From: Microlunatus antarcticus
GTDB lineage: Bacteria > Actinomycetota > Actinomycetes > Propionibacteriales > Propionibacteriaceae
Assembly (NCBI RefSeq): GCF_014193425.1
Contig: NZ_JACHZG010000001.1
Location: 2,852,001 to 2,916,000, forward strand
DNA: 64,000 nucleotides
Reading direction: 5' to 3'
The notes under the pieces are model-generated. The model did not search any database and was not told where the DNA came from. It saw only the letters and a program-made list of their open reading frames with translations. The position numbers were made by a program, and so were the translations under genes. Below, piece by piece: positions 1-64,000 of this stretch (its first letter is position 1; the number at the start of each line of letters is the position of its first letter).

Positions 1-910
1 CCTCGGCGTCCAGCAGCTCTCCCACCTCCACGCTCTCGTCCAGACCGGCACCGGGGACGGCAAAGCTCAGCAGCATCGCCCAGCTGCGCGTCCGCGTGCC
101 CCAGAGCCAGACGCGCCGCGTCTCGAGCCGGCCGTCGATGCTGTCCACGGCGCCGACCGCCCACCAGTGGTCGGACACCGACGGCCGGGCCAGCACCGCC
201 GCCTTGGCCACGGGGTAGCCGACCCGCGACCGGACGGTCGCGGCCAGGTCGTCGGGCAGCCGGTCGAGGCCGCGGTGGGCGACGACGAGCAGGTGCAGGC
301 CCGCGAGCGCGTCGAGCAGGTGCTCCGGCCAGGCGTCGCGCGCGAGGAGCCCGGGCAGGCCGCGGAGCATCCCCGCGACCCCGGGCGCCTGGGCGTCGAC
401 CATGCGGGCGGCCACCCCCTCGACGTGGGTCCACGCGCGCCGCTCCCACACCGAGAGCCCGGTGCGGACCTGGTCCTGCAGCCAGCGGTCGAGCTCGTCG
501 AGCCCGGCGTCGACCTTGGCCCGGCGCTCTGCGGCGCGGGCGGCCGCCGCGTCGGCGTCGGGCACCCGCTCCTCGTCCGCGGTCCGTCCCCGGGCGGGTC
601 CGGCGGCCGGCACCCACGCGGGCGGCTCGCCCGGCGCGACCAGGCCGTCCGTCCAGCGCAGGAGCAGCGCGAGCGCGTGCTTGCAGGGCGACTTCCGGCT
701 CGGGCAGCTGCACGCGTACGACCGCCCCGGGTCCACCACGACCGCGTACGTCGCCGACCCCCGGCACCGGCCCCAGAGCAGGCCGCCCGGACCCCGGCCG
801 GACTCGGACCAGATCCGGGTCGCGGTCAGCGGCGGTGCCGCCCGGCGCGACGCGTCGTCCGGTGCCGCGGCGAGCACCTGCGCCCGGCTCCAGACCTCCA
901 CGACCGCCAC
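1..910 (-). CDS. SWIM zinc-finger protein, C-terminus cut by window edge
   Basis: Reading the minus strand from the GTG at 910 gives an open frame that runs off the window. Residues 67-78 form a SWIM-type zinc motif, C-x-C-x6-C-x-H (C67, C69, C76, H78), followed by a leucine-rich helix. SWIM domains bind DNA or protein; in actinobacteria such proteins often sit beside SNF2-type helicases, but the downstream neighbour is outside the window. The rest is Ala/Arg/Trp-rich and alpha-helical without a recognisable catalytic domain. The start is uncertain because another GTG lies at 901 and neither has a clear ribosome binding site. It is codirectional with the folate-type gene upstream, 70 nt away. 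The zinc-finger call is firm; the cellular role is unknown. Confidence 0.75.
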   Translation of the reverse strand, partial: MAVVEVWSRAQVLAAAPDDASRRAAPPLTATRIWSESGRGPGGLLWGRCRGSATYAVVVDPGRSYACSCPSRKSPCKHALALLLRWTDGLVAPGEPPAWVPAAGPARGRTADEERVPDADAAAARAAERRAKVDAGLDELDRWLQDQVRTGLSVWERRAWTHVEGVAARMVDAQAPGVAGMLRGLPGLLARDAWPEHLLDALAGLHLLVVAHRGLDRLPDDLAATVRSRVGYPVAKAAVLARPSVSDHWWAVGAVDSIDGRLETRRVWLWGTRTRSWAMLLSFAVPGAGLDESVEVGELLDAE

Positions 911-980
911 AGTAGTGAGCGGCGCCGACAGTTCCGGGCTGCAGGACAGCGCCCCGAACCGGCGGGCGAAGGGCGGGACG

Positions 981-1871
981 TCACTCGAGGTTGTGACGGA
1001 GACCGGTCGGCTCGCGCAGGCCGAGGACGGCCTCGAGCATCCGGGCCGTGGCGACCGAGGCCGCGACGTCGTGCATCCGCAGGACGCGGGCGCCACCGAG
1101 CACGCAGGCGGAGGCCGCGGCGACCGAGGGGACGAGGCGGTCGGGCTTGCCCAGCCCGGTCGACTCGCCGACGAAGTCCTTGTTGGACACGGCGGCCAGC
1201 AGCGGGAGGCCGAGGTCGGCGATCTCGGGCAGGCGCCGGGTCAGCTCGAGGCTGTGGCGGGTGTTCTTGTTCAGGTCGTGACCGGGGTCGAGGACGATCC
1301 GGTCCTCGGCGACGCCGCGGTCGCAGGCCAGCTGGACGCGGTCGGCCAGGAAGGCCTTCACCTCGTCGACCACGTCGTCGTAGCGCGGTCGGCGCAGGTG
1401 CGTCCCCGGCGCCGCGAGGCTGTGGGTGACGACGAGGGCGGCGTCCGCACCGGCGACGACGTCCGCGAGCTCCGGGTCGCGCAGGCCGCTGGTGTCGTTG
1501 ACGACGAGGGCTCCGGCCTCGAGCGCGCGGTGGGCGACCTCGGGGCGGACGGTGTCGACGGAGAGGACGACGTCGGTCCAGGCCCGCGCCCCGACGAGGA
1601 CGGGGACGACACGGTCGGCCTCCTCCTCCGGGCCCACGGCGAGCGCGTCCGGCGAGAACGGGGCCCCGCCCACGTCGACCCAGTCCGCGCCGGCCTCGGC
1701 GGCGGCGACCACGGCGCCCACCGCACGTTCGAGGGCGTACGTGGCGCCGCCGTCCCAGAAGGAGTCCGGCGTGCGGTTGACCACGCCCATGGTGTGGACA
1801 CGGGCCGAGAAGTCCGTGCTCCAGGCGCCCCAGGTCACCCGCGGATGCCGCAGCGGAGGCAGGTAGACCAC
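981..1871 (-). CDS. Dihydropteroate synthase homologue, FolP2 type
   Basis: A pterin-binding TIM-barrel protein of about 296 residues. It has the first DHPS motif (N-R-T-P-D-S-F, residues 32-38), the N-D-T-S-G loop, a D-P-G-H-D-x-x-K-N-T segment, S-N-K-D-F-V-G-E, and the closing R-M-H-D-V. The second classical motif (G-G-E-S-T-R-P-G) is replaced by G-G-A-P-F-S-P-D-A. That change and the H-D-x-x-K-N-T / S-N-K-D-x-V-G-E pattern resemble mycobacterial FolP2, which is reported not to have DHPS activity, rather than FolP1. No folB, folK or folE lies nearby, unlike a true folP operon. I placed the start at GTG 1871 because upstream sequence overlaps the divergent lipoprotein gene; longer readings have no conserved N-terminus. 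Family assignment is strong; a role in folate synthesis is doubtful. Confidence 0.85.
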   Translation of the reverse strand: MVYLPPLRHPRVTWGAWSTDFSARVHTMGVVNRTPDSFWDGGATYALERAVGAVVAAAEAGADWVDVGGAPFSPDALAVGPEEEADRVVPVLVGARAWTDVVLSVDTVRPEVAHRALEAGALVVNDTSGLRDPELADVVAGADAALVVTHSLAAPGTHLRRPRYDDVVDEVKAFLADRVQLACDRGVAEDRIVLDPGHDLNKNTRHSLELTRRLPEIADLGLPLLAAVSNKDFVGESTGLGKPDRLVPSVAAASACVLGGARVLRMHDVAASVATARMLEAVLGLREPTGLRHNLE

Positions 1872-1915
1872 GCCGCAAGTCTGCGCCCGGGCCGCGCGGC
1901 ACCTAAGGTCACCGG

Positions 1916-3190
1916 GTGCGTCGTCGTGCCGCCGTCGTCGGTCTCCTTCCGCTGGCCCTGCTCCTGCCGGCCTGCGGCGCTCCGACGACCCCCGGACCGG
2001 CCGCGTCCGCACCGGTCACGACCGCGGCGCCCGCACCGGTGCCGACCGCACCGACCACGAGCACGTCGGCAGCGCCCTCGGCGACGCCGTCGGGGGGCGG
2101 CAGCACGGCCCCCGAGGCCGAGCACGCCCAGCGTCAGCCGGGGACCTGCGCCGCGGTCGTCGCGGGCATGAGCCTCTCCGAGCAGGTCGGGCAGACGATC
2201 ATGGTGGCGCAGAGCTCGACGACCCCGAGCGCGGCCGGCCGGGACGCGGTACGCCGCCTGCACCTCGGCTCCGTCGTCCTGCTCGGCAACAGCACGGAGG
2301 GTCATCGGCGCACGGCCGACCTCACCGGAGACCTGCGCGACGGCGTCGGGAAGGTCGACGGGGTCGGCCTTCTGGTCGCCGCGGACCAGGAGGGCGGTCT
2401 CGTGCAGCGGCTGAAGGGCCCCGGCTTCGACACCATCCCCCGCGCCAGCACGCAGGCCGGCTGGTCGGACGCCACGCTGCGCAAGCGGGCGAAGACGTGG
2501 TCCGAGCAGCTGGGCCGCGCCGGTGTCGACCTCAACCTCGCCCCGGTCGCCGACGTGGTCCCGAGCTCCGTCGGCAACGCCAACGAGCCCATCGGCGCGC
2601 TTCACCGCGGCTTCGGACCCCAGCCCGCCGTGGTCGCCCGCAAGTCCGTCGCCGTGCTCGAGGGGATGCACGACGGCGGCACGGCCACGGCGGTCAAGCA
2701 CTTCCCGGGCCTCGGCCGGGTCCGCGGCAACACCGACACCCGCGCGACGGTGGTCGACGCGACCACCACGCGCGACGACGCGCTCCTGGCCGGCTTCCGG
2801 GCCGACGTCGAGCACGGGACCGAGCTGGTCATGCTGTCGTCGGCGACCTACCGGCGCATCGACGCGAAGCGGCCCGCGACCTACTCGCCGACCGTCATCG
2901 AGGGCATGCTCCGCGGCGACCTGGGCTTCCGCGGCGTCGTCGTGTCGGACGACCTGCTCGGCCGGGCCCTGGCGTCGACGTCGGTGCGCAGCCGCGGCGT
3001 CCGCTTCCTCGAGGCCGGCGGCGACCTCGCCCTCGTCGGCAGCACGTCGGCCGCCGCGCAGGTGCACGACGGCCTCCTGGAACGGGCCCGGTCGGACCGC
3101 GCCTTCCGCGCGCGGGTCGAGCAGAGCGCCACCCGGGTGGTGGCGATGAAGAGCGGCCAGGACCTCGTGTCCTGCCGTGTCACTGGTTGA
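1916..3190 (+). CDS. GH3-family beta-N-acetylglucosaminidase-like lipoprotein (LpqI type)
   Basis: The 424-residue product starts with a lipoprotein signal (Arg-rich n-region, hydrophobic core, lipobox L-P-A-C with Cys20), then an Ala/Pro/Thr-rich linker to about residue 75, then a glycoside hydrolase family 3 domain. Visible GH3 signatures are A-D-Q-E-G-G (substrate loop), K-H-F-P-G-L-G, and V-V-S-D-D-L with the presumed nucleophile Asp. NagZ enzymes carry an Asp-His dyad in the loop after K-H-F-P-G; here that stretch reads G-N-T-D-T-R, with no His. Mycobacterial LpqI has a similar loop as I recall it. The expected role is trimming N-acetylglucosamine from muropeptides outside the membrane for cell-wall recycling. 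The GTG start has AAGG about 7 nt upstream. It is divergent from the FolP2-like gene with only 44 nt between. Confidence 0.85.
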   Translation: MRRRAAVVGLLPLALLLPACGAPTTPGPAASAPVTTAAPAPVPTAPTTSTSAAPSATPSGGGSTAPEAEHAQRQPGTCAAVVAGMSLSEQVGQTIMVAQSSTTPSAAGRDAVRRLHLGSVVLLGNSTEGHRRTADLTGDLRDGVGKVDGVGLLVAADQEGGLVQRLKGPGFDTIPRASTQAGWSDATLRKRAKTWSEQLGRAGVDLNLAPVADVVPSSVGNANEPIGALHRGFGPQPAVVARKSVAVLEGMHDGGTATAVKHFPGLGRVRGNTDTRATVVDATTTRDDALLAGFRADVEHGTELVMLSSATYRRIDAKRPATYSPTVIEGMLRGDLGFRGVVVSDDLLGRALASTSVRSRGVRFLEAGGDLALVGSTSAAAQVHDGLLERARSDRAFRARVEQSATRVVAMKSGQDLVSCRVTG

Positions 3191-3305
3191 CCTCGCACGA
3201 CCGATCTGTGCACCTTTCTGAGAACCTCTAGCCAGACCCTCAGCCCCTGCCATACGTTCGCCCCGCCCCGTCAGGGGGTGAACCAGATCACATCCGGGGG
3301 GATAC

Positions 3306-4400
3306 ATGCACGTACGGAACCGGGTCGCGCTCGTCGCGGCCACCGCTCTGAGCTGTGCGGGACTGCTCAGCACCACGCCGGCCACGGCCGTCAGCCCGAA
3401 GGCGGCGGAGACGCCGGCCAAGGTCAAGGTCGTCGCCAAGAACCTGACCGACCCGCGTCAGCTGAGCGAGAGCGGCGACTCCTTCTACGTCGCCGAGTCC
3501 GGCCTCAACCAGGTCGCGCAGGTGACGAAGGCGGGCGGCGCCCGCAAGACCGTGGTCAAGGGCGTCGCGAACGCCCAGGGCGCGGTCAGGGCAGGCGGAA
3601 AGATCTACGCCACGTCGGGGTCGTCGAACCCGGGCGAGCCGCAGGTCGGCGGCTCGCGCCGCCTCTACGTGGCCAAGGCCGGCCAGAAGCCGGCCACCTT
3701 CGCCGACCTGCTCGCGTACGAGCTGAAGCACAACCCGGACAACCAGACCCAGGGCACGGGGCCGACCGACGACACGCTCTCCAACCCCTACGCCGTCGTG
3801 AAGAGCCGGGCGAAGAACGGCTTCCTGCTCATCGCCGACGCGGGAGCTAACGACATCCTCGCGGTGAGCAAGAAGGGGAAGGTCTCGACCTACTGGGTGC
3901 CGCAGGCGATCACGACGGGCGAGTGCGCCACGCAGGAGCAGAACAGCGACGCCGGACCGAGCTGTGACCCGGTGCCGACGGGGCTGGCGTACGGGCCGGG
4001 CGGCCTGCTCTACATCTCCGGGCTGAGCAGCGAGGCGCCGGGCGAGGGCCGCGTCTACGTGCTGGACAAGAACACCAAGCTGGTCAAGACGCTCACCGGC
4101 TTCACGTCCCCGACCGGCGTGGCCGTGGGGTCCGACGGCAGCGTCTACGTGTCCGAGGCCCTGCAGGGGGCGCCCGAGGGCCCGCCCGCGCCGGACTTCA
4201 ACCCCGACTCGGTCGGCCAGGTCGTCAAGGTCGCGCCGGACGGCAAGCGCACGTACGCCCAGGTGTCCCAGCCAACCGGCCTGCTGTGGAGCGACGGCAA
4301 GCTCTACGCCTCGGCCCGGTCGCTCTACAAGGCGTTCTTCGGCGCCGACGGGGCCGGCCAGATCGTCTCGGTCGACCCGAGCTCGTTCGTGGCTCAGTAG
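3306..4400 (+). CDS. Secreted ScyD/ScyE-family beta-propeller protein
   Basis: The 364-residue protein has a Sec signal peptide (cleavage probably after A-T-A near residue 28). A repeated pattern follows of short beta-strand blades with G-L-x-Y-G-P-G-G-L-L-Y and G-V-A-V-G-S-D-G-S-V-Y-V elements, typical of NHL/SMP-30-like propellers. The overall layout matches the ScyD/ScyE family, named from cyanobacterial scytonemin clusters but widespread in actinobacteria with unknown function. No scytonemin genes are present. A strong ribosome binding site (GGGGGGA) precedes the ATG. It stands alone, convergent with the small hypothetical gene downstream. Secretion and fold class are well supported; the ligand or partner is not known. 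Confidence 0.8.
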   Translation: MHVRNRVALVAATALSCAGLLSTTPATAVSPKAAETPAKVKVVAKNLTDPRQLSESGDSFYVAESGLNQVAQVTKAGGARKTVVKGVANAQGAVRAGGKIYATSGSSNPGEPQVGGSRRLYVAKAGQKPATFADLLAYELKHNPDNQTQGTGPTDDTLSNPYAVVKSRAKNGFLLIADAGANDILAVSKKGKVSTYWVPQAITTGECATQEQNSDAGPSCDPVPTGLAYGPGGLLYISGLSSEAPGEGRVYVLDKNTKLVKTLTGFTSPTGVAVGSDGSVYVSEALQGAPEGPPAPDFNPDSVGQVVKVAPDGKRTYAQVSQPTGLLWSDGKLYASARSLYKAFFGADGAGQIVSVDPSSFVAQ

Positions 4401-4726
4401 CGCTTCGGCGCCTTGCCGCGCCACGCCAGGGAACGGGCGTCGAGCGTGCGCAGCAGCGGGTCGCCCTCGGTGAGCAGCCGCTCGCCGAGGGCGACCGCGC
4501 CGCCGAGCTGGGCGTCGTCCAGCTGGCGGTAGGCCGGGCCGCCCCGGCGGTCGAGGTGGTCGTACCAGCACCCGCCGACCGCGTCGTCGAGCAGCACGCG
4601 CCCGAAGCAGTGGTTGAGCCGCAGCGACCAGCCGTCCGCCCGCGCCGCCGCCGGGAGGTCGTGGTCGACCAGCGCCCGGTAGCGCTCGAGCAGCGCCGGG
4701 CGCCGGTCCGCACCGGGCTCGGTCAT
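4394..4726 (-). CDS. Hypothetical protein, last gene of the channel operon
   Basis: A 110-residue soluble protein that I do not recognise. It contains L-N-H-C-F-G-R-V-L-L-D and G-G-C-W-Y-D-H-L, is rich in Arg, Asp and Leu, and has no membrane segment. Its ATG overlaps the stop of the DUF3224 gene by 4 nt (ATGA), so translation is probably coupled and the start is well fixed. Its 3' end overlaps the tail of the convergent ScyD-like gene by 7 nt. The H-C-F-G-R and D-H-L segments could form a small binding site, but no catalytic set is evident. Confidence 0.75.
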   Translation of the reverse strand: MTEPGADRRPALLERYRALVDHDLPAAARADGWSLRLNHCFGRVLLDDAVGGCWYDHLDRRGGPAYRQLDDAQLGGAVALGERLLTEGDPLLRTLDARSLAWRGKAPKRY

Positions 4727-5139
4727 CCCGCGGGCAGGTCCCACTCGAACCAGATGCGGTGCGTCCCGTCGTCGTCGACGGCGAGGCCGCCCGTGCCCGA
4801 GATCCCGGCCAGGTCGCCGGTGCCGCTGCCCTCGGCGATGCGGAAGAACTCGCCGTGGCGGTCGCCCTGGTGCGTCGAGGCCGCGTGGACGAAGACGAAT
4901 GCCCCCGCCATCGTGTCGAGCGTCCCGACGAAGGACTCGAGGGCGACGTACGTCCCGTCGCCCTCGGGTGCCTGGCCACCGGTGAACCAGGTCGCCGACG
5001 TGCCGTCGACCTCGCCGGTGAAGCGCTTCTCCATGGTCGCCACGCCCACCGGCATCGCGGTCGTCACCTCCACCGCCGGCTCCACGTCGGCGGGGGTGAA
5101 GCCCAGCACCTCGAAGGTGCCCTCGGACCGTCTGCTCAT
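4723..5139 (-). CDS. DUF3224-family protein
   Basis: The 138-residue product is a small beta-barrel-like protein with the pattern of DUF3224: an N-terminal G-T-F-E-V strand, a central F-T-G-E-V-D-G-T-S, Y-V-A-L-E-S-F-x-G-T-L and H-x-G-E-F-F-R-I-x-x-G-S-G-T-G-x-L. The family resembles allene-oxide-cyclase-like barrels; its biochemical role is unknown. There is no signal peptide. It overlaps the upstream channel gene by ATGA and the downstream hypothetical gene the same way, so it belongs to a coupled unit with the potassium channel. Confidence 0.8.
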   Translation of the reverse strand: MSRRSEGTFEVLGFTPADVEPAVEVTTAMPVGVATMEKRFTGEVDGTSATWFTGGQAPEGDGTYVALESFVGTLDTMAGAFVFVHAASTHQGDRHGEFFRIAEGSGTGDLAGISGTGGLAVDDDGTHRIWFEWDLPAG

Positions 5140-7034
5140 GCGTCCTCCTCGTCGTCGCCGTCCAGCCTGGGCGAGCCCACCGACACCGTCGGCGGCTCGG
5201 CCGCCCGGGTGCCGGTGCTCCGGGGGCGGTCCCCGCCGAGCGGGTCGCCGTCGTCCTTCGACAACCGCCGCCAGACCCAGCTCGAGGGCACCCGGCGGTC
5301 GAAGAGCACATACGCCGCCCCCGACTCGATGACCAGCGTGCTCTCCAGCCCGCGTCGCTCGGCGGCGCGCCCGGCGAACAGCAGCTGGTCGCCCGGCGCC
5401 AGCACGACGTCGTCGTCGGGGGTCAGGACGACCTCGTCCCCGTCCTCGCGCAGCAGCAGCAGCGGGACGACCTTCAGCCGACGGTCGCGGTCCTCGGGGC
5501 TGCGGAGGAGGTCGCCGAGGCGGACGCGCCCGGTCGGCAGGAGCCGCTCCAGGGCGGGGGCCTGAGCGTGGTCCAGCCGGACCTTCCACAGCGCGGGCAG
5601 CTGCTGGCCGCAGCTGGAGCGCAGCCGCGCGGTGACGACGTCGGCCCAGCCGTCCCCCTGCGCGGGGAGCCGCTGGATGAAGCGCCAGAGCAGCGGCGTG
5701 CTGAGCTGCGCGTAGACCTCGTGCGCGACCACCTCGGTCGGCACCAGCAGCGCGTCGGGCCGCATCGCCTCGAAGAGGGCCGCGCTGGTCGGCAGGTTCT
5801 GCCGGGCGGCCAGGAACAGCCCCGGGTTGTGCCGGCGCGCGGTGGCGAGCATCGAGAGGTTCGTCGTGTCGTTGTCGGTGCCCGCGACCAGGCCGACGGC
5901 CCGCTCGAGGCCCGCCTCGAGGAGGACCCGGCCGTCGGAGCCGTCGCCGAGGACGACCTCGGCGTCGTGGTCCTCGCTGGCGACCGACTCGACGACCACC
6001 ACGTCGAGGCCCGCGGCGCGCAGGTCGGAGGTCACCTCGCGCCCGAAGCGGCCGTACCCGCAGACGACCCAGAGCCCGTCGCGCCGCGGCTCGCCGCGCT
6101 TGGGCAGCTCGGCGCCCGGGCCGGCCTCGAGCCAGGTGAGCAGCTGGTAGGACGCCGGTGCGTTCAGCGCGAGCCGCAGGTGCTCGCCGAAGCGGTCGAA
6201 CGGGTTGACCACGGTGGGCGTGCCGAAGGCGTGCATCCGCTCCGCGACCGCGGCTGACACCGTCCGGGCCACGACCGGGATGTCAGGGCGCAGGAGCGCT
6301 GCCGCCATGGTGACGGCGAGGTTCGTCTCGTCGTCGTTGCTCAGGGCGAGCACGGCCGCGCAGCTCGGGTGGTTGAGCCCGGCGGCGCCGAGGTTGCGGG
6401 GGTTGGCGGCGTCGGCGACCAGGCCGGGGATGTCGGCGTGGTACGAGCCGAGCTCGAGGGCGTCGATGCGCTCCGAGGACGAGTCGATCACCACCAGCTG
6501 CTGCCCGAGCGCGTCGAAGTCACGAGCCAGCAGCTCCCCCGCCCGGCCGAACCCGGCGACCAGGAAGAACGGTTCACGCATGCGCCCGACCTTGCGGGTG
6601 AAGCCCTGCAGCGCCACCGCCTGCTGGAACGCGCGGTCCTGCAGCAGCGTCAGCAGCGAGCCGATCGCGTACGCCCAGCCGATCACCGACGCGTAGATCG
6701 TGAAGGTCACCCACAGCCGTTGCGCCGGGGTGAACGGCCACGGCAGCTCGCCGAAGCCGATCGTGGTCGCGGTGTAGCTGACGAAGTAGAACGAGTCGAA
6801 GAGCCCGATGTGGGCGGGCCGCCCCTGGTCGTCGATCCCGGGGATCAGCGACAGCCCGATGACGCTGATGCTGAAGATCACGATCAGCGTGATCAGCGGG
6901 GCGCGCATCCGACGCATCACGACGAAGATCGCCGACGACGCCTGCTCGGGCGCCAGGTCGACGAGCGCCGGGATCCGCCGGACGGGGTCGCGCCGGCCGA
7001 GCAGCTCGAGGAAGACCATCAGCGGGTTGCTCAT
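5136..7034 (-). CDS. Two-RCK potassium channel-like membrane protein
   Basis: The 632-residue protein has two hydrophobic segments near residues 45-70 and 100-125. They flank a pore-loop filter T-A-T-T-I-G-F-G-E, a variant of the potassium-channel T-V-G-Y-G signature. Two tandem TrkA-N/RCK nucleotide-binding domains follow (F-L-V-A-G-F-G-R-A-G and W-V-V-C-G-Y-G-R-F-G), then a TrkA-C-like end. The layout is that of ligand-gated bacterial K+ channels with two RCK modules. A basic C-terminal tail ends in D-D-E-E-D-A. The ATG at 7034 has a good GGGGAGAG ribosome binding site; in-frame codons further upstream fall inside the DUF6394 gene and are not homologous. It is followed without gaps by two small genes. 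Channel assignment is strong; ion selectivity is inferred from the filter only. Confidence 0.88.
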   Translation of the reverse strand: MSNPLMVFLELLGRRDPVRRIPALVDLAPEQASSAIFVVMRRMRAPLITLIVIFSISVIGLSLIPGIDDQGRPAHIGLFDSFYFVSYTATTIGFGELPWPFTPAQRLWVTFTIYASVIGWAYAIGSLLTLLQDRAFQQAVALQGFTRKVGRMREPFFLVAGFGRAGELLARDFDALGQQLVVIDSSSERIDALELGSYHADIPGLVADAANPRNLGAAGLNHPSCAAVLALSNDDETNLAVTMAAALLRPDIPVVARTVSAAVAERMHAFGTPTVVNPFDRFGEHLRLALNAPASYQLLTWLEAGPGAELPKRGEPRRDGLWVVCGYGRFGREVTSDLRAAGLDVVVVESVASEDHDAEVVLGDGSDGRVLLEAGLERAVGLVAGTDNDTTNLSMLATARRHNPGLFLAARQNLPTSAALFEAMRPDALLVPTEVVAHEVYAQLSTPLLWRFIQRLPAQGDGWADVVTARLRSSCGQQLPALWKVRLDHAQAPALERLLPTGRVRLGDLLRSPEDRDRRLKVVPLLLLREDGDEVVLTPDDDVVLAPGDQLLFAGRAAERRGLESTLVIESGAAYVLFDRRVPSSWVWRRLSKDDGDPLGGDRPRSTGTRAAEPPTVSVGSPRLDGDDEEDA

Positions 7035-7060
7035 CGAAACGACTCTCCCCCGACCCGCGC

Positions 7061-7447
7061 TCAGCCCCGGTGGAACGTGACGGTCTCGGTCACCAGCAGC
7101 ACGACCGACACCAGGTTGGCCAGGAGCGCGCCGCCCGAGAGCGACACCACGCTCGCCGTCGACTCCGGCGTGATGCCGGCCTTGGAGATCTCGTCGGCCC
7201 ACACCCACACGACGCTCGCGGCGATGAGCTGGAGGTCGGCGACCAGGCTCGTCGCGAGGTGCACCGCGCCGATCTGCGTCCGGTCGCCGAACTTGAGCAC
7301 CGTCGCGATCAGGCTCACCGCGAGCGCCGCGAACAGCTCGTACACGTTGTGCAGGTCCGGGTTGGCGATGTCGCCGACGAAGAAGCCCATGTTGAGCGTC
7401 GCGGCGAGCAGGACGAAGAAGCCGAAGACGACCTTCTCGAGGTTCAC
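7061..7447 (-). CDS. Small four-TM membrane protein (DUF6394-like)
   Basis: The 128-residue protein has about four predicted membrane helices: F-G-F-F-V-L-L-A-A-T-L-N, L-F-A-A-L-A-V-S-L-I-A, L-I-A-A-S-V-V-W-V-W and A-N-L-V-S-V-V-L-L-V. It matches my recollection of the DUF6394 family, which has no known function and recurs beside RCK potassium channels in actinobacteria. It is the first gene of the minus-strand unit with the channel, 26 nt upstream of it, so it may be a channel accessory subunit. That role is inference from position. The DUF name is from memory and less certain than the membrane topology. Confidence 0.75.
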   Translation of the reverse strand: MNLEKVVFGFFVLLAATLNMGFFVGDIANPDLHNVYELFAALAVSLIATVLKFGDRTQIGAVHLATSLVADLQLIAASVVWVWADEISKAGITPESTASVVSLSGGALLANLVSVVLLVTETVTFHRG

Positions 7448-7491
7448 GGTGCTCCCCTGCGTCGCGCTCGGTACCCGCGCTCGTCGACGAC

Positions 7492-7526
7492 CGCGTGCGG
7501 GACACGGTAGCCGCGTCCCGCACGCG
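7492..7526. terminator. Hairpin between the FN3 surface gene and the channel operon
   Basis: A perfect 12-bp inverted repeat (CGCGTGCGGGAC and its complement) with an 11-nt loop lies 25 nt beyond the stop of the FN3 protein gene on the minus strand. It sits just before the channel unit. No long U-tract follows, as is common for actinobacterial terminators. Confidence 0.6.
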
Positions 7527-7550
7527 CTGCGCGCGGCCTCGTGGGTGGGC

Positions 7551-10500
7551 TCAGTCGCGCACGACCACCACCACGCGCCGGTTGGTCCACCGGCTCGTGG
7601 ACTTCCCGCCGACGAGGACCGGACGGGTGAGCCCGTACGCCTTCTTCTTCAACGACAGCTCCTGCGGCAGATCGCGGCGCAGGGCGTCGCAGACCGCGTC
7701 GGCGCGCTGGGCCGAGAGCGACTTCAGGTGGGCCGTCCGGCCGCGGTAGTCGGTGTAGCCCTCGCAGGTCACGGCCCTGACGTAGGTGAGGCTGCGCGCG
7801 ACCTCCTTCACCTGCGCCCGGCCCTTCGTGGTGAACCGCGCGTCGCCGCTGTGGAAGAGCCGGTTCAGGTCGGTCGCCTGGCCCGGCTGCAGCTGCCGAC
7901 CCTTCAGGGCGGTCGCGGGCATCGCGACCGTGCCGTCGGCGGAGCGCAGCGTCGCCCGGGTGGTCCGCAGCCTGCCGTGGTAGGACTGCGGCTTCTTCGG
8001 CACCGCGACCTCGGCCGCCGCGGCGGCCGGGCTGACCGGGTCGGCGAACCACTGGAGCGTCGTCGCGCCCGTCGTGGTGGCGATCCCGGCCCCCTGCGCG
8101 TTCCTGGCCCGCACCGCGACGTCGTAGTGCCGGCCGTTCAGGACCGGGACGACCGCCAGGGCGAGGGGGTCCGTACCGGTCGGGCGGGCCGTCGACCACG
8201 TCTGTCCGCCGTCCAGGCTCAGCTCGTAGCCGGTCACCGGAAGACCCCCGTCAACGGCAGGCGTCCGGAAGGACAGGTCCAGCCGCCGGTCGCCCGGCGT
8301 GACCTGCAGGGCCTGCGGCACCGAGGGCGGCCCGGTCACCGTCACGGCGTCCGAGGTCGTCGCCGCACCGCGGCCGGTGCCGCTCTTCTCCGGGTCGGTG
8401 TTCGACGCGGTGACCGTGAACGTGTAGGCGACCCCGGTCGGGAGGCCGGTGATCGTGCAGCTGGTCGACGTCGTCTCGCAGGTGCGCCCTCCGGGCTGCA
8501 CGACCACCCGGTAGCCGACCAGCGCCGACCCGCCGTCCGAGGCCGGCCGGCTCCAGCTCACCGAGACCTTGCCGTCCGACACGGCGACCGCCAGGTCGCG
8601 CACCGCGCCCGGCACCGTGGCCGGCGTTGCCGCGAGCCCTCCGGAGGGCGTCCCGGCGCCCACCGCGTTGACGGCGCGCACGGACACCACGTAGCGCCGA
8701 CCGTTGCCGAGCGCGCTGTGGACCACGCCGGTCAGGTGGTCCCCGGTCGCGACGGAGTCGAGCGCGACCCAGGTGTGACCACCGTCGACGGTCGCCTCGT
8801 AGCCCAGCACGTCGCTCCCGCCGTCGGTCTCGGGCGCGTCGAACACCAGGGCGAGGGACGCGTCGCCGGACGTGACGCCGAGCAGCTCCGGGGCGGAGGG
8901 CTTCCCGGCCGGAGTGACCGCCTCGGAGGCGTCCGACGGCGACGACTCGCCGACGTCGTTGGTCGCCCGCACGGTGAAGGTGTAGGAGGTTCCGTTCTCG
9001 AGACCGGGCACCGTGCACGGGCTCGCCTCGCACGGGACCTCGTGCCCGCCGGGCTCCACGCCGACGACGTAGCCGGTGATCGGGGAGCCGTTGCTGGCCG
9101 GTGCGGTGAAGGAGACGCGGACCTCCTCGTCGCCCCGCACGGCGGAGACGCCGGTCGGGGTCCCGGGTCGGCGCGCGGGCGTCACCGACGGCTCGCCCGC
9201 CGCCTCTCCGGGCCCGACGTCGTTCCGGGCGCGGACCTCGAACACGTACGTGACGCCGTTGGTCAGGCCGTCGACGGTGGCGGTGAGGGAGCCGTGGCCG
9301 TCGACCTCGAGCGCCGTCCACGTGTCGCCGCCATCGACGCTGACCTCGTACGCCGTGACGTCCGACCCGCCGTCGCTGCCCGGGGCGTCGAAGCCCAGGA
9401 CCGCCGAGCCGTCACCGCGCTCGGCCGTCAGCCCGGTCGGAGCCCCGGGGACGGTGGCGGGGACGACCGGCGAGGTCGGCTCCGACGCCTCCCCGAGCCC
9501 GGCGGAGGTCCTCGCCCGGACCTCGAACGTGTAGGAGGTGCCGTTGGTCAGTCCCTCGACCGTGCACGGGCTCGTGGTGCAGGACGTGACGTCCCCGCCC
9601 GGGGTGGTCTCGACCAGGTAGCCCGTGACCGCGGCACCGCCGTCCTGCGCGGGTCGCGCGAACGTCAGCGTCACCTTCTGGTCGCCGCGCCTCGCGGTGA
9701 CCGAACGGGGAGCGTCGGCCAGGCCGGCCGGCGTCACCTCCGCCGGCTCGGAGGCGACCGAACGGCCCGCGTCGTTCACGGCCCGGACGGTGAGGGCGTA
9801 CGTCGTCCCGTTCTCGAGCCCCGTGACCAGGCAGGGGCTGACCGCGCAGCTGACCTCGTCGCCGCTCGACCCGACCTGGACGACGTAGCCCGTCACCGGG
9901 GAGCCGCCGTCGGCGGCGGGTGCCGTGAAGGACACCGTCGCGGAGGCGTCGGTCGCGACGGCTCTGATGTCCGTCGGGGCGCCCGGCGCGACGGCCGGGG
10001 TCACCGCGTCGGACGCAGCGGAAGGCTCGCCGGTGCCCAGGGCGTTCATCGCGCGGACGGTGAAGGTGTACGCGGTCCCGTTCGTGAGGCCGTCGACCTC
10101 GCAGGGGCTGGTCGCACAGCTGGTCACGGTGCCGCCCGGAGCGGTCGTCACGGTGTACCCCGTCACCACGGAGCCGCCGTCGCTCGCCGGAGCGTCGAAG
10201 GAGACGCTGGCCGACGCGGCCCCGCGGGTGGCGAGCACGCCGGTCGGCGCACCCGGCACACCTCGGACGTCGATGGTCGCCGTCGACGTCGCGATCCCGT
10301 TGAAGGTCGTTGCGCCCACGGCCTGGTCGCCGTACTCGACGACGTAGCCGGAGGTGCCGTCGTTGGAGGGCGGCAGGTCGTTCCAGCTGCCGATGCCTCC
10401 CCAGTTGGTCACCGCGGCCCACTCCCCGGAGTAGTTGTCGTACCAGGCCCCCGCGTTGTTCGGCTCTCCGGGGGCCCAGCTGCGGTAGACGCCAGGGTCG

Positions 10501-11243
10501 GCGACGTCCTGACAGACCTCGAAGAAGTTGACGCAGCTGCTGATCACCTGGCCGGCGAGGGGCCCGTCGCCCCACACCCACGTCCGCGTCGGGTAGTCGT
10601 CGACGCTCCGCGCGCCGAACCAGACCGACCGAGCCCCCTCGATGCGGGTGGAGACCAGGTCGTTGACGGCAGCGGAAGCCATCGTCGCCAGGTAGCCGTG
10701 CTGACCGAGGAACGTCCGCTGCTGCGCCTCGGCCCGGGCCGTGTCCGCGTCGATCGCGGGGGCGGGGACGTACTCGTAGAAGTGCTGGTTGGTCGGGGAG
10801 TACACGAAGCCGGGGGTGTCGAGCAGCGCCGCCACGGTCACGTCGGCGGTGACGCCGGCGTCGGACCCCGTCGTGATGGCCAGCGTGGCCAGGGCGCTGT
10901 TCAGGTCCTCGGTCACGCCGGAGAAGGTGATCGAGGACGTGCCCGCCCATGCGTTGCCGAACGCGAGGTCGAGGCCGGTGGTGGTCGCCACGGACAAGGT
11001 CCCGCGATCGGTGCTGACCGTGACCTGGAGCGACGCGTCGTCGGCGGCCCCGCCGACGCTCGCCCCGGTCAGACCGGTGGTCGCGTCCGGAGGCACGAGT
11101 GCGGTGGTCGGGGCCGTGGTGACGAGACCGGCGCCCGCGAGGGCGACCGGACCGGCCACCAGGACGCTCAGCGCCCCGAGGACCAGCGCGACGATAACGG
11201 TGCAGGCGCGTCGGACGTACCCCACGCGGGGACCTGAGGACAT
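7551..11243 (-). CDS. Large secreted protein: C-type-lectin-like domain, eight FN3 repeats, OmpA-like C-terminus
   Basis: The 1230-residue product starts with a Sec signal (Arg-rich n-region, long hydrophobic core, A-L-A-G-A). Next comes a cadherin-like beta region around residues 50-130. A C-type-lectin-like domain lies near 145-310, with W-A-P-G-E-P-N-N and W-N-D-L motifs and Cys residues. Eight fibronectin type III repeats follow, each with P-x-x-P-T/x-x-V/L at the start and G-T/x-x-Y-x-F-T/x-V-R-A at the end. The last ~110 residues look like an OmpA/MotB peptidoglycan-binding domain (E-G-Y-T-D-Y-R-G then L-S-A-Q-R-A-D-A-V and N-R-R-V). The probable role is binding glycans outside and peptidoglycan at the cell. 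The ATG at 11243 was chosen for its AAGGAG site; upstream codons belong to the promoter region. It is monocistronic. Confidence 0.85.
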   Translation of the reverse strand: MSSGPRVGYVRRACTVIVALVLGALSVLVAGPVALAGAGLVTTAPTTALVPPDATTGLTGASVGGAADDASLQVTVSTDRGTLSVATTTGLDLAFGNAWAGTSSITFSGVTEDLNSALATLAITTGSDAGVTADVTVAALLDTPGFVYSPTNQHFYEYVPAPAIDADTARAEAQQRTFLGQHGYLATMASAAVNDLVSTRIEGARSVWFGARSVDDYPTRTWVWGDGPLAGQVISSCVNFFEVCQDVADPGVYRSWAPGEPNNAGAWYDNYSGEWAAVTNWGGIGSWNDLPPSNDGTSGYVVEYGDQAVGATTFNGIATSTATIDVRGVPGAPTGVLATRGAASASVSFDAPASDGGSVVTGYTVTTAPGGTVTSCATSPCEVDGLTNGTAYTFTVRAMNALGTGEPSAASDAVTPAVAPGAPTDIRAVATDASATVSFTAPAADGGSPVTGYVVQVGSSGDEVSCAVSPCLVTGLENGTTYALTVRAVNDAGRSVASEPAEVTPAGLADAPRSVTARRGDQKVTLTFARPAQDGGAAVTGYLVETTPGGDVTSCTTSPCTVEGLTNGTSYTFEVRARTSAGLGEASEPTSPVVPATVPGAPTGLTAERGDGSAVLGFDAPGSDGGSDVTAYEVSVDGGDTWTALEVDGHGSLTATVDGLTNGVTYVFEVRARNDVGPGEAAGEPSVTPARRPGTPTGVSAVRGDEEVRVSFTAPASNGSPITGYVVGVEPGGHEVPCEASPCTVPGLENGTSYTFTVRATNDVGESSPSDASEAVTPAGKPSAPELLGVTSGDASLALVFDAPETDGGSDVLGYEATVDGGHTWVALDSVATGDHLTGVVHSALGNGRRYVVSVRAVNAVGAGTPSGGLAATPATVPGAVRDLAVAVSDGKVSVSWSRPASDGGSALVGYRVVVQPGGRTCETTSTSCTITGLPTGVAYTFTVTASNTDPEKSGTGRGAATTSDAVTVTGPPSVPQALQVTPGDRRLDLSFRTPAVDGGLPVTGYELSLDGGQTWSTARPTGTDPLALAVVPVLNGRHYDVAVRARNAQGAGIATTTGATTLQWFADPVSPAAAAAEVAVPKKPQSYHGRLRTTRATLRSADGTVAMPATALKGRQLQPGQATDLNRLFHSGDARFTTKGRAQVKEVARSLTYVRAVTCEGYTDYRGRTAHLKSLSAQRADAVCDALRRDLPQELSLKKKAYGLTRPVLVGGKSTSRWTNRRVVVVVRD

Positions 11244-11488
11244 GCGGGTGCTGCTCCTTCGTCCCCGAGTCGGACGGGCGCACGTGAGGGCGGCCCGGAG
11301 CGTCGATCTGAGACGGAGCGTAGCGGCAGGGCGCCCCCGTCGCTGAGAGTTCTTCATGTTCGGCTCAGCAGACGACCACGGGGCGGATCTGCGCCTCGCC
11401 GCCCTCCGCGCGGGCACCCGGCCGCTCCTCCGACCGACCGGCCGGTCCTAGGCTGGGCGTCGACGCACCCCGGCCCAGGAGGAACACC

Positions 11489-12838
11489 ATGTCCGTGACC
11501 GACCGCACCGCGCTGGGTGGCCCGACGCTGCCCCAGGAACGTCGCCTGGTGACGAGCATCCCGGGCCCGCGCTCGCTGGATCTGGCGGACCGCCGCAAGG
11601 CCGCCGTCGCGTCGGGCGTCGCCTCGTCGATGCCCGTGTACGCGGTCGCGGCCGGCGGCGGCGTCCTGGTCGACGTCGACGGCAACTCGCTGATCGACCT
11701 GGGCTCCGGGATCGCCGTCACGACCGTCGGCAACGCGGACCCCGCGGTGGCCGCGGCCGTCGCCGCGCAGGCCGCGCAGCTGACGCACACCTGCTTCACC
11801 ATCACCCCGTACGAGGGCTACGTCGAGGTGGCCGAACGCCTCAACCGGCTCACCCCGGGCGACCACGCCAAGCGGTCCGCGCTGTTCAGCTCGGGCGCCG
11901 AGGCGGTCGAGAACGCGATCAAGATCGCGCGGCACCACACGGGACGTTCCGCAGTGGTCGCCTTCGACCACGCGTACCACGGCCGCACCAACCTGACGAT
12001 GGCCCTGACGGCGAAGTCGATGCCCTACAAGGCCGGCTTCGGACCGTTCGCGAGCGAGGTCTACCGCGCACCGATGTCGTACCCCTACCGCGACGGCCTG
12101 TCCGGGCCGGAGGCCGCCAAGCGCGCGATCTCGGTGATCGAGAAGCAGGTCGGCGCCGCCGACCTCGCCGCGGTGATCATCGAGCCGGTCCAGGGCGAGG
12201 GCGGCTTCGTCGTCCCCGCCGAGGGCTTCCTGCCCGCGCTGCGGGCGTGGTGCACGGAGAACGGCGTGGTCTTCATCGCCGACGAGATCCAGTCCGGCTT
12301 CGCGCGGACGGGTGACCTGTTCGCGAGCGAGCACGAGGGCCTGGTCCCCGACCTGATCACCACGGCCAAGGGCATCGCCGGCGGCCTGCCGCTGTCGGCC
12401 GTGACCGGTCGCGCCGAGATCATGGACGCGGTGCACGGCGGGGGGCTCGGCGGGACGTACGCGGGCAACCCGGTGGCGTGCGCGGCGGCGCTCGCGTCGC
12501 TCGACCACTTCGAGCACGACGGTCTCGTCGAGCGGGCCCGCGAGATCGGGACGCTGCTGCTCGACCGCCTCGCCTCGGCCCAGGCCGACGACCCGCGCAT
12601 CGGCGACGTCCGCGGCCGCGGCGCCATGATCGCCATCGAGCTCGTCGATCCCGCCACGGGCGAGCCGGACGCGGCGCTGACCGCGGCCGTCGCGAAGCGG
12701 ACCGCGAGCGAGGGCGTGATCGTCCTGACCTGCGGCACGTACGGCAACGTCATCCGGCTCCTGCCGCCGCTGGCGATCGACGACGCCCTGCTGAGCGAGG
12801 GCCTCGAGGTCCTGCTCGGGGCGCTCGCCGCCAGCTGA
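11489..12838 (+). CDS. gabT: 4-aminobutyrate (GABA) aminotransferase
   Basis: A 449-residue class III PLP-dependent aminotransferase. Features seen: S-S-G-A-E-A-V-E-N-A (phosphate-binding region), H-A-Y-H-G-R-T-N, E-P-V-Q-G-E-G-G, A-D-E-I-Q-S-G (cofactor Asp) and T-T-A-K-G-I-A-G-G with the Schiff-base lysine. Length and motifs fit GabT, which moves the amino group of GABA to 2-oxoglutarate, giving succinate semialdehyde. The I-x-S-G-F-A-R-T-G and T-Y-A-G-N-P motifs are typical of actinobacterial GabT. A strong AGGAGG precedes the ATG. The following small VOC-family gene starts 8 nt after its stop. A gamma-aminobutyraldehyde-dehydrogenase-like gene is 33 kb away and amine genes are on the facing strand, so polyamine/GABA breakdown is the likely setting. 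Confidence 0.92.
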   Translation: MSVTDRTALGGPTLPQERRLVTSIPGPRSLDLADRRKAAVASGVASSMPVYAVAAGGGVLVDVDGNSLIDLGSGIAVTTVGNADPAVAAAVAAQAAQLTHTCFTITPYEGYVEVAERLNRLTPGDHAKRSALFSSGAEAVENAIKIARHHTGRSAVVAFDHAYHGRTNLTMALTAKSMPYKAGFGPFASEVYRAPMSYPYRDGLSGPEAAKRAISVIEKQVGAADLAAVIIEPVQGEGGFVVPAEGFLPALRAWCTENGVVFIADEIQSGFARTGDLFASEHEGLVPDLITTAKGIAGGLPLSAVTGRAEIMDAVHGGGLGGTYAGNPVACAAALASLDHFEHDGLVERAREIGTLLLDRLASAQADDPRIGDVRGRGAMIAIELVDPATGEPDAALTAAVAKRTASEGVIVLTCGTYGNVIRLLPPLAIDDALLSEGLEVLLGALAAS

Positions 12839-12846
12839 GCAGCGCC

Positions 12847-13242
12847 GTGGACCTCAAGCTCGAGCTCGTGCAGGTCCCGGTCACCGACGTCGACCGGGCT
12901 CTGGCCTTCTACACCGACCGGCTGGGCTTCGTCCTCGACGTCGACGTGCGCCCGGTGGAGGGCATGCGGGTCGTCCAGCTCACCCCGCCCGGCTCGGCCT
13001 GCTCGATCCTGCTGGGCACCGGCATGGGCGAGTCGTCCTCCATGACGCCCGGCAGCCAGAAGGCCCTGCACCTCGTGGTCGCGGACATCGCCTCCGCCCG
13101 CCAGGAGCTGCTCGACCGCGGCGTGGAGGTGGCCGAGGTCGTCGACGTCGGGGGTGGGGTCCGCTACGCCTGGTTCGCGGACCCGGACGGCAACTCCCTG
13201 GCTCTGCAGGAGATGCCCTGGCGCACGGGCGAGAACTTCTAG
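12847..13242 (+). CDS. VOC-family (glyoxalase/dioxygenase fold) protein
   Basis: The 131-residue protein has the vicinal-oxygen-chelate fold. An N-terminal V-P-V-T-D-V-D-R-A-L-A-F-Y-T-D-R-L-G-F leads to a central H-L-V-V-A-D-I and a C-terminal F-A-D-P-D-G-N-S-L-A-L-Q-E motif. Probable metal ligands include the His of H-L-V-V and the Glu of L-Q-E. The GTG start lies 8 nt behind gabT, so it is likely cotranscribed with it. Substrates of this superfamily range from methylglyoxal adducts to antibiotics and catechols, and the sequence does not decide among them. A repeat cluster begins directly after its stop. Confidence 0.85.
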   Translation: MDLKLELVQVPVTDVDRALAFYTDRLGFVLDVDVRPVEGMRVVQLTPPGSACSILLGTGMGESSSMTPGSQKALHLVVADIASARQELLDRGVEVAEVVDVGGGVRYAWFADPDGNSLALQEMPWRTGENF

Positions 13243-13274
13243 CCCTTGACACCTCGGAACGGTTGGTCCTGCAG

Positions 13275-13383
13275 AACGCTCCCTGAGCTTGTCGAAGGGC
13301 CCGGAACGGGTTGGCGTTCTCCACCCACTTCAGCAAGAACGCTGACCTCTTCGAGGCCCTTCGACGAGCTCAGGGAGCGTTCT
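13275..13383. repeat. Inverted pair of CCTGAGCYTGTCGAAGGG elements
   Basis: A forward copy (AACGCTCCCTGAGCTTGTCG continuing into AAGGGC) at 13275-13300 faces a reverse copy at about 13353-13383. A further partial copy of the GAGCGTTCTCG end lies just downstream, near 13400. The same element occurs at 18394-18462 and 41866-41909, always just after a gene end. Here the convergent copies lie between the VOC gene and the aminotransferase gene and could form a long hairpin serving both as a terminator. It belongs to a widely dispersed intergenic palindromic repeat family in actinobacteria; how it moves is not established. Confidence 0.8.
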
Positions 13384-13408
13384 CGCACCTCCCGCAGGAG
13401 CGTTCTCG

Positions 13409-14830
13409 CTAGATCAGCGCCCAGGCGCGCGTGAGGACGTCGCGGAGGATCGACTCCATCTGGTCGAACTCGGACTGCCCGCTGATCAGCGGCGGGGCGA
13501 GCTGGATGACGGGGTCGCCGCGGTCGTCGGCACGGCAGTAGAGGCCGGCCTCGAAGAGCGCGCCCGACAGGAACCCGCGCAGCATCCGCTCGGACTCGTC
13601 GGCGTCGAAGGTCTCCTTCGTCGTCTTGTCCTTGACCAGCTCGATGCCGTAGAAGAAGCCCTCGCCGCGGACGTCGCCGACGATCGGCAGGTCCAGCAGC
13701 TTCTCCAGCGTCCGGCGGAACGCCGGGCCCTCGGTGTGCACGTGCTCGTTGAGCCTCTCGCGCTCGAAGAGGTCGAGGTTGGCCATCGCGACCGCGGCCG
13801 AGACCGGGTGCCCACCGAACGTGTAGCCGTGGGCGAAGGTCGTCGTGCCGTGCGCGAACGGCTCGAACAGCCGCTCGCTGGCGATCATGGCGCCGATGGG
13901 TGAGTAGCCCGAGGTCATGCCCTTGGCGCAGGTGATGATGTCGGGCACGTAGCCGAGGTCGTCGCAGGCGAACATCGACCCGATCCGGCCGAACGCGCAG
14001 ATGACCTCGTCGGAGACCAGCAGCACGTCGTGCTCGTCGCAGATCTCGCGGACGCGCTCGAAGTAGCCGGGGGGCGGGGGGAAGCAGCCGCCGGCGTTCT
14101 GCACCGGCTCCAGGAACACGGCCGCGACGGTGTCGGGGCCCTCGAAGAGGATCGCCTCCTCGATGCGGTCCGCCGCCCAGCGGCCGAAGGCCTTGCCGTC
14201 GCCGGCGAAGACATCGGGCGCGCGGTACGCGTTGGTGTTCGGCACCCGGAACGTGCCCGGCACGAGCGGCTCGTAGACCTCCTTGAGCGCGGGGATGCCG
14301 GTGATCGCCAGGGCGCCCTGGGTGGTGCCGTGGTAGGCGACCGAGCGCGAGATGACCTTGGTCTTGAGCGGCTTGCCGACCAGCTTGAAGTACTGCTTCG
14401 CCAGCTTCCAGGCGCTCTCGACGGCCTCGGCACCGCCGGTGGTGAAGAAGACCCGGTTGAGGTCGCCGGGCGCGTAGTGCGCGAGCCGCTCGGCGAGGTC
14501 GATCGCCGCCGGGTGCGCGTACGACCAGAGCGGGAAGAAGGCGAGGTCGCGGGCCTGCTTGGCTGCGGCCTCGGCGAGCTCGTGCCGTCCGTGGCCCGCC
14601 TGCACGACGAACAGCCCGGCCAGCCCGTCGAGGTAGCGGCGGCCGCGGTCGTCCCAGATGTACGCCCCCTCGCCGCGCACGATGATCGGCACCTCGTGGC
14701 CCTCGCCGTACGCCGACTCGCGCGTGAAGTGCTTCCACAGGTGGTTCCGGGCCGCGAGGCCGCGGTCGGTGCCGCGCGGCGTGGTGGTGCCCGCGGACTC
14801 CTGGGCGACTTCCTGGGGTGTGCTGGTCAT
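13409..14830 (-). CDS. Class III omega-aminotransferase (amine/putrescine-type)
   Basis: The 473-residue PLP enzyme shows T-T-G-G-A-E-A-V-E-S-A-W-K, Y-H-G-T-T-Q-G, E-P-V-Q-N-A-G-G, S-D-E-V-I-C-A-F-G-R (cofactor Asp) and C-A-K-G-M-T-S-G-Y with the Schiff-base lysine. The F-G-R-x-G and G-Y-x-P-I-G pattern resembles pyruvate-dependent omega-aminotransferases acting on putrescine, beta-alanine or diamines rather than GabT. It is third in a minus-strand unit after an APC permease and an AsnC/Lrp regulator, 58 nt behind the regulator. A role in using an imported amine is therefore likely. The start is supported by the conserved N-terminal helix (L-W-K-H-F-T) 33 residues in. The exact amine substrate cannot be read from the sequence. 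Confidence 0.88.
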   Translation of the reverse strand: MTSTPQEVAQESAGTTTPRGTDRGLAARNHLWKHFTRESAYGEGHEVPIIVRGEGAYIWDDRGRRYLDGLAGLFVVQAGHGRHELAEAAAKQARDLAFFPLWSYAHPAAIDLAERLAHYAPGDLNRVFFTTGGAEAVESAWKLAKQYFKLVGKPLKTKVISRSVAYHGTTQGALAITGIPALKEVYEPLVPGTFRVPNTNAYRAPDVFAGDGKAFGRWAADRIEEAILFEGPDTVAAVFLEPVQNAGGCFPPPPGYFERVREICDEHDVLLVSDEVICAFGRIGSMFACDDLGYVPDIITCAKGMTSGYSPIGAMIASERLFEPFAHGTTTFAHGYTFGGHPVSAAVAMANLDLFERERLNEHVHTEGPAFRRTLEKLLDLPIVGDVRGEGFFYGIELVKDKTTKETFDADESERMLRGFLSGALFEAGLYCRADDRGDPVIQLAPPLISGQSEFDQMESILRDVLTRAWALI

Positions 14831-14888
14831 GCCGTGCTCCTTGCGATCTTCGTGGATGTCGTCTGACGGGGGCTGGGACCGGTGATCG

Positions 14889-15374
14889 TCACCGGGTGCC
14901 CCAGTCGTAGCGCTGCCGGTGGAGCTTGAGGTAGAGGAACGTCTCCGTGCTGCTCACGCCGGGCAGCCGGCGGAGGCGGGCGAGCAGGTCGAGCAGGTGG
15001 TCGTCGTCCTCGCAGACGACCTCGACCAGGAGGTCGAACGTCCCGGCCGTGCTGACGAGGTACTCGACCTCGGGCAGCGCCTCGAGCGCCTCGAGCGGGG
15101 AGCTCGGGTCGCCGTCCACGCGGATGCCGATCATGGCCTGGCGGGTGAATCCGACCTGCGTCGGGTCGGTGACCGCGACCACCTGGATCACGCCCCCGTC
15201 GACGAGCTTCTGCACCCGCTGGCGCACCGTCGACTCCGACAGGCCGACCGCGGCGGCCAGCGCGGCGTACGACTGCCGGCCGTCGCGCTGCAGCATCTCG
15301 ACCAGCGCCCGCGACACGTCGTCCAGGACGGGAGGACGACGAGCCGCCCGGGGGGTGGGCTCGGGGAGGTTCAT
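14889..15374 (-). CDS. AsnC/Lrp-family transcriptional regulator
   Basis: The 161-residue protein has an N-terminal winged helix-turn-helix (L-A-A-A-V-G-L-S-E-S-T-V-R-Q-R-V, residues about 39-54). A C-terminal RAM/AsnC ligand domain follows (V-S-T-A-G-T-F-D-L-L-V-E-V and T-E-T-F-L-Y-L-K). Family members bind amino acids or amines and act as octamers on nearby operons. Its ATG overlaps the permease stop by 4 nt and the aminotransferase follows, so it most likely controls this permease-aminotransferase unit and perhaps the divergent dehydrogenase gene. A 13-bp near-palindrome in the divergent promoter at 17099-17111 is a candidate site. The ligand is not known. Confidence 0.9.
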   Translation of the reverse strand: MNLPEPTPRAARRPPVLDDVSRALVEMLQRDGRQSYAALAAAVGLSESTVRQRVQKLVDGGVIQVVAVTDPTQVGFTRQAMIGIRVDGDPSSPLEALEALPEVEYLVSTAGTFDLLVEVVCEDDDHLLDLLARLRRLPGVSSTETFLYLKLHRQRYDWGTR

Positions 15375-17053
15375 CGTCCCGGCGGGTCCTGGTCCTGCGG
15401 CCGGACCGCGGAGGCGCCGGGCGGCAGGTTGGAGCGGTCGGGCGCGATGACCGTGGCCATCTCGCCCGAGTCGGGCAGGGCCACGCGCGGCTGCTGGGTC
15501 CCACCGTGCACCAGCAGGAGCTCGTCGGCGGCCAGCTTGGGCAGCGTCTCGCCCCGGAAGTAGGCCGGGTGGCGTGCCTGCCAGGCCAGCATCAGCACCA
15601 CGCCGAGCAGGAGCGAGCCGATGCCGAGCACGAAGACGCCGCCGATGCCGAAGATCGAGGTCTCGCCGAAGTCGGGCTGCGCGTACTGGTAGGACGCGAT
15701 GACGAAGGCGCCGAGCAGCATGACCCCGCCGAGGAGCGGGAAGAGCCCCCGCATCACGAAGTTCCGCAGGCTCGAGGTCAGCGTCCGGCGGTAGAACCAG
15801 ACGCAGGCGAAGCCGGTGAGGCCGTAGTAGAAGGCGATCAGCAGGCCGACGGCGGCGATCGAGTCGGCCAGGATGTTCTCGCTGATCAGGGTCATGCCGA
15901 CGTAGAAGACGATCGAGATCGCGCCCATCCAGATCGTCGAGGTGCTCGGCGACAGGTGCGTAGGGTGGATCCGGGCGAAGCGGGCGGGCACGGCGCGGTA
16001 GGCCGCCATCGACAGCGAGGTCCGCGCCGTCGGCAGGATCGTCGTCTGCGTGGACGCCGAGGCGGACGTGAGGACGGTGATCACCAGCAGCACCTCCATC
16101 ACGTGGCCGAGCGCGCTGTCGCCGAACACCTGCGTCCCGAGGGCGGCGAAGATGTCGTCGGCGTTGGCCTCGTTGCCCAGGCCCACGCCGGAGTCCCCCA
16201 CCCCGGCGAAGGCGACCATGGCGATCGAGACGATGGCGTACGTCGCGAGCAGCAGCAGCGTCGACAGGATGGCGGCGCGGCCCGGCGTGGTGGCCGGGTC
16301 CTTGGTCTCCTCGTTCACCGCCACGGCGCTGTCCCAGCCCCAGTAGATGAAGACGGCGATGAGCACGGCCGTGACGAGCGCGTTCAGGCTCAGCCCCGAC
16401 GGCCAAAGCCAGGTCAGGCTCGGCGTGATCGAGCCCTCGGGCGGGTTCGAGCCGAAGACGCGGACGAGCGCGTAGACGGCGAAGATCACGAGCACCACCA
16501 GCTCGATCCCGAGCAGGCAGTACTGGATCCGGGCCGACAGCTCCAGGCCGCGCCAGCAGACGTAGGTCATGATCGCGATCCAGAGGACACCGGCGACCGT
16601 GCTCCAGAAGGTCGAGTCCGCCAGCGTGGTGAGCCCGAAGAGCGAGAACGTGTACTGCCCCGCGATCTGCGCCAGGTTCGCCATGACGATGATGTCGGCG
16701 ACGATGATCCCCCAGCCGCCCATCCAGCCGGCCTTCGGCCCGAACGCGCGGGTCGCCCAGGTGAAGGTCGTCCCGCAGTCCGGCTCGGCCTTGTTGAGCT
16801 CCGCGTACGCGACGGCGATGAAGTACATCGGCAGGAAGGCGAGCAGCATGATCGACGGGGCCTTGACGCCGACCAGGCCGTCGCCGTTCGCCACCAGCAC
16901 CACGTAGCCCAGGCTCGCGGCCAGGCTGTAGGCCGGCGCGGTGGAGGCGACGGCGACCACGATGCTCGAGACGAGGCCGATGGCGCCGCCCTTGAGCCCC
17001 TTCTCGCCCGCCGCCGCACCGGTGCCGGTCGTGTCCTGGACTGTGGTCGCCAT
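15371..17053 (-). CDS. APC-superfamily amino acid/amine permease
   Basis: A 560-residue integral membrane protein with about 12 helices. The first helix carries the APC signature around A-I-G-L-V-S-S-I-V-V-A-V-A-S-T-A-P-A-Y-S-L. Further motifs include G-W-D-S-A-V-A-V-N-E-E-T and S-A-S-A-S-T-Q-T-T-I-L-P-T-A-R. A cytosolic tail of about 70 residues follows the last helix. The family takes up amino acids, polyamines or other amines by cation symport. It is the first gene of the unit with the AsnC/Lrp regulator and the omega-aminotransferase and is divergent from a saccharopine-dehydrogenase-family gene. Import of a diamine or basic amino acid is the best inference. The start at ATG 17053 is at the usual distance from helix 1. 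Confidence 0.88.
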   Translation of the reverse strand: MATTVQDTTGTGAAAGEKGLKGGAIGLVSSIVVAVASTAPAYSLAASLGYVVLVANGDGLVGVKAPSIMLLAFLPMYFIAVAYAELNKAEPDCGTTFTWATRAFGPKAGWMGGWGIIVADIIVMANLAQIAGQYTFSLFGLTTLADSTFWSTVAGVLWIAIMTYVCWRGLELSARIQYCLLGIELVVLVIFAVYALVRVFGSNPPEGSITPSLTWLWPSGLSLNALVTAVLIAVFIYWGWDSAVAVNEETKDPATTPGRAAILSTLLLLATYAIVSIAMVAFAGVGDSGVGLGNEANADDIFAALGTQVFGDSALGHVMEVLLVITVLTSASASTQTTILPTARTSLSMAAYRAVPARFARIHPTHLSPSTSTIWMGAISIVFYVGMTLISENILADSIAAVGLLIAFYYGLTGFACVWFYRRTLTSSLRNFVMRGLFPLLGGVMLLGAFVIASYQYAQPDFGETSIFGIGGVFVLGIGSLLLGVVLMLAWQARHPAYFRGETLPKLAADELLLVHGGTQQPRVALPDSGEMATVIAPDRSNLPPGASAVRPQDQDPPGR

Positions 17054-17098
17054 GGGGCCTCCCGAGTGCCGACATCTTTTCGCAGCCGTCGAATATGG

Positions 17099-17111
17099 CG
17101 CGGAATCCGCG
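17099..17111. promoter_or_regulatory. Candidate operator in the APC permease / dehydrogenase divergent promoter
   Basis: The 13-nt CGCGGAATCCGCG is palindromic except at its centre and is flanked by AT-richer steps (GAATATGG, GATTTCTGG) that stand out in this high-GC context. It sits between divergent starts at 17053 and 17161, where an AsnC/Lrp-type regulator would be expected to bind. No second copy was found in the window, so this is a proposal only. Confidence 0.35.
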
Positions 17112-17160
17112 ATTTCTGGGAGTCTAGGGCTCCGATTCCCGTTTGTGGAGAGGCAAGTCG

Positions 17161-18435
17161 ATGCGGATTCTGCTGGTCGGTGCGGGCGGGGTGGGTGACG
17201 CGATCGCGCGCATCGCCGCTCGGCGCTCGTTCTTCGAGGCGCTGGTCGTGGCCGACTACGACCAGGCCCGGGCGGACCGTACGGTCGCCGCCGTGCGGGA
17301 GCGCAACCCCGGGGAGACGCGCTTCGTCGCCGACCGGGTCGACGCGTCCGACGCGACGGCGGTGGCCGAGGCCGTCCGGCGCCACGGCGCCACCCACGTG
17401 ATGAACGCCGTGGACCCGCGCTTCGTCATGCCGATCTTCGAGGGCGCCCGGCAGGCCGGGGCGGACTACCTCGACATGGCGATGTCGCTGTCGCGGCCGC
17501 ACCCCGAGCACCCGTACTCCCAGACCGGCGTCAAGCTCGGCGACGAGCAGCTCGCGCAGGACGAGGCGTGGCGCGCCGACGGCCGGCTCGCGCTGGTCGG
17601 CATCGGCGTCGAGCCGGGGCTCTCGGACGTCTTCGCGCGCTACGCGGTCGACCACCTCTTCTCCCACGTCACCGAGCTGGGCGTGCGCGACGGCGGCAAC
17701 CTGTCCGTCGCCGGCTACGCCTTCGCGCCGGGCTTCTCGATCTGGACCACGATCGAGGAGTGCCTCAACCCGCCGGTCGTCTACGAGCGCGACCGCGGCT
17801 GGTACACGATCGAGCCGTTCAGCGAGCCGGAGGTGTTCGACTTCCCGGGCGGCATCGGCCCGGTCGAGTGCGTGCACGTCGAGCACGAGGAGGTCCTCCT
17901 CATGCCGCGCTGGCTCGACGCGGACAAGGTGACCTTCAAGTACGGCCTCGGCACCGAGTTCATCGACGTGCTCAAGGCGCTGCACAAGGTGGGCCTGGAC
18001 AAGACCGACCCGGTCGACGTCAAGGGGGTGAAGGTGTCGCCGCGCGACGTCGTCGCGGCCTGCCTCCCGGACCCGGCCGGGCTCGGTGACGCGATGTCAG
18101 GCGCGACGTGCGCCGGGCTGCTCGTCACCGGTACGGGCGTGGACGGCCAGCCGCGCAAGGTCTACCTGTCCCACGTCGTCGACAACGCCGACTCGATGCG
18201 CATCGACGGCGCGCAGTGCGTGGTCTGGCAGACGGCGCTCAACCCGGTCGTCGCCCTCGAGCTCCTCGCCACCGGCGTCTGGTCGGGCGCCGGCGTCCTC
18301 GGGCCGGAGGCGTTCGACGCCGTCCCGTTCCTCGACCTGCTCGCCTCCCCCGACGGCTACGACTCCCCCTGGGAGCTGAACGAGCTCACGCCGCAACGCT
18401 CCCTGAGCCTGTCGAAGGGCAACAACGCCCCCTGA
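17161..18435 (+). CDS. Saccharopine dehydrogenase-family oxidoreductase, C-terminus extended by a repeat
   Basis: The 424-residue protein begins with a Rossmann nucleotide-binding fold (M-R-I-L-L-V-G-A-G-G-V-G-D-A-I-A) and continues as a saccharopine-dehydrogenase/Lys9-like enzyme (D-Y-L-D-M-A, G-I-G-V-E-P-G-L-S-D-V-F). Such enzymes make or break secondary amines between lysine or polyamines and a keto acid or semialdehyde. It is divergent from the amine permease unit, which suggests a connected amine substrate. The ATG at 17161 has GGAGAGG upstream and begins the Rossmann strand directly. The last residues (R-S-L-S-L-S-K-G) are not enzyme sequence: they are encoded by a copy of the dispersed CCTGAGCCTGTCGAAGGG repeat that replaced the native stop region. 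Confidence 0.82.
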   Translation: MRILLVGAGGVGDAIARIAARRSFFEALVVADYDQARADRTVAAVRERNPGETRFVADRVDASDATAVAEAVRRHGATHVMNAVDPRFVMPIFEGARQAGADYLDMAMSLSRPHPEHPYSQTGVKLGDEQLAQDEAWRADGRLALVGIGVEPGLSDVFARYAVDHLFSHVTELGVRDGGNLSVAGYAFAPGFSIWTTIEECLNPPVVYERDRGWYTIEPFSEPEVFDFPGGIGPVECVHVEHEEVLLMPRWLDADKVTFKYGLGTEFIDVLKALHKVGLDKTDPVDVKGVKVSPRDVVAACLPDPAGLGDAMSGATCAGLLVTGTGVDGQPRKVYLSHVVDNADSMRIDGAQCVVWQTALNPVVALELLATGVWSGAGVLGPEAFDAVPFLDLLASPDGYDSPWELNELTPQRSLSLSKGNNAP

Positions 18436-18462
18436 GCCTGTCGAAGGGCCTCGAAGAGGTCG
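18394..18462 (+). repeat. Two tandem CCTGAGCCTGTCGAAGGG elements at a gene end
   Basis: Two forward copies lie 30 nt apart; the second continues into CCTCGAAGAGGTCGG, the longer form also seen at 41866. The first is translated as the C-terminal R-S-L-S-L-S-K-G of the saccharopine-dehydrogenase-family gene, and the second follows or overlaps the stop region. Confidence 0.85.
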
Positions 18463-18481
18463 GCTCTTGATCCTCCCAATT

Positions 18482-18547
18482 CGCGCGAGTGGCGCCACCC
18501 GTAACGCCTCCGCGGCGTGTCTCGTGTGGGGTGGCGCCACTCGCGCG
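18482..18547. repeat. Perfect 19-bp inverted repeat with nested hairpin
   Basis: The arms CGCGCGAGTGGCGCCACCC and its exact complement are separated by 28 nt. That spacer contains a smaller hairpin, ACGCC-TCCGC-GGCGT. It lies in the 230-nt gap between the repeat-extended dehydrogenase gene and the first CaiB gene. It could be a strong terminator, a structured RNA or the end of a small mobile element. A second, differently sequenced element of the same design (20928-21005) lies on the other side of the caiB-lacI pair. Confidence 0.75.
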
Positions 18548-18667
18548 GTGAAAGCCAGCGGGAAGAGAGGGTGAAGAGGCCACACCGGGCGGGTTGGTTG
18601 CTCCCCCGAACGCCTCCGCCGTACTCTCGGCCCGTCGGACGGCTGGCGTCGTGACGATCGGAGGGCT

Positions 18668-19810
18668 GTGCTCGACCGCGAGGACCTCCCGCTGGACGGA
18701 ACGGTCGTGCTCGACTTCAGCCAGTTCCTGGCCGGCCCGGTCGCGGCCCTGCGGCTGGCGGACCTCGGCGCCCGGGTGATCAAGGTCGAGCGGCCCGTGA
18801 CCGGCGAGATCGGGCGGACCCTCGCCTTCGCCGGCCGGTGGATCGACGGGGACACGGCGTCGTTCCACGCGATGAACCGGAACAAGGAAGCCGTCGTCGC
18901 CGACCTCAAGGACCCGGCCGACCTCGCCCTGGTGAAGGATCTCGTACGCCGCGCCGACGTCCTGCTCCACAACTTCCGCCCCGGCGTCATGGAACGTCTC
19001 GGGCTCGACCACCCCACCGTCGCCCAGCTCAACCCCGGGCTCGTCTACGCCAGCGCCTCCGGCTACGGGGCCGACGGACCGTGGGCCGGCCGCCCCGGGC
19101 AGGACCTGCTCGCGCAGTCGGTCTCGGCGCTGCCCTGGGTGAGCGGTTCCGGGGACCGCCCGGTCACGGTGGGCCTCTCGCTCGCCGACCACCTGCTCAG
19201 CTGCCACATCGCGCAGGGGGTCGTCGCGCTCCTGGTCCGCCGGGCCCGGACCGGGCGCGGCGGGCTGGTCGAGACCAGCCTGCTGGAGGGCATGCTCGAC
19301 CTCCAGCTCGTACGCCTGACCGACCGGCTCAGTGCGACCGCGACTTCCGAAGCCGAGTCGGATGAGCTCGCTCCGGCTCCCGTCTCGGGGGTCTTCCCCA
19401 CCGAAGACGGCTGGCTGGCCCTGACCGCAGCGCCCGGTCGGTTGACCCAGCTCCTCGGGACCGTCGCAGCCTCGGCGGCCGAGCTCCCGGACCTCCTCCG
19501 CGGCCGCACCACCGACGCGTGGCTCGACCTCCTCGACGCCGACGGCGTCTGGTGCTCACCGGTGCTGACGCTGGAGGAGCTGCTCGTCCACGACGCGTTC
19601 CGCGCGGTGGACATGACCCAGACCGTCGAGCGGCCGCCGCGGGAGCCGGGCGGCGAACCCGTACGCCTGACCACGACCCGCAGCCCCATCCGCATCGACG
19701 GCGAACCGCTCGTCAGCGGACGCGGCTCCCCCCGCCTGGGCGCGCAGGGCCGCGTCGGCACGAGCGCGGTCCTCACCGACGACGACGGGGAGGCGTGGCG
19801 TGAGCGCTGA
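18668..19810 (+). CDS. CaiB/BaiF-family (class III) CoA-transferase, copy 1
   Basis: The 380-residue protein opens with the family signature [11 protein letters not shown] and [12 protein letters not shown]. It has [12 protein letters not shown] and [10 protein letters not shown], whose Asp146 aligns with the catalytic aspartate that forms a covalent intermediate. Class III enzymes move CoA between carboxylic acids; neither acid nor CoA donor can be read from the sequence. It is clearly paralogous to the CaiB gene at 23905. Its 3' end overlaps the GTG start of a LacI gene by 11 nt, so the two are cotranscribed. The GTG start follows GGAGGG at a suitable distance. Linkage to a deoxy-sugar operon is unusual for this family. 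Confidence 0.88.
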   Translation: MLDREDLPLDGTVVLDFSQFLAGPVAALRLADLGARVIKVERPVTGEIGRTLAFAGRWIDGDTASFHAMNRNKEAVVADLKDPADLALVKDLVRRADVLLHNFRPGVMERLGLDHPTVAQLNPGLVYASASGYGADGPWAGRPGQDLLAQSVSALPWVSGSGDRPVTVGLSLADHLLSCHIAQGVVALLVRRARTGRGGLVETSLLEGMLDLQLVRLTDRLSATATSEAESDELAPAPVSGVFPTEDGWLALTAAPGRLTQLLGTVAASAAELPDLLRGRTTDAWLDLLDADGVWCSPVLTLEELLVHDAFRAVDMTQTVERPPREPGGEPVRLTTTRSPIRIDGEPLVSGRGSPRLGAQGRVGTSAVLTDDDGEAWRER

Positions 19811-20867
19811 CGGCGGGCCCGCCGACGAACCCGTCCGCGCCTCCGCGACCGCGGCGGTGACGCTGTCCGAGGTCGCCGCGCGCGCCGGCGTGTCCGTCTC
19901 GGCCGTCTCGAAGGTGCTGCGCGGGAACGCGGCGATCCGCGTCAGCCCCGACACCCGCCAGCGGATCCTGACGGCGGCCGAGGAGCTGCGCTACCGGCCC
20001 AACTTCGCCGCCCGCGCGCTCCAGGCCGCGCGCACCCAGGTGTTGGGGCTCGTGGTCCCCGACCTGACCAACGCGCTCTTCACCGAGCTCATGCACGGCG
20101 TCGAGGACGAGGCCGCGGCGCACGGCTACACGGTCCTGCTCGGCCGCCTCGACACCGACCGGCCGCAGACCGAGGTCATCGCCCGGCTGCTCGGCGAGGG
20201 CCGGGTCGACGGTCTGGTGCTCCAGGCCACCGACGGCGTGGACCCGGCCGCGCTGGCCCAGCTGCTCGACCCCCGGGCGGCGGTCGTGCTGATCAACTCC
20301 GTCGCCCCCGGCCGCGCCTCGTCGGTCACCGTCGACGACGTGGGCGGCGGCCGGACCGCGACCGAGCACCTCGTCGAGCTGGGCCACACCCGGATCGCCC
20401 TCGCCGGCGGGCTGCCGACGTCCTACACGGCCCAGCGCCGGCGCCGGGGTCATCAGCAGGCGATGCGGGCGGCCGGGCTCGACCCGCGCGCCGACCACGA
20501 GACCGCGCTCGGCTACACCGCCGACCAGGGTCGGCAGGCCCTGCGGGCGCTGATGCAGCTCGACCCGCGGCCGACCGGCATAGTCGTCGCCAACGTGAAC
20601 GCCGCCGTCGGGCTGCTCGCCGAGGCCCACGCCCTCGGGATCGACGTCCCCGGTGACCTGTCCGTGGTCACCGTCCTCGACTCCTGGACCGCGGAGAACA
20701 CCTGGCCACCGCTCACCGCCGTCCGCATGCAGTTCTACGCGATGGGCCGGACGGCGGTCACCAGCGTGATCCGCCGCATCGGGGACGCGACGATGACCGA
20801 CGAGGTGATCCTCGACCCCGCCCCCGTGCTGGTGGTGCGAGGGTCGACCGCTTCCCTGTCGCCCTGA
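19800..20867 (+). CDS. LacI-family transcriptional regulator, copy 1
   Basis: The 355-residue protein has an N-terminal LacI helix-turn-helix (V-T-L-S-E-V-A-A-R-A-G-V-S-V-S-A-V-S-K-V-L, residues about 20-40). A periplasmic-binding-protein-like sensor domain follows (L-G-L-V-V-P-D-L-T-N-A-L-F-T-E). It is translated from a GTG inside the end of CaiB copy 1, and is followed after 60 nt by a long hairpin and then by the nine-gene fucose operon. Regulation of the upstream CaiB gene, the downstream operon, or both is probable. The sensor presumably binds a sugar or sugar acid. Its operator is unknown; the AACGTT palindrome at 21070 is one candidate but could instead belong to the second LacI. Confidence 0.9.
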   Translation: MSADGGPADEPVRASATAAVTLSEVAARAGVSVSAVSKVLRGNAAIRVSPDTRQRILTAAEELRYRPNFAARALQAARTQVLGLVVPDLTNALFTELMHGVEDEAAAHGYTVLLGRLDTDRPQTEVIARLLGEGRVDGLVLQATDGVDPAALAQLLDPRAAVVLINSVAPGRASSVTVDDVGGGRTATEHLVELGHTRIALAGGLPTSYTAQRRRRGHQQAMRAAGLDPRADHETALGYTADQGRQALRALMQLDPRPTGIVVANVNAAVGLLAEAHALGIDVPGDLSVVTVLDSWTAENTWPPLTAVRMQFYAMGRTAVTSVIRRIGDATMTDEVILDPAPVLVVRGSTASLSP

Positions 20868-20927
20868 GGCGTCGAGCCGTCGAATCGGCGGAAGCCCCTC
20901 GGCTCCGAAGACCTCCGGCGAGGGATT

Positions 20928-21005
20928 CCCTCACTTTGGAGCGCCAGAGGGGTGCTTAGCCGCTCATAACGCTTGAACGGCGCCTCTGGCGCTTCGAAGT
21001 GAGGG
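20928..21005. repeat. 23-bp inverted repeat with nested hairpin
   Basis: The arms CCCTCACTTTGGAGCGCCAG(AGG) and CCTCTGGCGCTTCGAAGTGA(GGG) pair with two mismatches over 23 bp around a 32-nt spacer that holds a small GCCG/CGGC stem. It lies 60 nt after the LacI stop, where a terminator would fit. Its size and nested design match the unrelated-sequence element at 18482-18547. Confidence 0.7.
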
Positions 21006-21069
21006 GGCGTCTCACAACATGACGTCGGCGTCCGGGCGCAAGACCCGCCGTTGACCTCGACCGTCGCCG

Positions 21070-21087
21070 TGGTCTAACGTTTGATCA
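21070..21087. promoter_or_regulatory. LacI-type operator upstream of the nine-gene fucose operon
   Basis: The 18-mer TGGTCTAACGTTTGATCA is a near-palindrome centred on CG (7 of 9 half-site positions match). It is 15/18 identical to TGGTGCAACGTTTGACCA at 38179, in the importer/aldo-keto reductase promoter. It ends 52 nt before the GTG of the first operon gene, a normal repressor position. Central-CG palindromes with AACGTT are typical LacI-family sites. Confidence 0.7.
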
Positions 21088-21139
21088 GCGTCGAGGGCGA
21101 CACACCGGGTGCCGCTCGCCCACCCGCGAAGGAGTCACC

Positions 21140-22267
21140 GTGCCGCCGTACGCCGCGGGTGACCCGAGTACGCTGCCCGAGCGGTCCCCGCACCCCGGCT
21201 ACCGCCTCGTCCTCCCGGAACGGCCCCGGCCGATCGTGCTCATCGGGGCCGGCGGCATCGTCCGGGACGCGCACCTGCCCGCGTACGCGAAGGCCGGCTT
21301 AACCGTCGCCAGTCTCACCGACCTCGACCGGGGCCGCGCACGGACGCTGGCGGACGCGTACGGCGTCGCGGAGACCTACGACGACGTCGCCGGCGCGGTC
21401 GCCCACGCGCCCGCCGACGCGGTGTACGACGTCGCCCTCCCGCCCGAGGCGCACATCGGGGTGCTCGAGCAGCTCCCGGACGGAGCCCCGGTGCTGCTGC
21501 AGAAGCCGCTCGGCAACGACCTCGCCGACGGCGTCCGCACCCGCGAGGTCTGCCACCGCAAGGGGCTCGTAGCCGCCGTCAACACGCAGCTGCGCTTCGC
21601 CCCGTACGTCGCCGCCGCCCGCGAGCTCATCGCCGCGGGCACCATCGGCGAGCTGTACGACGTCGAGGTCCGGGTCTCGGTGAACACGCCGTGGGAGATG
21701 TTCCCGTACGTGCTCGACCTCCCCCGCCTCGAGATCAACATGCACAGCGTCCACTACCTCGACCTGCTGCGCTCGTTCCTGGGCGACCCGACCGGCGTCT
21801 CCGCGGTGACCGTCCGCCACCCCGCCAAGACCGTCGCCAACACCCGCTCCGACATCGCCCTGACCTACGGCGACCGGCCCATCCGGGTCGTGGTGTCGAC
21901 GAACCACGACCACCACTTCGGCGCCCCGTACGAGGAGAGCTTCGTTAAGTGGGAGGGCACGCAGGGCGCCGTCCGCGCTCAGCTGGGACTCCTGCTCGAC
22001 TACCCGCGCGGGGGCGAGGACAGGCTCGAGGTCGTCACCGACGACCGGCTCGACGAGGGCTGGCGCCCGCTGCCCTTCAAGGGCTCGTGGTTCCCCGACG
22101 CCTTCATCGGGTCGATGAGCGTCCTGCAACGCTTCTGCGAGGGCTCGATCCCCTCGCTCCCGACGTCGGTCGACGACGTCTTCCGCACCATGGCCGTCGT
22201 CGAGGCGGCCTACCGCTCCGCAGCCAGCGGCGGCGAGCCACCCCCGTTCGACGAAGGAGCACGATGA
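21140..22267 (+). CDS. Gfo/Idh/MocA-family oxidoreductase
   Basis: The 375-residue protein has an N-terminal Rossmann domain starting at about residue 30 (P-I-V-L-I-G-A-G-G-I-V-R-D-A-H-L-P-A-Y). A Q-K-P-L motif equivalent to the family's E-K-P is followed by an alpha/beta substrate domain with E-I-N-M-H-S-V-H-Y-L-D. The Glu of E-K-P replaced by Gln is a modest deviation. The family oxidises or reduces sugars, inositols and related polyols with NAD(P). It opens the operon, so it may act on the sugar or a side product. The GTG start is preceded by GAAGGAG. The next gene overlaps it by ATGA. The substrate is not determined; it is not needed for the known fucose route. Confidence 0.85.
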   Translation: MPPYAAGDPSTLPERSPHPGYRLVLPERPRPIVLIGAGGIVRDAHLPAYAKAGLTVASLTDLDRGRARTLADAYGVAETYDDVAGAVAHAPADAVYDVALPPEAHIGVLEQLPDGAPVLLQKPLGNDLADGVRTREVCHRKGLVAAVNTQLRFAPYVAAARELIAAGTIGELYDVEVRVSVNTPWEMFPYVLDLPRLEINMHSVHYLDLLRSFLGDPTGVSAVTVRHPAKTVANTRSDIALTYGDRPIRVVVSTNHDHHFGAPYEESFVKWEGTQGAVRAQLGLLLDYPRGGEDRLEVVTDDRLDEGWRPLPFKGSWFPDAFIGSMSVLQRFCEGSIPSLPTSVDDVFRTMAVVEAAYRSAASGGEPPPFDEGAR

Positions 22268-23136
22268 GACTCGCCCGCCTGGGCCCTGCCGGAGCCGAGA
22301 TCCCCACGGTGGTCGTCGACGGCACCCACCACGACCTCCGCCCGGTGCTGGACTCGCTCGGGGTCGCCGACCTCGGACCCGCGTTCTTCGCCGCCGACGG
22401 CCTGGCGCGGGCCGCCACCGCCGTGGCCGACGGCACGCTGCCCGAGCTGCCCGGCGCGGCGGACCTGCGCGTCGGCGCACCCCTCGCCCGTCCCGGCAAG
22501 ATCGTCTGCATCGGCCTCAACTACCGCGACCACGCGGCGGAGACCGGCGCGGCGCTGCCGGAGGAGCCGATCATCTTCATGAAGGACCCGAGCACCGTCG
22601 TCGGCCCGTTCGACCGCGTCCTCGTGCCGGTCGGCTCGACCAAGACCGACTGGGAGGTCGAGCTCGGCGTCGTCATCGGCCGTACGGCGCGCTACCTCGG
22701 CTCCCCCGCCGAGTCGCGCGACCACGTGGCCGGCTACGTGCTGTCGCACGACGTGTCGGAGCGCGAGTTCCAGCTCGAGCGCGGCGGCCAGTGGGACAAG
22801 GGCAAGAGCTGCGAGACGTTCAACCCGCTCGGCCCCGAGCTGGTCACGGCGGACGAGGTCGCCGACCCGCAGGACCTGCGCCTCACGCTCTCGGTCAACG
22901 GCGTGGCCCGCCAGGACGGCACGACGGCCGACATGATCTTCGGCGTCGACCACGTGATCTGGTACCTGAGCCAGTTCATGGTCCTCGAGCCCGGGGACGT
23001 CATCAACACAGGCACGCCGGCCGGGGTCGCCCTCGGCCTGCCCGACCACCCCTACCTGAAAGCAGGCGACGTCGTGGAGCTCGAGATCACCGGCCTCGGC
23101 CGGGGCCGGCAGACGTTCGAGCAGGCGACCCGATGA
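22264..23136 (+). CDS. FAH-family hydrolase, probable 2,4-diketo-3-deoxy-L-fuconate hydrolase
   Basis: The 290-residue enzyme has a short N-terminal domain then the fumarylacetoacetate-hydrolase fold. Seen are G-K-I-V-C-I-G-L-N-Y-R-D-H-A, the metal-binding E-x-E in D-W-E-V-E-L-G-V-V, S-H-D-V-S-E-R, G-K-S-C-E-T-F-N-P-L-G-P, and D-V-I-N-T-G-T-P-A-G-V. In the non-phosphorylating L-fucose pathway a family member cleaves 2,4-diketo-3-deoxy-L-fuconate into pyruvate and L-lactate. Placement next to an SDR and with fuconate dehydratase and lactonase in one operon points to this reaction. The ATG overlaps the preceding stop by 4 nt. The reaction is inferred from context; the fold and metal site are seen. 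Confidence 0.88.
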   Translation: MRLARLGPAGAEIPTVVVDGTHHDLRPVLDSLGVADLGPAFFAADGLARAATAVADGTLPELPGAADLRVGAPLARPGKIVCIGLNYRDHAAETGAALPEEPIIFMKDPSTVVGPFDRVLVPVGSTKTDWEVELGVVIGRTARYLGSPAESRDHVAGYVLSHDVSEREFQLERGGQWDKGKSCETFNPLGPELVTADEVADPQDLRLTLSVNGVARQDGTTADMIFGVDHVIWYLSQFMVLEPGDVINTGTPAGVALGLPDHPYLKAGDVVELEITGLGRGRQTFEQATR

Positions 23137-23927
23137 GCCCCGTGGAGCCGAGCCAGGAGTTCGCCGGGCTGGTCGCCGTCGTGACCGGCGGCGGGGCCGG
23201 CATCGGGCTGGCCGTCGTCGAGGAGCTCGTGGCGCGCGGGGCGCACGTCGCCGCGCTCGACGTCGACCCCAGCGGTGCCCCGGAGGGCGTCCTGGCGGTC
23301 CCCTGCGACGTCCGCGACCGCGCGTCGGTCGACGCGGCCATCGCCACGGTCGTGTCCGAGCTCGGGCAGCTCGACGTCGTCGTGAACAACGCCGGGATCA
23401 GCGCCGTCGGCACGGTCGAGGACCTCTCCGACGACGACTGGTCACGCGTCCTGGACGTCAACGTCGTCGGGATCGCCCGCGTGTCGGCCGCCGCCATGCC
23501 GTACCTGCGCCGCTCCGACGCCGCGGCCATCGTCAACACGTGCTCGATCGCGGCCCTGGTCGGGCTCCCCCAGCGCACCCTGTACGCCGCGTCGAAGGGT
23601 GCGGTGCTCGCCCTCACCTTCGCCATGGCGACCGACCACGTCGGCGAGGGCATCCGCGTCAACTGCGTGGCACCGGGGACCGTCCACACCGGGTTCGTGG
23701 ACCGGATGCTGGCGACGTTCCCCGACCCGGTCAAGGAGAAGGCCGCGATGGACGCCCGCCAGGCCATCGGCCGGATGGTGACGCCCGAGGAGGTCGCGTA
23801 CGCGGTCGCCTACCTGGCCAGCCCGCGCGCGGGCTCGACCACGGGCACCTCGCTCGAGGTCGACGGCGGCGCCACCCACCTGCGCGCCCGCCAGGTCCAG
23901 AAGCGTGACGGCGGCGACGGTGCCTGA
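23133..23927 (+). CDS. SDR dehydrogenase, probable 2-keto-3-deoxy-L-fuconate dehydrogenase
   Basis: The 264-residue short-chain dehydrogenase has T-G-G-G-A-G-I-G for NAD(P), N-N-A-G, the Ser of N-T-C-S-I-A-A, the catalytic Y-A-A-S-K and a C-terminal D-G-G. An acidic residue after strand 2 (A-L-D-V-D) favours NAD+. Between the hydrolase and later fuconate genes it fits the dehydrogenase that makes 2,4-diketo-3-deoxy-L-fuconate. It overlaps the hydrolase gene by ATGA and its 3' end overlaps the CaiB start. A second SDR at 32397 could share or replace this role. The class is certain; the substrate is inferred. Confidence 0.87.
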   Translation: MSPVEPSQEFAGLVAVVTGGGAGIGLAVVEELVARGAHVAALDVDPSGAPEGVLAVPCDVRDRASVDAAIATVVSELGQLDVVVNNAGISAVGTVEDLSDDDWSRVLDVNVVGIARVSAAAMPYLRRSDAAAIVNTCSIAALVGLPQRTLYAASKGAVLALTFAMATDHVGEGIRVNCVAPGTVHTGFVDRMLATFPDPVKEKAAMDARQAIGRMVTPEEVAYAVAYLASPRAGSTTGTSLEVDGGATHLRARQVQKRDGGDGA

Positions 23928-25059
23928 GGGCTCCGACGAGCTGGACCTGCCGCTGGAGGGCGTGACCGTCCTCGACTTCAGCCAGTTCCTCGCCGGGCCG
24001 GTCGCGGCCCTGCGGCTCGCTGATCTTGGTGCGCGCGTGATCAAGATCGAGCGCCCGGGCACGGGCGACCTCGGTCGGACCCTCGCGTTCGGCGGGCGGA
24101 TGGCCGGGGCGAGCTCCATGTCGTTCCACGCGATGAACCGCAACAAGGAGAGCATCACCGCCGACCTGAAGGACCCCGCCGACCTGGCGATGGTGCGCGA
24201 CCTCGTGGCCACCGCCGACGTGATGATCCAGAACTTCCGCCCCGGCGTGATGGAACGCATCGGCCTTGACCACGCGTCGGTCTCCACGATCAACCCGAAG
24301 ATCATCTACGGCAGCGTCAGCGGCTACGGCGACGCCGGCCCGTTCAAGGACCGGCCCGGCCAGGACCTGCTGGCCCAGGCCATCTCCGGGCTGCCGTGGC
24401 TGAACGGCTCGCGCGAGGACCCGCCCGTCCCCGTCGGCCTGTCCGTCGCCGACCACCTCGCCAGCTGCCACCTGGCGCAGGGCATCACCGCCCTGCTCGT
24501 GCGCCGCTACCGCACCGGCCGCGGCGGCCTCGTGCAGACCAGCCTCTTCGAGGCCCTGCTCGACCTGCAGTTCGAGCTGCTCACCACCCGCCTGAACGAC
24601 CCGACCGTCGCGGTGCAGCGCAAGGGTCCGCGCTCGGCGCACGCGTTCCTGCCCGCCCCGTACGGCATCTACCCCTGCTCCGACGGCTACCTCGCCATCG
24701 CGATGAACCCGGTCCCGACCATCGGGCGCCTGCTCGGGCTGCACGAGCTGACCTCGATGAGCGACCCGAGCGCCTGGTGGGAGCGGCAGGAGGAGATCGA
24801 GGAGCTGATCGCCGATCGGCTGCGGACCGACACCCGTGACGCGTGGCTCGCGCTGCTCGACGCCGAGGACGTCTGGTGCGCACCCGTCCTGACGCTGGAG
24901 GAGCTGATCGCGCACGAGGGCTTCGCCGCCATCGCGATGACCCAGCAGGTCAGCGCCGACGACCTCACCCTGACCACCACCCGCAGCCCGATCCGTGTCG
25001 ACGGCCACCGCCTGACGAGCGAGCGACCCGGCCCGGCCCTGGGCGAGCACAACCGATGA
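23905..25059 (+). CDS. CaiB/BaiF-family (class III) CoA-transferase, copy 2
   Basis: The 384-residue protein has [30 protein letters not shown] and G-Q-D-L-L-A-Q with the expected catalytic Asp154. It is closely similar along its length to copy 1 at 18668. The coding start overlaps the SDR gene by 23 nt at GTG 23905, or by 8 nt if GTG 23920 is used. It is followed by an ATGA overlap with a solute-binding-like gene. A CoA-transferase is not part of any described L-fucose route, so an acid produced here may be activated to a CoA ester. That acid is unknown. It may pair with the MaoC hydratase two genes later. Confidence 0.87.
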
Positions 25060-26219
25060 CCCTCCCGATCACGACACTGCGCGGCATCACCTGGGAGCAC
25101 CCCCGCGGCTACGACTGCCAGGTCGCGGCGGCCGCCGAGTACGAGCGGCGGACGGGGGTCCGGGTCGAGTGGGAGTTCCGGTCGCTGCAGCTCTTCGCCG
25201 ACGCGCCCCTCGAGGACCTCACCGCGCGCTACGACCTGCTGGTCATCGACCACCCGCACGTGCCCCTGGCGGCCAAGGCCGGGCTGCTCGCCGCCCTCGA
25301 CGGGGCCGGGCACGACGAGGAGCTGGCCGCGCTGGCCGCCGACTCGGTCGGGCCGAGCCACGCGACGTACGCGCACGCCGGCCACCAGTACGGCCTCGCC
25401 ACCGACACCGCGTCACAGGTCGCGGTTCACCGGCCCGACCGGCTCCCGGACGCGCCAACGACCTGGGACCAGGTGCTCGAGCTGGCGGACGAGGGTCGGG
25501 TGATCTGGCCGGCCAAGCCGATCGACGCGTGGTCGAGCCTCTGCACAATCGCGGCCAACCGCGGGACCCCGGTGGGGGCCTCGCCGGGCGTGTTCCTCTC
25601 CGCCGAGGACGCCGCCCCCGTCCTCGACCTGCTGCACCGCCTCGCCGACCGGGTCCCGGCCTGGTGCCTGTCGGCCAACCCCATCCAGGTCGCCGAGGCG
25701 CTCGCGGCCGAGAGCGACGAGGTCTGGGCCTACGCGCCGCTGCTCTACGGCTACAGCAACTACTCCCGCGCCGCGTTCCGTCCGCAGCGGCTGCGCTACG
25801 TCGACATGCCGGCCGGCCTGCGCGGGGTCGCGGGCTCCCAGCTCGGCGGCGCCGGGGTTGCGGTATCAAGCCGTGCCTCCGATCTGGCCGCGGCGCGCGC
25901 GTACGCGCTGTGGGTCGCCTCGCCGGAGATCCAGTCGGGCCTCTACTACGACGCCGGCGGCCAGCCCGGCTACGGGGCGTCATGGGACGACGACCGGCTC
26001 AACGCGGACTCGCTCGACTTCTTCCGCGGGACCCGCCGGACGGTCGAGGAGTCGTGGGTGCGCCCGCGCACCGCCGGACTCATCGAGCTCCAGGACACGG
26101 TCTCGCCCTGGGTCACCAAGACGCTGCGGCGCGACCTGAGCGACGAGACGCTGCTGCACCGCGCGAACGAGCTGGCCGCGCGTCTGCTGGTCGAGCAGGA
26201 CACAAGGGAGGACCGATGA
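25056..26219 (+). CDS. Solute-binding-protein-like protein without signal peptide, copy 1
   Basis: The 387-residue product matches ABC extracellular solute-binding family 1 in layout. The first lobe starts at once ([12 protein letters not shown]), followed by [32 protein letters not shown] and a late [10 protein letters not shown]. No hydrophobic leader or lipobox exists and there is no room for one: the ATG overlaps the CaiB stop by 4 nt and the conserved fold begins at residue 6. It should therefore be cytoplasmic. No permease adjoins it. It may be a cytosolic sugar-acid binder, an enzyme on the type II SBP fold (as in THI5 or thiaminase), or a sensor. Function unknown; the lack of a leader is the key observation. 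Confidence 0.85.
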
Positions 26220-26668
26220 AGACCGAGGACCGCTGGTTCGAGGACTACCAGATCGGCGAGAGCCGAACGTCGGTCGGGCGCACGATCACCGAGACCGACG
26301 TCGTCATGCACGCCGGCCAGACGGGCGACTTCTTCCCGCACCACATGGACGCGGAGTGGATGAAGACCCAGCCCGCCGGCCAGCGAATCGCCCACGGCAC
26401 GCTGATCCTCTCCGTCGCGGTCGGCATGACGGCGACGGACATCAACCCGCAGGCGATGTCGTACGGCTACGACAAGATCAGGTTCATCAAGCCGGTCTTC
26501 ATCGACGACACGATCACCGTCACCGCGGCGATCACCGAGCTCTCTGACCACAAGAAGCAGCCCGACCGCTACGGCTACGTCCACGAGCTCGTCACCGTCA
26601 ACAACCAGCGCGACGAGACCGTGATGGTCCTGACGCACCTCTACCTGACCAACAAGCGCGGCGGATGA
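26216..26668 (+). CDS. MaoC-type (R)-hydratase/dehydratase
   Basis: A 150-residue single hot-dog-fold protein. The hydratase motif reads G-D-F-F-P-H-H-M-D, with the catalytic Asp and His conserved and the usual Asn-Pro pair altered to Phe-Pro; R-I-A-H-G-T-L then follows. Such enzymes hydrate enoyl-CoA or dehydrate hydroxyacyl-CoA, and mesaconyl-CoA and related branched substrates are known. Paired with a CaiB CoA-transferase in the same operon, it suggests a CoA-ester step. It overlaps both neighbours by ATGA and lies between two leaderless solute-binding-like genes. The substrate is unknown. Confidence 0.88.
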
Positions 26669-27864
26669 GCTCGGCGCCGCTGACGCTCTTGGGCCGCGAG
26701 TTCGACGGGTTCCGTCGAGCCGTGTCCGCGCACGCCACGGCCTGGCCGTCGGGCGGCACCGAGGGTGTACGGGCGACCTGGCTCGGGCTGCCCGAGCTGG
26801 AGGCTGCCGCTCTCGGGCCCGACGACCCGACCGCCGACCTGCTCGTCGTCCCCGCCGACTGGCTGCCCGCGCTGGCGGCGAGCGGGCGGATCCGCGGCCT
26901 GACGCCGTACCTCGAGCAGACCTCGCCAGAGGGTTGGCCGGACGCGTGGTCGCCGTCCTTCCACGAGGGCATCACCTGGGGAGACGACGTCTACGGCTTG
27001 CCGTTCCACGACGGTCCGCAGTTGCTGTTCACGCGACCGTCGCTGCTCGCCGAGCACGGGCTCCAGCCACCGACGACCTGGTCGGATCTGCTCGCCCAGG
27101 CCGCCGCTCTGCAGGAGCCCGGCGTCCGCGCCGGCACCGTCCTCGCCGGCAAGCCCGACGGCCACAACAACGTCTACGACCTCGTGCTGCACCTGCGCCG
27201 CTTCGGCGGCGACCTCATCGATGCCCACGGCCGGATCGTTCTCGGCACCGCCCCGATGCGCGCCGCGCTCGCCTTCCTGCGCGAGGTCGTCACCACGCTG
27301 GTGAGTCCGGCTGCCGCGCAGATGGACAGCAACGACAGCGGCTCGGAGTTCGCCGCCGGACGCGTCGGCGTCACCGTGAACTGGGCCGGCTACTCGTCGC
27401 TGGCCGCCGCCGGCGCGGTGGCGGAGGACTTCGCCTGCGCGGTCGCCCCGACCCACGACGACGGCAGCCCGACCGTCACCGTCAACGCCTTCTGGGTCAC
27501 GTGCGTGACGACGGCCTGCGCCGACCCCGACCGCGCCTGGGACTACGTCCGCCACGCGGCTTCCGCGGAGACGGACCTCGAGACCACCCGCGCCGGCGCG
27601 TCCGGCGCCCGCCGGAGCACCTGGGCCGATCCCGATCTCCTCGTCGACCACCCCGAGCACGCGCTGTTCGAGCAGGCCCACGCGCACTCCCGCCCGCTGC
27701 CCCGCGTACCCGAGCTGCCCACTCTCGTCCAGGTGCTCAACGAGCTGGTCGACGCCGTCGTCTGGCGCGGCGAGCCCGTCGAACCGGCCCTCGCCGCAGC
27801 CTCCGCTGCCGCGGCATCCTTCGCCCCACCCCTGCCGCTGAACCCAACCAGGAGCCCCTCATGA
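26665..27864 (+). CDS. Solute-binding-protein-like protein without signal peptide, copy 2
   Basis: The 399-residue protein again has the family 1 solute-binding architecture: [40 protein letters not shown] and a G-V-T-V-N-W-A-G-Y core. No signal peptide is present: residue 1 onward ([12 protein letters not shown]) is polar. The ATG overlaps the MaoC stop by 4 nt. It differs substantially from copy 1, so these are not recent duplicates. No permease is adjacent. Two leaderless paralogues separated by a hydratase suggest a two-subunit cytoplasmic assembly, but this is inference. Function unknown. Confidence 0.85.
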
Positions 27865-29201
27865 CCCGCATCGTCGCCGTCGACGTCGTCGACCTCCGCT
27901 TCCCGACCTCGCTGTCGCTGGACGGCTCCGACGCCATGAACAAGGACGCCGACTACTCCGCGGCCTATGTCGTGCTGCGCACCGACGACCCGGATCTGGC
28001 CGGGCACGGCTTCACCTTCACCATCGGGCGCGGCAACGACATCTGCGTGCTCGCCGCCGAGCACCGCGCCGCCCCGCTGATCGGCCGCGACGTCGCCGAC
28101 GTGGTCGGCGACCTCGGCGGGACGTACCGCGGGCTCGCCTCGGACTCGCAGCTGCGCTGGCTCGGCCCGGACAAGGGCGTCGAGCACCTGGCCATGGCCG
28201 CCGTGATGAACGCCGTCTGGGACCTCGCCGCCCGGGTCGCCGGCAAGCCGCTGTGGCAGCTGCTCGTCGACATGGACCCCGAGGTGCTCGTCGACACCCT
28301 CGACCTCACCTACCTCAGCGACGTCCTGACCCGCAACGAGGCCGTCGCGATGCTGACGGAGTCGGTCCCCGACCGGGCCGAGCGCATTGCCGACCTCGGC
28401 CGCACGGGCTACCCCTGCTACACGACCTCCGCCGGTTGGCTCGGCTACTCCGACGACAAGCTGCGCCGCCTCGCCGCCGAGGCGCTCGAGCAGGGCTTCC
28501 GCCACGTGAAGCTCAAGGTCGGCGCGAACCTCGAGGACGACGTACGCCGCTGCTCGATCGCGCGCGAGGTCATCGGCTGGGACGCGAACCTCATGATCGA
28601 CGCCAACCAGGTCTGGGACGTGCCGCAGGCCATCGAGTGGGTGCGGGCGCTGGCCGAGTTCAAGCCGCTGTGGATCGAAGAGCCGACCAGCCCGGACGAC
28701 GTGCTCGGCCACGCCACGATCCGCAAGGCGGTCGCGCCGATCGGCGTCGCGACGGGCGAGCACGGCATGAACCGGGTGCTGTTCAAGCAGCTGTTCCAGG
28801 CGGAGGCGATCGACTTCTGCCAGCTCGACGCGGCCCGGCTGGCTTCGATCAACGAGATCGTGCCCGTCTACCTGATGGCGAAGAAGTTCGGCGTCCCGGT
28901 CTGCCCGCACGCCGGCGGCGTCGGGCTCTGCGAGCTCGTGCAGCACCTGTCGGTCTTCGACTACGTCGCGGTGTCGGGGACGACCGAGCACCGGGTGACC
29001 GAGTTCGTCGACCACCTGCACGAGCACTTCACCGACCCCTGCATCGTGGACGACGGCGCGTACGTGCTCCCGTCGCGGCCCGGCTACAGCGCGGAGATCA
29101 AGACCGCCTCCGTCGCCGAGTACGCCTTCCCGGACGGGACCTTCTGGGCCGGCCGCAGCTCCGCTGCCGATGTTGTCGACCCCGAGGGGGCGCTGCGGTG
29201 A
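27861..29201 (+). CDS. L-fuconate dehydratase (enolase superfamily)
   Basis: The 446-residue protein has the full length and motifs of L-fuconate dehydratases (mandelate racemase group). These include [10 protein letters not shown] near the N-terminus, [14 protein letters not shown] with the catalytic Lys of K-x-K, metal ligands in D-A-N-Q-V-W, W-I-E-E-P-T and A-T-G-E-H, and H-A-G-G-V-G-L. The Gly-Glu-His-(Gly)-x-N-R segment resembles human ENOSF1 and Xanthomonas FucD. It converts L-fuconate to 2-keto-3-deoxy-L-fuconate. It overlaps the preceding gene by ATGA and the lactonase by GTGA. This is the strongest single indicator of an L-fucose pathway, although galactonate or rhamnonate relatives share many motifs. 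Confidence 0.9.
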
Positions 29202-30058
29202 TCATCGACTCCCACCTGCACGTCTGGGACCTCGACCGCTCGCCCTACTCCTGGATCGACCGGGACGTCCCGCCGTTCAACCGCACCTTCACCTTCGACG
29301 AGGTCGCGCCCCAGCTCGAGCAGAACGGCGTCGACGCCGTCATCCTCGTCCAGGCCGACGACGACGACCGCGACACCGACCTGATGCTCGAGGTCGCCGC
29401 CGAGCGGCCCGAGGTCGTCGGCGTGGTCGCCTACATCCCGCTCGAACGCCCGGCCGAGGCCGCAGCCCGCCTCGAGGTGCTGCAGGCCAACCCGTACGTC
29501 GTCGGCATCCGCAACCTGACCCACGATCGCGCGGACCCGGACTGGGTCCTGCGCCCCGACGTGGACGAGACCCTCGGCCTGATCGAGCAGGCCGGCCTCC
29601 CCTGGGACCACGTCGCCGTCCTTCCCCGCCACCTCGAGCACGTGGCGACGATCAGCGAGCGCCACCCGGACCTGCGCATCGTCATCGACCACTTGGCCAA
29701 GCCACCGATCGGCGAGGCGTCCTACGAACCCTGGTGGAGCCTCATCGGAGTCGCCGCCCAGAACCCGCTCGTGCACGCCAAGATCTCCGGCTTGTACCCC
29801 GGCGCTGACCTCGCGTCCTGGACCATCGACGGGGTTCGCCCGTTCGTAGACCGCGCACTCGACGTCTTCGGCGCGAACCGACTCATGTACGGCGGCGACT
29901 GGCCGATCTCCATCGTCGCCGGCGACTATGGGCCGGTCTTCGACGGCCTGCGTACGGTGCTTGTGGGCCTATCGAAGGCAGAGGCCGAAAACGTGTGGTC
30001 ACACACAGCCCAACGAATGTATGGCGCCGATCCCCTCGGTCAACGGAAGGGCACGTAG
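29198..30058 (+). CDS. Amidohydrolase-family lactonase, probable L-fuconolactone hydrolase
   Basis: The 286-residue metal-dependent hydrolase opens with [10 protein letters not shown] (first metal-ligand H-x-H) and has V-I-D-H-L-A-K-P and M-Y-G-G-D-W-P (final Asp) typical of COG3618 lactonases. This group includes L-fuconolactonase and L-rhamnono-lactonase. Immediately downstream of fuconate dehydratase with a GTGA overlap, it should open L-fucono-lactone to L-fuconate. It is the last gene of the nine-gene run. The sequence after about 29960 becomes more AT-rich, approaching the island boundary, but the C-terminus is intact. The exact lactone is inferred from its partner enzymes. Confidence 0.88.
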
Positions 30059-30163
30059 AGCCACACTGCGGTCGCAGCCACCCTCGTCAGGCAGAGTCAC
30101 CGCGTGCTCGGTTGCTCGGAGACTTCAGCGCATCACAACGACCCTTAACTCAACGCGTCTTGG

Positions 30164-31870
30164 TCAGCGAAATAACCAGCCGGGGACCGGACGAGCCGTA
30201 AAGTCTTCGTCCTCAATAAACGTTTCCGTCCCAATTGGGATGCCTATATACCGGTTACTCGAATATAGTATCGCCGACGCCTCAATATCTTTGACTTTGC
30301 CCGCGCCAGTGAAGATTACGAACGTTACGATACCTGTCAAGACTGAAATTATGTATCGAACATTGATATAGAAGTCTCTTATTGGTATGTCTTGAAGTCC
30401 TACCGGCTCAAGCCAAGACTTGAGTCGCATCGGGACGCGATAGTTTAGTAGGGAAACCTCCTTGGTGAGAAGCAGCCATAGTAGTGACACGCTGATCGCA
30501 AGCGGCAGAGAGAGACTTACTCGAAACTCTGCTTCTGATTTGAGCCTGTCGAAGAGGTCGAAGAGGCCGGATTGTTCTACCCGAAGCCTGATCTGACCAG
30601 CCTTTGTGCGCCTTTCTAAGTCTTTTGTATAGGCAGCAGAGTCCACGATCTGGCGCAGAAACAGGCGCCGGTAACGTTCGTTGTCGTTCAGGAGGTCGCT
30701 CAAGCGTTTGACCAGCCACCTGCCCAGATCTTCCGTAGAGACGAACTGCGGTCCTCCATTGCGCGTTAAGCTCTGCTCAATCTTCCGCCAAGTAAACTTC
30801 CTGATGTCGACATATGGGCGACTCTGCTTCGGCACCGCATCCACTGCGACGCCGATCTCGCTTAGAGTCATAATCTGGTCATAGATGGAAGACGCCTTGA
30901 AATCAGCACGCATCTGCGACGTCGGGTCTCTAATCTGGCTCAACCCGGCTTGGACCTCCTCCGGTAAGAGTGGGTCGTTGAGGCCGAGTCTCGCTCGCCA
31001 GTTTAGGGGCTTGAACAGGTGTCGGTATGCCGTGGCGGGGTCCTTGATCTCGACGGTGTCCAAACTTTGCACCAACCACTTTCGGAACGACTTCGGGACT
31101 TTCAAGTAGGCGTGCAGGCCGATTGCTGCATCTGCAATGGCGTCCCAGCTATATTCGCTCGAAAAGTGCAGGAGCTTACTAGGGACGTCGAACTTCTCTG
31201 ACGACGAGTTCAGTGCTCTTGCAATCTCGGAAAACTGCATTCGCTCCACGAATCTGCCAATAAATCCCGGATCCACGTCGATGCGACGAGAGAGATCTTG
31301 GGTGCGAAAGTACTCGATCTGACGTCTCTCAGGATTCCATGCGCTTGCGATGTCTTCGCGAGTTCGAGAACCAAGTCCGTATAATTGCAGGAGGGAAGCC
31401 GTCGAGGCGTTCCTAATCCTCACGTTCATACGATTCAGGAAACCCTGATCTTTCGAGAGGCTAGATGCACCAACGACGATTGCCACGAGGAGTAGGAAGG
31501 CGAGGAAGAATAGCAGCTGGCCGAACTTGGTTTGCAGAAGAAGCACTGCGAGCGAAATGCTTCCAACAATGCCAATAAAGAGCTTGAAGAGCGCGCGCAG
31601 AAGGCGGGCCACACGATCACCGATGACTGTTGCGGCCACACCTAATAAGTAGATAGCCAGAGCCGCCACAGACAGCTTTACCTCGGTCGGAAATTTTGCC
31701 ATGCTTACTGTAATCGGCTCAATACCCGTAAGCAGGTGCGATCGGAAGCTTCCGTCGCCTCGAGGGAGTGCCGTGAAGGTCAGCATTACCGTTAATACCC
31801 AGAGCACTCCGACCGCCACGGGTGTCCGGAAATCTCGGACGCCAGGCAGGAGTTGCGAGAGCAAGTTCAT
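30164..31870 (-). CDS. Unknown multi-TM protein in a low-GC island
   Basis: The 568-residue product has three or four N-terminal hydrophobic helices (V-A-V-G-V-L-W-V-L-T-V-M-L, L-A-I-Y-L-L-G-V-A-A, L-F-F-L-A-F-L-L-L-V-A-I-V-V). A charged soluble middle of about 270 residues follows, then two more helices near the C-terminus (L-A-I-S-V-S-L-L-W-L-L, V-L-T-G-I-V-T-F-V-I-F). I recognise no domain. The ATG at 31870 was chosen because the reading upstream is low-complexity and unlike protein; the ribosome binding site is weak (GGGGT). GC and codon use are plainly lower than all neighbours, which suggests recent transfer. It is convergent with the fucose operon. A defence or membrane-remodelling role cannot be excluded or shown. 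Confidence 0.7.
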   Translation of the reverse strand: MNLLSQLLPGVRDFRTPVAVGVLWVLTVMLTFTALPRGDGSFRSHLLTGIEPITVSMAKFPTEVKLSVAALAIYLLGVAATVIGDRVARLLRALFKLFIGIVGSISLAVLLLQTKFGQLLFFLAFLLLVAIVVGASSLSKDQGFLNRMNVRIRNASTASLLQLYGLGSRTREDIASAWNPERRQIEYFRTQDLSRRIDVDPGFIGRFVERMQFSEIARALNSSSEKFDVPSKLLHFSSEYSWDAIADAAIGLHAYLKVPKSFRKWLVQSLDTVEIKDPATAYRHLFKPLNWRARLGLNDPLLPEEVQAGLSQIRDPTSQMRADFKASSIYDQIMTLSEIGVAVDAVPKQSRPYVDIRKFTWRKIEQSLTRNGGPQFVSTEDLGRWLVKRLSDLLNDNERYRRLFLRQIVDSAAYTKDLERRTKAGQIRLRVEQSGLFDLFDRLKSEAEFRVSLSLPLAISVSLLWLLLTKEVSLLNYRVPMRLKSWLEPVGLQDIPIRDFYINVRYIISVLTGIVTFVIFTGAGKVKDIEASAILYSSNRYIGIPIGTETFIEDEDFTARPVPGWLFR

Positions 31871-32062
31871 AGCGGGTACCCCGAAACTGTGTAAGAACTG
31901 AACCTCGGATTGGTCGCGCTTGGCAGAGGGAGATACCCCGCAAGCACGTACCTTAGCTAAACAGCGCAAAGATAACAGATTGCGGGGCGACCAGGGGTAA
32001 CCCATGTGAATCAGTGGGGTTGCGCAACCTGCCCGTGCTCGGCCGAGGGAAAAGCCCAACAT

Positions 32063-32396
32063 CGCTAGCTAATCCGTTAGATCGACCAAGTCATGTGCGC
32101 TAGACGTTCTTGGGTCGGAAAGCGCGCCATCCTTCTAACTATTGCTTCGGCCGCCAAAAACTTTTCTGGTGGTCGCAAACAGGCGGCTGGGGCATGTGTA
32201 AGCATTTTTCAATGTCGCTAAGAGTCGAGGTAGCAGCCGAACGGGAAGAACCCCATGATCACGACCACGAGCCATAGCTCCCCACCCCGCGCTAGCCGCG
32301 ACCGGGACGTCGAGGCCTCCCCCGGGGCCAGCCTGCGGTATCCGGCCGATTCGGGAACACTTGTGGAACCAGCACCGCGCGCAAGGAGAGCAAACG
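32063..32396. other. Island edge and leader of the orphan SDR gene
   Basis: From 32063 to about 32225 the sequence is AT-rich with no plausible gene. After that it returns to high GC and contains a decayed permease fragment (32226 to about 32315). The last 80 nt form the SDR leader with AAGGAGAG. I see no direct repeats, tRNA or integrase flanking the island. Confidence 0.5.
32226..32315 (-). pseudogene. Fragment of a MalG-type ABC permease gene
   Basis: Positions 32226-32264 are identical over 39 nt to 35178-35216 inside the intact sugar permease gene, and similarity then fades over the next 50 nt. Translated in the same frame on the minus strand, it gives [14 protein letters not shown], then D-S and a stop. 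The rest of the gene is absent. It marks a lost paralogous importer or a partial duplication that was cut by the low-GC island next to it. Confidence 0.7.
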
Positions 32397-33152
32397 ATGA
32401 CTGACTTCAACGGCAAGATCGCGATCGTCACGGGCGGAGGTTCTGGCCTCGGCGAGGCGATCAGCCTCGAGCTGGCGGCCAAGGGGGCGAGCGTCGTCGT
32501 CAGCGACATCAACCTCGCTGGTGCGAAGCGCGTGGCGCAGCAGATCGTCGACGGCGGCGGCACGGCGTCCGCGTTCGAGCAGGACACGGCGCGTGCAGCC
32601 GACTCCGAGAAGGCGGTGCAGCACGCCATCGACACGTACGGCGGCCTGCACCTGGCGGTGAACAACGCCGGCATCGGCGGACCTCAGGCGCCGGCCGGGG
32701 AGACGGACGTCGACGCCTGGGACAAGGTCATCGGCATCAACCTCAGCGGCGTGCTGTACGGGATGCGCTATCAGATCCCGGCGATGCTCGCCGCGGGCGC
32801 GGAGCAGTGCGCGATCGTCAACATGGCGTCGATCCACGGAACCGTCGCGGCGCTCGGGAACGGGGCCTACACCGCGGCAAAGCACGGCGTCGTCGGGATC
32901 ACCAAGAACGCTGCCGCGGAGTACGGACCGCAGGGCCTCCGGATCAACTGCGTCGGCCCCGCGTACATCGACACCCCGCTGCTCGCGGGCCTGCCCGAGG
33001 AGTACCGGGCGGCGCTGATCCAGCGGCACCCGCTCGGCCGGCTCGGTCGGCCCGACGAGGTGGCGCACCTCGTGTCCTTCCTCCTGTCACCGGAGGCGTC
33101 GTTCATCACGGGCGGGTACTACCTCATCGACGGCGGTTACACGGCCGTCTGA
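32397..33152 (+). CDS. SDR-family oxidoreductase, orphan copy
   Basis: The 251-residue classical SDR has [15 protein letters not shown], the catalytic Ser in N-M-A-S-I-H, Y-T-A-A-K and the closing D-G-G. An Asp at the end of strand 2 (V-V-S-D-I-N) indicates NAD+ preference. The ATG has AAGGAGAG 7 nt upstream. It stands between the island and a divergently ending transporter gene. In context it could oxidise L-fucose or 2-keto-3-deoxy-L-fuconate, but nothing in the sequence decides this. A GC-rich perfect hairpin follows the stop. Confidence 0.85.
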
Positions 33153-33158
33153 GGCGGA

Positions 33159-33177
33159 CGGGGGCGCGCGCCCCCGG
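33159..33177. terminator. GC hairpin after the orphan SDR gene
   Basis: A GGGGGCGCGCGCCCCC-type palindrome lies a few nt beyond the SDR stop and about 40 nt from the convergent transporter stop. It could terminate both genes. There is no U-tract. Confidence 0.5.
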
Positions 33178-33216
33178 CCCAGGCGGTGGGGCTGGAGCCC
33201 GTACGACCACCACCGC

Positions 33217-34689
33217 TCAGCGGACCCCCACCATCCGCGCGCTGATCCAGCGCCGAGCGAGGAGCAGCAGCACGCCCACGGCGATCGAGGCAAGGCCGAT
33301 GATCAGGAAGTACGGGGTCTCGCGCTCGGGGTCGTAGAAGCCGGCGAGCGTCCCCGCCGTGGCGGTGCCCACGGCGATCGAGAGGAAGTACAGCGCGATC
33401 ATCTGGGTGTGAAAGGCGGCCGGCGCGAGCTTGGTGGACAGCGACTGGCCGACCGGGGACAGGCACAGCTCGGCGAGGGTGAAGAAGAACAGGATCAGCA
33501 CCAGCCAGAGCAGCGGGGTGCTGTTGGGCGCGCCGTTCGCGAAGGGCAGGAACAGCAGGAACGCCACGCCCATGAAGAGCGTGCCCAGCGCGAACTTCAC
33601 CGGGGTCGGGGGCTGCCGCTCCCCTAGCCGCGTCCACAGCGCGGCGAACACCCCGGCGAAGACAATGATGAACACGGGGTTGATCGACTGCACGAAGCTC
33701 GGTGGCATCGTCCAGCCGAAGATCGTCCGGTCGAGGCGCTGGTCGGCGTACACGGCGATGACGGTGCTCTGCTGCTGGAACAGCGACCAGAAGACCGCGC
33801 TCGCGACGAACATCGGGATGAACGAGACCACCCGGTTGCGCTCGTCGTCCGTGATCTTGTTCGACGTCAGGATCACCGCGAACAACGCGATGGTGGCGAC
33901 GACGGTGATGCCCACGACGATCGCGGAGAGCCGTCCGGCCGTGATGACGCCGACCAGCGAGAGCACGATCACCAGCAGCACCACGACCAGCGCGGCCGCG
34001 CCGTAGCGGATCCGCCCACGCCGGTCGAGCGGGTTGGCGACGGTGCGGCCGACGTCGCCGAGGGTGCGGCGCCGCAGCAGCAGGTACTGGGTCAGGCCGA
34101 GGGCCATCCCCACCGCGGCGAGGCCGAAGCCCCAGTGGAAGCCCTTCATGCCCTGCAGCAGGCCGGTCAGCAGCGGGCCGAACAGGGCGCCGAGGTTGAC
34201 GCCCATGTAGTAGATGGAGAAGCCGGCGTCGCGACGCGTGTCCTCGGATGAGTAGAGATCACCGAGCACCGAGCTGGTCGTGGTCTTGAGCGACCCCGAG
34301 CCCAGCGCGATGCAGACGAGGCCGATCCCGACTCCGGCGAGCCCGGGGACGACGGCCAGCGAGATGTGCCCGAGCATGATCACGACCGCCGCGGCGAGCA
34401 ACGTCCGCTCCGCGCCCAGGAGCCGGTCCGCGACCCAGGCGCCGAGGATCGCGGAGAGGTAGACCAGCCCGCCGTACGCCCCGACGATCGAGGTCGCCGC
34501 GCTCTGCGGCAGCCCCAGACCGCCCTCGGTGACGCTGTAGTAGAGGTAGTAGACGAGGATGCCCTGCATCCCGTAGAAGCTGAAACGCTCCCACATCTCG
34601 ACGCCGGCGAGGTTCGCCAGGCCCAGCGGGTGGCCGAAGAACGTACGGCCGGTGCCCGGGCGGTCCTTCTCGACCAGACCAGTGCTCAT
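33217..34689 (-). CDS. POT/PTR-family peptide MFS transporter
   Basis: A 490-residue protein with about 14 hydrophobic helices. The N-terminal helix has the POT signature E-M-W-E-R-F-S-F-Y-G-M (E-x-x-E-R proton-coupling motif), and F-S-I-Y-Y-M-G-V-N-L-G-A and the late E-L-C-L-S-P-V-G are typical of DtpT-like di/tripeptide symporters. It transports short peptides with protons. It lies between the SDR and the sugar ABC importer and is not overlapped with either, so it is probably an independent gene. The start at 34689 precedes the signature by about 33 residues, as expected. Confidence 0.9.
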   Translation of the reverse strand: MSTGLVEKDRPGTGRTFFGHPLGLANLAGVEMWERFSFYGMQGILVYYLYYSVTEGGLGLPQSAATSIVGAYGGLVYLSAILGAWVADRLLGAERTLLAAAVVIMLGHISLAVVPGLAGVGIGLVCIALGSGSLKTTTSSVLGDLYSSEDTRRDAGFSIYYMGVNLGALFGPLLTGLLQGMKGFHWGFGLAAVGMALGLTQYLLLRRRTLGDVGRTVANPLDRRGRIRYGAAALVVVLLVIVLSLVGVITAGRLSAIVVGITVVATIALFAVILTSNKITDDERNRVVSFIPMFVASAVFWSLFQQQSTVIAVYADQRLDRTIFGWTMPPSFVQSINPVFIIVFAGVFAALWTRLGERQPPTPVKFALGTLFMGVAFLLFLPFANGAPNSTPLLWLVLILFFFTLAELCLSPVGQSLSTKLAPAAFHTQMIALYFLSIAVGTATAGTLAGFYDPERETPYFLIIGLASIAVGVLLLLARRWISARMVGVR

Positions 34690-34770
34690 GAGGGGCAGCC
34701 TCGCACGCCGCCCCGGACCCCGGGCGGGCGCGGGCGGTCGGTCCTCACCCCCCGGTGAAGCAGGGGTCGC

Positions 34771-35733
34771 TCAGCCCTTGACCGCCCCGACCGTCTGACC
34801 GCGCATGAGGAACCGCTGGGCGCCCAGGAACACGATCAGCAGCGGCAGCATGCTGAGGAACGTCGCCAGCGCGAGCTGGGGCATGTAGAGCTTGACGTTC
34901 AGCCCGGCCGCGACGGTCGGGTTGAACAGCGGGCTCGCGCCGATGAGCTCCTGCAGACCGATGGAGACGGTCTTGTTGTTCTGGTTGGAGCTGAGCAGGG
35001 CGAGCGGGAGGAAGAAGTTCGTCCAGTTCGCCACGAAGGAGAAGAACGCGACCAGGGCGACGGCCTGCTTGGAGATCGGGATCGCCACCTTGGTGAAGAT
35101 CGAGATCTCGTTCAGCCCGTCGATTCGCGCGGCCTCGACCAGCTCGGGCGGCATCGTCGTCATGAAGTGGATGTAGGCGAGGTAGCAGCCGAACGGGAAG
35201 AACCCCATGATCACGATGACGGGCCACAGCTGCCCGACCGCGCCGATCGCCGCCACCTCGAGGAACAGCGGGATGACGAGCACGGTGTTCGGCATGACCA
35301 TGGCGAGCAGGGTGACGAAGAGCAGGACGCGGCGGCCGCGGAAGCGGAGCCGGGCCATCGCGTAGCCGGCCGGGATCGCGGCGACGACGGCGATGAGCGC
35401 GCCCCCGATCGAGATCACCAGCGAGTTGGTCATCCACTGGACGAACAGTCCCCCGTTGCCCGGCCCGAAGCCGTCGACCTGGGACCAGGAGTAGCGGACG
35501 TTCTCCCACGACACCCCGCCGAGCCCGAGGAACCCGCCCTGGCCCGCCGCGACCTCGTCCGCGTTGCGGAAGGACATGGCGACGAAGCCGATGATCGGGA
35601 ACACGAAGGCGGCGGCGACGAGCAGCATCGTGACGATGCGGGCCAGCCGGTTGATCGACATCGGGCGACGGCCGGCCGACGTGCGGAGGGGCGTCTCGGG
35701 AGCGGCAGTGGTTTCCGGCAGAGCGACGGCCAT
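34771..35733 (-). CDS. Carbohydrate ABC transporter permease, MalG type
   Basis: A 320-residue inner-membrane permease with six helices and the cytosolic E-A-A-x3-G loop (E-A-A-R-I-D-G-L-N-E-I), which docks with an ATPase. Motif G-F-F-P-F-G-C-Y-L-A lies just before the loop. It is the third gene of an importer unit after the binding protein and first permease; its ATG overlaps the preceding stop (ATGA). No ATPase gene is present, so it probably uses a shared MsiK-type ATPase encoded elsewhere, which is usual in actinobacteria. The substrate is inferred to be L-fucose or a related 6-deoxysugar from the neighbouring genes and shared operator. Confidence 0.9.
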   Translation of the reverse strand: MAVALPETTAAPETPLRTSAGRRPMSINRLARIVTMLLVAAAFVFPIIGFVAMSFRNADEVAAGQGGFLGLGGVSWENVRYSWSQVDGFGPGNGGLFVQWMTNSLVISIGGALIAVVAAIPAGYAMARLRFRGRRVLLFVTLLAMVMPNTVLVIPLFLEVAAIGAVGQLWPVIVIMGFFPFGCYLAYIHFMTTMPPELVEAARIDGLNEISIFTKVAIPISKQAVALVAFFSFVANWTNFFLPLALLSSNQNNKTVSIGLQELIGASPLFNPTVAAGLNVKLYMPQLALATFLSMLPLLIVFLGAQRFLMRGQTVGAVKG

Positions 35734-36713
35734 CAGTGGGTCTCCTCGCTGAACAGCCCGCTCTTGAACACGATGATCAGCCCGATGCCGAGGGTGATGG
35801 CGAGCAGGATGAGCGACATCGCGGCGGCGGCCGGGAAGTTGTAGTTGGAGAACGCGAAGGCGTAGCCGAGCTGGCTCGGCGAGTACTGGTCGGGCAGCGC
35901 GTTCGAGGCGACCTGGTCGAGCAGCTGGGGCTCGAGGAAGAGCTGGAAGCCGTACGCGAGGTTCATCAGCGCCGCGTAGCCGATCCACGGCCGGATGATC
36001 GGCAGCTTGACGTCCCAGGCGACGCGCCACGGGCCCGCACCGTCGATCTCAGCCGCCTCGAGCACGGCCTCGTCGATCCCGTTGAGCCCGCCGTTGACGA
36101 TCACGATCCACGTGCCGACGCCCTGGAAGAACAGCATCGCCGCGAGGATGAAGGACAGGTTGTTCCCCGAGACGACGACCGACTTGATGTCGGTGAGGCC
36201 GAGGGCGCTCCAGAACGCCCGGATCGGCGACGAGCTCGGGTTGAGCAGGTACACCCAGAGCACGAAGTTCGCCACGCCGGCGAGCGCACCGGGGAGGTAG
36301 TAGACGAAGCGCATCACGTTGCCGAAGCGGCCGGGGCTCGCGTGCACCAGGAGGGCCAGGCCGACGATCCCGATCATCATGATCGGCAGCCAGATGACCA
36401 GGACGCTGGCGATGTTGCCGAAGGTCCGCAGGAACCGGAAGTCGGTGACGACCGTCTCGAAGCTCTTCAGCCCGCCGAAGCCGACCGCCGGGTTGAGCGG
36501 GGTCGGCGGCGTCTGCAGGGCCGTCGCGAAGGCGTAGCCGATCGGGACGATCCCGGCGATCAGCAGCAGGACGACGTACGGCGCGCAGAGGGTCCACGCG
36601 CCGACCGCCTCGACGCGCCGCGAGGTGCGTCGAGACGGTCGCCTGGACGGACCTGCGACGGCGGCGTCGGCCGCCGTCGCAGAGTCCGTCCGGGCCGAGG
36701 AGGCCACGGTCAT
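35733..36713 (-). CDS. Carbohydrate ABC transporter permease, MalF type
   Basis: The 326-residue permease has six helices after an Arg/Ser-rich cytosolic N-terminus. The E-A-A loop reads E-A-A-E-I-D-G-A-G-P-W. It overlaps the binding-protein stop and the next permease start by 4 nt each. Together with its partner it would form the membrane channel of a sugar importer. The ligand is inferred from context, as for its partner. Confidence 0.9.
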   Translation of the reverse strand: MTVASSARTDSATAADAAVAGPSRRPSRRTSRRVEAVGAWTLCAPYVVLLLIAGIVPIGYAFATALQTPPTPLNPAVGFGGLKSFETVVTDFRFLRTFGNIASVLVIWLPIMMIGIVGLALLVHASPGRFGNVMRFVYYLPGALAGVANFVLWVYLLNPSSSPIRAFWSALGLTDIKSVVVSGNNLSFILAAMLFFQGVGTWIVIVNGGLNGIDEAVLEAAEIDGAGPWRVAWDVKLPIIRPWIGYAALMNLAYGFQLFLEPQLLDQVASNALPDQYSPSQLGYAFAFSNYNFPAAAAMSLILLAITLGIGLIIVFKSGLFSEETH

Positions 36714-38074
36714 GGGGTGGTCTTCACCTCGTAGCCCTGCGACTTGGCCTGGTTGTTCAGCTCGCTGCCGAAGGTCGTCCAGGCCTCGTCGAAGCTCTTG
36801 CCGGCGACGAGGTCCTTGGCGACCGTCTCGGTCCAGATCCCGCCGGTGTTGTAGAGCGTGTAGGCGTGGTCACCGGGGACGTACGTCGCCGCCTGCTTGA
36901 ACGCCGCGAAGGTGGCGTCGTTGTCGGCGAAGTACTTCGACGCCTTCTGCTTGGCGATCCAGTCGTCCTGGACGGGCCCGTACGCCGGCAGCCCGGTGCT
37001 CAGCTCGACCTGCCAGCGCGGGTCGCTCACCACGAAGGTGGCGAACTTGAGCGTGTTCTCGAGCTGCTTGCCGGTGATGTGGCTGGAGACGCCCCACAGG
37101 CCGCCACCCTCGTTGCCGGTGGAGGGCTGGGACTCGCCCTGCCAGGTCAGCGGGGTCGTCGCCGTCATGGTGCCGGCGTCGATCTTCCACGTCTGGTTGA
37201 ACAGGTAGTCGCCCCACCAGAGCGCACCCGGGCTCATGACGAGGTCCTTCCCGGCCTTGGCCGCGTCGGCGTCGAAGATGCCGAGGTTGGAGGCGGCCTT
37301 GCCGGTCACCATCTCGCCGACGAGCTTCTTGGCCCGCTGGCACTTGGCGTCGTCGAGGTTGATCATGACCGATGTCTCGCTGAGCCGCTGGTTCGTCGGG
37401 CAGCCGCTCGCCCACAGGTAGCGGTCCGGGGCGTAGGCGTCGCCGAGGAAGGCGCTCACCTTGCCCGGGTGCTCGGCGGCGATCTTGACCGCGAGCGTCC
37501 CGTACTCCTCCCACGTCTTGGGCGGGGTGTAGCCGTTGGCGCTGAAGAACTTCTGGTTGTACCAGAACACGTCCGGGGCGGCGTCGTTGCGCAGGCAGCG
37601 GATCTTGCCGTCGATGTTGCAGGGCGCGAGGACCGCCGGGTCGTAGCCCTTGATCAGGTCGGGCACCTGCGACGTCAGGTCGGCCGCGTAGTTGATCTGC
37701 GCGCCGGAGGCCCAGGCGATGTCGTCGTTGGACGGGAAGAAGATGGCGTCGGGCCAGCCTTGCTTCGCCTGGTTGAACTGGGCGAACTGCTGCGACAGGG
37801 CCTTGCTGCCGACCGTGCCGTCGATCTGGTTGATCGTCGTCTCGATGTCGGGGTTGGCCTTCTTGAAGGCCTCCGCCGCGGGCACCCGGGGCGGGTCGAC
37901 CCACACCGTGATGGCGCCGCCCGAGTCGGTCTGCGCCGGCGCCGAGGCACCGGCCTGGCCGGGCAGCCCGCCGCCGCCCCCGCCGCCGCACGCCGAGGCG
38001 ATCAGCACGGCGAGCGACGCGCCGACCAGACCCAGCGTCGTTCGCGTACGACTCTTGATGTCCGTGGTCTTCAT
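36710..38074 (-). CDS. Sugar ABC transporter substrate-binding lipoprotein
   Basis: The 454-residue protein has a lipoprotein signal with I-A-S-A-C (Cys29) then a Gly-rich linker. A family 1 binding protein follows, with I-T-V-W-V-D-P-P-R at strand 1, W-P-D-A-I-F-F-P-S-N-D-D and aromatic residues suited to sugar stacking. It has several Cys (C-N-I-D-G-K-I-R-C) that may form disulfides. The start at ATG 38074 has AGGAGT and gives a normal leader. It is first in the importer unit and divergent from an aldo-keto reductase across a region with LacI-type sites. In contrast to the two leaderless homologues, this one is clearly exported, and is the cognate binding protein of the two permeases. Confidence 0.92.
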   Translation of the reverse strand: MKTTDIKSRTRTTLGLVGASLAVLIASACGGGGGGGLPGQAGASAPAQTDSGGAITVWVDPPRVPAAEAFKKANPDIETTINQIDGTVGSKALSQQFAQFNQAKQGWPDAIFFPSNDDIAWASGAQINYAADLTSQVPDLIKGYDPAVLAPCNIDGKIRCLRNDAAPDVFWYNQKFFSANGYTPPKTWEEYGTLAVKIAAEHPGKVSAFLGDAYAPDRYLWASGCPTNQRLSETSVMINLDDAKCQRAKKLVGEMVTGKAASNLGIFDADAAKAGKDLVMSPGALWWGDYLFNQTWKIDAGTMTATTPLTWQGESQPSTGNEGGGLWGVSSHITGKQLENTLKFATFVVSDPRWQVELSTGLPAYGPVQDDWIAKQKASKYFADNDATFAAFKQAATYVPGDHAYTLYNTGGIWTETVAKDLVAGKSFDEAWTTFGSELNNQAKSQGYEVKTTP

Positions 38075-38112
38075 TGACACTCCTGTCACGCGCCAGGTCG
38101 GCTCACCGCCAG

Positions 38113-38126
38113 GCGAAACGTTTTGC
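38113..38126. promoter_or_regulatory. LacI-type operator, GAAACGTTTTGC form
   Basis: GCGAAACGTTTTGC is an almost perfect CG-centred palindrome 39 nt upstream of the binding-protein start. It resembles the general LacI-family consensus and is the site nearest to the importer gene. Confidence 0.65.
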
Positions 38127-38178
38127 ATTCGGGACGAGAGGGAACCTACTCATCGTCCTTCGGCGCTGTCAATGGCTC

Positions 38179-38196
38179 TGGTGCAACGTTTGACCA
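38179..38196. promoter_or_regulatory. LacI-type operator shared with the fucose operon
   Basis: TGGTGCAACGTTTGACCA is 15/18 identical to the site at 21070 and palindromic around CG. It lies in the middle of the 218-nt divergent promoter, where one repressor could control both importer and aldo-keto reductase. The gene for a LacI regulator lies 1.1 kb downstream. Confidence 0.7.
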
Positions 38197-38244
38197 TCGT
38201 GTCCAGATCGTTGACATGGCCGGGAAGCCCTCGTAGTGTCCGCA

Positions 38245-38256
38245 CGAATCGTTTCG
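38245..38256. promoter_or_regulatory. Possible third LacI-type site
   Basis: CGAATCGTTTCG differs by one base from a perfect CG-centred palindrome (CGAAACGTTTCG) and lies 36 nt before the aldo-keto reductase start. It is a weaker match than the two other sites in this promoter. Confidence 0.4.
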
Positions 38257-38292
38257 CTTTCCGAGGCCGCCGCCTCCGACGAAGGAGCCCAC

Positions 38293-39330
38293 GTGAGCTC
38301 GACCCCCGACGACGCCGTCGACCCGGCCTCGGTGCCCGCCCGCACGCTGACGAACGGCGACGCGATGCCGGCTGTCGGGCTGGGGACCTTCGGCTCCGAC
38401 CGCTACAGCACCGCGCAGGTCGCCGAGGCCGTACGCGGTGGGCTCGAGGTCGGCTACCGCCTCGTCGACTGCGCCGCGGTCTACGGCAACGAGGCGCAGA
38501 TCGGGCAGGTCTTCGCGGACGCGTTCAGCGACCGCGTGGTCGAGCGTGACGACCTGTTCGTGGTGTCGAAGCTGTGGAACGACAGCCACGGCGCCGAGGG
38601 CGTGGCGTCCGCGGTCCGGAAGACGCTCACCGACCTCGGGTTGAACCACCTCGACGGCTACTTCGTCCACTGGCCCTTCCCCAACCACCACCCGCCGGCC
38701 GCAGACCCCGACGCCCGCGACCCGGACGCCCGGCCGTACGTGCACGAGGTGTTCATGGAGACCTGGCGGGCGATGGAGCTGCTCGTCGACCAGGGCCTCG
38801 TGCGCCACCTCGGCCTGTCCAACGTGACCGTGCCCAAGCTGGAGCAGATCCTCGCCGACGCGCGCGTGCGGCCGTCGCTGAACGAGCTGGAGCTGCACCC
38901 CTGCTTCCAGCAGCCCGAGCTCTTCGACCTCTGCGTGGCCGAGGGCGTCCAGCCGATCGGCTACTCGCCGCTGGGCTCCCCCTCGCGCCCGGAGCGCGAC
39001 CGGACGCCGGGCGACCACGTCGACACCGAGCACCCGGCCGTGGTCGCCGCCGCGCAGGCGCACGGCGTGCACCCGGCGCTGGTCTGCCTCAAGTGGGCCG
39101 TCCAGCGCGGGCAGGTGCCGATCCCCTTCGCGGTCAAGCGGTCGCAGTACGTGTCGAACCTGCGTGCGGTCACGACCGACCCGCTGACCGACGCGGAGAT
39201 GACCGCGCTGACGCAGGCCGACGCGGGCGACCGGCTGATCAAGGGTCAGGTCTTCCTGTGGCCGGGCGCGAGCTCGTGGGAGGACCTGTGGGACGTCGAC
39301 GGCTCGACGGCGACCTGGGGCACAAGATGA
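38293..39330 (+). CDS. Aldo/keto reductase (AKR1/AKR5-like)
   Basis: The 345-residue protein keeps the AKR catalytic set: Asp of L-V-D-C-A, Tyr of V-Y-G-N-E, Lys of V-S-K-L-W, and His of F-V-H-W-P. N-E-L-E-L-H-P and I-P-F-A-V-K-R-S (cofactor phosphate loop) also fit. It probably reduces or oxidises a sugar aldehyde. GTG 38293 is chosen because GAAGGAG lies 7 nt upstream; the codons before it fall within the operator region. The LacI gene follows 4 nt after the stop, so both are cotranscribed, and FucU and a second AKR come next. Its precise step is not clear because the other AKR better matches L-fucose dehydrogenase. Confidence 0.85.
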   Translation: MSSTPDDAVDPASVPARTLTNGDAMPAVGLGTFGSDRYSTAQVAEAVRGGLEVGYRLVDCAAVYGNEAQIGQVFADAFSDRVVERDDLFVVSKLWNDSHGAEGVASAVRKTLTDLGLNHLDGYFVHWPFPNHHPPAADPDARDPDARPYVHEVFMETWRAMELLVDQGLVRHLGLSNVTVPKLEQILADARVRPSLNELELHPCFQQPELFDLCVAEGVQPIGYSPLGSPSRPERDRTPGDHVDTEHPAVVAAAQAHGVHPALVCLKWAVQRGQVPIPFAVKRSQYVSNLRAVTTDPLTDAEMTALTQADAGDRLIKGQVFLWPGASSWEDLWDVDGSTATWGTR

Positions 39331-39334
39331 CCCC

Positions 39335-40414
39335 ATGAGCGAGCCGCGCGCCCGGGCCGTGAGGCCGGGGCGGTCCCCCGTGACCTACAAGGACCTGCAG
39401 GAGCACACCGGGCTGTCGCTGTCGACGATCTCGAAGTACTTCAACGGGCTCCCGCTCCGGGAGTCGAACCGCGTGGCCGTGGAGACCGCGGCCTCCGAGC
39501 TCGGCTATCGCGTGAACACGCTTGCCCGGAGCCTGCGGACGCAGCGCTCACGCACGGTCGGCGTGCTGCTGCCGGTGCTCGACAACCCCTTCCACCTCAG
39601 CATCATCGCCGGGATCGAGGCGGCGCTGAGCGACAGCGGCGTGGGGGTCGTGGTGAGCGCCAGCCGTGGCGCGCACGGCGAGCCGGGTGCGGCGGTCGAC
39701 TCGCTCGCGGGCCGGATGGTCGACGGCATCATCGCGGTGCCGGCGGCGCACGACGCGGCCACGCTCGTCGCCGTCTCCGGGCGCGGGCTGCCGGTCGTGC
39801 TCATCGACCGCCTCGTCGACGGGCTCGACGGGGACGCGGTCGTGCTCGACAACGCCGACGCAGCGCGGCAGGCCGTGCGCCACGTGGTCGACCACGGGCA
39901 CCGGCGGGTGGCGGCGATCGCCGGCCCGCCCGACATCTGGAGCCTGCGCGGGCGCAGCGACGGCTTCCTCGACGCGATGCGCCAGCACAGCCTCGAGGTC
40001 GGGCCGGGCGCCGTCCGGTCCGGTCCGCTGACCGTCGAGTCCGGGGTAGCGAGCATGCGCAGCCTGCTCGCCGAGCCCGAGCGCCCGACCGCCGTCGTGT
40101 GCCTGAACTACGAGCTCACGGTCGGCGCGCTCATCGCGCTCAACGAGTCGGGGCTGCGGATCCCCGAGGACATCTCGTTCGTCGGCTTCGACTCGCTCGA
40201 GCTCTCGCAGGTGATCAAGCCCCGCCTGTCGATGGTCGTCCAGCCCACGCACGAGATCGCCGTCCGGGCCGCCGACCTGATGCGCCGCCGGCTGGAGCCG
40301 CAGCCCGAGTCCGAGCTCGAGCCCGGCGCCCAGGCCGGGCCGGACCCGTACCAGCGCGTCGTGCTGCGCGCCGAGCTCGTCCCCGGCGGCTCCGTCGCCC
40401 GTCCCCGCGACTGA
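39335..40414 (+). CDS. LacI-family transcriptional regulator, copy 2
   Basis: The 359-residue protein has a LacI helix-turn-helix (V-T-Y-K-D-L-Q-E-H-T-G-L-S-L-S-T-I-S-K-Y, about residues 16-35). A sugar-binding-protein-like effector domain follows (V-G-V-L-L-P-V-L-D-N-P-F-H-L-S-I). It lies directly behind the aldo-keto reductase and before FucU. It is the best candidate for the protein that reads the AACGTT palindromes at 38179 and 21070, with L-fucose or a pathway intermediate as inducer. This is inference from location. It differs from copy 1 in its DNA-recognition helix, so the two probably have different sites. Confidence 0.9.
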   Translation: MSEPRARAVRPGRSPVTYKDLQEHTGLSLSTISKYFNGLPLRESNRVAVETAASELGYRVNTLARSLRTQRSRTVGVLLPVLDNPFHLSIIAGIEAALSDSGVGVVVSASRGAHGEPGAAVDSLAGRMVDGIIAVPAAHDAATLVAVSGRGLPVVLIDRLVDGLDGDAVVLDNADAARQAVRHVVDHGHRRVAAIAGPPDIWSLRGRSDGFLDAMRQHSLEVGPGAVRSGPLTVESGVASMRSLLAEPERPTAVVCLNYELTVGALIALNESGLRIPEDISFVGFDSLELSQVIKPRLSMVVQPTHEIAVRAADLMRRRLEPQPESELEPGAQAGPDPYQRVVLRAELVPGGSVARPRD

Positions 40415-40460
40415 TCCTCATCCCGACCCACCCTGATCCACGCTCCCGCAGGAGGAACCC

Positions 40461-40877
40461 GTGCTCAACTACACCCTCACCCACCCCCCGCTGCTGCGGG
40501 CGCTGGCCGCCGCCGGCCACGGCTCGCAGGTGCTGCTGGCCGACGGGAACTACCCCGCCGCGACCGCCAAGCCCGCGGGCGCCGAGGTCATCCACCTCAA
40601 CCTGCGGCCCGGCCTGCTGAGCGTGACCGAGGTGCTGGGCCCGCTCCTGGACGCCGTGAACATCGAGGCGGGGCGCGTGATGGCGCTGCCCGACGGCGGT
40701 GCCGTCCCCGCCCACGCCGAGTACGAGCAGATGCTCGGCGCGCAGGTCGACTTCGCCGTGATGGAGCGCTTCGCCTTCTACGACGCGGCCCGCGGACCCG
40801 ACGTGGCCTTCGTGGTGGCCACGGGCGACCAGCGGATCTGCGCGAACCTGCTGCTGACCATCGGCGTCCGGACCTGA
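40461..40877 (+). CDS. fucU: L-fucose mutarotase (RbsD/FucU family)
   Basis: The 138-residue protein has the FucU/RbsD fold: an N-terminal L-N-Y-T-L-T-H-P-P-L-L-R-A-L-A, the catalytic-region G-H-G-S-Q-V-L-L-A-D-G-N-Y-P with conserved His and Asp, and a final F-V-V-A-T-G-D-Q-R. FucU interconverts alpha and beta anomers of L-fucose; RbsD does so for ribose. The surrounding fuconate genes support fucose. GTG/ATG choice is settled by AGGAGG upstream of the GTG at 40461. The next gene, an AKR, starts 17 nt after its stop. Confidence 0.88.
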   Translation: MLNYTLTHPPLLRALAAAGHGSQVLLADGNYPAATAKPAGAEVIHLNLRPGLLSVTEVLGPLLDAVNIEAGRVMALPDGGAVPAHAEYEQMLGAQVDFAVMERFAFYDAARGPDVAFVVATGDQRICANLLLTIGVRT

Positions 40878-40894
40878 CGCGGGAGGATCGGCAC

Positions 40895-41860
40895 ATGCAG
40901 GTGCGTCGACTGAGGACCGGGCTGCCGCTCACCGAGATCGGCTTCGGGGGTGCGCAGCTCGGGAACCTCCCCCAAGCCCTCGACGACGAAGTCGCTCTCC
41001 GCGCGCTGGACGCGGCCTGGGAGCACGGCATCCGCTACTTCGACACGGCCCCGCACTACGGCCTCGGCCTGTCCGAGCGCCGCCTCGGGCAGGCGCTCGC
41101 GGGTCGTCCGCGCGGCGAGTTCGTCGTCTCGACCAAGGTCGGGCGCCTGCTCGTGCCGACCCCGGAGCGGGCGAACCAGCGCGACCCGGAGTTCGACGTC
41201 CCGGCGACGCACGAGCGCGTGCGTGATTACAGCGCCGACGGCGTACGCCGCAGCCTGGAGGGGAGCATGACGCGCCTCGGGCTGGACCACGTCGACATCG
41301 TCTACGTGCACGACCCCGACGACGAGTACGCCGAGACCGCGTTCACCCAGGGGATCCCCGCGCTGGTCGAGCTCCGCGAGCAGGGCGTCGTCGGCGCGGT
41401 CGGCGTGGGGATGAAGCACCCGGAGGGTCCGTGCGAGGCGATCCGGCGGACCGACCTCGACGTCGTGATGGTCGCGGGCCGCTACACCGTGCTTGAGCAG
41501 CAGGCCCTGACCGAGCTGCTGCCGCTCGCGCTCGAACGGGGCGTCGGCTACGTCGCCGCAGGCGTCTTCCAGTCCGGCCTGCTCAGCCGGCCGCGGCCGT
41601 CGGAAGGGCTGACGTACGACCACGGCCCCGTCCCGCCCGGCCTGCTCGCCCGCGTGAACGCCCTCGCCGACCTCGCCGAGCGGTACGGCGTCCAGCTGCC
41701 CGACGTGGCGGTGCAGTTCCCGCTGCGGCACCCCGCCGTCGTGTCGGTCCCCCTGGGCGTCCGGACGGCCGCGGAGATCGCCGAGAACGAACGCCGCTGC
41801 GCGGTCTCGATCCCCGAGGACCTGTGGGCGGAGCTCGAGGCCCTGAACCGGACAAGCTAG
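40895..41860 (+). CDS. Aldo/keto reductase, probable L-fucose (aldose) 1-dehydrogenase
   Basis: The 321-residue protein strongly resembles D-threo-aldose/L-fucose dehydrogenases. It has I-G-F-G-G-A-Q-L-G-N-L near the N-terminus, Y-F-D-T-A-P-H-Y-G-L-G-L-S-E (catalytic Asp and Tyr), S-T-K-V-G-R (Lys), and Y-V-H-D-P-D (His). Such enzymes oxidise L-fucose, D-arabinose or L-galactose to the 1,5-lactone with NAD(P)+. It is downstream of fucU, so it should supply the lactone used by the lactonase at 29198. A forward copy of the CCTGAGCCTGTCGAAGGG element lies 6 nt past its stop. Confidence 0.88.
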   Translation: MQVRRLRTGLPLTEIGFGGAQLGNLPQALDDEVALRALDAAWEHGIRYFDTAPHYGLGLSERRLGQALAGRPRGEFVVSTKVGRLLVPTPERANQRDPEFDVPATHERVRDYSADGVRRSLEGSMTRLGLDHVDIVYVHDPDDEYAETAFTQGIPALVELREQGVVGAVGVGMKHPEGPCEAIRRTDLDVVMVAGRYTVLEQQALTELLPLALERGVGYVAAGVFQSGLLSRPRPSEGLTYDHGPVPPGLLARVNALADLAERYGVQLPDVAVQFPLRHPAVVSVPLGVRTAAEIAENERRCAVSIPEDLWAELEALNRTS

Positions 41861-41865
41861 GCCGA

Positions 41866-41909
41866 GAACGCTCCCTGAGCCTGTCGAAGGGCCTCGAAGA
41901 GGTTGGCGT
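41866..41909 (+). repeat. CCTGAGCCTGTCGAAGGG element, long form
   Basis: This copy directly follows the stop of the aldose dehydrogenase gene and continues into CCTCGAAGAGGTTGG, as does the second copy at 18424. It separates the convergent aldose dehydrogenase and hydrolase genes and could take part in termination. Confidence 0.85.
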
Positions 41910-41925
41910 CCTTGAACCCCCGACC

Positions 41926-42954
41926 TCACAGGCCAGCGCGCTCGAGCCAGCTCCGAATCGCCTCGACGTGCTCGGCTGGGCGCTCGAGTGGGAGCCAGTG
42001 CCCGGCGGGCAGGTTGGTCACCGTGAGGTCCTCGCACGCGGCCCGCATCGGGTCGCCCTGGCGGTTGCCGGTGATGCCGCAGATCGGGTCCCAGTCGCCG
42101 TTGACGAAGAGCACCGGTTGCGCGAGGCGACCCCCGTCGGTCGCCTCCCGCGCGTAGGCGACGTTGGCGTCGTCGTTGACGTACCAGGCGCAGGAGGCGC
42201 GGAAGCCGGTCCTCGCGAAGGCGTCCACCAGCACGTCGAAGTCGGCCGCCGGCCAGAGGTCCGCATCGGGTGCCGTCGGCGGAGCGTGGTGCGCGGCACC
42301 GAAGCGCCCGCCGTCCCGCGTGGTCGTGGCCGTGGGTGCGACCCGACCCACCGCTTCCGGGCTACCGGACCGGTAGACGTACGCCAGCGTCGCGGCCGGG
42401 TCGGCGTCGAGGTCGGCGACCGCCGTCTCGAAGTGGGTCGCGTAGTAGCGGTAGTAGTCCCACTGGCCGTCCGGGTAGACGTCGGCCGGGTAGAGGCTCC
42501 GGTCGACCAGCGGGACGAGGGTCGACAGGGCGTTGGAGCCCGGAAAGTACGCCCACGAGGTCAGCACGACGCCCCGGGTGCGTGCGGGTTCGTGCGCGGC
42601 GACCGCACCGGCCACGACGCTGCCCCAGTCGTGGCCCACCCAGATCGCGGGCGCGCCGCCGAGGTGGTCGTGGAGCTCGACCAGGTCGGCCACGACCTCC
42701 CGGGTGGTGTACGCGTCGGTGCACGCCGGGGTGGAGGAACCGCCGAAGCCGCGCAGGTCGGGAGCGACGCAGTGCCAGCCCTCGGCGGCGAACGCCTCGA
42801 GCTGGGCCCGCCAGATCAGGCCGATGCTCAGCCAGCCGTGGAGGAAGATCATCAGCGGTCCGTCGGCCGGCCCGCTCTCGAGGTAGTGCGTCGTGTGACG
42901 CGCTGTACGGAACCTGCGCGAGGTGATCACCGGCGGCGTGGGCGTGGCGCTCAT
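41926..42954 (-). CDS. Alpha/beta hydrolase, epoxide hydrolase type
   Basis: The 342-residue protein has the oxyanion motif F-L-H-G-W, nucleophile elbow G-H-D-W-G-S with Asp, as in epoxide hydrolases and haloalkane dehalogenases, a cap region rich in Tyr (Y-Y-R-Y-Y), and the C-terminal catalytic His of G-H-W-L-P. Its ATG overlaps the stop of an MFS transporter by 4 nt, so both are coexpressed. The TetR-type gene divergent from the pair is the likely regulator. It may hydrolyse an epoxide or halogenated compound that the pump exports. The substrate is unknown. Confidence 0.87.
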   Translation of the reverse strand: MSATPTPPVITSRRFRTARHTTHYLESGPADGPLMIFLHGWLSIGLIWRAQLEAFAAEGWHCVAPDLRGFGGSSTPACTDAYTTREVVADLVELHDHLGGAPAIWVGHDWGSVVAGAVAAHEPARTRGVVLTSWAYFPGSNALSTLVPLVDRSLYPADVYPDGQWDYYRYYATHFETAVADLDADPAATLAYVYRSGSPEAVGRVAPTATTTRDGGRFGAAHHAPPTAPDADLWPAADFDVLVDAFARTGFRASCAWYVNDDANVAYAREATDGGRLAQPVLFVNGDWDPICGITGNRQGDPMRAACEDLTVTNLPAGHWLPLERPAEHVEAIRSWLERAGL

Positions 42955-44171
42955 CGTTTCACCGCGCTCGGTCGCCGGGCATCTCCATGGTCATCGCGAT
43001 GCGTCCGGACCGCGCCGATGATCATGGCGACCAGCACGAGCGCGACGTCCAGCGCCCCGTACGCGACCGCGGTCGGCTCGAGCCAGAACCGCGCGACGGC
43101 GAGCCCGGCCGCGAGCGCCGGGACGCTGAAAGCGACGTAGCTGACGACGTACATGGTCGCGAAGACCTGCCCCCGCTCGGCGCTGGGCGCGGCCTCGCCC
43201 AGCGCGTTCACGGCGGAGCGGAACGCCGCCCCGAAGCCGACCCCGGCCACGACCGAGCCGACGACGTACAGCGGTGTCGAGCCCCTCGGCAGCGCGACGA
43301 CCGTGATCAGCACGCCGACGACGAGCGCCCCGTGGCCGAACCACCCGCGCACGCGAACCGGCAGGGACGCCGAGACGACGGTCCCGCCCAGTCCCGCGAG
43401 GAAGAACACCCCGAGGACGAGGCCCACGAGGAAGTGGCTGCGCACGCCGAGGACGGTGCCGACGATCGACGACCCGAGGGAGAGGTAGAGGCCGGAGAGC
43501 GCCCAGGTCGCGCAGATCGACGGGACCAGGGCGAGGAAGACCGGCCGGGTCGCCGACGGTAGCCCGACGCTCGGCAGCAGCGACCGCCAGACCGGCTCCC
43601 GGGACGATGCTCCGGAGCGGTCGCGGTCGGGGACCAGCCACACGAGCCCGGCGAGTGCGACGTACGCGACGGCGAGGACCCAGAAGACGAGCTGGCGCGG
43701 GAGCGGGGCGAACTCGACGAGGCCGCCCGCGAGGACCGCGCCGATCGCGATGCCCAGCGCGGGGACGGCACTGCTCACCACCGAGCCGGTCCGTGGGCTC
43801 GGGGCCGAGTCCATGATCATGGCCGTGACCGTCCCGGTGGCGGCACCGACGGCGAACCCCTGCACGACCCGGGCCGTCAGCAGGCCGCCGACGCCCCCGG
43901 CGACCGAGAAGAGCACCATCCCCAGCGCGAGGAGCACCAGGGACGCGGAGGCCACCGGTCGGCGCCCGACCCGGTCCGACAGCGAGCCGACGGTCAGCAG
44001 GGCGACAAGCAGCGCGGCGACGTACACGGCGAAGACGACCGTCAGCGTGAAGGCCGACAGGTCCCAGAGCCGCTGGTAGACGGGGTAGAGCGGCGACGGC
44101 GCGGAGGCCGCCGTCAACGTCGCGGCGCCGGCGGCTCCGGCGACGACGAACGAGGTGGGACGGCTGAGCAC
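42951..44171 (-). CDS. MFS transporter, drug-efflux type
   Basis: The 406-residue protein has about 12 helices and an MFS cytosolic loop G-S-L-S-D-R-V-G-R-R-P. N-terminal P-L-Y-P-V-Y-Q and later motifs fit actinobacterial MFS exporters. It is divergent from a TetR regulator across a region with a perfect palindrome and overlaps the epoxide-hydrolase gene. Export of a toxic compound with regulation by the TetR is the obvious model; substrate unknown. Confidence 0.88.
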   Translation of the reverse strand: MLSRPTSFVVAGAAGAATLTAASAPSPLYPVYQRLWDLSAFTLTVVFAVYVAALLVALLTVGSLSDRVGRRPVASASLVLLALGMVLFSVAGGVGGLLTARVVQGFAVGAATGTVTAMIMDSAPSPRTGSVVSSAVPALGIAIGAVLAGGLVEFAPLPRQLVFWVLAVAYVALAGLVWLVPDRDRSGASSREPVWRSLLPSVGLPSATRPVFLALVPSICATWALSGLYLSLGSSIVGTVLGVRSHFLVGLVLGVFFLAGLGGTVVSASLPVRVRGWFGHGALVVGVLITVVALPRGSTPLYVVGSVVAGVGFGAAFRSAVNALGEAAPSAERGQVFATMYVVSYVAFSVPALAAGLAVARFWLEPTAVAYGALDVALVLVAMIIGAVRTHRDDHGDARRPSAVKR

Positions 44172-44184
44172 GGGACCTCCGGAG

Positions 44185-44206
44185 TAAAGCCATGTTCTTG
44201 GCTTTA
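44185..44206. promoter_or_regulatory. Perfect palindrome, likely TetR operator
   Basis: TAAAGCCA and its exact complement TGGCTTTA are separated by TGTTCT. It lies in the 89-nt divergent promoter between the MFS and TetR genes, 13 nt upstream of the MFS start, and its AT-richness is unlike the surroundings. A half-site (AAAGCCAA) recurs at about 44231, nearer the TetR start. Confidence 0.7.
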
Positions 44207-44260
44207 ACGACTGTAGTCGAGGTTCAGCGTAAAAGCCAAGACGTTTGCCATAATCGTGGG

Positions 44261-44824
44261 ATGGTCCCCCCTCCAGCCGCGAGCCGGCCCGGTGGACGCA
44301 GCAGCCGCGTGCTCGCCGCGATCCACACGTCGGTGGGCGAGCTCGTGGGCGAGGGGGTCGACAAGATCACCTTCCCCGTCGTCGCCGAGCGGGCCGGGGT
44401 CACCCCGACCACGCTGTACCGGCGCTGGCCCGACGTGAACGCGCTCCTCGAGGAGGTCGCCGTCGCCGCCCTGACACGCGAGGGCGAGTCGGCGCCCGAC
44501 ACCGGGTCGCTCGACGAGGACCTCACGCAGTGGGCGCTGGCCATCGTCCACGACATCGGCCGGCCGGAGCGGGCCCGCTTCCTGCGCGCGATGGTGTCGT
44601 CGCGCGTGGAGATCGTCGCGAGCTGCGCGGTCACCGACCGGCGGGGCGAGCAGGCGACCGAGGTCGTACGCCGCGCGGTCGAACGCGGCGAGGCGGCACC
44701 GACGGTTCCGCAGATCCTCGACCACGTCATCGCGCCGCTCTACCACCACGTCGTCTTCGCGCTCCCGGTCGACGAGGCGTACGCCCGACAGCTGGTCCGC
44801 GACGTGCTGGCGATGGTGCGCTGA
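44261..44824 (+). CDS. TetR-family regulator
   Basis: The 187-residue protein has a TetR helix-turn-helix (F-P-V-V-A-E-R-A-G-V-T-P-T-T-L-Y-R-R-W-P, about residues 38-57) and a helical ligand domain. The start is taken at ATG 44261 because the palindromic operator and MFS promoter lie just upstream; a longer reading would place coding sequence over them. It most likely represses the divergent MFS/hydrolase pair. The inducer is unknown. Confidence 0.85.
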   Translation: MVPPPAASRPGGRSSRVLAAIHTSVGELVGEGVDKITFPVVAERAGVTPTTLYRRWPDVNALLEEVAVAALTREGESAPDTGSLDEDLTQWALAIVHDIGRPERARFLRAMVSSRVEIVASCAVTDRRGEQATEVVRRAVERGEAAPTVPQILDHVIAPLYHHVVFALPVDEAYARQLVRDVLAMVR

Positions 44825-44853
44825 ACAGACCTCGTCAGCGTTCTTCCCTCGGC

Positions 44854-45216
44854 TCAGGCCGCCCCGGGCGGGACGACGTGCCGCTCGAGTCCCACCGGGA
44901 GCGGGACGAGGCCCGGCCCGCCCTCGGTGATCCAGTCGATCACCAGGTCGAGCTGGTCGTCCGAGACCTCGCCGAACCACGTCGGCCGCGCGCCCGTCCG
45001 CCGGGCCACGGGCGTCGGGTTGACCACCATGACGTTCGCGCTGTCGCAGGGCCCGAGGCAGTCGGTCTCGCGGCAGGCGATGGTTCCCTCGGCCGCGAGC
45101 GCGTGCAGCCGGAGCCGCTGCGCCTCGTGGTCCACGTCGGGGCGCTTCTTCACCGTGCCGCAGCAGCAGCCGCGGCACAGCGTGACCCGCAGCGGAACGT
45201 GTCCGGCGTGCCTCAT
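44854..45216 (-). CDS. Small [2Fe-2S] ferredoxin-like protein
   Basis: The 120-residue protein has an N-terminal C-R-G-C-C-C-G and a later C-R-E-T-D-C-L-G-P-C, the cysteine pattern of thioredoxin-like [2Fe-2S] ferredoxins. G-P-C-D-x-A-N-V-M-V-V-N-P is typical of that group. Its ATG overlaps the stop of the aldehyde dehydrogenase by 4 nt, suggesting the two are made together. It could be an electron acceptor for the dehydrogenase, but most aldehyde dehydrogenases of that type use NAD+, so this is a hint only. Confidence 0.82.
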   Translation of the reverse strand: MRHAGHVPLRVTLCRGCCCGTVKKRPDVDHEAQRLRLHALAAEGTIACRETDCLGPCDSANVMVVNPTPVARRTGARPTWFGEVSDDQLDLVIDWITEGGPGLVPLPVGLERHVVPPGAA

Positions 45217-46667
45217 CCCTCGAAGCCGTGGTGCTGCATGACGTGCTTGACCCGCGTGTAGTCCTCGAGGCTGTACATCGACAGGTCCTTGCCGTAGCCC
45301 GAGTGCTTGAACCCGCCGTGCGGCATCTCCGCCACCAGCGGGATGTGGGTGTTGACCCAGACGCAGCCGAAGTCGAGCCGCGCGGGCACCCGCGCCGCCC
45401 GGCCCGCGTCGGTGGTCCAGACCGAGGACGCGAGCCCGTACGCGGTGTCGTTGGCCACGCGGACGGCCTCGTCCTCGTCCGAGAAGCGCTGGACGGTGAT
45501 CACCGGGCCGAAGATCTCGGTCACGGCGGCCTCGTCGCCCTGACGGACGTCGGCGATGACGGTCGGGGCGTAGAAGTAGCCGCGCTCCCCCACCGCCGTA
45601 CCGCCCGTGACGACCTGCGCGTGCTCGGCGACCCGGTCGACCAGCCCGCTGACGTGGGCCAGCTGACGGGCGTTGTTGATCGGGCCGTAGAACAGGTCCT
45701 CGTCGGTCGGGTCGAAGCCCGTCCGCGTGCCGGCCGCCGCCTCGGCGAGCGCGGCGACGAAGCGGTCGTAGATCCCGTCCTGGCAGATGACGCGCGTCGC
45801 CGCCGTGCAGTCCTGGCCGGCGTTGAAGAACCCGCCCGTCCGGATCCCCTCGACGGCCGACTCGAGGTCGGCGTCGTCGAAGACGATCACCGGAGCCTTG
45901 CCACCGAGCTCGAGGTGGGCGACCTTGAGGTCCGGCGCGGCGGCCGTGGCCACCGCGATCCCGGCGCGGGTCGAGCCGGTGATGGAGATCATCCGCGGGA
46001 CGGGGTGCGCCGCCAGCCGCGCTCCGGTGTCGCGGTCGCCGCAGACGAGGTTGACCACCCCGGGCGGGAAGACCTCCTGCGCCTTGCGCACCAGCCAGGC
46101 CGAGGAGGCCGGGGTCGTGTCCGAGGGCTTCAGCACCGCGGTGTTGCCCGCGGCCAGCGCCGGGGCGAGCTTCCAGATCGCCATCATCGCGGGGTAGTTC
46201 CACGGGGTGACCTGGGCGACCGGGCCGCGGGGTTCGCGGCGTACGGACGAGGTGTAGCCGCGCAGGTACTCCCCCGACGCGCGCCCCTCGAGCACCCGGG
46301 CCGCGCCGGCGAAGAAGCGGATCTGGTCGACGAGGACCAGCACCTCCTCGGAGTGCGTGAGGCCGAGGGGCTTGCCCGTGTTCTCCGACTCGATCGCGGC
46401 CAGCTCGTCGGCCGAGCCCTCGACGAGGTCGGCGAACCGCAGCAGCATCCGCTGCCGCTCCGACGGGGTGGTCCAGCGCTGGGACTCGAAGGCCTTCGCC
46501 GCCGCGGTGAAGGCGGCGTCCACGTCCTCGTCGCCGGAGTTGGGCGACGTCGCGTACACCTCGCCGGTCGCCGGGTTGACGATGTCGAGCACGTCGCCCG
46601 ACGCGCTGGGCCGCTCCTCACCGTCGATGACGTTGACGAACGTCTGCTTCTCCGACGCCTGCTCCAT
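45213..46667 (-). CDS. Gamma-aminobutyraldehyde/betaine-type aldehyde dehydrogenase
   Basis: The 484-residue NAD(P)+-dependent aldehyde dehydrogenase has P-W-N-Y-P (substrate region), T-G-S-T-R-A-G (cofactor), E-L-G-G-K-A-P (general-base Glu) and G-Q-D-C-T-A with the catalytic Cys. N-A-G-Q-D-C and overall features resemble 4-aminobutyraldehyde dehydrogenase (PatD). It would convert 4-aminobutyraldehyde to GABA and link putrescine use with gabT at 11.5 kb. The start is set by GAGGGG upstream of ATG 46667. It is followed with ATGA overlap by a [2Fe-2S] protein. Confidence 0.87.
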   Translation of the reverse strand: MEQASEKQTFVNVIDGEERPSASGDVLDIVNPATGEVYATSPNSGDEDVDAAFTAAAKAFESQRWTTPSERQRMLLRFADLVEGSADELAAIESENTGKPLGLTHSEEVLVLVDQIRFFAGAARVLEGRASGEYLRGYTSSVRREPRGPVAQVTPWNYPAMMAIWKLAPALAAGNTAVLKPSDTTPASSAWLVRKAQEVFPPGVVNLVCGDRDTGARLAAHPVPRMISITGSTRAGIAVATAAAPDLKVAHLELGGKAPVIVFDDADLESAVEGIRTGGFFNAGQDCTAATRVICQDGIYDRFVAALAEAAAGTRTGFDPTDEDLFYGPINNARQLAHVSGLVDRVAEHAQVVTGGTAVGERGYFYAPTVIADVRQGDEAAVTEIFGPVITVQRFSDEDEAVRVANDTAYGLASSVWTTDAGRAARVPARLDFGCVWVNTHIPLVAEMPHGGFKHSGYGKDLSMYSLEDYTRVKHVMQHHGFEG

Positions 46668-46824
46668 CGTGTCCAACCCCTCTGTCCTGACGACCGTCCG
46701 TCTCGGTGAGCACCGTAGGCCAGCCCCCCGCACGCGCGCTGGACCAGGCCCGTGCATGAGCCGACCGCTCCCGGGTTAAGTTCCGAGCGGTCCATAGTCG
46801 ACGCAACAAACCCCAGGAGTGGCA

Positions 46825-48723
46825 ATGACGCCCACCTCACCCCGTCCGCGACCCGCCCCGGCGACGTTCCGACGGCGAGCCGTCGCGCTGGTCGGGGCTC
46901 TCGCCCTGTCCGGCCTGACCACCGCCGGTCTCGCGGCCCCCGCTGACGCGACACCCGTCCTGCCCAGCGCCCCCACCCGACCGAGCGCGCCCCTGGCGGC
47001 GCCGACGACGCCCGACCTCGGGCCGAACGTCACCCTGATCACCCCCGCCATGGCCCAGGCGGACGTCCAGGCCAAGCTCGACGCCATCGCGGCCCGGCAG
47101 GTGCCGAACCAGTTCGGCGAGGAACGCGACGCGATCCTCTTCGCGCCGGGGACGTACGGTTCCGCGGCGACGCCGTTGATCTTCCAGGTCGGCTACTACA
47201 CCGAGGTCGCCGGCCTCGGACGCAACCCGGGCGACGTCGTGATCAATGGCGCCGTGAACGTCTACAACCAGTGCGAGAAGGCCGCGGACGGCACCGAGAG
47301 CTGCATCGCGCTGAACAACTTCTGGCGGTCGATGTCCAACCTGACGATCAACCCGACCGGGGGCAAGGACTGCCGGGCGAACACGGAGTTCTGGGCCGTC
47401 TCCCAGGCCGCTCCGCTGCGCCGCGTCGACATTACCGGCCTGACGTCGCTGATGGACTACTGCTCCGCGCCTCCCCAGTACGCCAGCGGCGGCTACCTCG
47501 CCGATGCCCGCACCAAGGCCGTGACCAACGGGTCGCAGCAGCAGTGGCTGACGCGGAACAGCGAGATCGGCAGCTGGTCGAACGGCGTCTGGAACCAGAC
47601 GTTCTCCGGCGTCGAGGGCGCGCCCGCGCAGGGCTTCCCGGACCCGCCGTACACGACGCTCGCGCAGACGCCGGCGAGCAAGGAGAAGCCGTACGTCTAC
47701 ATCGACGCCCGCGGCGCGTGGCAGGTCTTCGTGCCGAAGGCCCAGAAGAACTCCTCCGGGCCGACCTGGACCGACGGCCCGACCCCCGGGAAGTCGCTCC
47801 CGCTGTCGACCTTCTTCGTCGCCCGTCCGTCGGACTCGGCGAAGACCATCGAGAAGCAGCTGTCCAAGGGCCGCAACCTGCTCTTCACCCCTGGCGTCTA
47901 CGGCATCGACCGCACGCTGCACGTCCGCAAGGCGGGCACCGTGGTCCTCGGGCTCGGCATCGCGACCCTGACCGCGGAGAAGGGCGCCGTGCCCATCCGC
48001 GTCTCCGAGGTGCCGGACGTCGACATCGCCGGGATCACCATCGACGCGGGGACGAAGAACTCCTCCGCGCTGCTGGTGATCGGGACCGGCAAGGGTCACG
48101 GGCCGACCGCCTCGCGGCCGACCGCGGTGCAGGACGTGTTCTTCCGGATCGGTGGTCCGCACGTCGGCAAGGCCGACACGAGCCTCGTGGTCAAGAGCGA
48201 CCACGTGATCCTCGACGACATCTGGGCCTGGCGCGCCGACCACGGCGAGGGCGTCGGCTGGAAGGTCAACACCGCCGACACGGGCGTCAAGATCAGCGGG
48301 GACGACGTCACCGCGACGGGGCTGTTCGTCGAGCACTACCAGCGCTACAACGTGATCTGGACCGGTGAGCGCGGGCGGACCGTGTTCTTCCAGAATGAGC
48401 TCCCGTACGACGCACCGAACCAGGCCGCGTGGAAGCACGGGAAGACGCTCGGCTGGGCCGCGTACAAGGTCGGGGACGACGTGCGCAAGCACGAGCTCTG
48501 GGCCGGCGGCTCGTACATCTACACCAACGTCGACCCGACGCTGCACCTCTCGCACTCCTTCGAGGTGCCCGACCGCAAGGGGGTCAGGCTCCACGACCTC
48601 GTGACCGTCAGCCTCAACAACGCGGGGACGATCGACCACGTGGTGAACGACACCGGCGACGCCGCCACCCCGAAGGAGGGCGGCAGCACCATCGTCGACC
48701 TGGTGGCCTACCCGGTCGGCTGA
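46825..48723 (+). CDS. Secreted parallel beta-helix protein (GH55-like)
   Basis: The 632-residue product has a Tat/Sec-like signal (R-R-R-A-V-A, then a hydrophobic core and A-D-A). Two regions of right-handed beta-helix character follow: I-L-F-A-P-G-T-Y, V-I-N-G-A-V-N-V, L-L-F-T-P-G-V-Y and V-P-D-V-D-I-A-G-I-T-I-D-A-G. This two-helix arrangement resembles glycoside hydrolase family 55 beta-1,3-glucanases and actinobacterial proteins often labelled coagulation factor 5/8-type. No active-site residue can be confirmed. AGGAG 5 nt before ATG 46825 fixes the start. A secreted glycan-degrading or binding role is likely. Confidence 0.75.
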   Translation: MTPTSPRPRPAPATFRRRAVALVGALALSGLTTAGLAAPADATPVLPSAPTRPSAPLAAPTTPDLGPNVTLITPAMAQADVQAKLDAIAARQVPNQFGEERDAILFAPGTYGSAATPLIFQVGYYTEVAGLGRNPGDVVINGAVNVYNQCEKAADGTESCIALNNFWRSMSNLTINPTGGKDCRANTEFWAVSQAAPLRRVDITGLTSLMDYCSAPPQYASGGYLADARTKAVTNGSQQQWLTRNSEIGSWSNGVWNQTFSGVEGAPAQGFPDPPYTTLAQTPASKEKPYVYIDARGAWQVFVPKAQKNSSGPTWTDGPTPGKSLPLSTFFVARPSDSAKTIEKQLSKGRNLLFTPGVYGIDRTLHVRKAGTVVLGLGIATLTAEKGAVPIRVSEVPDVDIAGITIDAGTKNSSALLVIGTGKGHGPTASRPTAVQDVFFRIGGPHVGKADTSLVVKSDHVILDDIWAWRADHGEGVGWKVNTADTGVKISGDDVTATGLFVEHYQRYNVIWTGERGRTVFFQNELPYDAPNQAAWKHGKTLGWAAYKVGDDVRKHELWAGGSYIYTNVDPTLHLSHSFEVPDRKGVRLHDLVTVSLNNAGTIDHVVNDTGDAATPKEGGSTIVDLVAYPVG

Positions 48724-48746
48724 CCCCCGGGGCCTCGGCCGTGCGC

Positions 48747-50240
48747 CTACCGGTCCCTCGGTGGGCGCATGGGCCGGCCGGCCGACGCCGTCTGGGTCAC
48801 CACCCCGGCGAACTGCACCTGGTCGCAGTCCGGTGGGCCAGACGCGACGAACGGCACCCGGTACGTCCCCGCCCGGGCGTAGGTGACGGTGGGGCCCGTT
48901 GACGTCCAGTCCGTCGACCGGCCCAGCTGCACGGTCTGGCCCTCGACCGACACGAGCGGCAGGCGCGTCGGGCTGCCCACCGGCGCACGGCCGACGTCGA
49001 CGGTCTGCGCAAGCGCGTTCACGAGCAGGCCGCAGCCGAGGGCGCTGATGTCGGCGAGGTGATTGCCGGACACGTCCAGCGACGAGAGGTTCGCCGAGGG
49101 CTCGAAGCCGTCCACGCTGGTGATCTGGTCGTTGTTGAGCTGGAGCGACGACAGCGCCTCGAACCCGTTGAACTGCCGGACCGGGCCGACCCGGCTGTCG
49201 GAGACCGACACGTAGCTCAGCTGCGTCAGCCCGCGCAGCGGGCTGAAGTCGGCCCGGTCGACCCCGCTGAGGATCAGCTCGCTCAGCTCGGGCAGCTTCT
49301 GCAGGCCCGCGACGTCGGTGATCGAGGGCGCGACGGCGACCAGGTAGGTCAGTCGCGTCGACGACGTCAGCACGTCCAGGCTGGGGAGCCGCACCCCGTA
49401 CACGGAGAGCTCGGTGAGGTCCGGCTTGCCGGCCAGGGCGCGTCCGTCGCCGCCCGCGACGTTCAGCGAGAGGACCCGCAGCCGACTCATCGGCGTCAGG
49501 GCCGACACGTCGGTCGCGGCGGCCTGCACGTTCAGCTGGGTCAGACCGGTCAGGGTCCGCAGCGGTGCGAGGTCACGGACGTCGGGCACGACCAGGTCGA
49601 GCCGCTGGAGCCCGGTGAGCGCGGCGACAGCGGCGATGTCGACCTGTCCCTCCTGGTCGGCGGACAGGCGGCGCAGCTGGGTCAGGCGACGTAGCGGTTC
49701 CAGCGTCGTCCACGAGGAACCGGTGATGTCGAGGTAGGTCAGGCGGGTCAGCGCCGACAGCGGCGCCAGTCCGGAGACGGGGTTGCCGTAGACGTCGAGC
49801 CGCTCGAGCCCGGTCAATCCGCGCAGCGGAGCCAGGTCAGTGATCCGGCTGAACGGCAGGGTCAGCTCCCGCAGCCGCGTGAGCCGGGCCAGCGGCGCGA
49901 GGTCCGTGATGGTGCTGCCGTACGAGACCGACAGCGTCGTCAGGTTCGTCAGAGCCTGCGCCCCGCCGAGCGACGTCGGTGAGAGCTCGCCGCAGTCGAG
50001 GTCCGTGACCGAGGCCGCCTGGGCGGGCGTGATCGGGTTCGAGGGACGCATCCCGAGCGCGGCGGCCACACAGGTGCGGAAGACGGGGTCGGCGAACGTC
50101 ACCGGGTCGCTCGGCGCGGCCGAGGCGGCGGTCGACGGCAGACCGAGCGCGGCGGCCAGGACGAGCGCGGCGACGGCTCGGCGGACACGAGGTGTCGGCG
50201 CAGGCGCGTGGCGGCGGGAAGCGGGGGATCTCCTCGACAC
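48747..50240 (-). CDS. Secreted leucine-rich-repeat protein (internalin-like)
   Basis: The 497-residue product has a signal sequence (V-R-R-A-V-A-A-L-V-L-A-A-A) and about 14 leucine-rich repeats of roughly 21-22 residues with L-x-x-L-x-x-L-x-L pattern (L-T-x-L-x-x-L-x-V/L-x-x). A C-terminal beta domain follows. There is no LPxTG or membrane anchor, so it should be released or loosely bound. LRR proteins of this internalin type bind proteins or glycans. The start at GTG 50240 gives a normal leader, but its ribosome binding site is weak and in-frame codons upstream exist. The gene is convergent with the beta-helix gene. Confidence 0.8.
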   Translation of the reverse strand: MSRRSPASRRHAPAPTPRVRRAVAALVLAAALGLPSTAASAAPSDPVTFADPVFRTCVAAALGMRPSNPITPAQAASVTDLDCGELSPTSLGGAQALTNLTTLSVSYGSTITDLAPLARLTRLRELTLPFSRITDLAPLRGLTGLERLDVYGNPVSGLAPLSALTRLTYLDITGSSWTTLEPLRRLTQLRRLSADQEGQVDIAAVAALTGLQRLDLVVPDVRDLAPLRTLTGLTQLNVQAAATDVSALTPMSRLRVLSLNVAGGDGRALAGKPDLTELSVYGVRLPSLDVLTSSTRLTYLVAVAPSITDVAGLQKLPELSELILSGVDRADFSPLRGLTQLSYVSVSDSRVGPVRQFNGFEALSSLQLNNDQITSVDGFEPSANLSSLDVSGNHLADISALGCGLLVNALAQTVDVGRAPVGSPTRLPLVSVEGQTVQLGRSTDWTSTGPTVTYARAGTYRVPFVASGPPDCDQVQFAGVVTQTASAGRPMRPPRDR

Positions 50241-50446
50241 ATCCGAACCATAAGGTCCGGCCGAGGTCACGTCGATGACGTGATGGACGACACACCAACG
50301 GGAGTTTCGGGAGCCTTCGGCGCGCAATCCGAAAAAGAGGTTGCCGCGCCGAATCGGAGGTCCTTTACTGGTCGGTTCGCCAGGCCCGGACGGGGAGGGA
50401 GGACGTCATGCCAGACCGACCATGACCAGCAGAAAGGAAATGCACG

Positions 50447-50758
50447 ATGCCTCGGCGCTACTACACGCGACGCTTTCTCAACCGGCGCGGACACCTGGCC
50501 GGCGCTTATGTCCTCGCCTCTGTCGAAGACACCTCGAGACGCACCGGAGACCGTGTCTACACCGAGACGGATTTCACGGTGGCCGACTGCGGACGCCAGA
50601 TCAGCCTCGACTTCGACGTCGATCCCGAATGCCTCGCGAATTCGCTCCACAAGATCGACGTTCTGATGAGCACACTCACCAGCTTTCGCGCCGCGCTCGT
50701 CGAGGAAGGTCGCCTCGCCGCAGAGCGTGAGGCACGGGTGAAGGCGAAGAAGAGGTAG
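50447..50758 (+). CDS. Small hypothetical protein
   Basis: A 103-residue soluble protein starting M-P-R-R-Y-Y-T-R-R-F, with a good ribosome binding site (AAAGGAAA). It has a beta-strand-rich core (V-T-E-T-D-F-T-V-A-D-C-G-like) and a basic C-terminal helix (E-R-E-A-R-V-K-A-K-K-R). GC content is lower than neighbours. It is flanked by the LRR gene and by a terminator region. I do not recognise it. Confidence 0.7.
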   Translation: MPRRYYTRRFLNRRGHLAGAYVLASVEDTSRRTGDRVYTETDFTVADCGRQISLDFDVDPECLANSLHKIDVLMSTLTSFRAALVEEGRLAAEREARVKAKKR

Positions 50759-50776
50759 CCCCGGGTGTGGGTACGG

Positions 50777-50840
50777 CCCGTCGGCCGGTTCAGCGCGCCA
50801 CCCCCCGAGGAACAGGGTGGGCGCCGAACCGACCGACGGG
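50777..50840. terminator. Long hairpin between the small gene and the repeat-protein gene
   Basis: CCCGTCGGCCGGTTC-AGCGCGCCACCC pairs with GGGTGGGCGCCGAACCGACCGACGGG over about 25 bp with few mismatches. It lies between convergent stops and should terminate both transcripts. Confidence 0.65.
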
Positions 50841-50849
50841 CGGTGGGTG

Positions 50850-50883
50850 CCGGGGACCAGACGCCCCCGCGTCTGGTGCCCGG
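50850..50883. terminator. Second hairpin next to the first
   Basis: CCGGGGACCAGACGC and GCGTCTGGTGCCCGG pair with one mismatch around a short loop. It lies just beyond the stop of the repeat-protein gene on the minus strand. Two adjacent strong hairpins suggest efficient termination between convergent genes. Confidence 0.6.
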
Positions 50884-50932
50884 ACTGCTCGTGGCCGGAC
50901 TAGTGGGTCCGGCTCTGGATGGTCAGCTGGCG

Positions 50933-52783
50933 TCAGCTGCGGCGGCGGCGCAGGGTGAGGCTGAGCCCGCCGATCAGCAGGAGCAGTCCCCCGCCGAGCA
51001 GACCCGCGAGGCCGGCGGCGGCGCCGGTCTGAGCGAGACGGTCGCCGTTGTTGCCGCCGAGGCCATTGCCGGCCTGGCCCTGCGGGCCGGTCAGGGACAC
51101 GGTGCTGGCGTTGCCGTTGTTGCCGTTGTTCCCGTTGCCGTCGTTATTGCCGTTCCCGCCGTTGCCGTTGTCGCCGTTGCCGTCGTCGCCGCCGTTGCCG
51201 TCACCGGGCGTGGTCGGGGTCGTCGGGGTGGTGGGCGTGGTCGGGGTGGTGGGCGTGGTCGGGGTCGTCGGGGTGGTGGGGGTGGTGGGGGTTCCGGTGG
51301 TGCAGCCGGTGGCGTTGATCAGGACGCAGGCGTCGACGCCGCCGACGCCGGGGACGGTGGTGCCGACCTCGCCGATGACGACCGGGATAATCGGCACGGC
51401 CGGGCCGGTGGGACCGGCCGGTGTGGTGCCGGTGCCGGTGTTGGTGGTGCAGCCGAGGGCGTTGATCAGCAGGCAGGCGTCGACGGTCCCGACGACGGGC
51501 AGGTCAGCGGTGGCCTGGCCCACGACCGGGGGCACGATCACCGGCAGCGCCGGCGTGGTGTTCGAGCCAGCGGCGGTGGTGGTGCAGCCGGTGGCGTTGA
51601 CCAGGGCGCAGGCGTTGACGTCGCCGACGACCGGCAGGTCGGCGGTCGCCGTGACGATCGCGGTCACGATCGGATCGGTCGAGGTGCTCGGGTTCGACCC
51701 GGTCGAGCCGGTGTTGCCGGTGCCCGGGTTCGTCCCGGCGCCGGTGCCAGTCGTGCAGCCGGTCGCGTTGACCAGGGCGCAGGCGTTCACGTCGCCCACG
51801 ACCGGAAGGTCAGCGGTGGCGGTGACGATCGCGGTGATGATCTCGTTGGTCGAGCTCGTGGGGTTCGGGCTGGTGGGGTTCGAGCCGGTGTTCCCGGTGC
51901 CCGGGCCGGTGCCGGTGCCCGGGCTGGTGCCGGTGCCCGGGTTGGTGCCGGTGGTGCAGCCGCCGGCGTTGATCAGGGCGCAGGCGTCCAGGTCACCGAC
52001 GACGGGGACGTCAGACGCGGTGGCGGTGACCACCGAGGTGAGCAGCGGGCTCGACCCGAGACCGCCACCGGTGTCGCCGGCGCCCGCGTTCGTGCCCGTG
52101 TGGGTCGGGTCAGGGGTGCGGTCGCAGCCATCGGTGTTCACCAGCACGCAGGCCCGGACCGGCAGGTCCAGGACCCGCCCGTCGGCCAGCACCCGGGTCG
52201 CGGGGATCAGACCCTTCAGCAGCGCCGCATCCGCCCGCACCTCCAACGCGCGCTGACGCTTCGCCTCACGCACCTTCGCGGCCTTGACCTTCGCCGCCTT
52301 CACCGCCTTGGCCTTGGCCACCGCCTTCGCCTTGGCGACCTTCGCCTTCTCGGCCTTCTGCTCGGCCTTGACGGCCTTCGCGTGGGCCTGGACCTGCACG
52401 TACGTCCGGTTCGACCGAGCCGTGCTCGTCGAGCGGTGCGAGGAGCTGCCGGCGCCGACGCGGACCTTCACCGCGGACCCGCTGCTGCTGCGCGAGCCGT
52501 TCCCGCTGCCGGTGCCGACGCGGACGCTGGTCGAGGAGTGGCGCGAGCCGAGGTTGACGTCGGCGCGGACCTTCACCGGCGTCCGCAGCGACACCTTCAA
52601 CCCACCCGAGTGCGAGTTCGAGGACTTGTGGCTGCTGGACTTGTCGTGGTGGGTGGAGACCTTCACGATCCCGAGGTCGAGACCGCCGTCGTGGTCGTCG
52701 GCGTGGGCGGCGCCGGTCGTCAGCGCGAGCGCGCCGACCGTGCAGGCTGCTCCGGCGAGCAGACGGGTGAACCATGCGTTCAT
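50933..52783 (-). CDS. Sortase-anchored surface protein with six C-x7-C modules
   Basis: The 616-residue product has a signal peptide to about residue 29, a Ser/His-rich segment (40-125), and a basic Ala/Lys/Val stretch (130-180). Six modules of the form L/V-P-V-V-G-x-V-x-A-C-x-L-x-N-A-x-G-C follow, with Cys pairs C212/220, C268/276, C335/343, C392/400, C437/445 and C486/494 (all C-x7-C). Next come a T-P-T repeat (about 498-526), a Gly/Asn-rich segment, and R-L-A-Q-T-G (LAQTG sorting motif, residues 583-587) with a hydrophobic helix and R-R-R-R tail. It should be attached to peptidoglycan by a class E sortase. The modules are not chaplins (spacing differs), though the logic is similar. Spacing and sequence conservation suggest disulfides within each module. 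Confidence 0.85.
   Translation of the reverse strand: MNAWFTRLLAGAACTVGALALTTGAAHADDHDGGLDLGIVKVSTHHDKSSSHKSSNSHSGGLKVSLRTPVKVRADVNLGSRHSSTSVRVGTGSGNGSRSSSGSAVKVRVGAGSSSHRSTSTARSNRTYVQVQAHAKAVKAEQKAEKAKVAKAKAVAKAKAVKAAKVKAAKVREAKRQRALEVRADAALLKGLIPATRVLADGRVLDLPVRACVLVNTDGCDRTPDPTHTGTNAGAGDTGGGLGSSPLLTSVVTATASDVPVVGDLDACALINAGGCTTGTNPGTGTSPGTGTGPGTGNTGSNPTSPNPTSSTNEIITAIVTATADLPVVGDVNACALVNATGCTTGTGAGTNPGTGNTGSTGSNPSTSTDPIVTAIVTATADLPVVGDVNACALVNATGCTTTAAGSNTTPALPVIVPPVVGQATADLPVVGTVDACLLINALGCTTNTGTGTTPAGPTGPAVPIIPVVIGEVGTTVPGVGGVDACVLINATGCTTGTPTTPTTPTTPTTPTTPTTPTTPTTPTTPGDGNGGDDGNGDNGNGGNGNNDGNGNNGNNGNASTVSLTGPQGQAGNGLGGNNGDRLAQTGAAAGLAGLLGGGLLLLIGGLSLTLRRRRS
51214..51296. repeat. Low-complexity TPT-coding direct repeat
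   Basis: About nine tandem 9-nt units (GGGGTCGTC/GGTGTGGTG-like) encode the Thr-Pro-Thr stretch of the surface protein on the minus strand. It would be prone to slippage and length variation between strains. Confidence 0.75.
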
Positions 52784-52916
52784 GGGGGTTGCTTCTCTCT
52801 ACGAGTTCAGGGAGAGGACCGACCGCACAAGGGGTGCGGGGTGGCCCGGGAACCGGCGCGCAAGGAGCGCCGTGCCGACCCGCGAAGGGTGGGCACCTGG
52901 GGTGTGAGAGAAGACG

Positions 52917-54200
52917 TCAGTCGGGAGAGAAGCCGGGCTGACGCAGCAGCCCCAGCGTGTGCCCAGAACGAGCGTGCGCGGGCCGGGCGTGCAACGCCTT
53001 CAGCCCCGCCAGACCAGCCGAGACGGCCAGCCCGAAGATCAGTGCGCCTCCGGCGCTGCCGCCGGCCGAGCCGGTCGGTGCAGCACCGAGCCCGAGGCCC
53101 GAGTCGCCGGTGCCGGCCGTCGCGACGAGCGACAGGCCGATCTCGAGCGTCGGCGTCACATAGCCGTGGCCATCGCCCTGCTCGGCGCCCGGCGTAGCCG
53201 TACGAGTCGGCTGACCCGAGATTGCCGCCGCCCGGTCGAGGGTGATTGACCCGGCCGCCTGGGGCAGCGACCCGGTCGTCGAGGCGGGCGACACCGACCC
53301 GGGACGCGACACGTGAGGAGCGGCCGCCGCCGGCGGTGCCGCGGGCGACAGGGTCGGGCCTTCGACGACCACGGGCAGATCGACGACGAGGTCCACAGCC
53401 GGAGCTACGACGCCCACTCTGACCGAGGGCAGCTTCACCACGGTCAGGTCGACGGCCGGCAGGGACACGGCCACGTTCAGGTCGGGCAGGGTGACGGTCG
53501 GGAGCTCGAGCGACGTACGCGGGGTCAGCACCGTGGAGGTCACGTCGGCCAGAGCCTCCGTCGTCACCTTCGACACGTCCGCCGACACCAGCGCGACAGG
53601 CGCCGGGTGCGAGCTCTTGCCCGGCTTCACCGACGACTTCGAGGACGCACCGAACACGGTCTTCGTCACGTCGGCGACGGCCCGGTCGACCTCCTGGACC
53701 CGCTTCTTCTGCGCGACCGCCTTCTTCTTCTGCGCGACCTGCTTCGCCACCCGCTTCTCGTGCGCGGTCTCAACGTGAACCACGGGCTTCACGGTCCGCA
53801 CCACCGGTCGCACGACCGGCCGGACCACGCTCTTACGTACCGACACCCGCTGCGTCGACACCTTCACCGACGAGCGGTGGGACGACGTGAACGAGTGCGA
53901 CGACTTCGACGGGCTGGACGACTTAGACGACGAGTGGGACGACTGGGAAGACGAGGAGTGCGAGGAACCGGAACCGGTGACCTTCTTCACCGTGTCGGAC
54001 ACATGGCCCAACGTCCCGCTCAACCCGCTGTCCGCCTGCGCAGACCCCGCCGACAACGACAGACCCGCAGCACCCGCCGCCAGCACCAGACCCGCCCGCA
54101 GCACCCAACGGCGCACACCAGCACCAGCGGCGTCTCGGGACTCTTCCCTGCGCCGCCACCCCTGGCCCCCGAGGCCTGACGTGTCGATACCGGCACTCAA
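52917..54200 (-). CDS. Secreted Ser/His-rich surface protein
   Basis: The 427-residue product has a twin-arginine-like or Sec signal (V-R-R-W-V-L-R-A-G-L-V-L-A-A-G, cleavage after A-Q-A), a Ser/His/Lys-rich segment (S-S-H-S-S-S-S-Q-S-S-H), a valine-rich stretch, a basic coiled segment (K-K-K-A-V-A-Q-K-K-R-V-Q), beta-rich Val/Leu/Pro repeats (L-P-x-V-x-L) and a C-terminal hydrophobic helix. It lacks cysteine and a LAxTG motif. Its early architecture (signal, Ser/His-rich, basic helix) parallels the neighbouring C-x7-C protein. The frame starts at TTG 54200; an in-frame GTG at 54116 would give a shorter, more typical leader. It may be membrane-anchored. Function unknown. Confidence 0.75.
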   Translation of the reverse strand: MSAGIDTSGLGGQGWRRREESRDAAGAGVRRWVLRAGLVLAAGAAGLSLSAGSAQADSGLSGTLGHVSDTVKKVTGSGSSHSSSSQSSHSSSKSSSPSKSSHSFTSSHRSSVKVSTQRVSVRKSVVRPVVRPVVRTVKPVVHVETAHEKRVAKQVAQKKKAVAQKKRVQEVDRAVADVTKTVFGASSKSSVKPGKSSHPAPVALVSADVSKVTTEALADVTSTVLTPRTSLELPTVTLPDLNVAVSLPAVDLTVVKLPSVRVGVVAPAVDLVVDLPVVVEGPTLSPAAPPAAAAPHVSRPGSVSPASTTGSLPQAAGSITLDRAAAISGQPTRTATPGAEQGDGHGYVTPTLEIGLSLVATAGTGDSGLGLGAAPTGSAGGSAGGALIFGLAVSAGLAGLKALHARPAHARSGHTLGLLRQPGFSPD

Positions 54201-54312
54201 CCAGCCCCTGGCATCACCCGCAGTCGATAAGTGTGACCTTCAGAACATTCTCAGCGCGACCGTCCTCGGCGTTGCCGAACCGGCTGGCGATCGTCTGTCC
54301 ACGAAAAGACGA

Positions 54313-54339
54313 ACGGCCCGCTCGTGATGAGCGGGCCGT
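54313..54339. terminator. Terminator of the ssrA gene
   Basis: A perfect 11-bp stem (ACGGCCCGCTC / GAGCGGGCCGT) with a GTGAT loop lies 15 nt beyond the tmRNA 3' end on the minus strand, followed on that strand by TTCGTCTTTT. Confidence 0.85.
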
Positions 54340-54353
54340 CCGGACAACAGGGG

Positions 54354-54717
54354 TGGAGGTGGCGGGAATCGAACCCGCGTCCTTGGACAGCGAGCCAGGT
54401 CTTCTCCGGGCGCAGCTGGCTAGTCGTTTTCTCGATCTCTGCGCTCGCGCCAGCACGTCGCAGACAGACCCAGTCTCAGAAAAGTCCCGAACGCACCCTG
54501 AGACGCAGTGCGGCCAGCAAGTCTCCTAGATGAGGCCAGGTTCCGGGGCGGAGACGTCCTCGGTCTGACCCTTCGATCACTGTTTAGACAGCGAGAGCGA
54601 AGTCAGTGCGCTTAGAGTTGGCACTTATTGGTTTCCAAGGAACATTAACGAGTTGACCTTGGATTCTCGGCCCGCTTCTCCTGGGACTACCGACCCAAGT
54701 CGAAACCGATCACCCCC
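54354..54717 (-). ncRNA. ssrA: Transfer-messenger RNA
   Basis: The minus strand reads GGGGGTGATCGGTTTCGAC at the 5' end and a T-arm (GGTTCGATTCC) with CACCTCC at the 3' end. These form the 7-bp tRNA-like acceptor stem with one G-U pair. The resume reading frame encodes A-N-S-K-R-T-D-F-A-L-A-V then TAA. The final residues L-A-V differ from the usual L-A-A. The bases after the discriminator are CCC, so the 3' CCA is not encoded and must be added. With SmpB it frees stalled ribosomes and tags proteins for proteolysis; smpB lies 6 kb away. Confidence 0.95.
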
Positions 54718-54807
54718 TGTTGAGTTTTTCCACCCCGTCGGTCGCGGACGACTTCCGGGGCGAGGGGCCCATGCTACTCGCGCGGCACGGGACCCGCCAT
54801 CCGTAAC

Positions 54808-54842
54808 GCGGGCCGGCCGAGAACATTCCCCGACCGGCCCGC
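54808..54842. terminator. Hairpin downstream of the DUF1707/DUF4870 gene
   Basis: GCGGGCCGG and CCGGCCCGC form the core of an approximately 12-bp stem just beyond the stop of the minus-strand DUF1707 gene and before the ssrA promoter region. Confidence 0.6.
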
Positions 54843-54868
54843 GGTCCACGGACCTGGCGTCTACCCCG

Positions 54869-55486
54869 TTACTTCTCCGACAGCACCTGGAGCTTGAGCG
54901 CCCGGGTGACCGGGTTGCGCCAGCTCTCGCCCTGCAGCGCCTTGGCGCCGCCGACGATCGTCAGTACGAACCAGCCGAGCGCCATCAGCCCGAAGACCGG
55001 GTCGAAGCCGTCGCCCGGGAAGATCGACGAGACGATCCCGGTCGCAATGAGCAGGAGGAACGAGAGCAGCTGGAAGTTGAAGGCCTTGGCCGCCTCGCGC
55101 CGTGCGTACGACCCGGGGCTCGAGAGCCCGAAGACGAGGAGCGGGCCGAGCAGCCACAGGAAGAAGACCGACAGGTGCGCGAAGCCGGCCGCACCTCTAC
55201 CGGCGTGCTCGCGGGTCTCGGGCCTCACCAGCGGCTGGTAGGCCGGGTGCAGCCCGACGGCCTGCGAGGCGAGCGGCACGGAGACGATCCCGTAGAACGC
55301 CTGGTTGAGCTCGCGGCGGCTCGTCGCCTCCAGGACCTGGCCGAGGCGCCAGTCGAGCTCGCTCTCCCCGATCCGGTCCTCGGCGTACGCCTGCTGCAGC
55401 CAGGACACCGCGCGGTCACGCTGCTCGGGGGTCACGCTCATCTGCAGTGTGGGGTGCTGGTACGGGTTCGGCTGCGTCGCGCTCAT
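54869..55486 (-). CDS. DUF1707 and DUF4870 membrane protein
   Basis: The 205-residue protein starts with a DUF1707-type domain (M-S-V-T-P-E-Q-R-D-R-A-V-S-W-L-Q-Q-A-Y-A-E-D-R-I, then R-L-G-Q-V-L-E-A). A DUF4870 domain with about three helices follows (H-L-S-V-F-F-L-W-L-L-G-P, R-E-A-A-K-A-F-N-F-Q-L-L and a final helix pair). Function unknown; such fusions are common in actinobacteria. The ATG at 55486 gives the typical DUF1707 start position. It is divergent from the FKBP gene. Confidence 0.85.
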   Translation of the reverse strand: MSATQPNPYQHPTLQMSVTPEQRDRAVSWLQQAYAEDRIGESELDWRLGQVLEATSRRELNQAFYGIVSVPLASQAVGLHPAYQPLVRPETREHAGRGAAGFAHLSVFFLWLLGPLLVFGLSSPGSYARREAAKAFNFQLLSFLLLIATGIVSSIFPGDGFDPVFGLMALGWFVLTIVGGAKALQGESWRNPVTRALKLQVLSEK

Positions 55487-55620
55487 GTCCCCCAGCATCG
55501 TCCCGGACCGGTCCGCGCCACCATCAGGCGCGACCCCGGTCCGACCCGGACCGCTGCCTCCTGAACCCCGTGGACGGGGCGTACCGAGGTCCTGTCAGCG
55601 ACAACCGTTAGGTTGGATTC

Positions 55621-55992
55621 ATGCCTGAGAAGCCCGAAGTCGAAGCCCCTGACGGTCCGCCCCCCACCGAGCTCGAGATCACCGACCTCACCGTCGGTGA
55701 CGGGGCCGAGGCCGGCAAGGGCGACCAGGTCAGCGTCCACTACGTGGGTGTCGCCCACAGCACCGGCGAGGAGTTCGACGCGTCGTACAACCGTGGCGCC
55801 CCGCTCGACTTCCCGCTCGGCGCAGGCCGCGTCATCAAGGGCTGGGACGACGGCGTGGCCGGGATGAAGGTCGGCGGCCGCCGTCGCCTCGTCATCCCGC
55901 CGCACCTCGCGTACGGCGACCGCGGCGCCGGTGGCGTCATCGGCCCGGGCGAGACGCTGATCTTCGTTGTCGACCTCGTCGGCGTGCGCTGA
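55621..55992 (+). CDS. FKBP-type peptidyl-prolyl isomerase
   Basis: The 123-residue protein has a single FKBP domain: [49 protein letters not shown] and a final strand. The core Tyr, Phe, Asp and Trp of the active pocket are present. It catalyses proline isomerisation in the cytosol, as there is no signal peptide. It is followed 21 nt later by a UvrA-like gene in the same direction. Confidence 0.92.
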
Positions 55993-56012
55993 CCCCGAAC
56001 GACCCGTCGCGG

Positions 56013-58511
56013 GTGCCCCCGGGCTTCATCGAGGTCCGGGGCGCCCGCGAGCACAACCTGCGCGACGTCGACGTCTCGCTCCCTCGCGACGCGGTGGTCG
56101 CCTTCACCGGCATCTCCGGCTCGGGGAAGTCGTCGCTCGCCTTCGGCACGATCTTCGCCGAGTCGCAGCGGCGCTACCTGGAGTCAGTCGCGCCGTACGC
56201 GCGTCGGCTGATCCAGCAGGCGGGTGTCCCCCGCGTCGCCTCGGTGAGCGGACTGCCGCCGGCCGTCGCCCTGCAGCAGCAGCGGAACGGGAGCTCGTCC
56301 CGCTCGTCCGTCGGCACCGTGACCACCCTGTCGAACTCGCTGCGCATGCTCTTCTCCCGGATGGGGACCTATCCCGACGGGGCCGAGCGGCTCGACTCGG
56401 ACGCGTTCTCGGCCAACACCCCGGCTGGCGCGTGCCCGCACTGCCACGGCGTGGGCGTGACGTTCGCGGTCAGCGAGTCGTCCGTGGTGCCCGACCCCTC
56501 GCTCAGCATCCGCGAGGGTGCGGTGGCCGCCTGGCCGGGCGCGTGGCTGGGCAAGAACTTCCGCGACATCCTCCGGACCCTCGGCTACGACGTCGACCGG
56601 CCGTGGCGCGACCTCGAGCGGGCCGACCGCGACTGGATCCTCTTCACCGACGAGCACCCGGTGGTGACGGTCAACTTCGAGCGCGAGGCCGGCCGGATCC
56701 AGCGGCCGTACCAGGGTCGGTGGACCGGGGTGCGGGAGTACGTCCTCGAGACCTTCGCCACGACGAAGTCGGCCCCGATCCGCCGCCGGCTGCGCGCCTA
56801 CCTCGACGCCTCGCCCTGCCCGGTCTGCGGCGGTCGTCGGCTGCGGCCGGAGGCGCTGGCCGTCACGTTCGCCGGGCACGACATCGCCGACCTCGCCGCG
56901 CTCCCCCTGGAACGTCTTGTGGCCCTGCTGCGCGAGGCGGCCTCCGGGCACGACCGCGACAGCGCGGCCGGCACGCTGCTGGACGACCTGCTGGGCCGCA
57001 GCGAGCTCGTCGTCGACCTGGGCCTCGGCTACCTGGCCCTGGACCGGGCCGTCCCCACCCTCTCGGCCGGTGAGCTGCAGCGGCTGCGGTTGGCGACCCA
57101 GCTGCGGTCGGGCCTCTTCGGGGTCGTCTACGTCCTGGACGAGCCGTCGGCCGGCCTCCACCCCGCCGACACCGAGGCGGTGACCCGGGTGCTGCTCGGG
57201 CTGCGCGACGCCGGCAACAGCGTGCTGCTCGTCGAGCACGACCTCGACCTGGTGCGTTCCGCGGACTGGCTGGTCGACGTCGGGCCCGGCGCCGGGAACG
57301 GCGGCGGACGGATCCTGCACAGCGGGCCCGTGGCCGGGCTGCAGGACGTGGCCGCCTCCGCAACACGGCCCTATCTCGCGCCGGACCACCGCCCCGCCCT
57401 CCGCGCCGAGCCGCGCACGCCGACCGGCTGGCTCCGGCTGCACGAGGTGTCGGCCCACAACCTGCACGACCTCGACGTCGACCTGCCGCTCGGCACCTTC
57501 ACCGTGGTGACCGGCGTGTCCGGGGCGGGCAAGACGACGCTGCTCGACGTGCTGGCCGACGTCACCCGCCACCACCTCGGCCTCCCCGACTCCGCCGACG
57601 AGGCGAACGACGAGGAGGAGCCCGACCCGTCAGACCCCGCCTCGGCCGAGGACGCAGGAGAGACGGAAGGGGTCGCTGTCGAGGCCGCGGCGGAGCGACG
57701 GGCAGGCCGCGTGGACGGGCTCGAGGCGGTGAGCCGGCTCGTCGTGGTCGACCAGCGACCGATCGGCCGTACGCCGCGCTCCAACCTGGCCACGTACACC
57801 GGGTTGTTCGACGCGGTCCGCTCGACCTTCGCCAAGACACCCGAGGCGCGCCGGCGCCGCTGGAGTGCCAGCCGGTTCTCCTTCAACGTCGCCGCCGGAC
57901 GCTGCCCGACCTGCAAGGGCGAGGGCAGCCTGGCCGTCCGGATGCTGTTCCTGCCCGGCTCGTACTCGGTCTGCCCCACCTGCCACGGGTCCCGCTACGC
58001 GGCCGAGACGCTCGAGGTGACGCACCGGGGCCGGACCATCGCCGACGTGCTGGAGCTCGACGTCGACGCCGCGGTGACCGCTCTGAACGACATCCCCGCC
58101 GCCGTACGCGGTCTGACCGCCCTGCGCGACGTCGGTCTGGGCTACCTCCGGCTGGGTCAGCCGGCGACGGAGCTGTCCGGCGGAGAGGCCCAGCGGATCA
58201 AGCTGGCCACCGAGCTGCAGCGCACCCGGCTGGCCGGCACGCTCTACCTGCTCGACGAGCCGACGACGGGGCTGCACCCGGCCGACGTGGAACGACTGCT
58301 GCTCCTGCTCCAGGGCCTGGTCGACGCCGGGAGCACGGTGGTCGTCGTCGAGCACGACGCCGCCGTCGCCCTCGCGGCGGACTGGCTCGTCGACCTCGGG
58401 CCCGGAGGCGGGGACACCGGTGGTGCGGTCGTCGACGCGGGTCGGCCGGTCGACGTCGTGCAGCGAGGGTCAGGCCCGACGGCGGCCCACCTGGCCCGCC
58501 GGCTGGCCTGA
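56013..58511 (+). CDS. UvrA paralogue (class II, short form)
   Basis: The 832-residue ABC protein has two ATPase halves: Walker [11 protein letters not shown] and [10 protein letters not shown], signature L-S-A-G-E-L-Q-R and L-S-G-G-E-A-Q-R. Zinc modules (C-P-H-C, C-P-V-C-G, C-P-T-C-K, C-P-T-C) are also seen. It is about 100-120 residues shorter than normal UvrA (about 950), fitting UvrA2-type proteins that lack much of the UvrB-binding/insertion region and are linked to drug or damage tolerance. The first half signature has Ala instead of Gly (L-S-A-G-E). An acidic insert (D-E-E-E-P-D-P-S-D) follows the second Walker A. The canonical uvrA is presumably elsewhere. It starts at a GTG 20 nt past the FKBP stop. 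Confidence 0.88.
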
Positions 58512-58512
58512 C

Positions 58513-60429
58513 TCACCAGCTGCTGCTGCCGCCCCCGCCACCGCCGCCACCGGAGAAGCCACCGCCGCCGAACGAGCTGCCGCCACCAAAACCGGTGCCG
58601 CCGCTCCCGCTCGAGGCCGACGGGACCGGGCTGGCCGAGGACAGGAGGGTCCCGGTCAGGAACCCGGTGTTGAAGGAGCTCAGGTTCATGTTGCCGTAGT
58701 ACCAGTACGGGACGGTGTCAGGCAGCCGGCCCATCGCGACCAGGTCGCCGCACACCTTGGACCAGCGGTCGGCCAGACCGAAGACGATCGCCCAGGGCAG
58801 GTAGCGCGAGAAGATGTCCTCGCCCTCCTCGAAGCGCAGCTGACCTGCCTCGGCCGTCGCGATGTACTGCTTGAAGCCCTCGGTCTGGTCGGACCAGGCC
58901 CGGCCCTCTGGCGTGCGCTGTCCCCGCTTCATCTTCTGCTTCACCACGAGGACCGTGATGACGACGGGCAGCAGGGCGGCGGCGAGGAGCAACGCCCACA
59001 GCCCGGCATGCACGACGCCGAAGACGACCAACGCGACGACGCCGAGGCCGAGCCCCGTGGTCGAGCGTCCGCTCGGCACCTTGGTGAACCATCCGCGTGC
59101 CGTCACCTGCTCGCGTACGGCGGCGTCCATCGCCTCGTGCGCCGGCAGGAGGCTGCCCTGCGAGCCCAGGTCGACCACGGTGCCGGGCGGGTCGCCGCGG
59201 AAGATCCCGTTGAGCAGGGCCATCTCGTGGGGCGCGGTCGCGACGCTCGGGTCGAGCAGGTCGACCCGCATGTCGCTCTTGTTCTCGCTGATGATCCGCA
59301 CGCCACCCCGCACGGCGAGGTCGACCAGCGTCGCGGCCGTCTCCTTGGTGTCGAGCACGCCGTCGATCAGCAGGCCCGCTTCGGCGACCGGGATCTTCGG
59401 GGGCACGAACGCGACGGGGATCTGGAGGTCCGGGTCGTTCGGCACCGTCTCGGTCTGCTGCCCGCCGGCCGGGAACGACCCCGGCGGCAGGCCGGCGTAG
59501 CGCAGGTCGCGCCCGCGCTTGCGGTAGTACGCGACGCCGAGGAGCGGTGAGGCGATCGCCGCTCCCCCGACTGCCACGCCTGCGCCGACGACAGCAGCCT
59601 TCTCGGCCGGGGTCCGGGCGTCGGCCCGCGGCTGGAGGTCGGGCGTCACGGTGGCGACCGCGCCGGGCTGGATCTTGACGCCGACCGACATGTTCTGGCC
59701 GGCCGGCAGGTCGTCGGTCTCGAACACGCCCGCATCACCGCTCACCTTCGAGGGCTCCGTGCAGTTCGTCTTCGACTGGATCGGACCGGCGAAGCACGAG
59801 AGCCCGCCTTGGTAGGGCCCCTGAGGCACGGAGGCGGTCACGCGCACCTGCTCGAAGGCGGGGTTCCCCGACCCGGTGACGTCCCAGAAGAACTCGTCGT
59901 ACGGCGGGTTGTCGTTCGGGAAGCTGCGCAGGGCGCCCGTGAGGTCGTACGAGATGACGTACGTCGCGGTGGGGGCGCTGATGGTCTCGCTGCCGCTGCC
60001 GATCGTGAGGGTGGTCTCGACCTCACGCCCCTTGTCGGAGGGGGTGTCGTCCTGGCTGACGTCGGTGTTGACGCCGTCGGGGCTGGTGACCTGCAGGTTG
60101 CTGAGGGTGTACACCGCGTCCTGGTTCGTGTCCTTGCCCTGCTCGGACCACGGCTCGCGCACCACCAGGTTGCGCTTGATGCCGTGCCGGCCGGAGTCGC
60201 TCCCGAACTGCCAGACCCACGTCTCCTTGACCTGCAGGGTGCCGTCGGGCTGCACGGCGTAGGCGACGTCGAGGGACTTGACCAGGTCCGCTGTGGCGGC
60301 GGAGGCGGGGCGGGTCCCGATCAGCGCCGAGGTCAGCACGACCCCGCAGGCGAGGAACAGCGCGAGCAGCAGCCGAGAGGCCCGGCTGAGCCCACCGCTG
60401 CGGGCGGCGGACGTGCCCGGACGGGTCAT
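58513..60429 (-). CDS. DUF2207 membrane protein
   Basis: The 638-residue protein has a signal peptide, an extracellular DUF2207 domain ([16 protein letters not shown]), two or three helices near residues 275-300 and 440-490, and a C-terminal Gly/Ser-rich tail ([11 protein letters not shown]). Family function is unknown. Its ATG overlaps the smpB stop by 4 nt, so it is coexpressed with smpB. It is convergent with the UvrA-like gene, the stops being 1 nt apart. Confidence 0.87.
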
Positions 60430-60905
60430 CGGTTCCTCCGGTTCCGGGCGGCCAACGCCCGCTCGGCCTCACGTCGACCCTCGCGCTCGGCGAGCGTGTG
60501 CCGCTTGTCGTACTCCCGCTTGCCGGTGCCGAGGGCGAGCTCGACCTTGGCGTAGCCGTCGTTGAAGTAGAGCGACAGCGGGATCAGCGTCATCGACCCG
60601 GTGGTGCCCAGCTCGCGGGAGATCTTGTCGATCTCGCGGCGGTTGAGCAGCAGCTTGCGGGTGCGACGGGCCGTGTGGTTGGTCCACGTGCCGTGGCTGT
60701 ACTCGGGGATGTTGGCGCCGCGCAGCCACACCTCCCCGTCGTCCAGGGTGGCGTAGGCGTCGGTCAGGTTCGCGTGACCGGCCCGCAGGGACTTGACCTC
60801 GGTCCCGCTGAGGACGAGGCCCGCCTCCCACGTGTCGTGGATGGTGTAGTCGTGCCTCGCCTTCTTGTTCGAGGCGACGAGGTTGCGGCCCTTCTCCTTC
60901 GGCAT
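60426..60905 (-). CDS. smpB: SsrA-binding protein SmpB
   Basis: The 159-residue protein has the SmpB barrel: [25 protein letters not shown] and [10 protein letters not shown], ending in the basic C-terminal tail that enters the ribosome. It binds tmRNA in trans-translation. The ATG start is the conserved M-P-K-E-K-G. The ssrA gene lies 6 kb away on the same strand. Upstream is an alcohol dehydrogenase gene and then the M23 peptidase that in actinobacteria usually follows ftsEX. Confidence 0.95.
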
Positions 60906-60979
60906 GTGATCCATTCTCCCTGCTCGAAGGGTCGACCGGCGTCCCGCCTCCGTGATCGGAGGCGGGACGGGGGCTGGGA

Positions 60980-62023
60980 TCAGCCCAGGGTCGAGGTGTC
61001 GATGACGAAGCGGTAGCGGACGTCGCTGTTGACGACCCGGTCCCACGCCTCGTTGATCTTGCTGGCCGGAATGACCTCGATCTCGGCGCCCAGACCGTGC
61101 TCGGCGCAGAAGTCGAGCATCTCCTGGGTCTCGGGGATCCCGCCGATGCTGGAGCCCGCGAGGCTGCGCCGACCCGGCAGCAGCGAGAAGGCCTTGACCG
61201 ACATCGGGTGCTCGGGAGCGCCGACCTCGACCAGGGTGCCGTCGACCGCGAGGAGACCCATGTACGCGTCGAGGTCCAGGTTGGCCGAGACCGTGTTGAC
61301 GATGAGGTCGAACGAGCCCGCGAGCTTCTCGAAGGTCTCAGGCTCGCTCGTGGCGTAGTAGGAGTCGGCCCCGAGACGGAGACCGTCCTCCTGCTTCTTG
61401 AGCGACTGGCTCAGGACGGTGACTTTCGCGCCCATGGCGTGGGCGATCTTGACGCCCATGTGGCCGAGGCCGCCGAGGCCGATGATCGCGACGTTCTTGC
61501 CCGGGCCCGCGTTCCAGTGGTTCAGCGGGGAGTAGAGGGTGATGCCGGCGCAGAGCAGCGGGGCGGCCTCGTCGAGCTCGATGCCCTCGGGGATGCGCAG
61601 GGCGAAGTCCTGCTCGACCACGAGGTGGGTGGAGTAGCCACCGGCGGTCGGCTTGCCGTCACGGCCGATGCCGCCGTACGTGCCGATGTTGCCGTTGAGG
61701 CAGTACTGCTCCAGGCCCTTCTGGCAGCTGTCGCACTCGCGGCAGGAGTCGACGAGGCAGCCGACGCCGACGCGGTCGCCGACCTGGTGCTTGCTGACCT
61801 CGGAGCCGACCTCGGCGACGACGCCGGCGATCTCGTGCCCGACGACGATCGGCCAGCCGGCGTCGCCCCACTCGCCGCGCGCGGTGTGGATGTCGGAGTG
61901 GCAGATGCCGGCGAACTTGATGTCGATCAGGATCTCGGTCGGGCCGACGTCGCGGCGCTCGATCGTGGTGGGCTCGAGCGGCGCGGTGGCGCTCGGGGCG
62001 GCGTAGGCGTGCACGGTCAGCAT
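60980..62023 (-). CDS. Zinc-dependent alcohol dehydrogenase (YahK/cinnamyl type)
   Basis: The 347-residue protein has catalytic zinc ligands in G-I-C-H-S-D and G-H-E, a structural zinc set [15 protein letters not shown], and the NADP(H) fold [11 protein letters not shown]. Overall it matches NADPH-dependent aldehyde reductases of the YahK family. It reduces aldehydes to alcohols. The ATG at 62023 is preceded by AGAGGAG. It interrupts the usual order of M23 peptidase and smpB and is probably a separate unit. Confidence 0.92.
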
Positions 62024-62321
62024 GGGGACTCCTCTGGTCAGGGACTCGCCGGCCCGGTGCGGCACCCGGAAAGACCGGGCCGCAGCACGCGGGCTCGTGA
62101 CGGCGGCGTCGAGGTCGGCGAAGGCCGGCACTGACTGCACACCGCGGCGAACACGGGATCCCCACCCTACGCGCGCAGCCGGAACGCCCCGGAGACCCCG
62201 AACGCCGGGGCAGAACCCCCTTCCCCGGCGGTCCTGCCCCGGCGAGTCGCACCGGGGGGTGTTCTGGGCCGGGGCTCTCCCCCGGCTGGTCGTGCGGCCC
62301 GCCGTCAGGCGGTCGGCTCGG
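62024..62321. other. Intergenic region with GC hairpins
   Basis: The 298 nt between the alcohol dehydrogenase start and the M23 peptidase stop contain CGGGGCAG / CTGCCCCG and other GC-rich inverted pairs around 62200-62245 that may terminate the peptidase transcript. No gene is seen. Confidence 0.5.
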
Positions 62322-63803
62322 TCAGTACCAGCTCATCGGGTTCACCATGCCGCCGTTCAGCCACACCATGAGGTGGAGGTGGCAGCCGGTGGAGTAGCCG
62401 GTCGTCCCGACGTACCCGATGACCTGGCCCTGCTTGACGTGGTCCCCGACGCCAACCACGTAGCGGATCGCGTGGTTGTAGCCGGTGGTCACGTACTTCC
62501 CGTCGACCTTGCCGTGGTCGATCATCAGCCGGTTGCCGTAACCCGCGTTGTAGTACTTCTCGGCCACGACGCCGTCGGCGGCCGCGTGGATGGCCGCGCC
62601 GCAGCCGGCGCCGAAGTCGGTGCCGTCGTGCAGCTTCCAGACGTGCAGCACGGGGTGCAGGCGCATCCCGTACGGCGACGTGATCGGCGCGCTCACCGGG
62701 TAGATGAAGCCGTGGTGCGAGCCGGAGGACGAGGTGCTGGCGCTGCTCGCGGCCCGGGGGGCGGCGACGCGGGCGCTGCTGGTCGAGCGGGAGGCCCGCT
62801 TCGGGGACGACGCCTTCGAGCGGGCGGCCGCGCGGGCCTCGGCCTTGGCCGCCGCCACCTGACGTGCCGCCTCCTTCGCCGCCGCGGCCTTGGCCGCTGC
62901 CTTCTGCTTGGCCACCCGGACGGCGATGCGGTTCTCCACCGTCGCGCGCTCGGCGGTGAGCTTGGCGTAGTGCGACCGGTCCTGCGCGACGTCCTGGGCG
63001 GCGGCCTTCTCGATGGCCTGCTGCTGCACGAGGTGCCCGGCGACGGCGGCGGCGGCGGAGCTCGCCTGCGCCTCGAGCCGGCGGGTCTGCGCCAGCGAGT
63101 CGGCGGCCTCGGCGCGGTCGTCCGCCACCTTCTTCTCGGCCTTGGCCAGCGACGCGCGCTTGGCCTTGAGCTGGGTCTCGAGCGCGAGCAGCGCGTCGAT
63201 CTTGGACTGCGTCGTGTCGAGCATGGTGGTCGCCCACTGCATGCGGGTCGCCAGGTCCGTCGTGCTGTGGGAGGTCAGCACGGCGATCGGCATGAGGTTG
63301 GTCTGCTGCTGGTACTGGTTCCGCACGATGACGCCGACCATCTGCTTCTTGGCGTCGAGCCGCTCCTGGCAGTCCAGCACCGCCGCGCGCGCCTTGGCCA
63401 GGTCGGCCTGGGCCCGCTTGAGCTTGCCGGCGAGCCGGACGTCGTCGGCCTTGGCCGTCGCGAGCGCCGACCGGGCCTGGGCCAGCTCGGCCTGGGCGGA
63501 GGCCAGCTGGCTCGCCACCCGGTCGACCTGGACGCCCGCGTTGCTGAGCGCCGCGCTCGACTCGCTGAGGTCGGCCTTGGTCCGGCTGATCTGCGACTTG
63601 AGCTCCGAGCGCTGGTCGGTGAGGTCGTCGGCCTGCGCCGTCGAGATCACGAGCCCGCCGGAGAGGGCGACCACGAGGGCACCCGTCAGCACGAGGGCGT
63701 TCAGGCGGCCGCCGAGGCGGGTCGGTCGATGACCAGTGAGCGTGCCCGAGGGCAGGTCGTCGGCGACCGGAGCGTCGGTGAGGACGCGGGGAAGGTCCGG
63801 CAC
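62322..63803 (-). CDS. Secreted coiled-coil M23 peptidase
   Basis: The product has a cytosolic N-terminus, a signal/anchor helix ([15 protein letters not shown]), a long coiled coil of about 270 residues and a C-terminal M23/LytM domain. That domain has H-D-G-T-D-F-G (H-x-x-x-D zinc site) and H-L-H. It cuts peptidoglycan cross-links. Coiled-coil M23 enzymes next to smpB are typically activated by FtsEX, whose genes would lie beyond the window. The start is uncertain: I use GTG 63803, giving 493 residues; a TTG at 63965 is open further upstream. Confidence 0.85.
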
Positions 63804-64000
63804 AGCGTTCGTCCAATCGAGGTCCGTCGGAGTCCCGATGCGGCCGTTCGCGGCGGCCGAAGGGTGACTCTCAACTACAGATCGAGATTCTGGGGAGAAT
63901 CCCGGTGTGTCGGTCAGGGTGACCAACGGGCCGGATGGTAGGCAGAACGCCCGTACGGGCGGCAACCCCTTGCACTCGAGTCACAAGAGGCTCAGGCGTA

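Follow-up and report, generated by a model that had tools for sequence, protein, structure and literature searches.

Leaderless solute-binding-protein homologues beside CoA enzymes in an L-fucose operon of Microlunatus antarcticus: a possible CoA-dependent branch of sugar-acid breakdown

The stretch of DNA considered here (the window, 64,000 nucleotides from Microlunatus antarcticus) carries nine codirectional genes between positions 21140 and 30058, joined, as an earlier note on this DNA had described and as we confirmed, by 4-nt overlaps at nearly every junction (seven of eight). The remaining one, between the SDR and CaiB1 genes, is an overlap of 23 or 8 nt, depending on the CaiB1 start chosen (23905 or 23920). 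A second CoA-transferase gene and a LacI-type regulator lie just upstream. The gene families of the operon were borne out by Pfam and NCBIfam profile matches, and the features of the region are the following:

18668..19810, + strand: CaiB2, second family III CoA-transferase, paralogue of CaiB1 (Pfam PF02515, E 1.9e-87; 62% identity to CaiB1)
19800..20867, + strand: LacI-family regulator, kept with the module (tblastn neighbours L012-L015, L022-L024 and others)
21140..22267, + strand: Gfo/Idh/MocA sugar oxidoreductase (PF01408, E 4.8e-9)
22264..23136, + strand: FAH-family hydrolase of the 2,4-diketo-3-deoxy acid hydrolase type (PF01557, E 4.1e-69; NF053535, 303 bits)
23133..23927, + strand: SDR dehydrogenase, by context a probable 2-keto-3-deoxy-fuconate dehydrogenase (PF13561, E 1e-54)
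23905..25059, + strand: CaiB1, family III CoA-transferase, partner of SBP1, alternative start 23920 (PF02515, E 4.1e-99)
25056..26219, + strand: SBP1, leaderless solute-binding-protein (SBP) homologue
26216..26668, + strand: MaoC hotdog-fold hydratase/dehydratase (PF01575, E 1.1e-21; dyad Asp and His present)
26665..27864, + strand: SBP2, second leaderless SBP homologue, of a separate family (PF01547, E 5.7e-22)
27861..29201, + strand: L-fuconate dehydratase FucD, enolase superfamily, MR/MLE (PDB 2HXT/1YEY, E 1.2e-175)
29198..30058, + strand: amidohydrolase-2 lactonase, fuconolactonase-like (PF04909, E 9.7e-43; NF052480, 164 bits)
34771..38074, - strand: ABC sugar importer, two permeases and a binding protein (36710-38074; lipobox seen by eye)
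40461-40877, + strand: RbsD/FucU mutarotase family gene
40895-41860, + strand: aldo/keto reductase, by context a candidate L-fucose dehydrogenase

Four of these genes (FucD, lactonase, SDR and FAH hydrolase) had been matched to the non-phosphorylating L-fucose route. The match is firm for FucD, whose closest structure is the L-fuconate dehydratase 2HXT, but looser for the lactonase and the FAH hydrolase, which score below the equivalog cut-offs (400 bits for NF052480 and 500 bits for NF053535) and are of the right family with a putative substrate. The likeness to the known pathway extends to the FucU-family gene and the aldo/keto reductase downstream; to our knowledge, that route involves neither a CoA step nor a cytosolic SBP. 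The downstream importer is 74-77% identical to the one upstream of Gfo in locus L023, and its binding protein has no Pfam match but resembles PDB sugar SBPs (best E 1.3e-7). Judging by gene content, other genes seem to supply the known L-fucose steps, both in L023 and in window positions 34771-41860; CaiB, SBP1 and MaoC would therefore be an extra module, and it is not evident why a CoA route should be needed. Of 96 relatives, 48 have L-fuconate dehydratase, mostly without the module, and the enzyme is present in 12 of the 13 genomes that hold the MaoC subfamily. The idea that the module is a self-sufficient replacement for FucD was rejected for the nine genomes with a tight CaiB-SBP1-MaoC trio, all of which keep FucD, FAH and aldo/keto reductase. 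GH95 or alpha-L-fucosidase genes accompany loci L015, L029 (by N-terminal resemblance), L047, L048 and L078, as well as L059, which lacks SBP1. Esterases adjoin the module in L077.

CaiB1 possesses both the PF02515 domain and the active-site Asp of family III CoA-transferases; this column is Asp in 63 of 63 relatives and aligns with the Asp of human SUGCT, and we take it to be the nucleophile. The inferred role of CaiB1 is to transfer CoA onto a sugar acid. The window MaoC has the hydratase domain and the Asp/His dyad (by alignment, Asp in 38/38 and His in 35/38 sequences), which presumably serves catalysis. Its closest solved relative, 4FFU (E 6.4e-47), is labelled only 'oxidase' in the structure table, and we believe it to be an S. 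meliloti protein of unknown function. Across 50 distinct SBP1 loci (duplicates L002-L010, L025, L027 and L069 dropped, the broken L055 kept; genes of unannotated loci crudely called), CaiB directly adjoins SBP1 in 44 and lies within 3.1 kb in 48. A hydratase acting on CoA esters forms the second partner: either MaoC or an unrelated crotonase whose Glu pair, 20 columns apart, is present in 19 of 19 aligned sequences. On the SBP1 tree the two hydratases are exchanged at least twice: three changes were counted, two forced by supported branches, when loci holding both were left out, and only two changes when L037 and L066 were dropped as well; with L010 and L032 counted as MaoC there were four (three forced). 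Moreover, an AMP-forming CoA ligase directly adjoins SBP1 in L030, L032 and L036, where ligase, CaiB and crotonase share one cluster, and comes after SBP1 in L040; the window operon has the CoA-transferase and the hydratase and no CoA ligase. These swaps, MaoC for crotonase and CaiB for AMP-ligase, favour a branch that works on CoA esters and includes a cytosolic SBP.

The CaiB-SBP1-MaoC trio was found again in many actinobacterial genera, with Gfo close to it in Kribbella, Microlunatus and Nocardioides loci and CaiB2 likewise upstream of LacI in Kribbella and in the G003/G095 loci. The CaiB-SBP1 pair spans Actinomycetota, Alpha- and Betaproteobacteria and Bacteroidota, and a haloarchaeon holds an SBP2-type cluster, the spread outside Actinomycetota being drawn from plasmid records and biased to them. 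Within the 96 relatives, SBP1 is present in 19, the MaoC subfamily in 13 and CaiB1 in 11, and the sets nest: an SBP1-family gene occurs in 13/13 MaoC genomes (p ~1e-11) and in 11/11 CaiB1 genomes (p ~1e-9), values uncorrected for kinship. In a broader sample of the window's phylum, SBP1 matched at E 0.001 in 9 of 198 genomes, strongly only in the window's own genome and G156. The idea that every CaiB1 needs SBP1 as its partner was not supported, as L058 (G006) and L059 (G012) hold CaiB1 (70-71%), lactonase and Gfo with no adjacent SBP1, and the only SBP1 of each genome is distant and lies elsewhere. In S. meliloti pSymB, a Gfo-MaoC-SDR-FAH-FucD module lies about 10 kb from CaiB-SBP1, and the Bacteroidota loci L048 and L077 combine both SBPs with two CaiB, Gfo, MaoC and a RhaT symporter. 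Recurrence of CaiB1, SBP1, MaoC and SBP2 together, by which the earlier note proposed to judge them a system, therefore holds in part: trio and pair recur widely, but the block including SBP2 was found only in the window, L011, L022 and L023. Its proposal that the four genes form a CoA-ester branch is favoured by the partner swaps and the leaderless SBPs, and weakened by SBP2 being a separate, rarer family (4/96 relatives). The notion that these four are a unit of the fucose route did not survive: the module, which includes Gfo and a second CaiB, stands apart and is often found next to the known route without belonging to it.

Both SBPs had been described as lacking a signal peptide, and a hydrophobicity test bore this out for the window and for all relatives examined: none of 50 SBP1 and none of nine SBP2 starts has a leader-like N-terminus, whereas 11 of the 13 transport SBPs in these loci do (hydrophobicity >=1.8; eight of the 13 identified by annotation, five by place and lipobox). 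Leaders in close homologues, which would have pointed to misplaced starts, were thus sought and not found in these 50 SBP1 and nine SBP2 proteins. Indeed, of the 50 SBP1 genes (the window's among them) 38 lack any in-frame start codon over the preceding 45 codons, and the remaining 12, when extended, gain nothing that resembles a leader (highest hydrophobicity 1.61, then 1.05), so a misplaced SBP1 start was rejected as the cause. An earlier comparison had taken the start codon nearest the motif as the start, and the 5-12 residue offset that it gave arose partly by construction. The annotated start of the L077 SBP2 is internal, and its upstream extension is still leaderless.

SBP1 is a discrete, monophyletic family (tree support 97/97) with the two-lobed fold of transport SBPs, and SBP2 forms a clade apart from it; an SBP2 structure model from a two-sequence alignment (pLDDT 37) was not used. 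In 49 SBP1 sequences (L055 dropped) reaching down to 25% identity, 23 residues are invariant within the family, including H15, R17, D65, D117 and R336, and H66 and R338 are kept in 48. Predicted secondary structure puts many invariant residues where strands 1-3 end and at the hinge, the usual ligand cleft of SBPs. SBP1 occurs without CaiB in the fetched stretch at L033/L069 and L050; of the 49, L050 alone lacks H66, Y105 and R338, but L069 retains all three, so these cases give no clean test. No ABC permease gene lies inside the operon, and importers at other loci each have a separate binding protein. In contrast to exported sugar ABC SBPs (Agrobacterium Atu4361, GacH, the beta-1,2-glucooligosaccharide-binding protein), SBP1 is leaderless and has a CoA enzyme as partner. 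The leaderless SBPs are annotated under the names of extracellular solute-binding protein or ABC transporter subunit, which conceal what they do.

Two known systems offer a frame. In E. coli, CaiB, CaiC and CaiD act as CoA-transferase, ATP-dependent CoA-ligase and hydratase on hydroxy-acid CoA esters, according to passages of PMC3680233. The same three enzyme types adjoin SBP1 in L030, L032 and L036; the present system differs in its sugar setting and in the use, by many lineages, of MaoC as hydratase. We know of no SBP component in the carnitine system. In Klebsiella michiganensis, activation of a sugar acid, deoxyribonate, to a CoA ester was proposed from mutant fitness data; the cluster likewise pairs a CoA-synthetase with a CoA-transferase, the pathway uses a dehydrogenase and a thiolase instead, and the term 'solute-binding' is absent from the main text of the paper (PMC6365646). 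Among the matches listed in the open-access literature, none joins CaiB, MaoC and an SBP in one paper.

These observations could be integrated by assuming a carnitine-like, CoA-dependent dehydration of an L-fuconate-related sugar acid, with a cytosolic SBP as substrate-binding partner, a proposal built by analogy in which our confidence falls just short of even. In this model, Gfo, CaiB1/CaiB2, SBP1 and MaoC (with SBP2 in some lineages) would form a cytosolic side branch for sugar acids, joined in the window to the usual non-phosphorylating L-fucose pathway. The ABC importer, as gene context suggests, would take up a fucoside or fucose-like sugar; Gfo would oxidise it and the lactonase open the lactone to a 6-deoxy-aldonate-type acid, a step that may differ in crotonase (ECH-type) loci such as L049, where no lactonase was recognised. 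CaiB would then move CoA onto the acid, with the product's CoA ester as the most economical donor, as the family of CaiB, its catalytic Asp and the model of carnitine breakdown suggest. MaoC or crotonase would take advantage of the C2 proton, made acidic by the thioester, and eliminate the C3 hydroxyl; the resulting 3-deoxy-2-keto (enoyl) product could feed the SDR and FAH steps towards pyruvate and lactate; a 2-keto-acyl-CoA product is chemically unusual. SBP1 would close over the sugar acid and present or hold it for the CoA-activating enzyme, in keeping with its missing leader, its partnership and its conserved residues. Such a route would suit an acid beyond the reach of an enolase-type FucD, for instance a different epimer or an acid whose 2-hydroxyl is blocked.

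Alternatively, SBP1 might itself be an enzyme that catalyses the step immediately preceding or following CoA activation (for example the opening of a lactone onto CoA, or the epimerisation or hydration of an intermediate), which we regard as rather unlikely. Enzymes on the SBP fold exist, many of the 23 invariant residues lie at the predicted cleft, and no lactonase was recognised in the ECH-type loci L049, L034 and L038. However, SBP1 carries no catalytic motif of any known enzyme, its nearest folds among the matches listed are sugar-binding proteins, and a site binding one conserved group would also be conserved. The same fold and sugar-type relatives would suit a cytosolic sensor or store for the imported sugar or acid, serving regulation or protection from a toxic intermediate, with CaiB and MaoC independent of it. 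LacI or IclR regulators do lie close to many SBP1 loci, but this also means that dedicated regulators are already in place, the usual neighbour of SBP1 is a CoA-activating enzyme rather than a regulator, and the SBP1/CaiB gene overlap suggests matched amounts; we consider this role unlikely. It is more doubtful still that the CoA module is a fucose-pathway accessory that strips an O-methyl or acyl decoration from an L-fucose derivative, with no acid dehydration. The association with fucosidase, mutarotase and FucD, though the fucose steps look encoded otherwise, and the L077 esterases would fit, but neither a demethylase nor an esterase is seen as a constant partner, and the ECH-type relatives L070 and L071 adjoin large beta-helix-like proteins, not fucose genes. 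Finally, that the SBPs are decaying transport proteins hitch-hiking in the operon after losing their leaders, a reading to which the fold and the broken L055 copy (192 aa, from a record that shows further broken frames) would lend themselves, is scarcely credible for 50 distinct, conserved, leaderless proteins across phyla that form one supported clade and also occur in L048 and L077, where no ABC transporter is found among the annotations.

Returning to CoA-dependent dehydration with a cytosolic SBP, we put forward, more tentatively, that SBPs were recruited at least once, and probably twice, from transport to become cytosolic specificity subunits or enzymes, and that with CaiB or CoA ligase and MaoC or crotonase they may make up an undescribed CoA-dependent sugar-acid route across phyla. 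If this is true, the SBP fold would gain a new cytosolic job in the CoA activation of sugar acids, sugar-acid breakdown would possess a CoA branch in addition to the enolase-type dehydratases, and a so far unrecognised module of soil, marine and rhizobial bacteria would become testable in common laboratory strains.

Nine genes form a single operon in the window, with seven of the junctions being 4-nt overlaps, and a LacI regulator and a second family III CoA-transferase gene (CaiB2) precede it upstream. The features concerned are as follows:

21140-30058: the operon, in the order Gfo/Idh/MocA sugar oxidoreductase (Gfo), FAH hydrolase, SDR, family III CoA-transferase (CaiB1), leaderless solute-binding-protein homologue (SBP1), hotdog-fold hydratase/dehydratase (MaoC), a second leaderless homologue of a separate family (SBP2), L-fuconate dehydratase (FucD) and amidohydrolase lactonase
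34771-38074, minus strand: ABC sugar importer, whose three genes share 74-77% identity with those of the importer that immediately precedes Gfo in L023, a relative's locus
40461-41860: FucU-family gene and aldo/keto reductase

The binding protein of this importer carries a lipobox, recognized by eye, and matches sugar-binding proteins in the PDB (best E 1.3e-7); it gave no Pfam match. Transport and the known fucose steps thus appear to have genes of their own, and SBP1, SBP2, CaiB1, CaiB2 and MaoC, and probably Gfo too, are extra to them.

Several other elements of the window were recorded. The short dispersed repeat CCCTTCGACAAGCTCAGGG occurs in five copies with at most one mismatch (13281-13375, 18401-18448 and 41873-41891; 0.02 expected by chance), two of them immediately preceding CaiB2, and similar repeats were seen by eye upstream of SBP2 in the related locus L022. 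Between LacI and the operon start lies an inverted repeat (20928-21005; 23-nt arms, 91% complementary, 32 nt apart), which may be a terminator, an operator or a mobile repeat. A 632-aa protein lacking a Pfam match (30164-32062, minus strand) falls mostly within the G+C-poorest 4-kb stretch (28001-32000, 62%), and a 1288-aa protein (7551-11417) combines an OmpA-like C-terminal domain with six fibronectin type III stretches.

The partnership between SBP1 and CaiB recurs across bacteria. Every SBP1 relative sharing 52-88% identity is flanked by CaiB and MaoC; these 19 loci (L002-L009, L011-L021, with some genomes counted twice) belong to Nocardioides, Kribbella, Microlunatus, Okibacterium, Leifsonia and other genera. 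CaiB is still a neighbour of most of the distant members (about 33-45% identity). Across 50 distinct loci, CaiB is directly adjacent to SBP1 in 44 and at most 3.1 kb away in 48, while the fetched stretches hold MaoC in 30 and a crotonase in 19, with both in three and neither in four; two of these four are from Sinorhizobium meliloti, whose MaoC lies further along the same region. SBP1 matches were also found in 145 plasmid records (90 from Sinorhizobium, the rest including Azospirillum, Variovorax, Streptomyces and Persicobacter). In Rufibacter (L077) and Persicobacter (L048), SBP1, two CaiB, SBP2, Gfo and MaoC stand alongside a RhaT symporter, and the annotated genes of both stretches include no ABC transporter.

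PMC4207669 names L-fucose among the carbon sources supporting growth of S. meliloti. On pSymB of strain 1021 (NC_003078.1), the CaiB gene is split over two frames (L042, 10839-11995), which may be a sequence error or a real break; the gene is unbroken in the records of four further strains, among them 2011, where SBP1 lies next to it.

The SBP1 family is rare in a wider genome draw. Among 96 relatives, it was present in 19 genomes (E up to 1e-30), the MaoC subfamily in 13, CaiB1 in 11, SBP2 in four and FucD in 48. All 13 MaoC genomes and all 11 CaiB1 genomes carried an SBP1-family gene, associations whose probabilities take no account of kinship, and 12 of the 13 MaoC genomes carried FucD.

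Around SBP1, unrelated enzymes take one another's place. On the SBP1 tree, the MaoC/crotonase exchange requires three changes, two forced by supported branches, when loci holding both are omitted; scoring L010 and L032 as MaoC gives four changes (three forced), and omitting L037 and L066 as well as the loci holding both gives two. The activating enzyme varies likewise: in L030, L032 and L036 SBP1 directly adjoins an AMP-forming CoA-ligase, and CaiB and crotonase follow 3-4 kb further on, while L040 has the order CaiB, SBP1, ligase. A haloarchaeal cluster (Halostagnicola, L078) groups an SBP2 relative with a ligase, MaoC and Gfo, and genes for a mutarotase, an amidohydrolase and an alpha-L-fucosidase are also part of it. 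What is constant across the loci is CoA activation together with a CoA-ester hydratase.

Immediately 3' of CaiB-SBP1-crotonase, L070 (11524-12465) and L071 (11216-12154) encode a metallo-beta-lactamase-fold protein, assigned by Pfam in the former and by resemblance in the latter, which is possibly a thioesterase; large proteins, beta-helix-like by eye, adjoin both genes.

Active-site residues are kept in the alignments: the catalytic Asp of CaiB in 63/63, the Asp and His of MaoC in 38/38 and 35/38, and both catalytic Glu of crotonase in 19/19. The three proteins departing from the MaoC His are longer, different MaoC; in L045 (10274-10840), L046 and L055, from some Alphaproteobacteria, such a second MaoC lies upstream of CaiB, with Val replacing the His. 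In SBP1, 23 residues are invariant over 49 sequences (mean identity 42%, lowest 25%), including W13, H15, R17, W39, D65, D117, Y233, Y236, Q303, W310 and R336, and many of them would lie at cleft loops, judging from predicted secondary structure and general knowledge of solute-binding proteins.

Some results count against the carnitine-type CoA chemistry, with SBP1 as partner, that is proposed below. CaiB1, Gfo and lactonase occur without adjacent SBP1 in L058 and L059, SBP1 occurs without CaiB in L033/L069 and L050, FucD is commonly found without the module, and the 2-keto-acyl-CoA that the route would yield has no assigned follow-on step. L050 alone is changed at H66, Y105 and R338, all three being retained in L069, also devoid of CaiB in its stretch; the L050 relative sits beside mannonate dehydratases, overlapping the gene for one of them (8988-11173, with no CaiB in the stretch). 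Those crotonase-type loci in which no lactonase was recognized suggest that the acid may be formed by other means there.

The module shares its logic with carnitine breakdown, where a hydroxy acid is processed as its CoA esters by CaiB together with a ligase and a hydratase; deoxyribonate use, for which a sugar-acid CoA ester has been proposed, offers a possible precedent for the ester itself. Gene content, missing leaders, the SBP1 partnership, the enzyme exchanges, retained active-site residues and the predicted fold are shown, and from these we infer a substrate, an order of steps and a role for SBP1: the module would perform carnitine-type CoA chemistry on an acid related to L-fuconate, and SBP1, with its predicted fold and no leader, would be a cytosolic binding partner in that chemistry.
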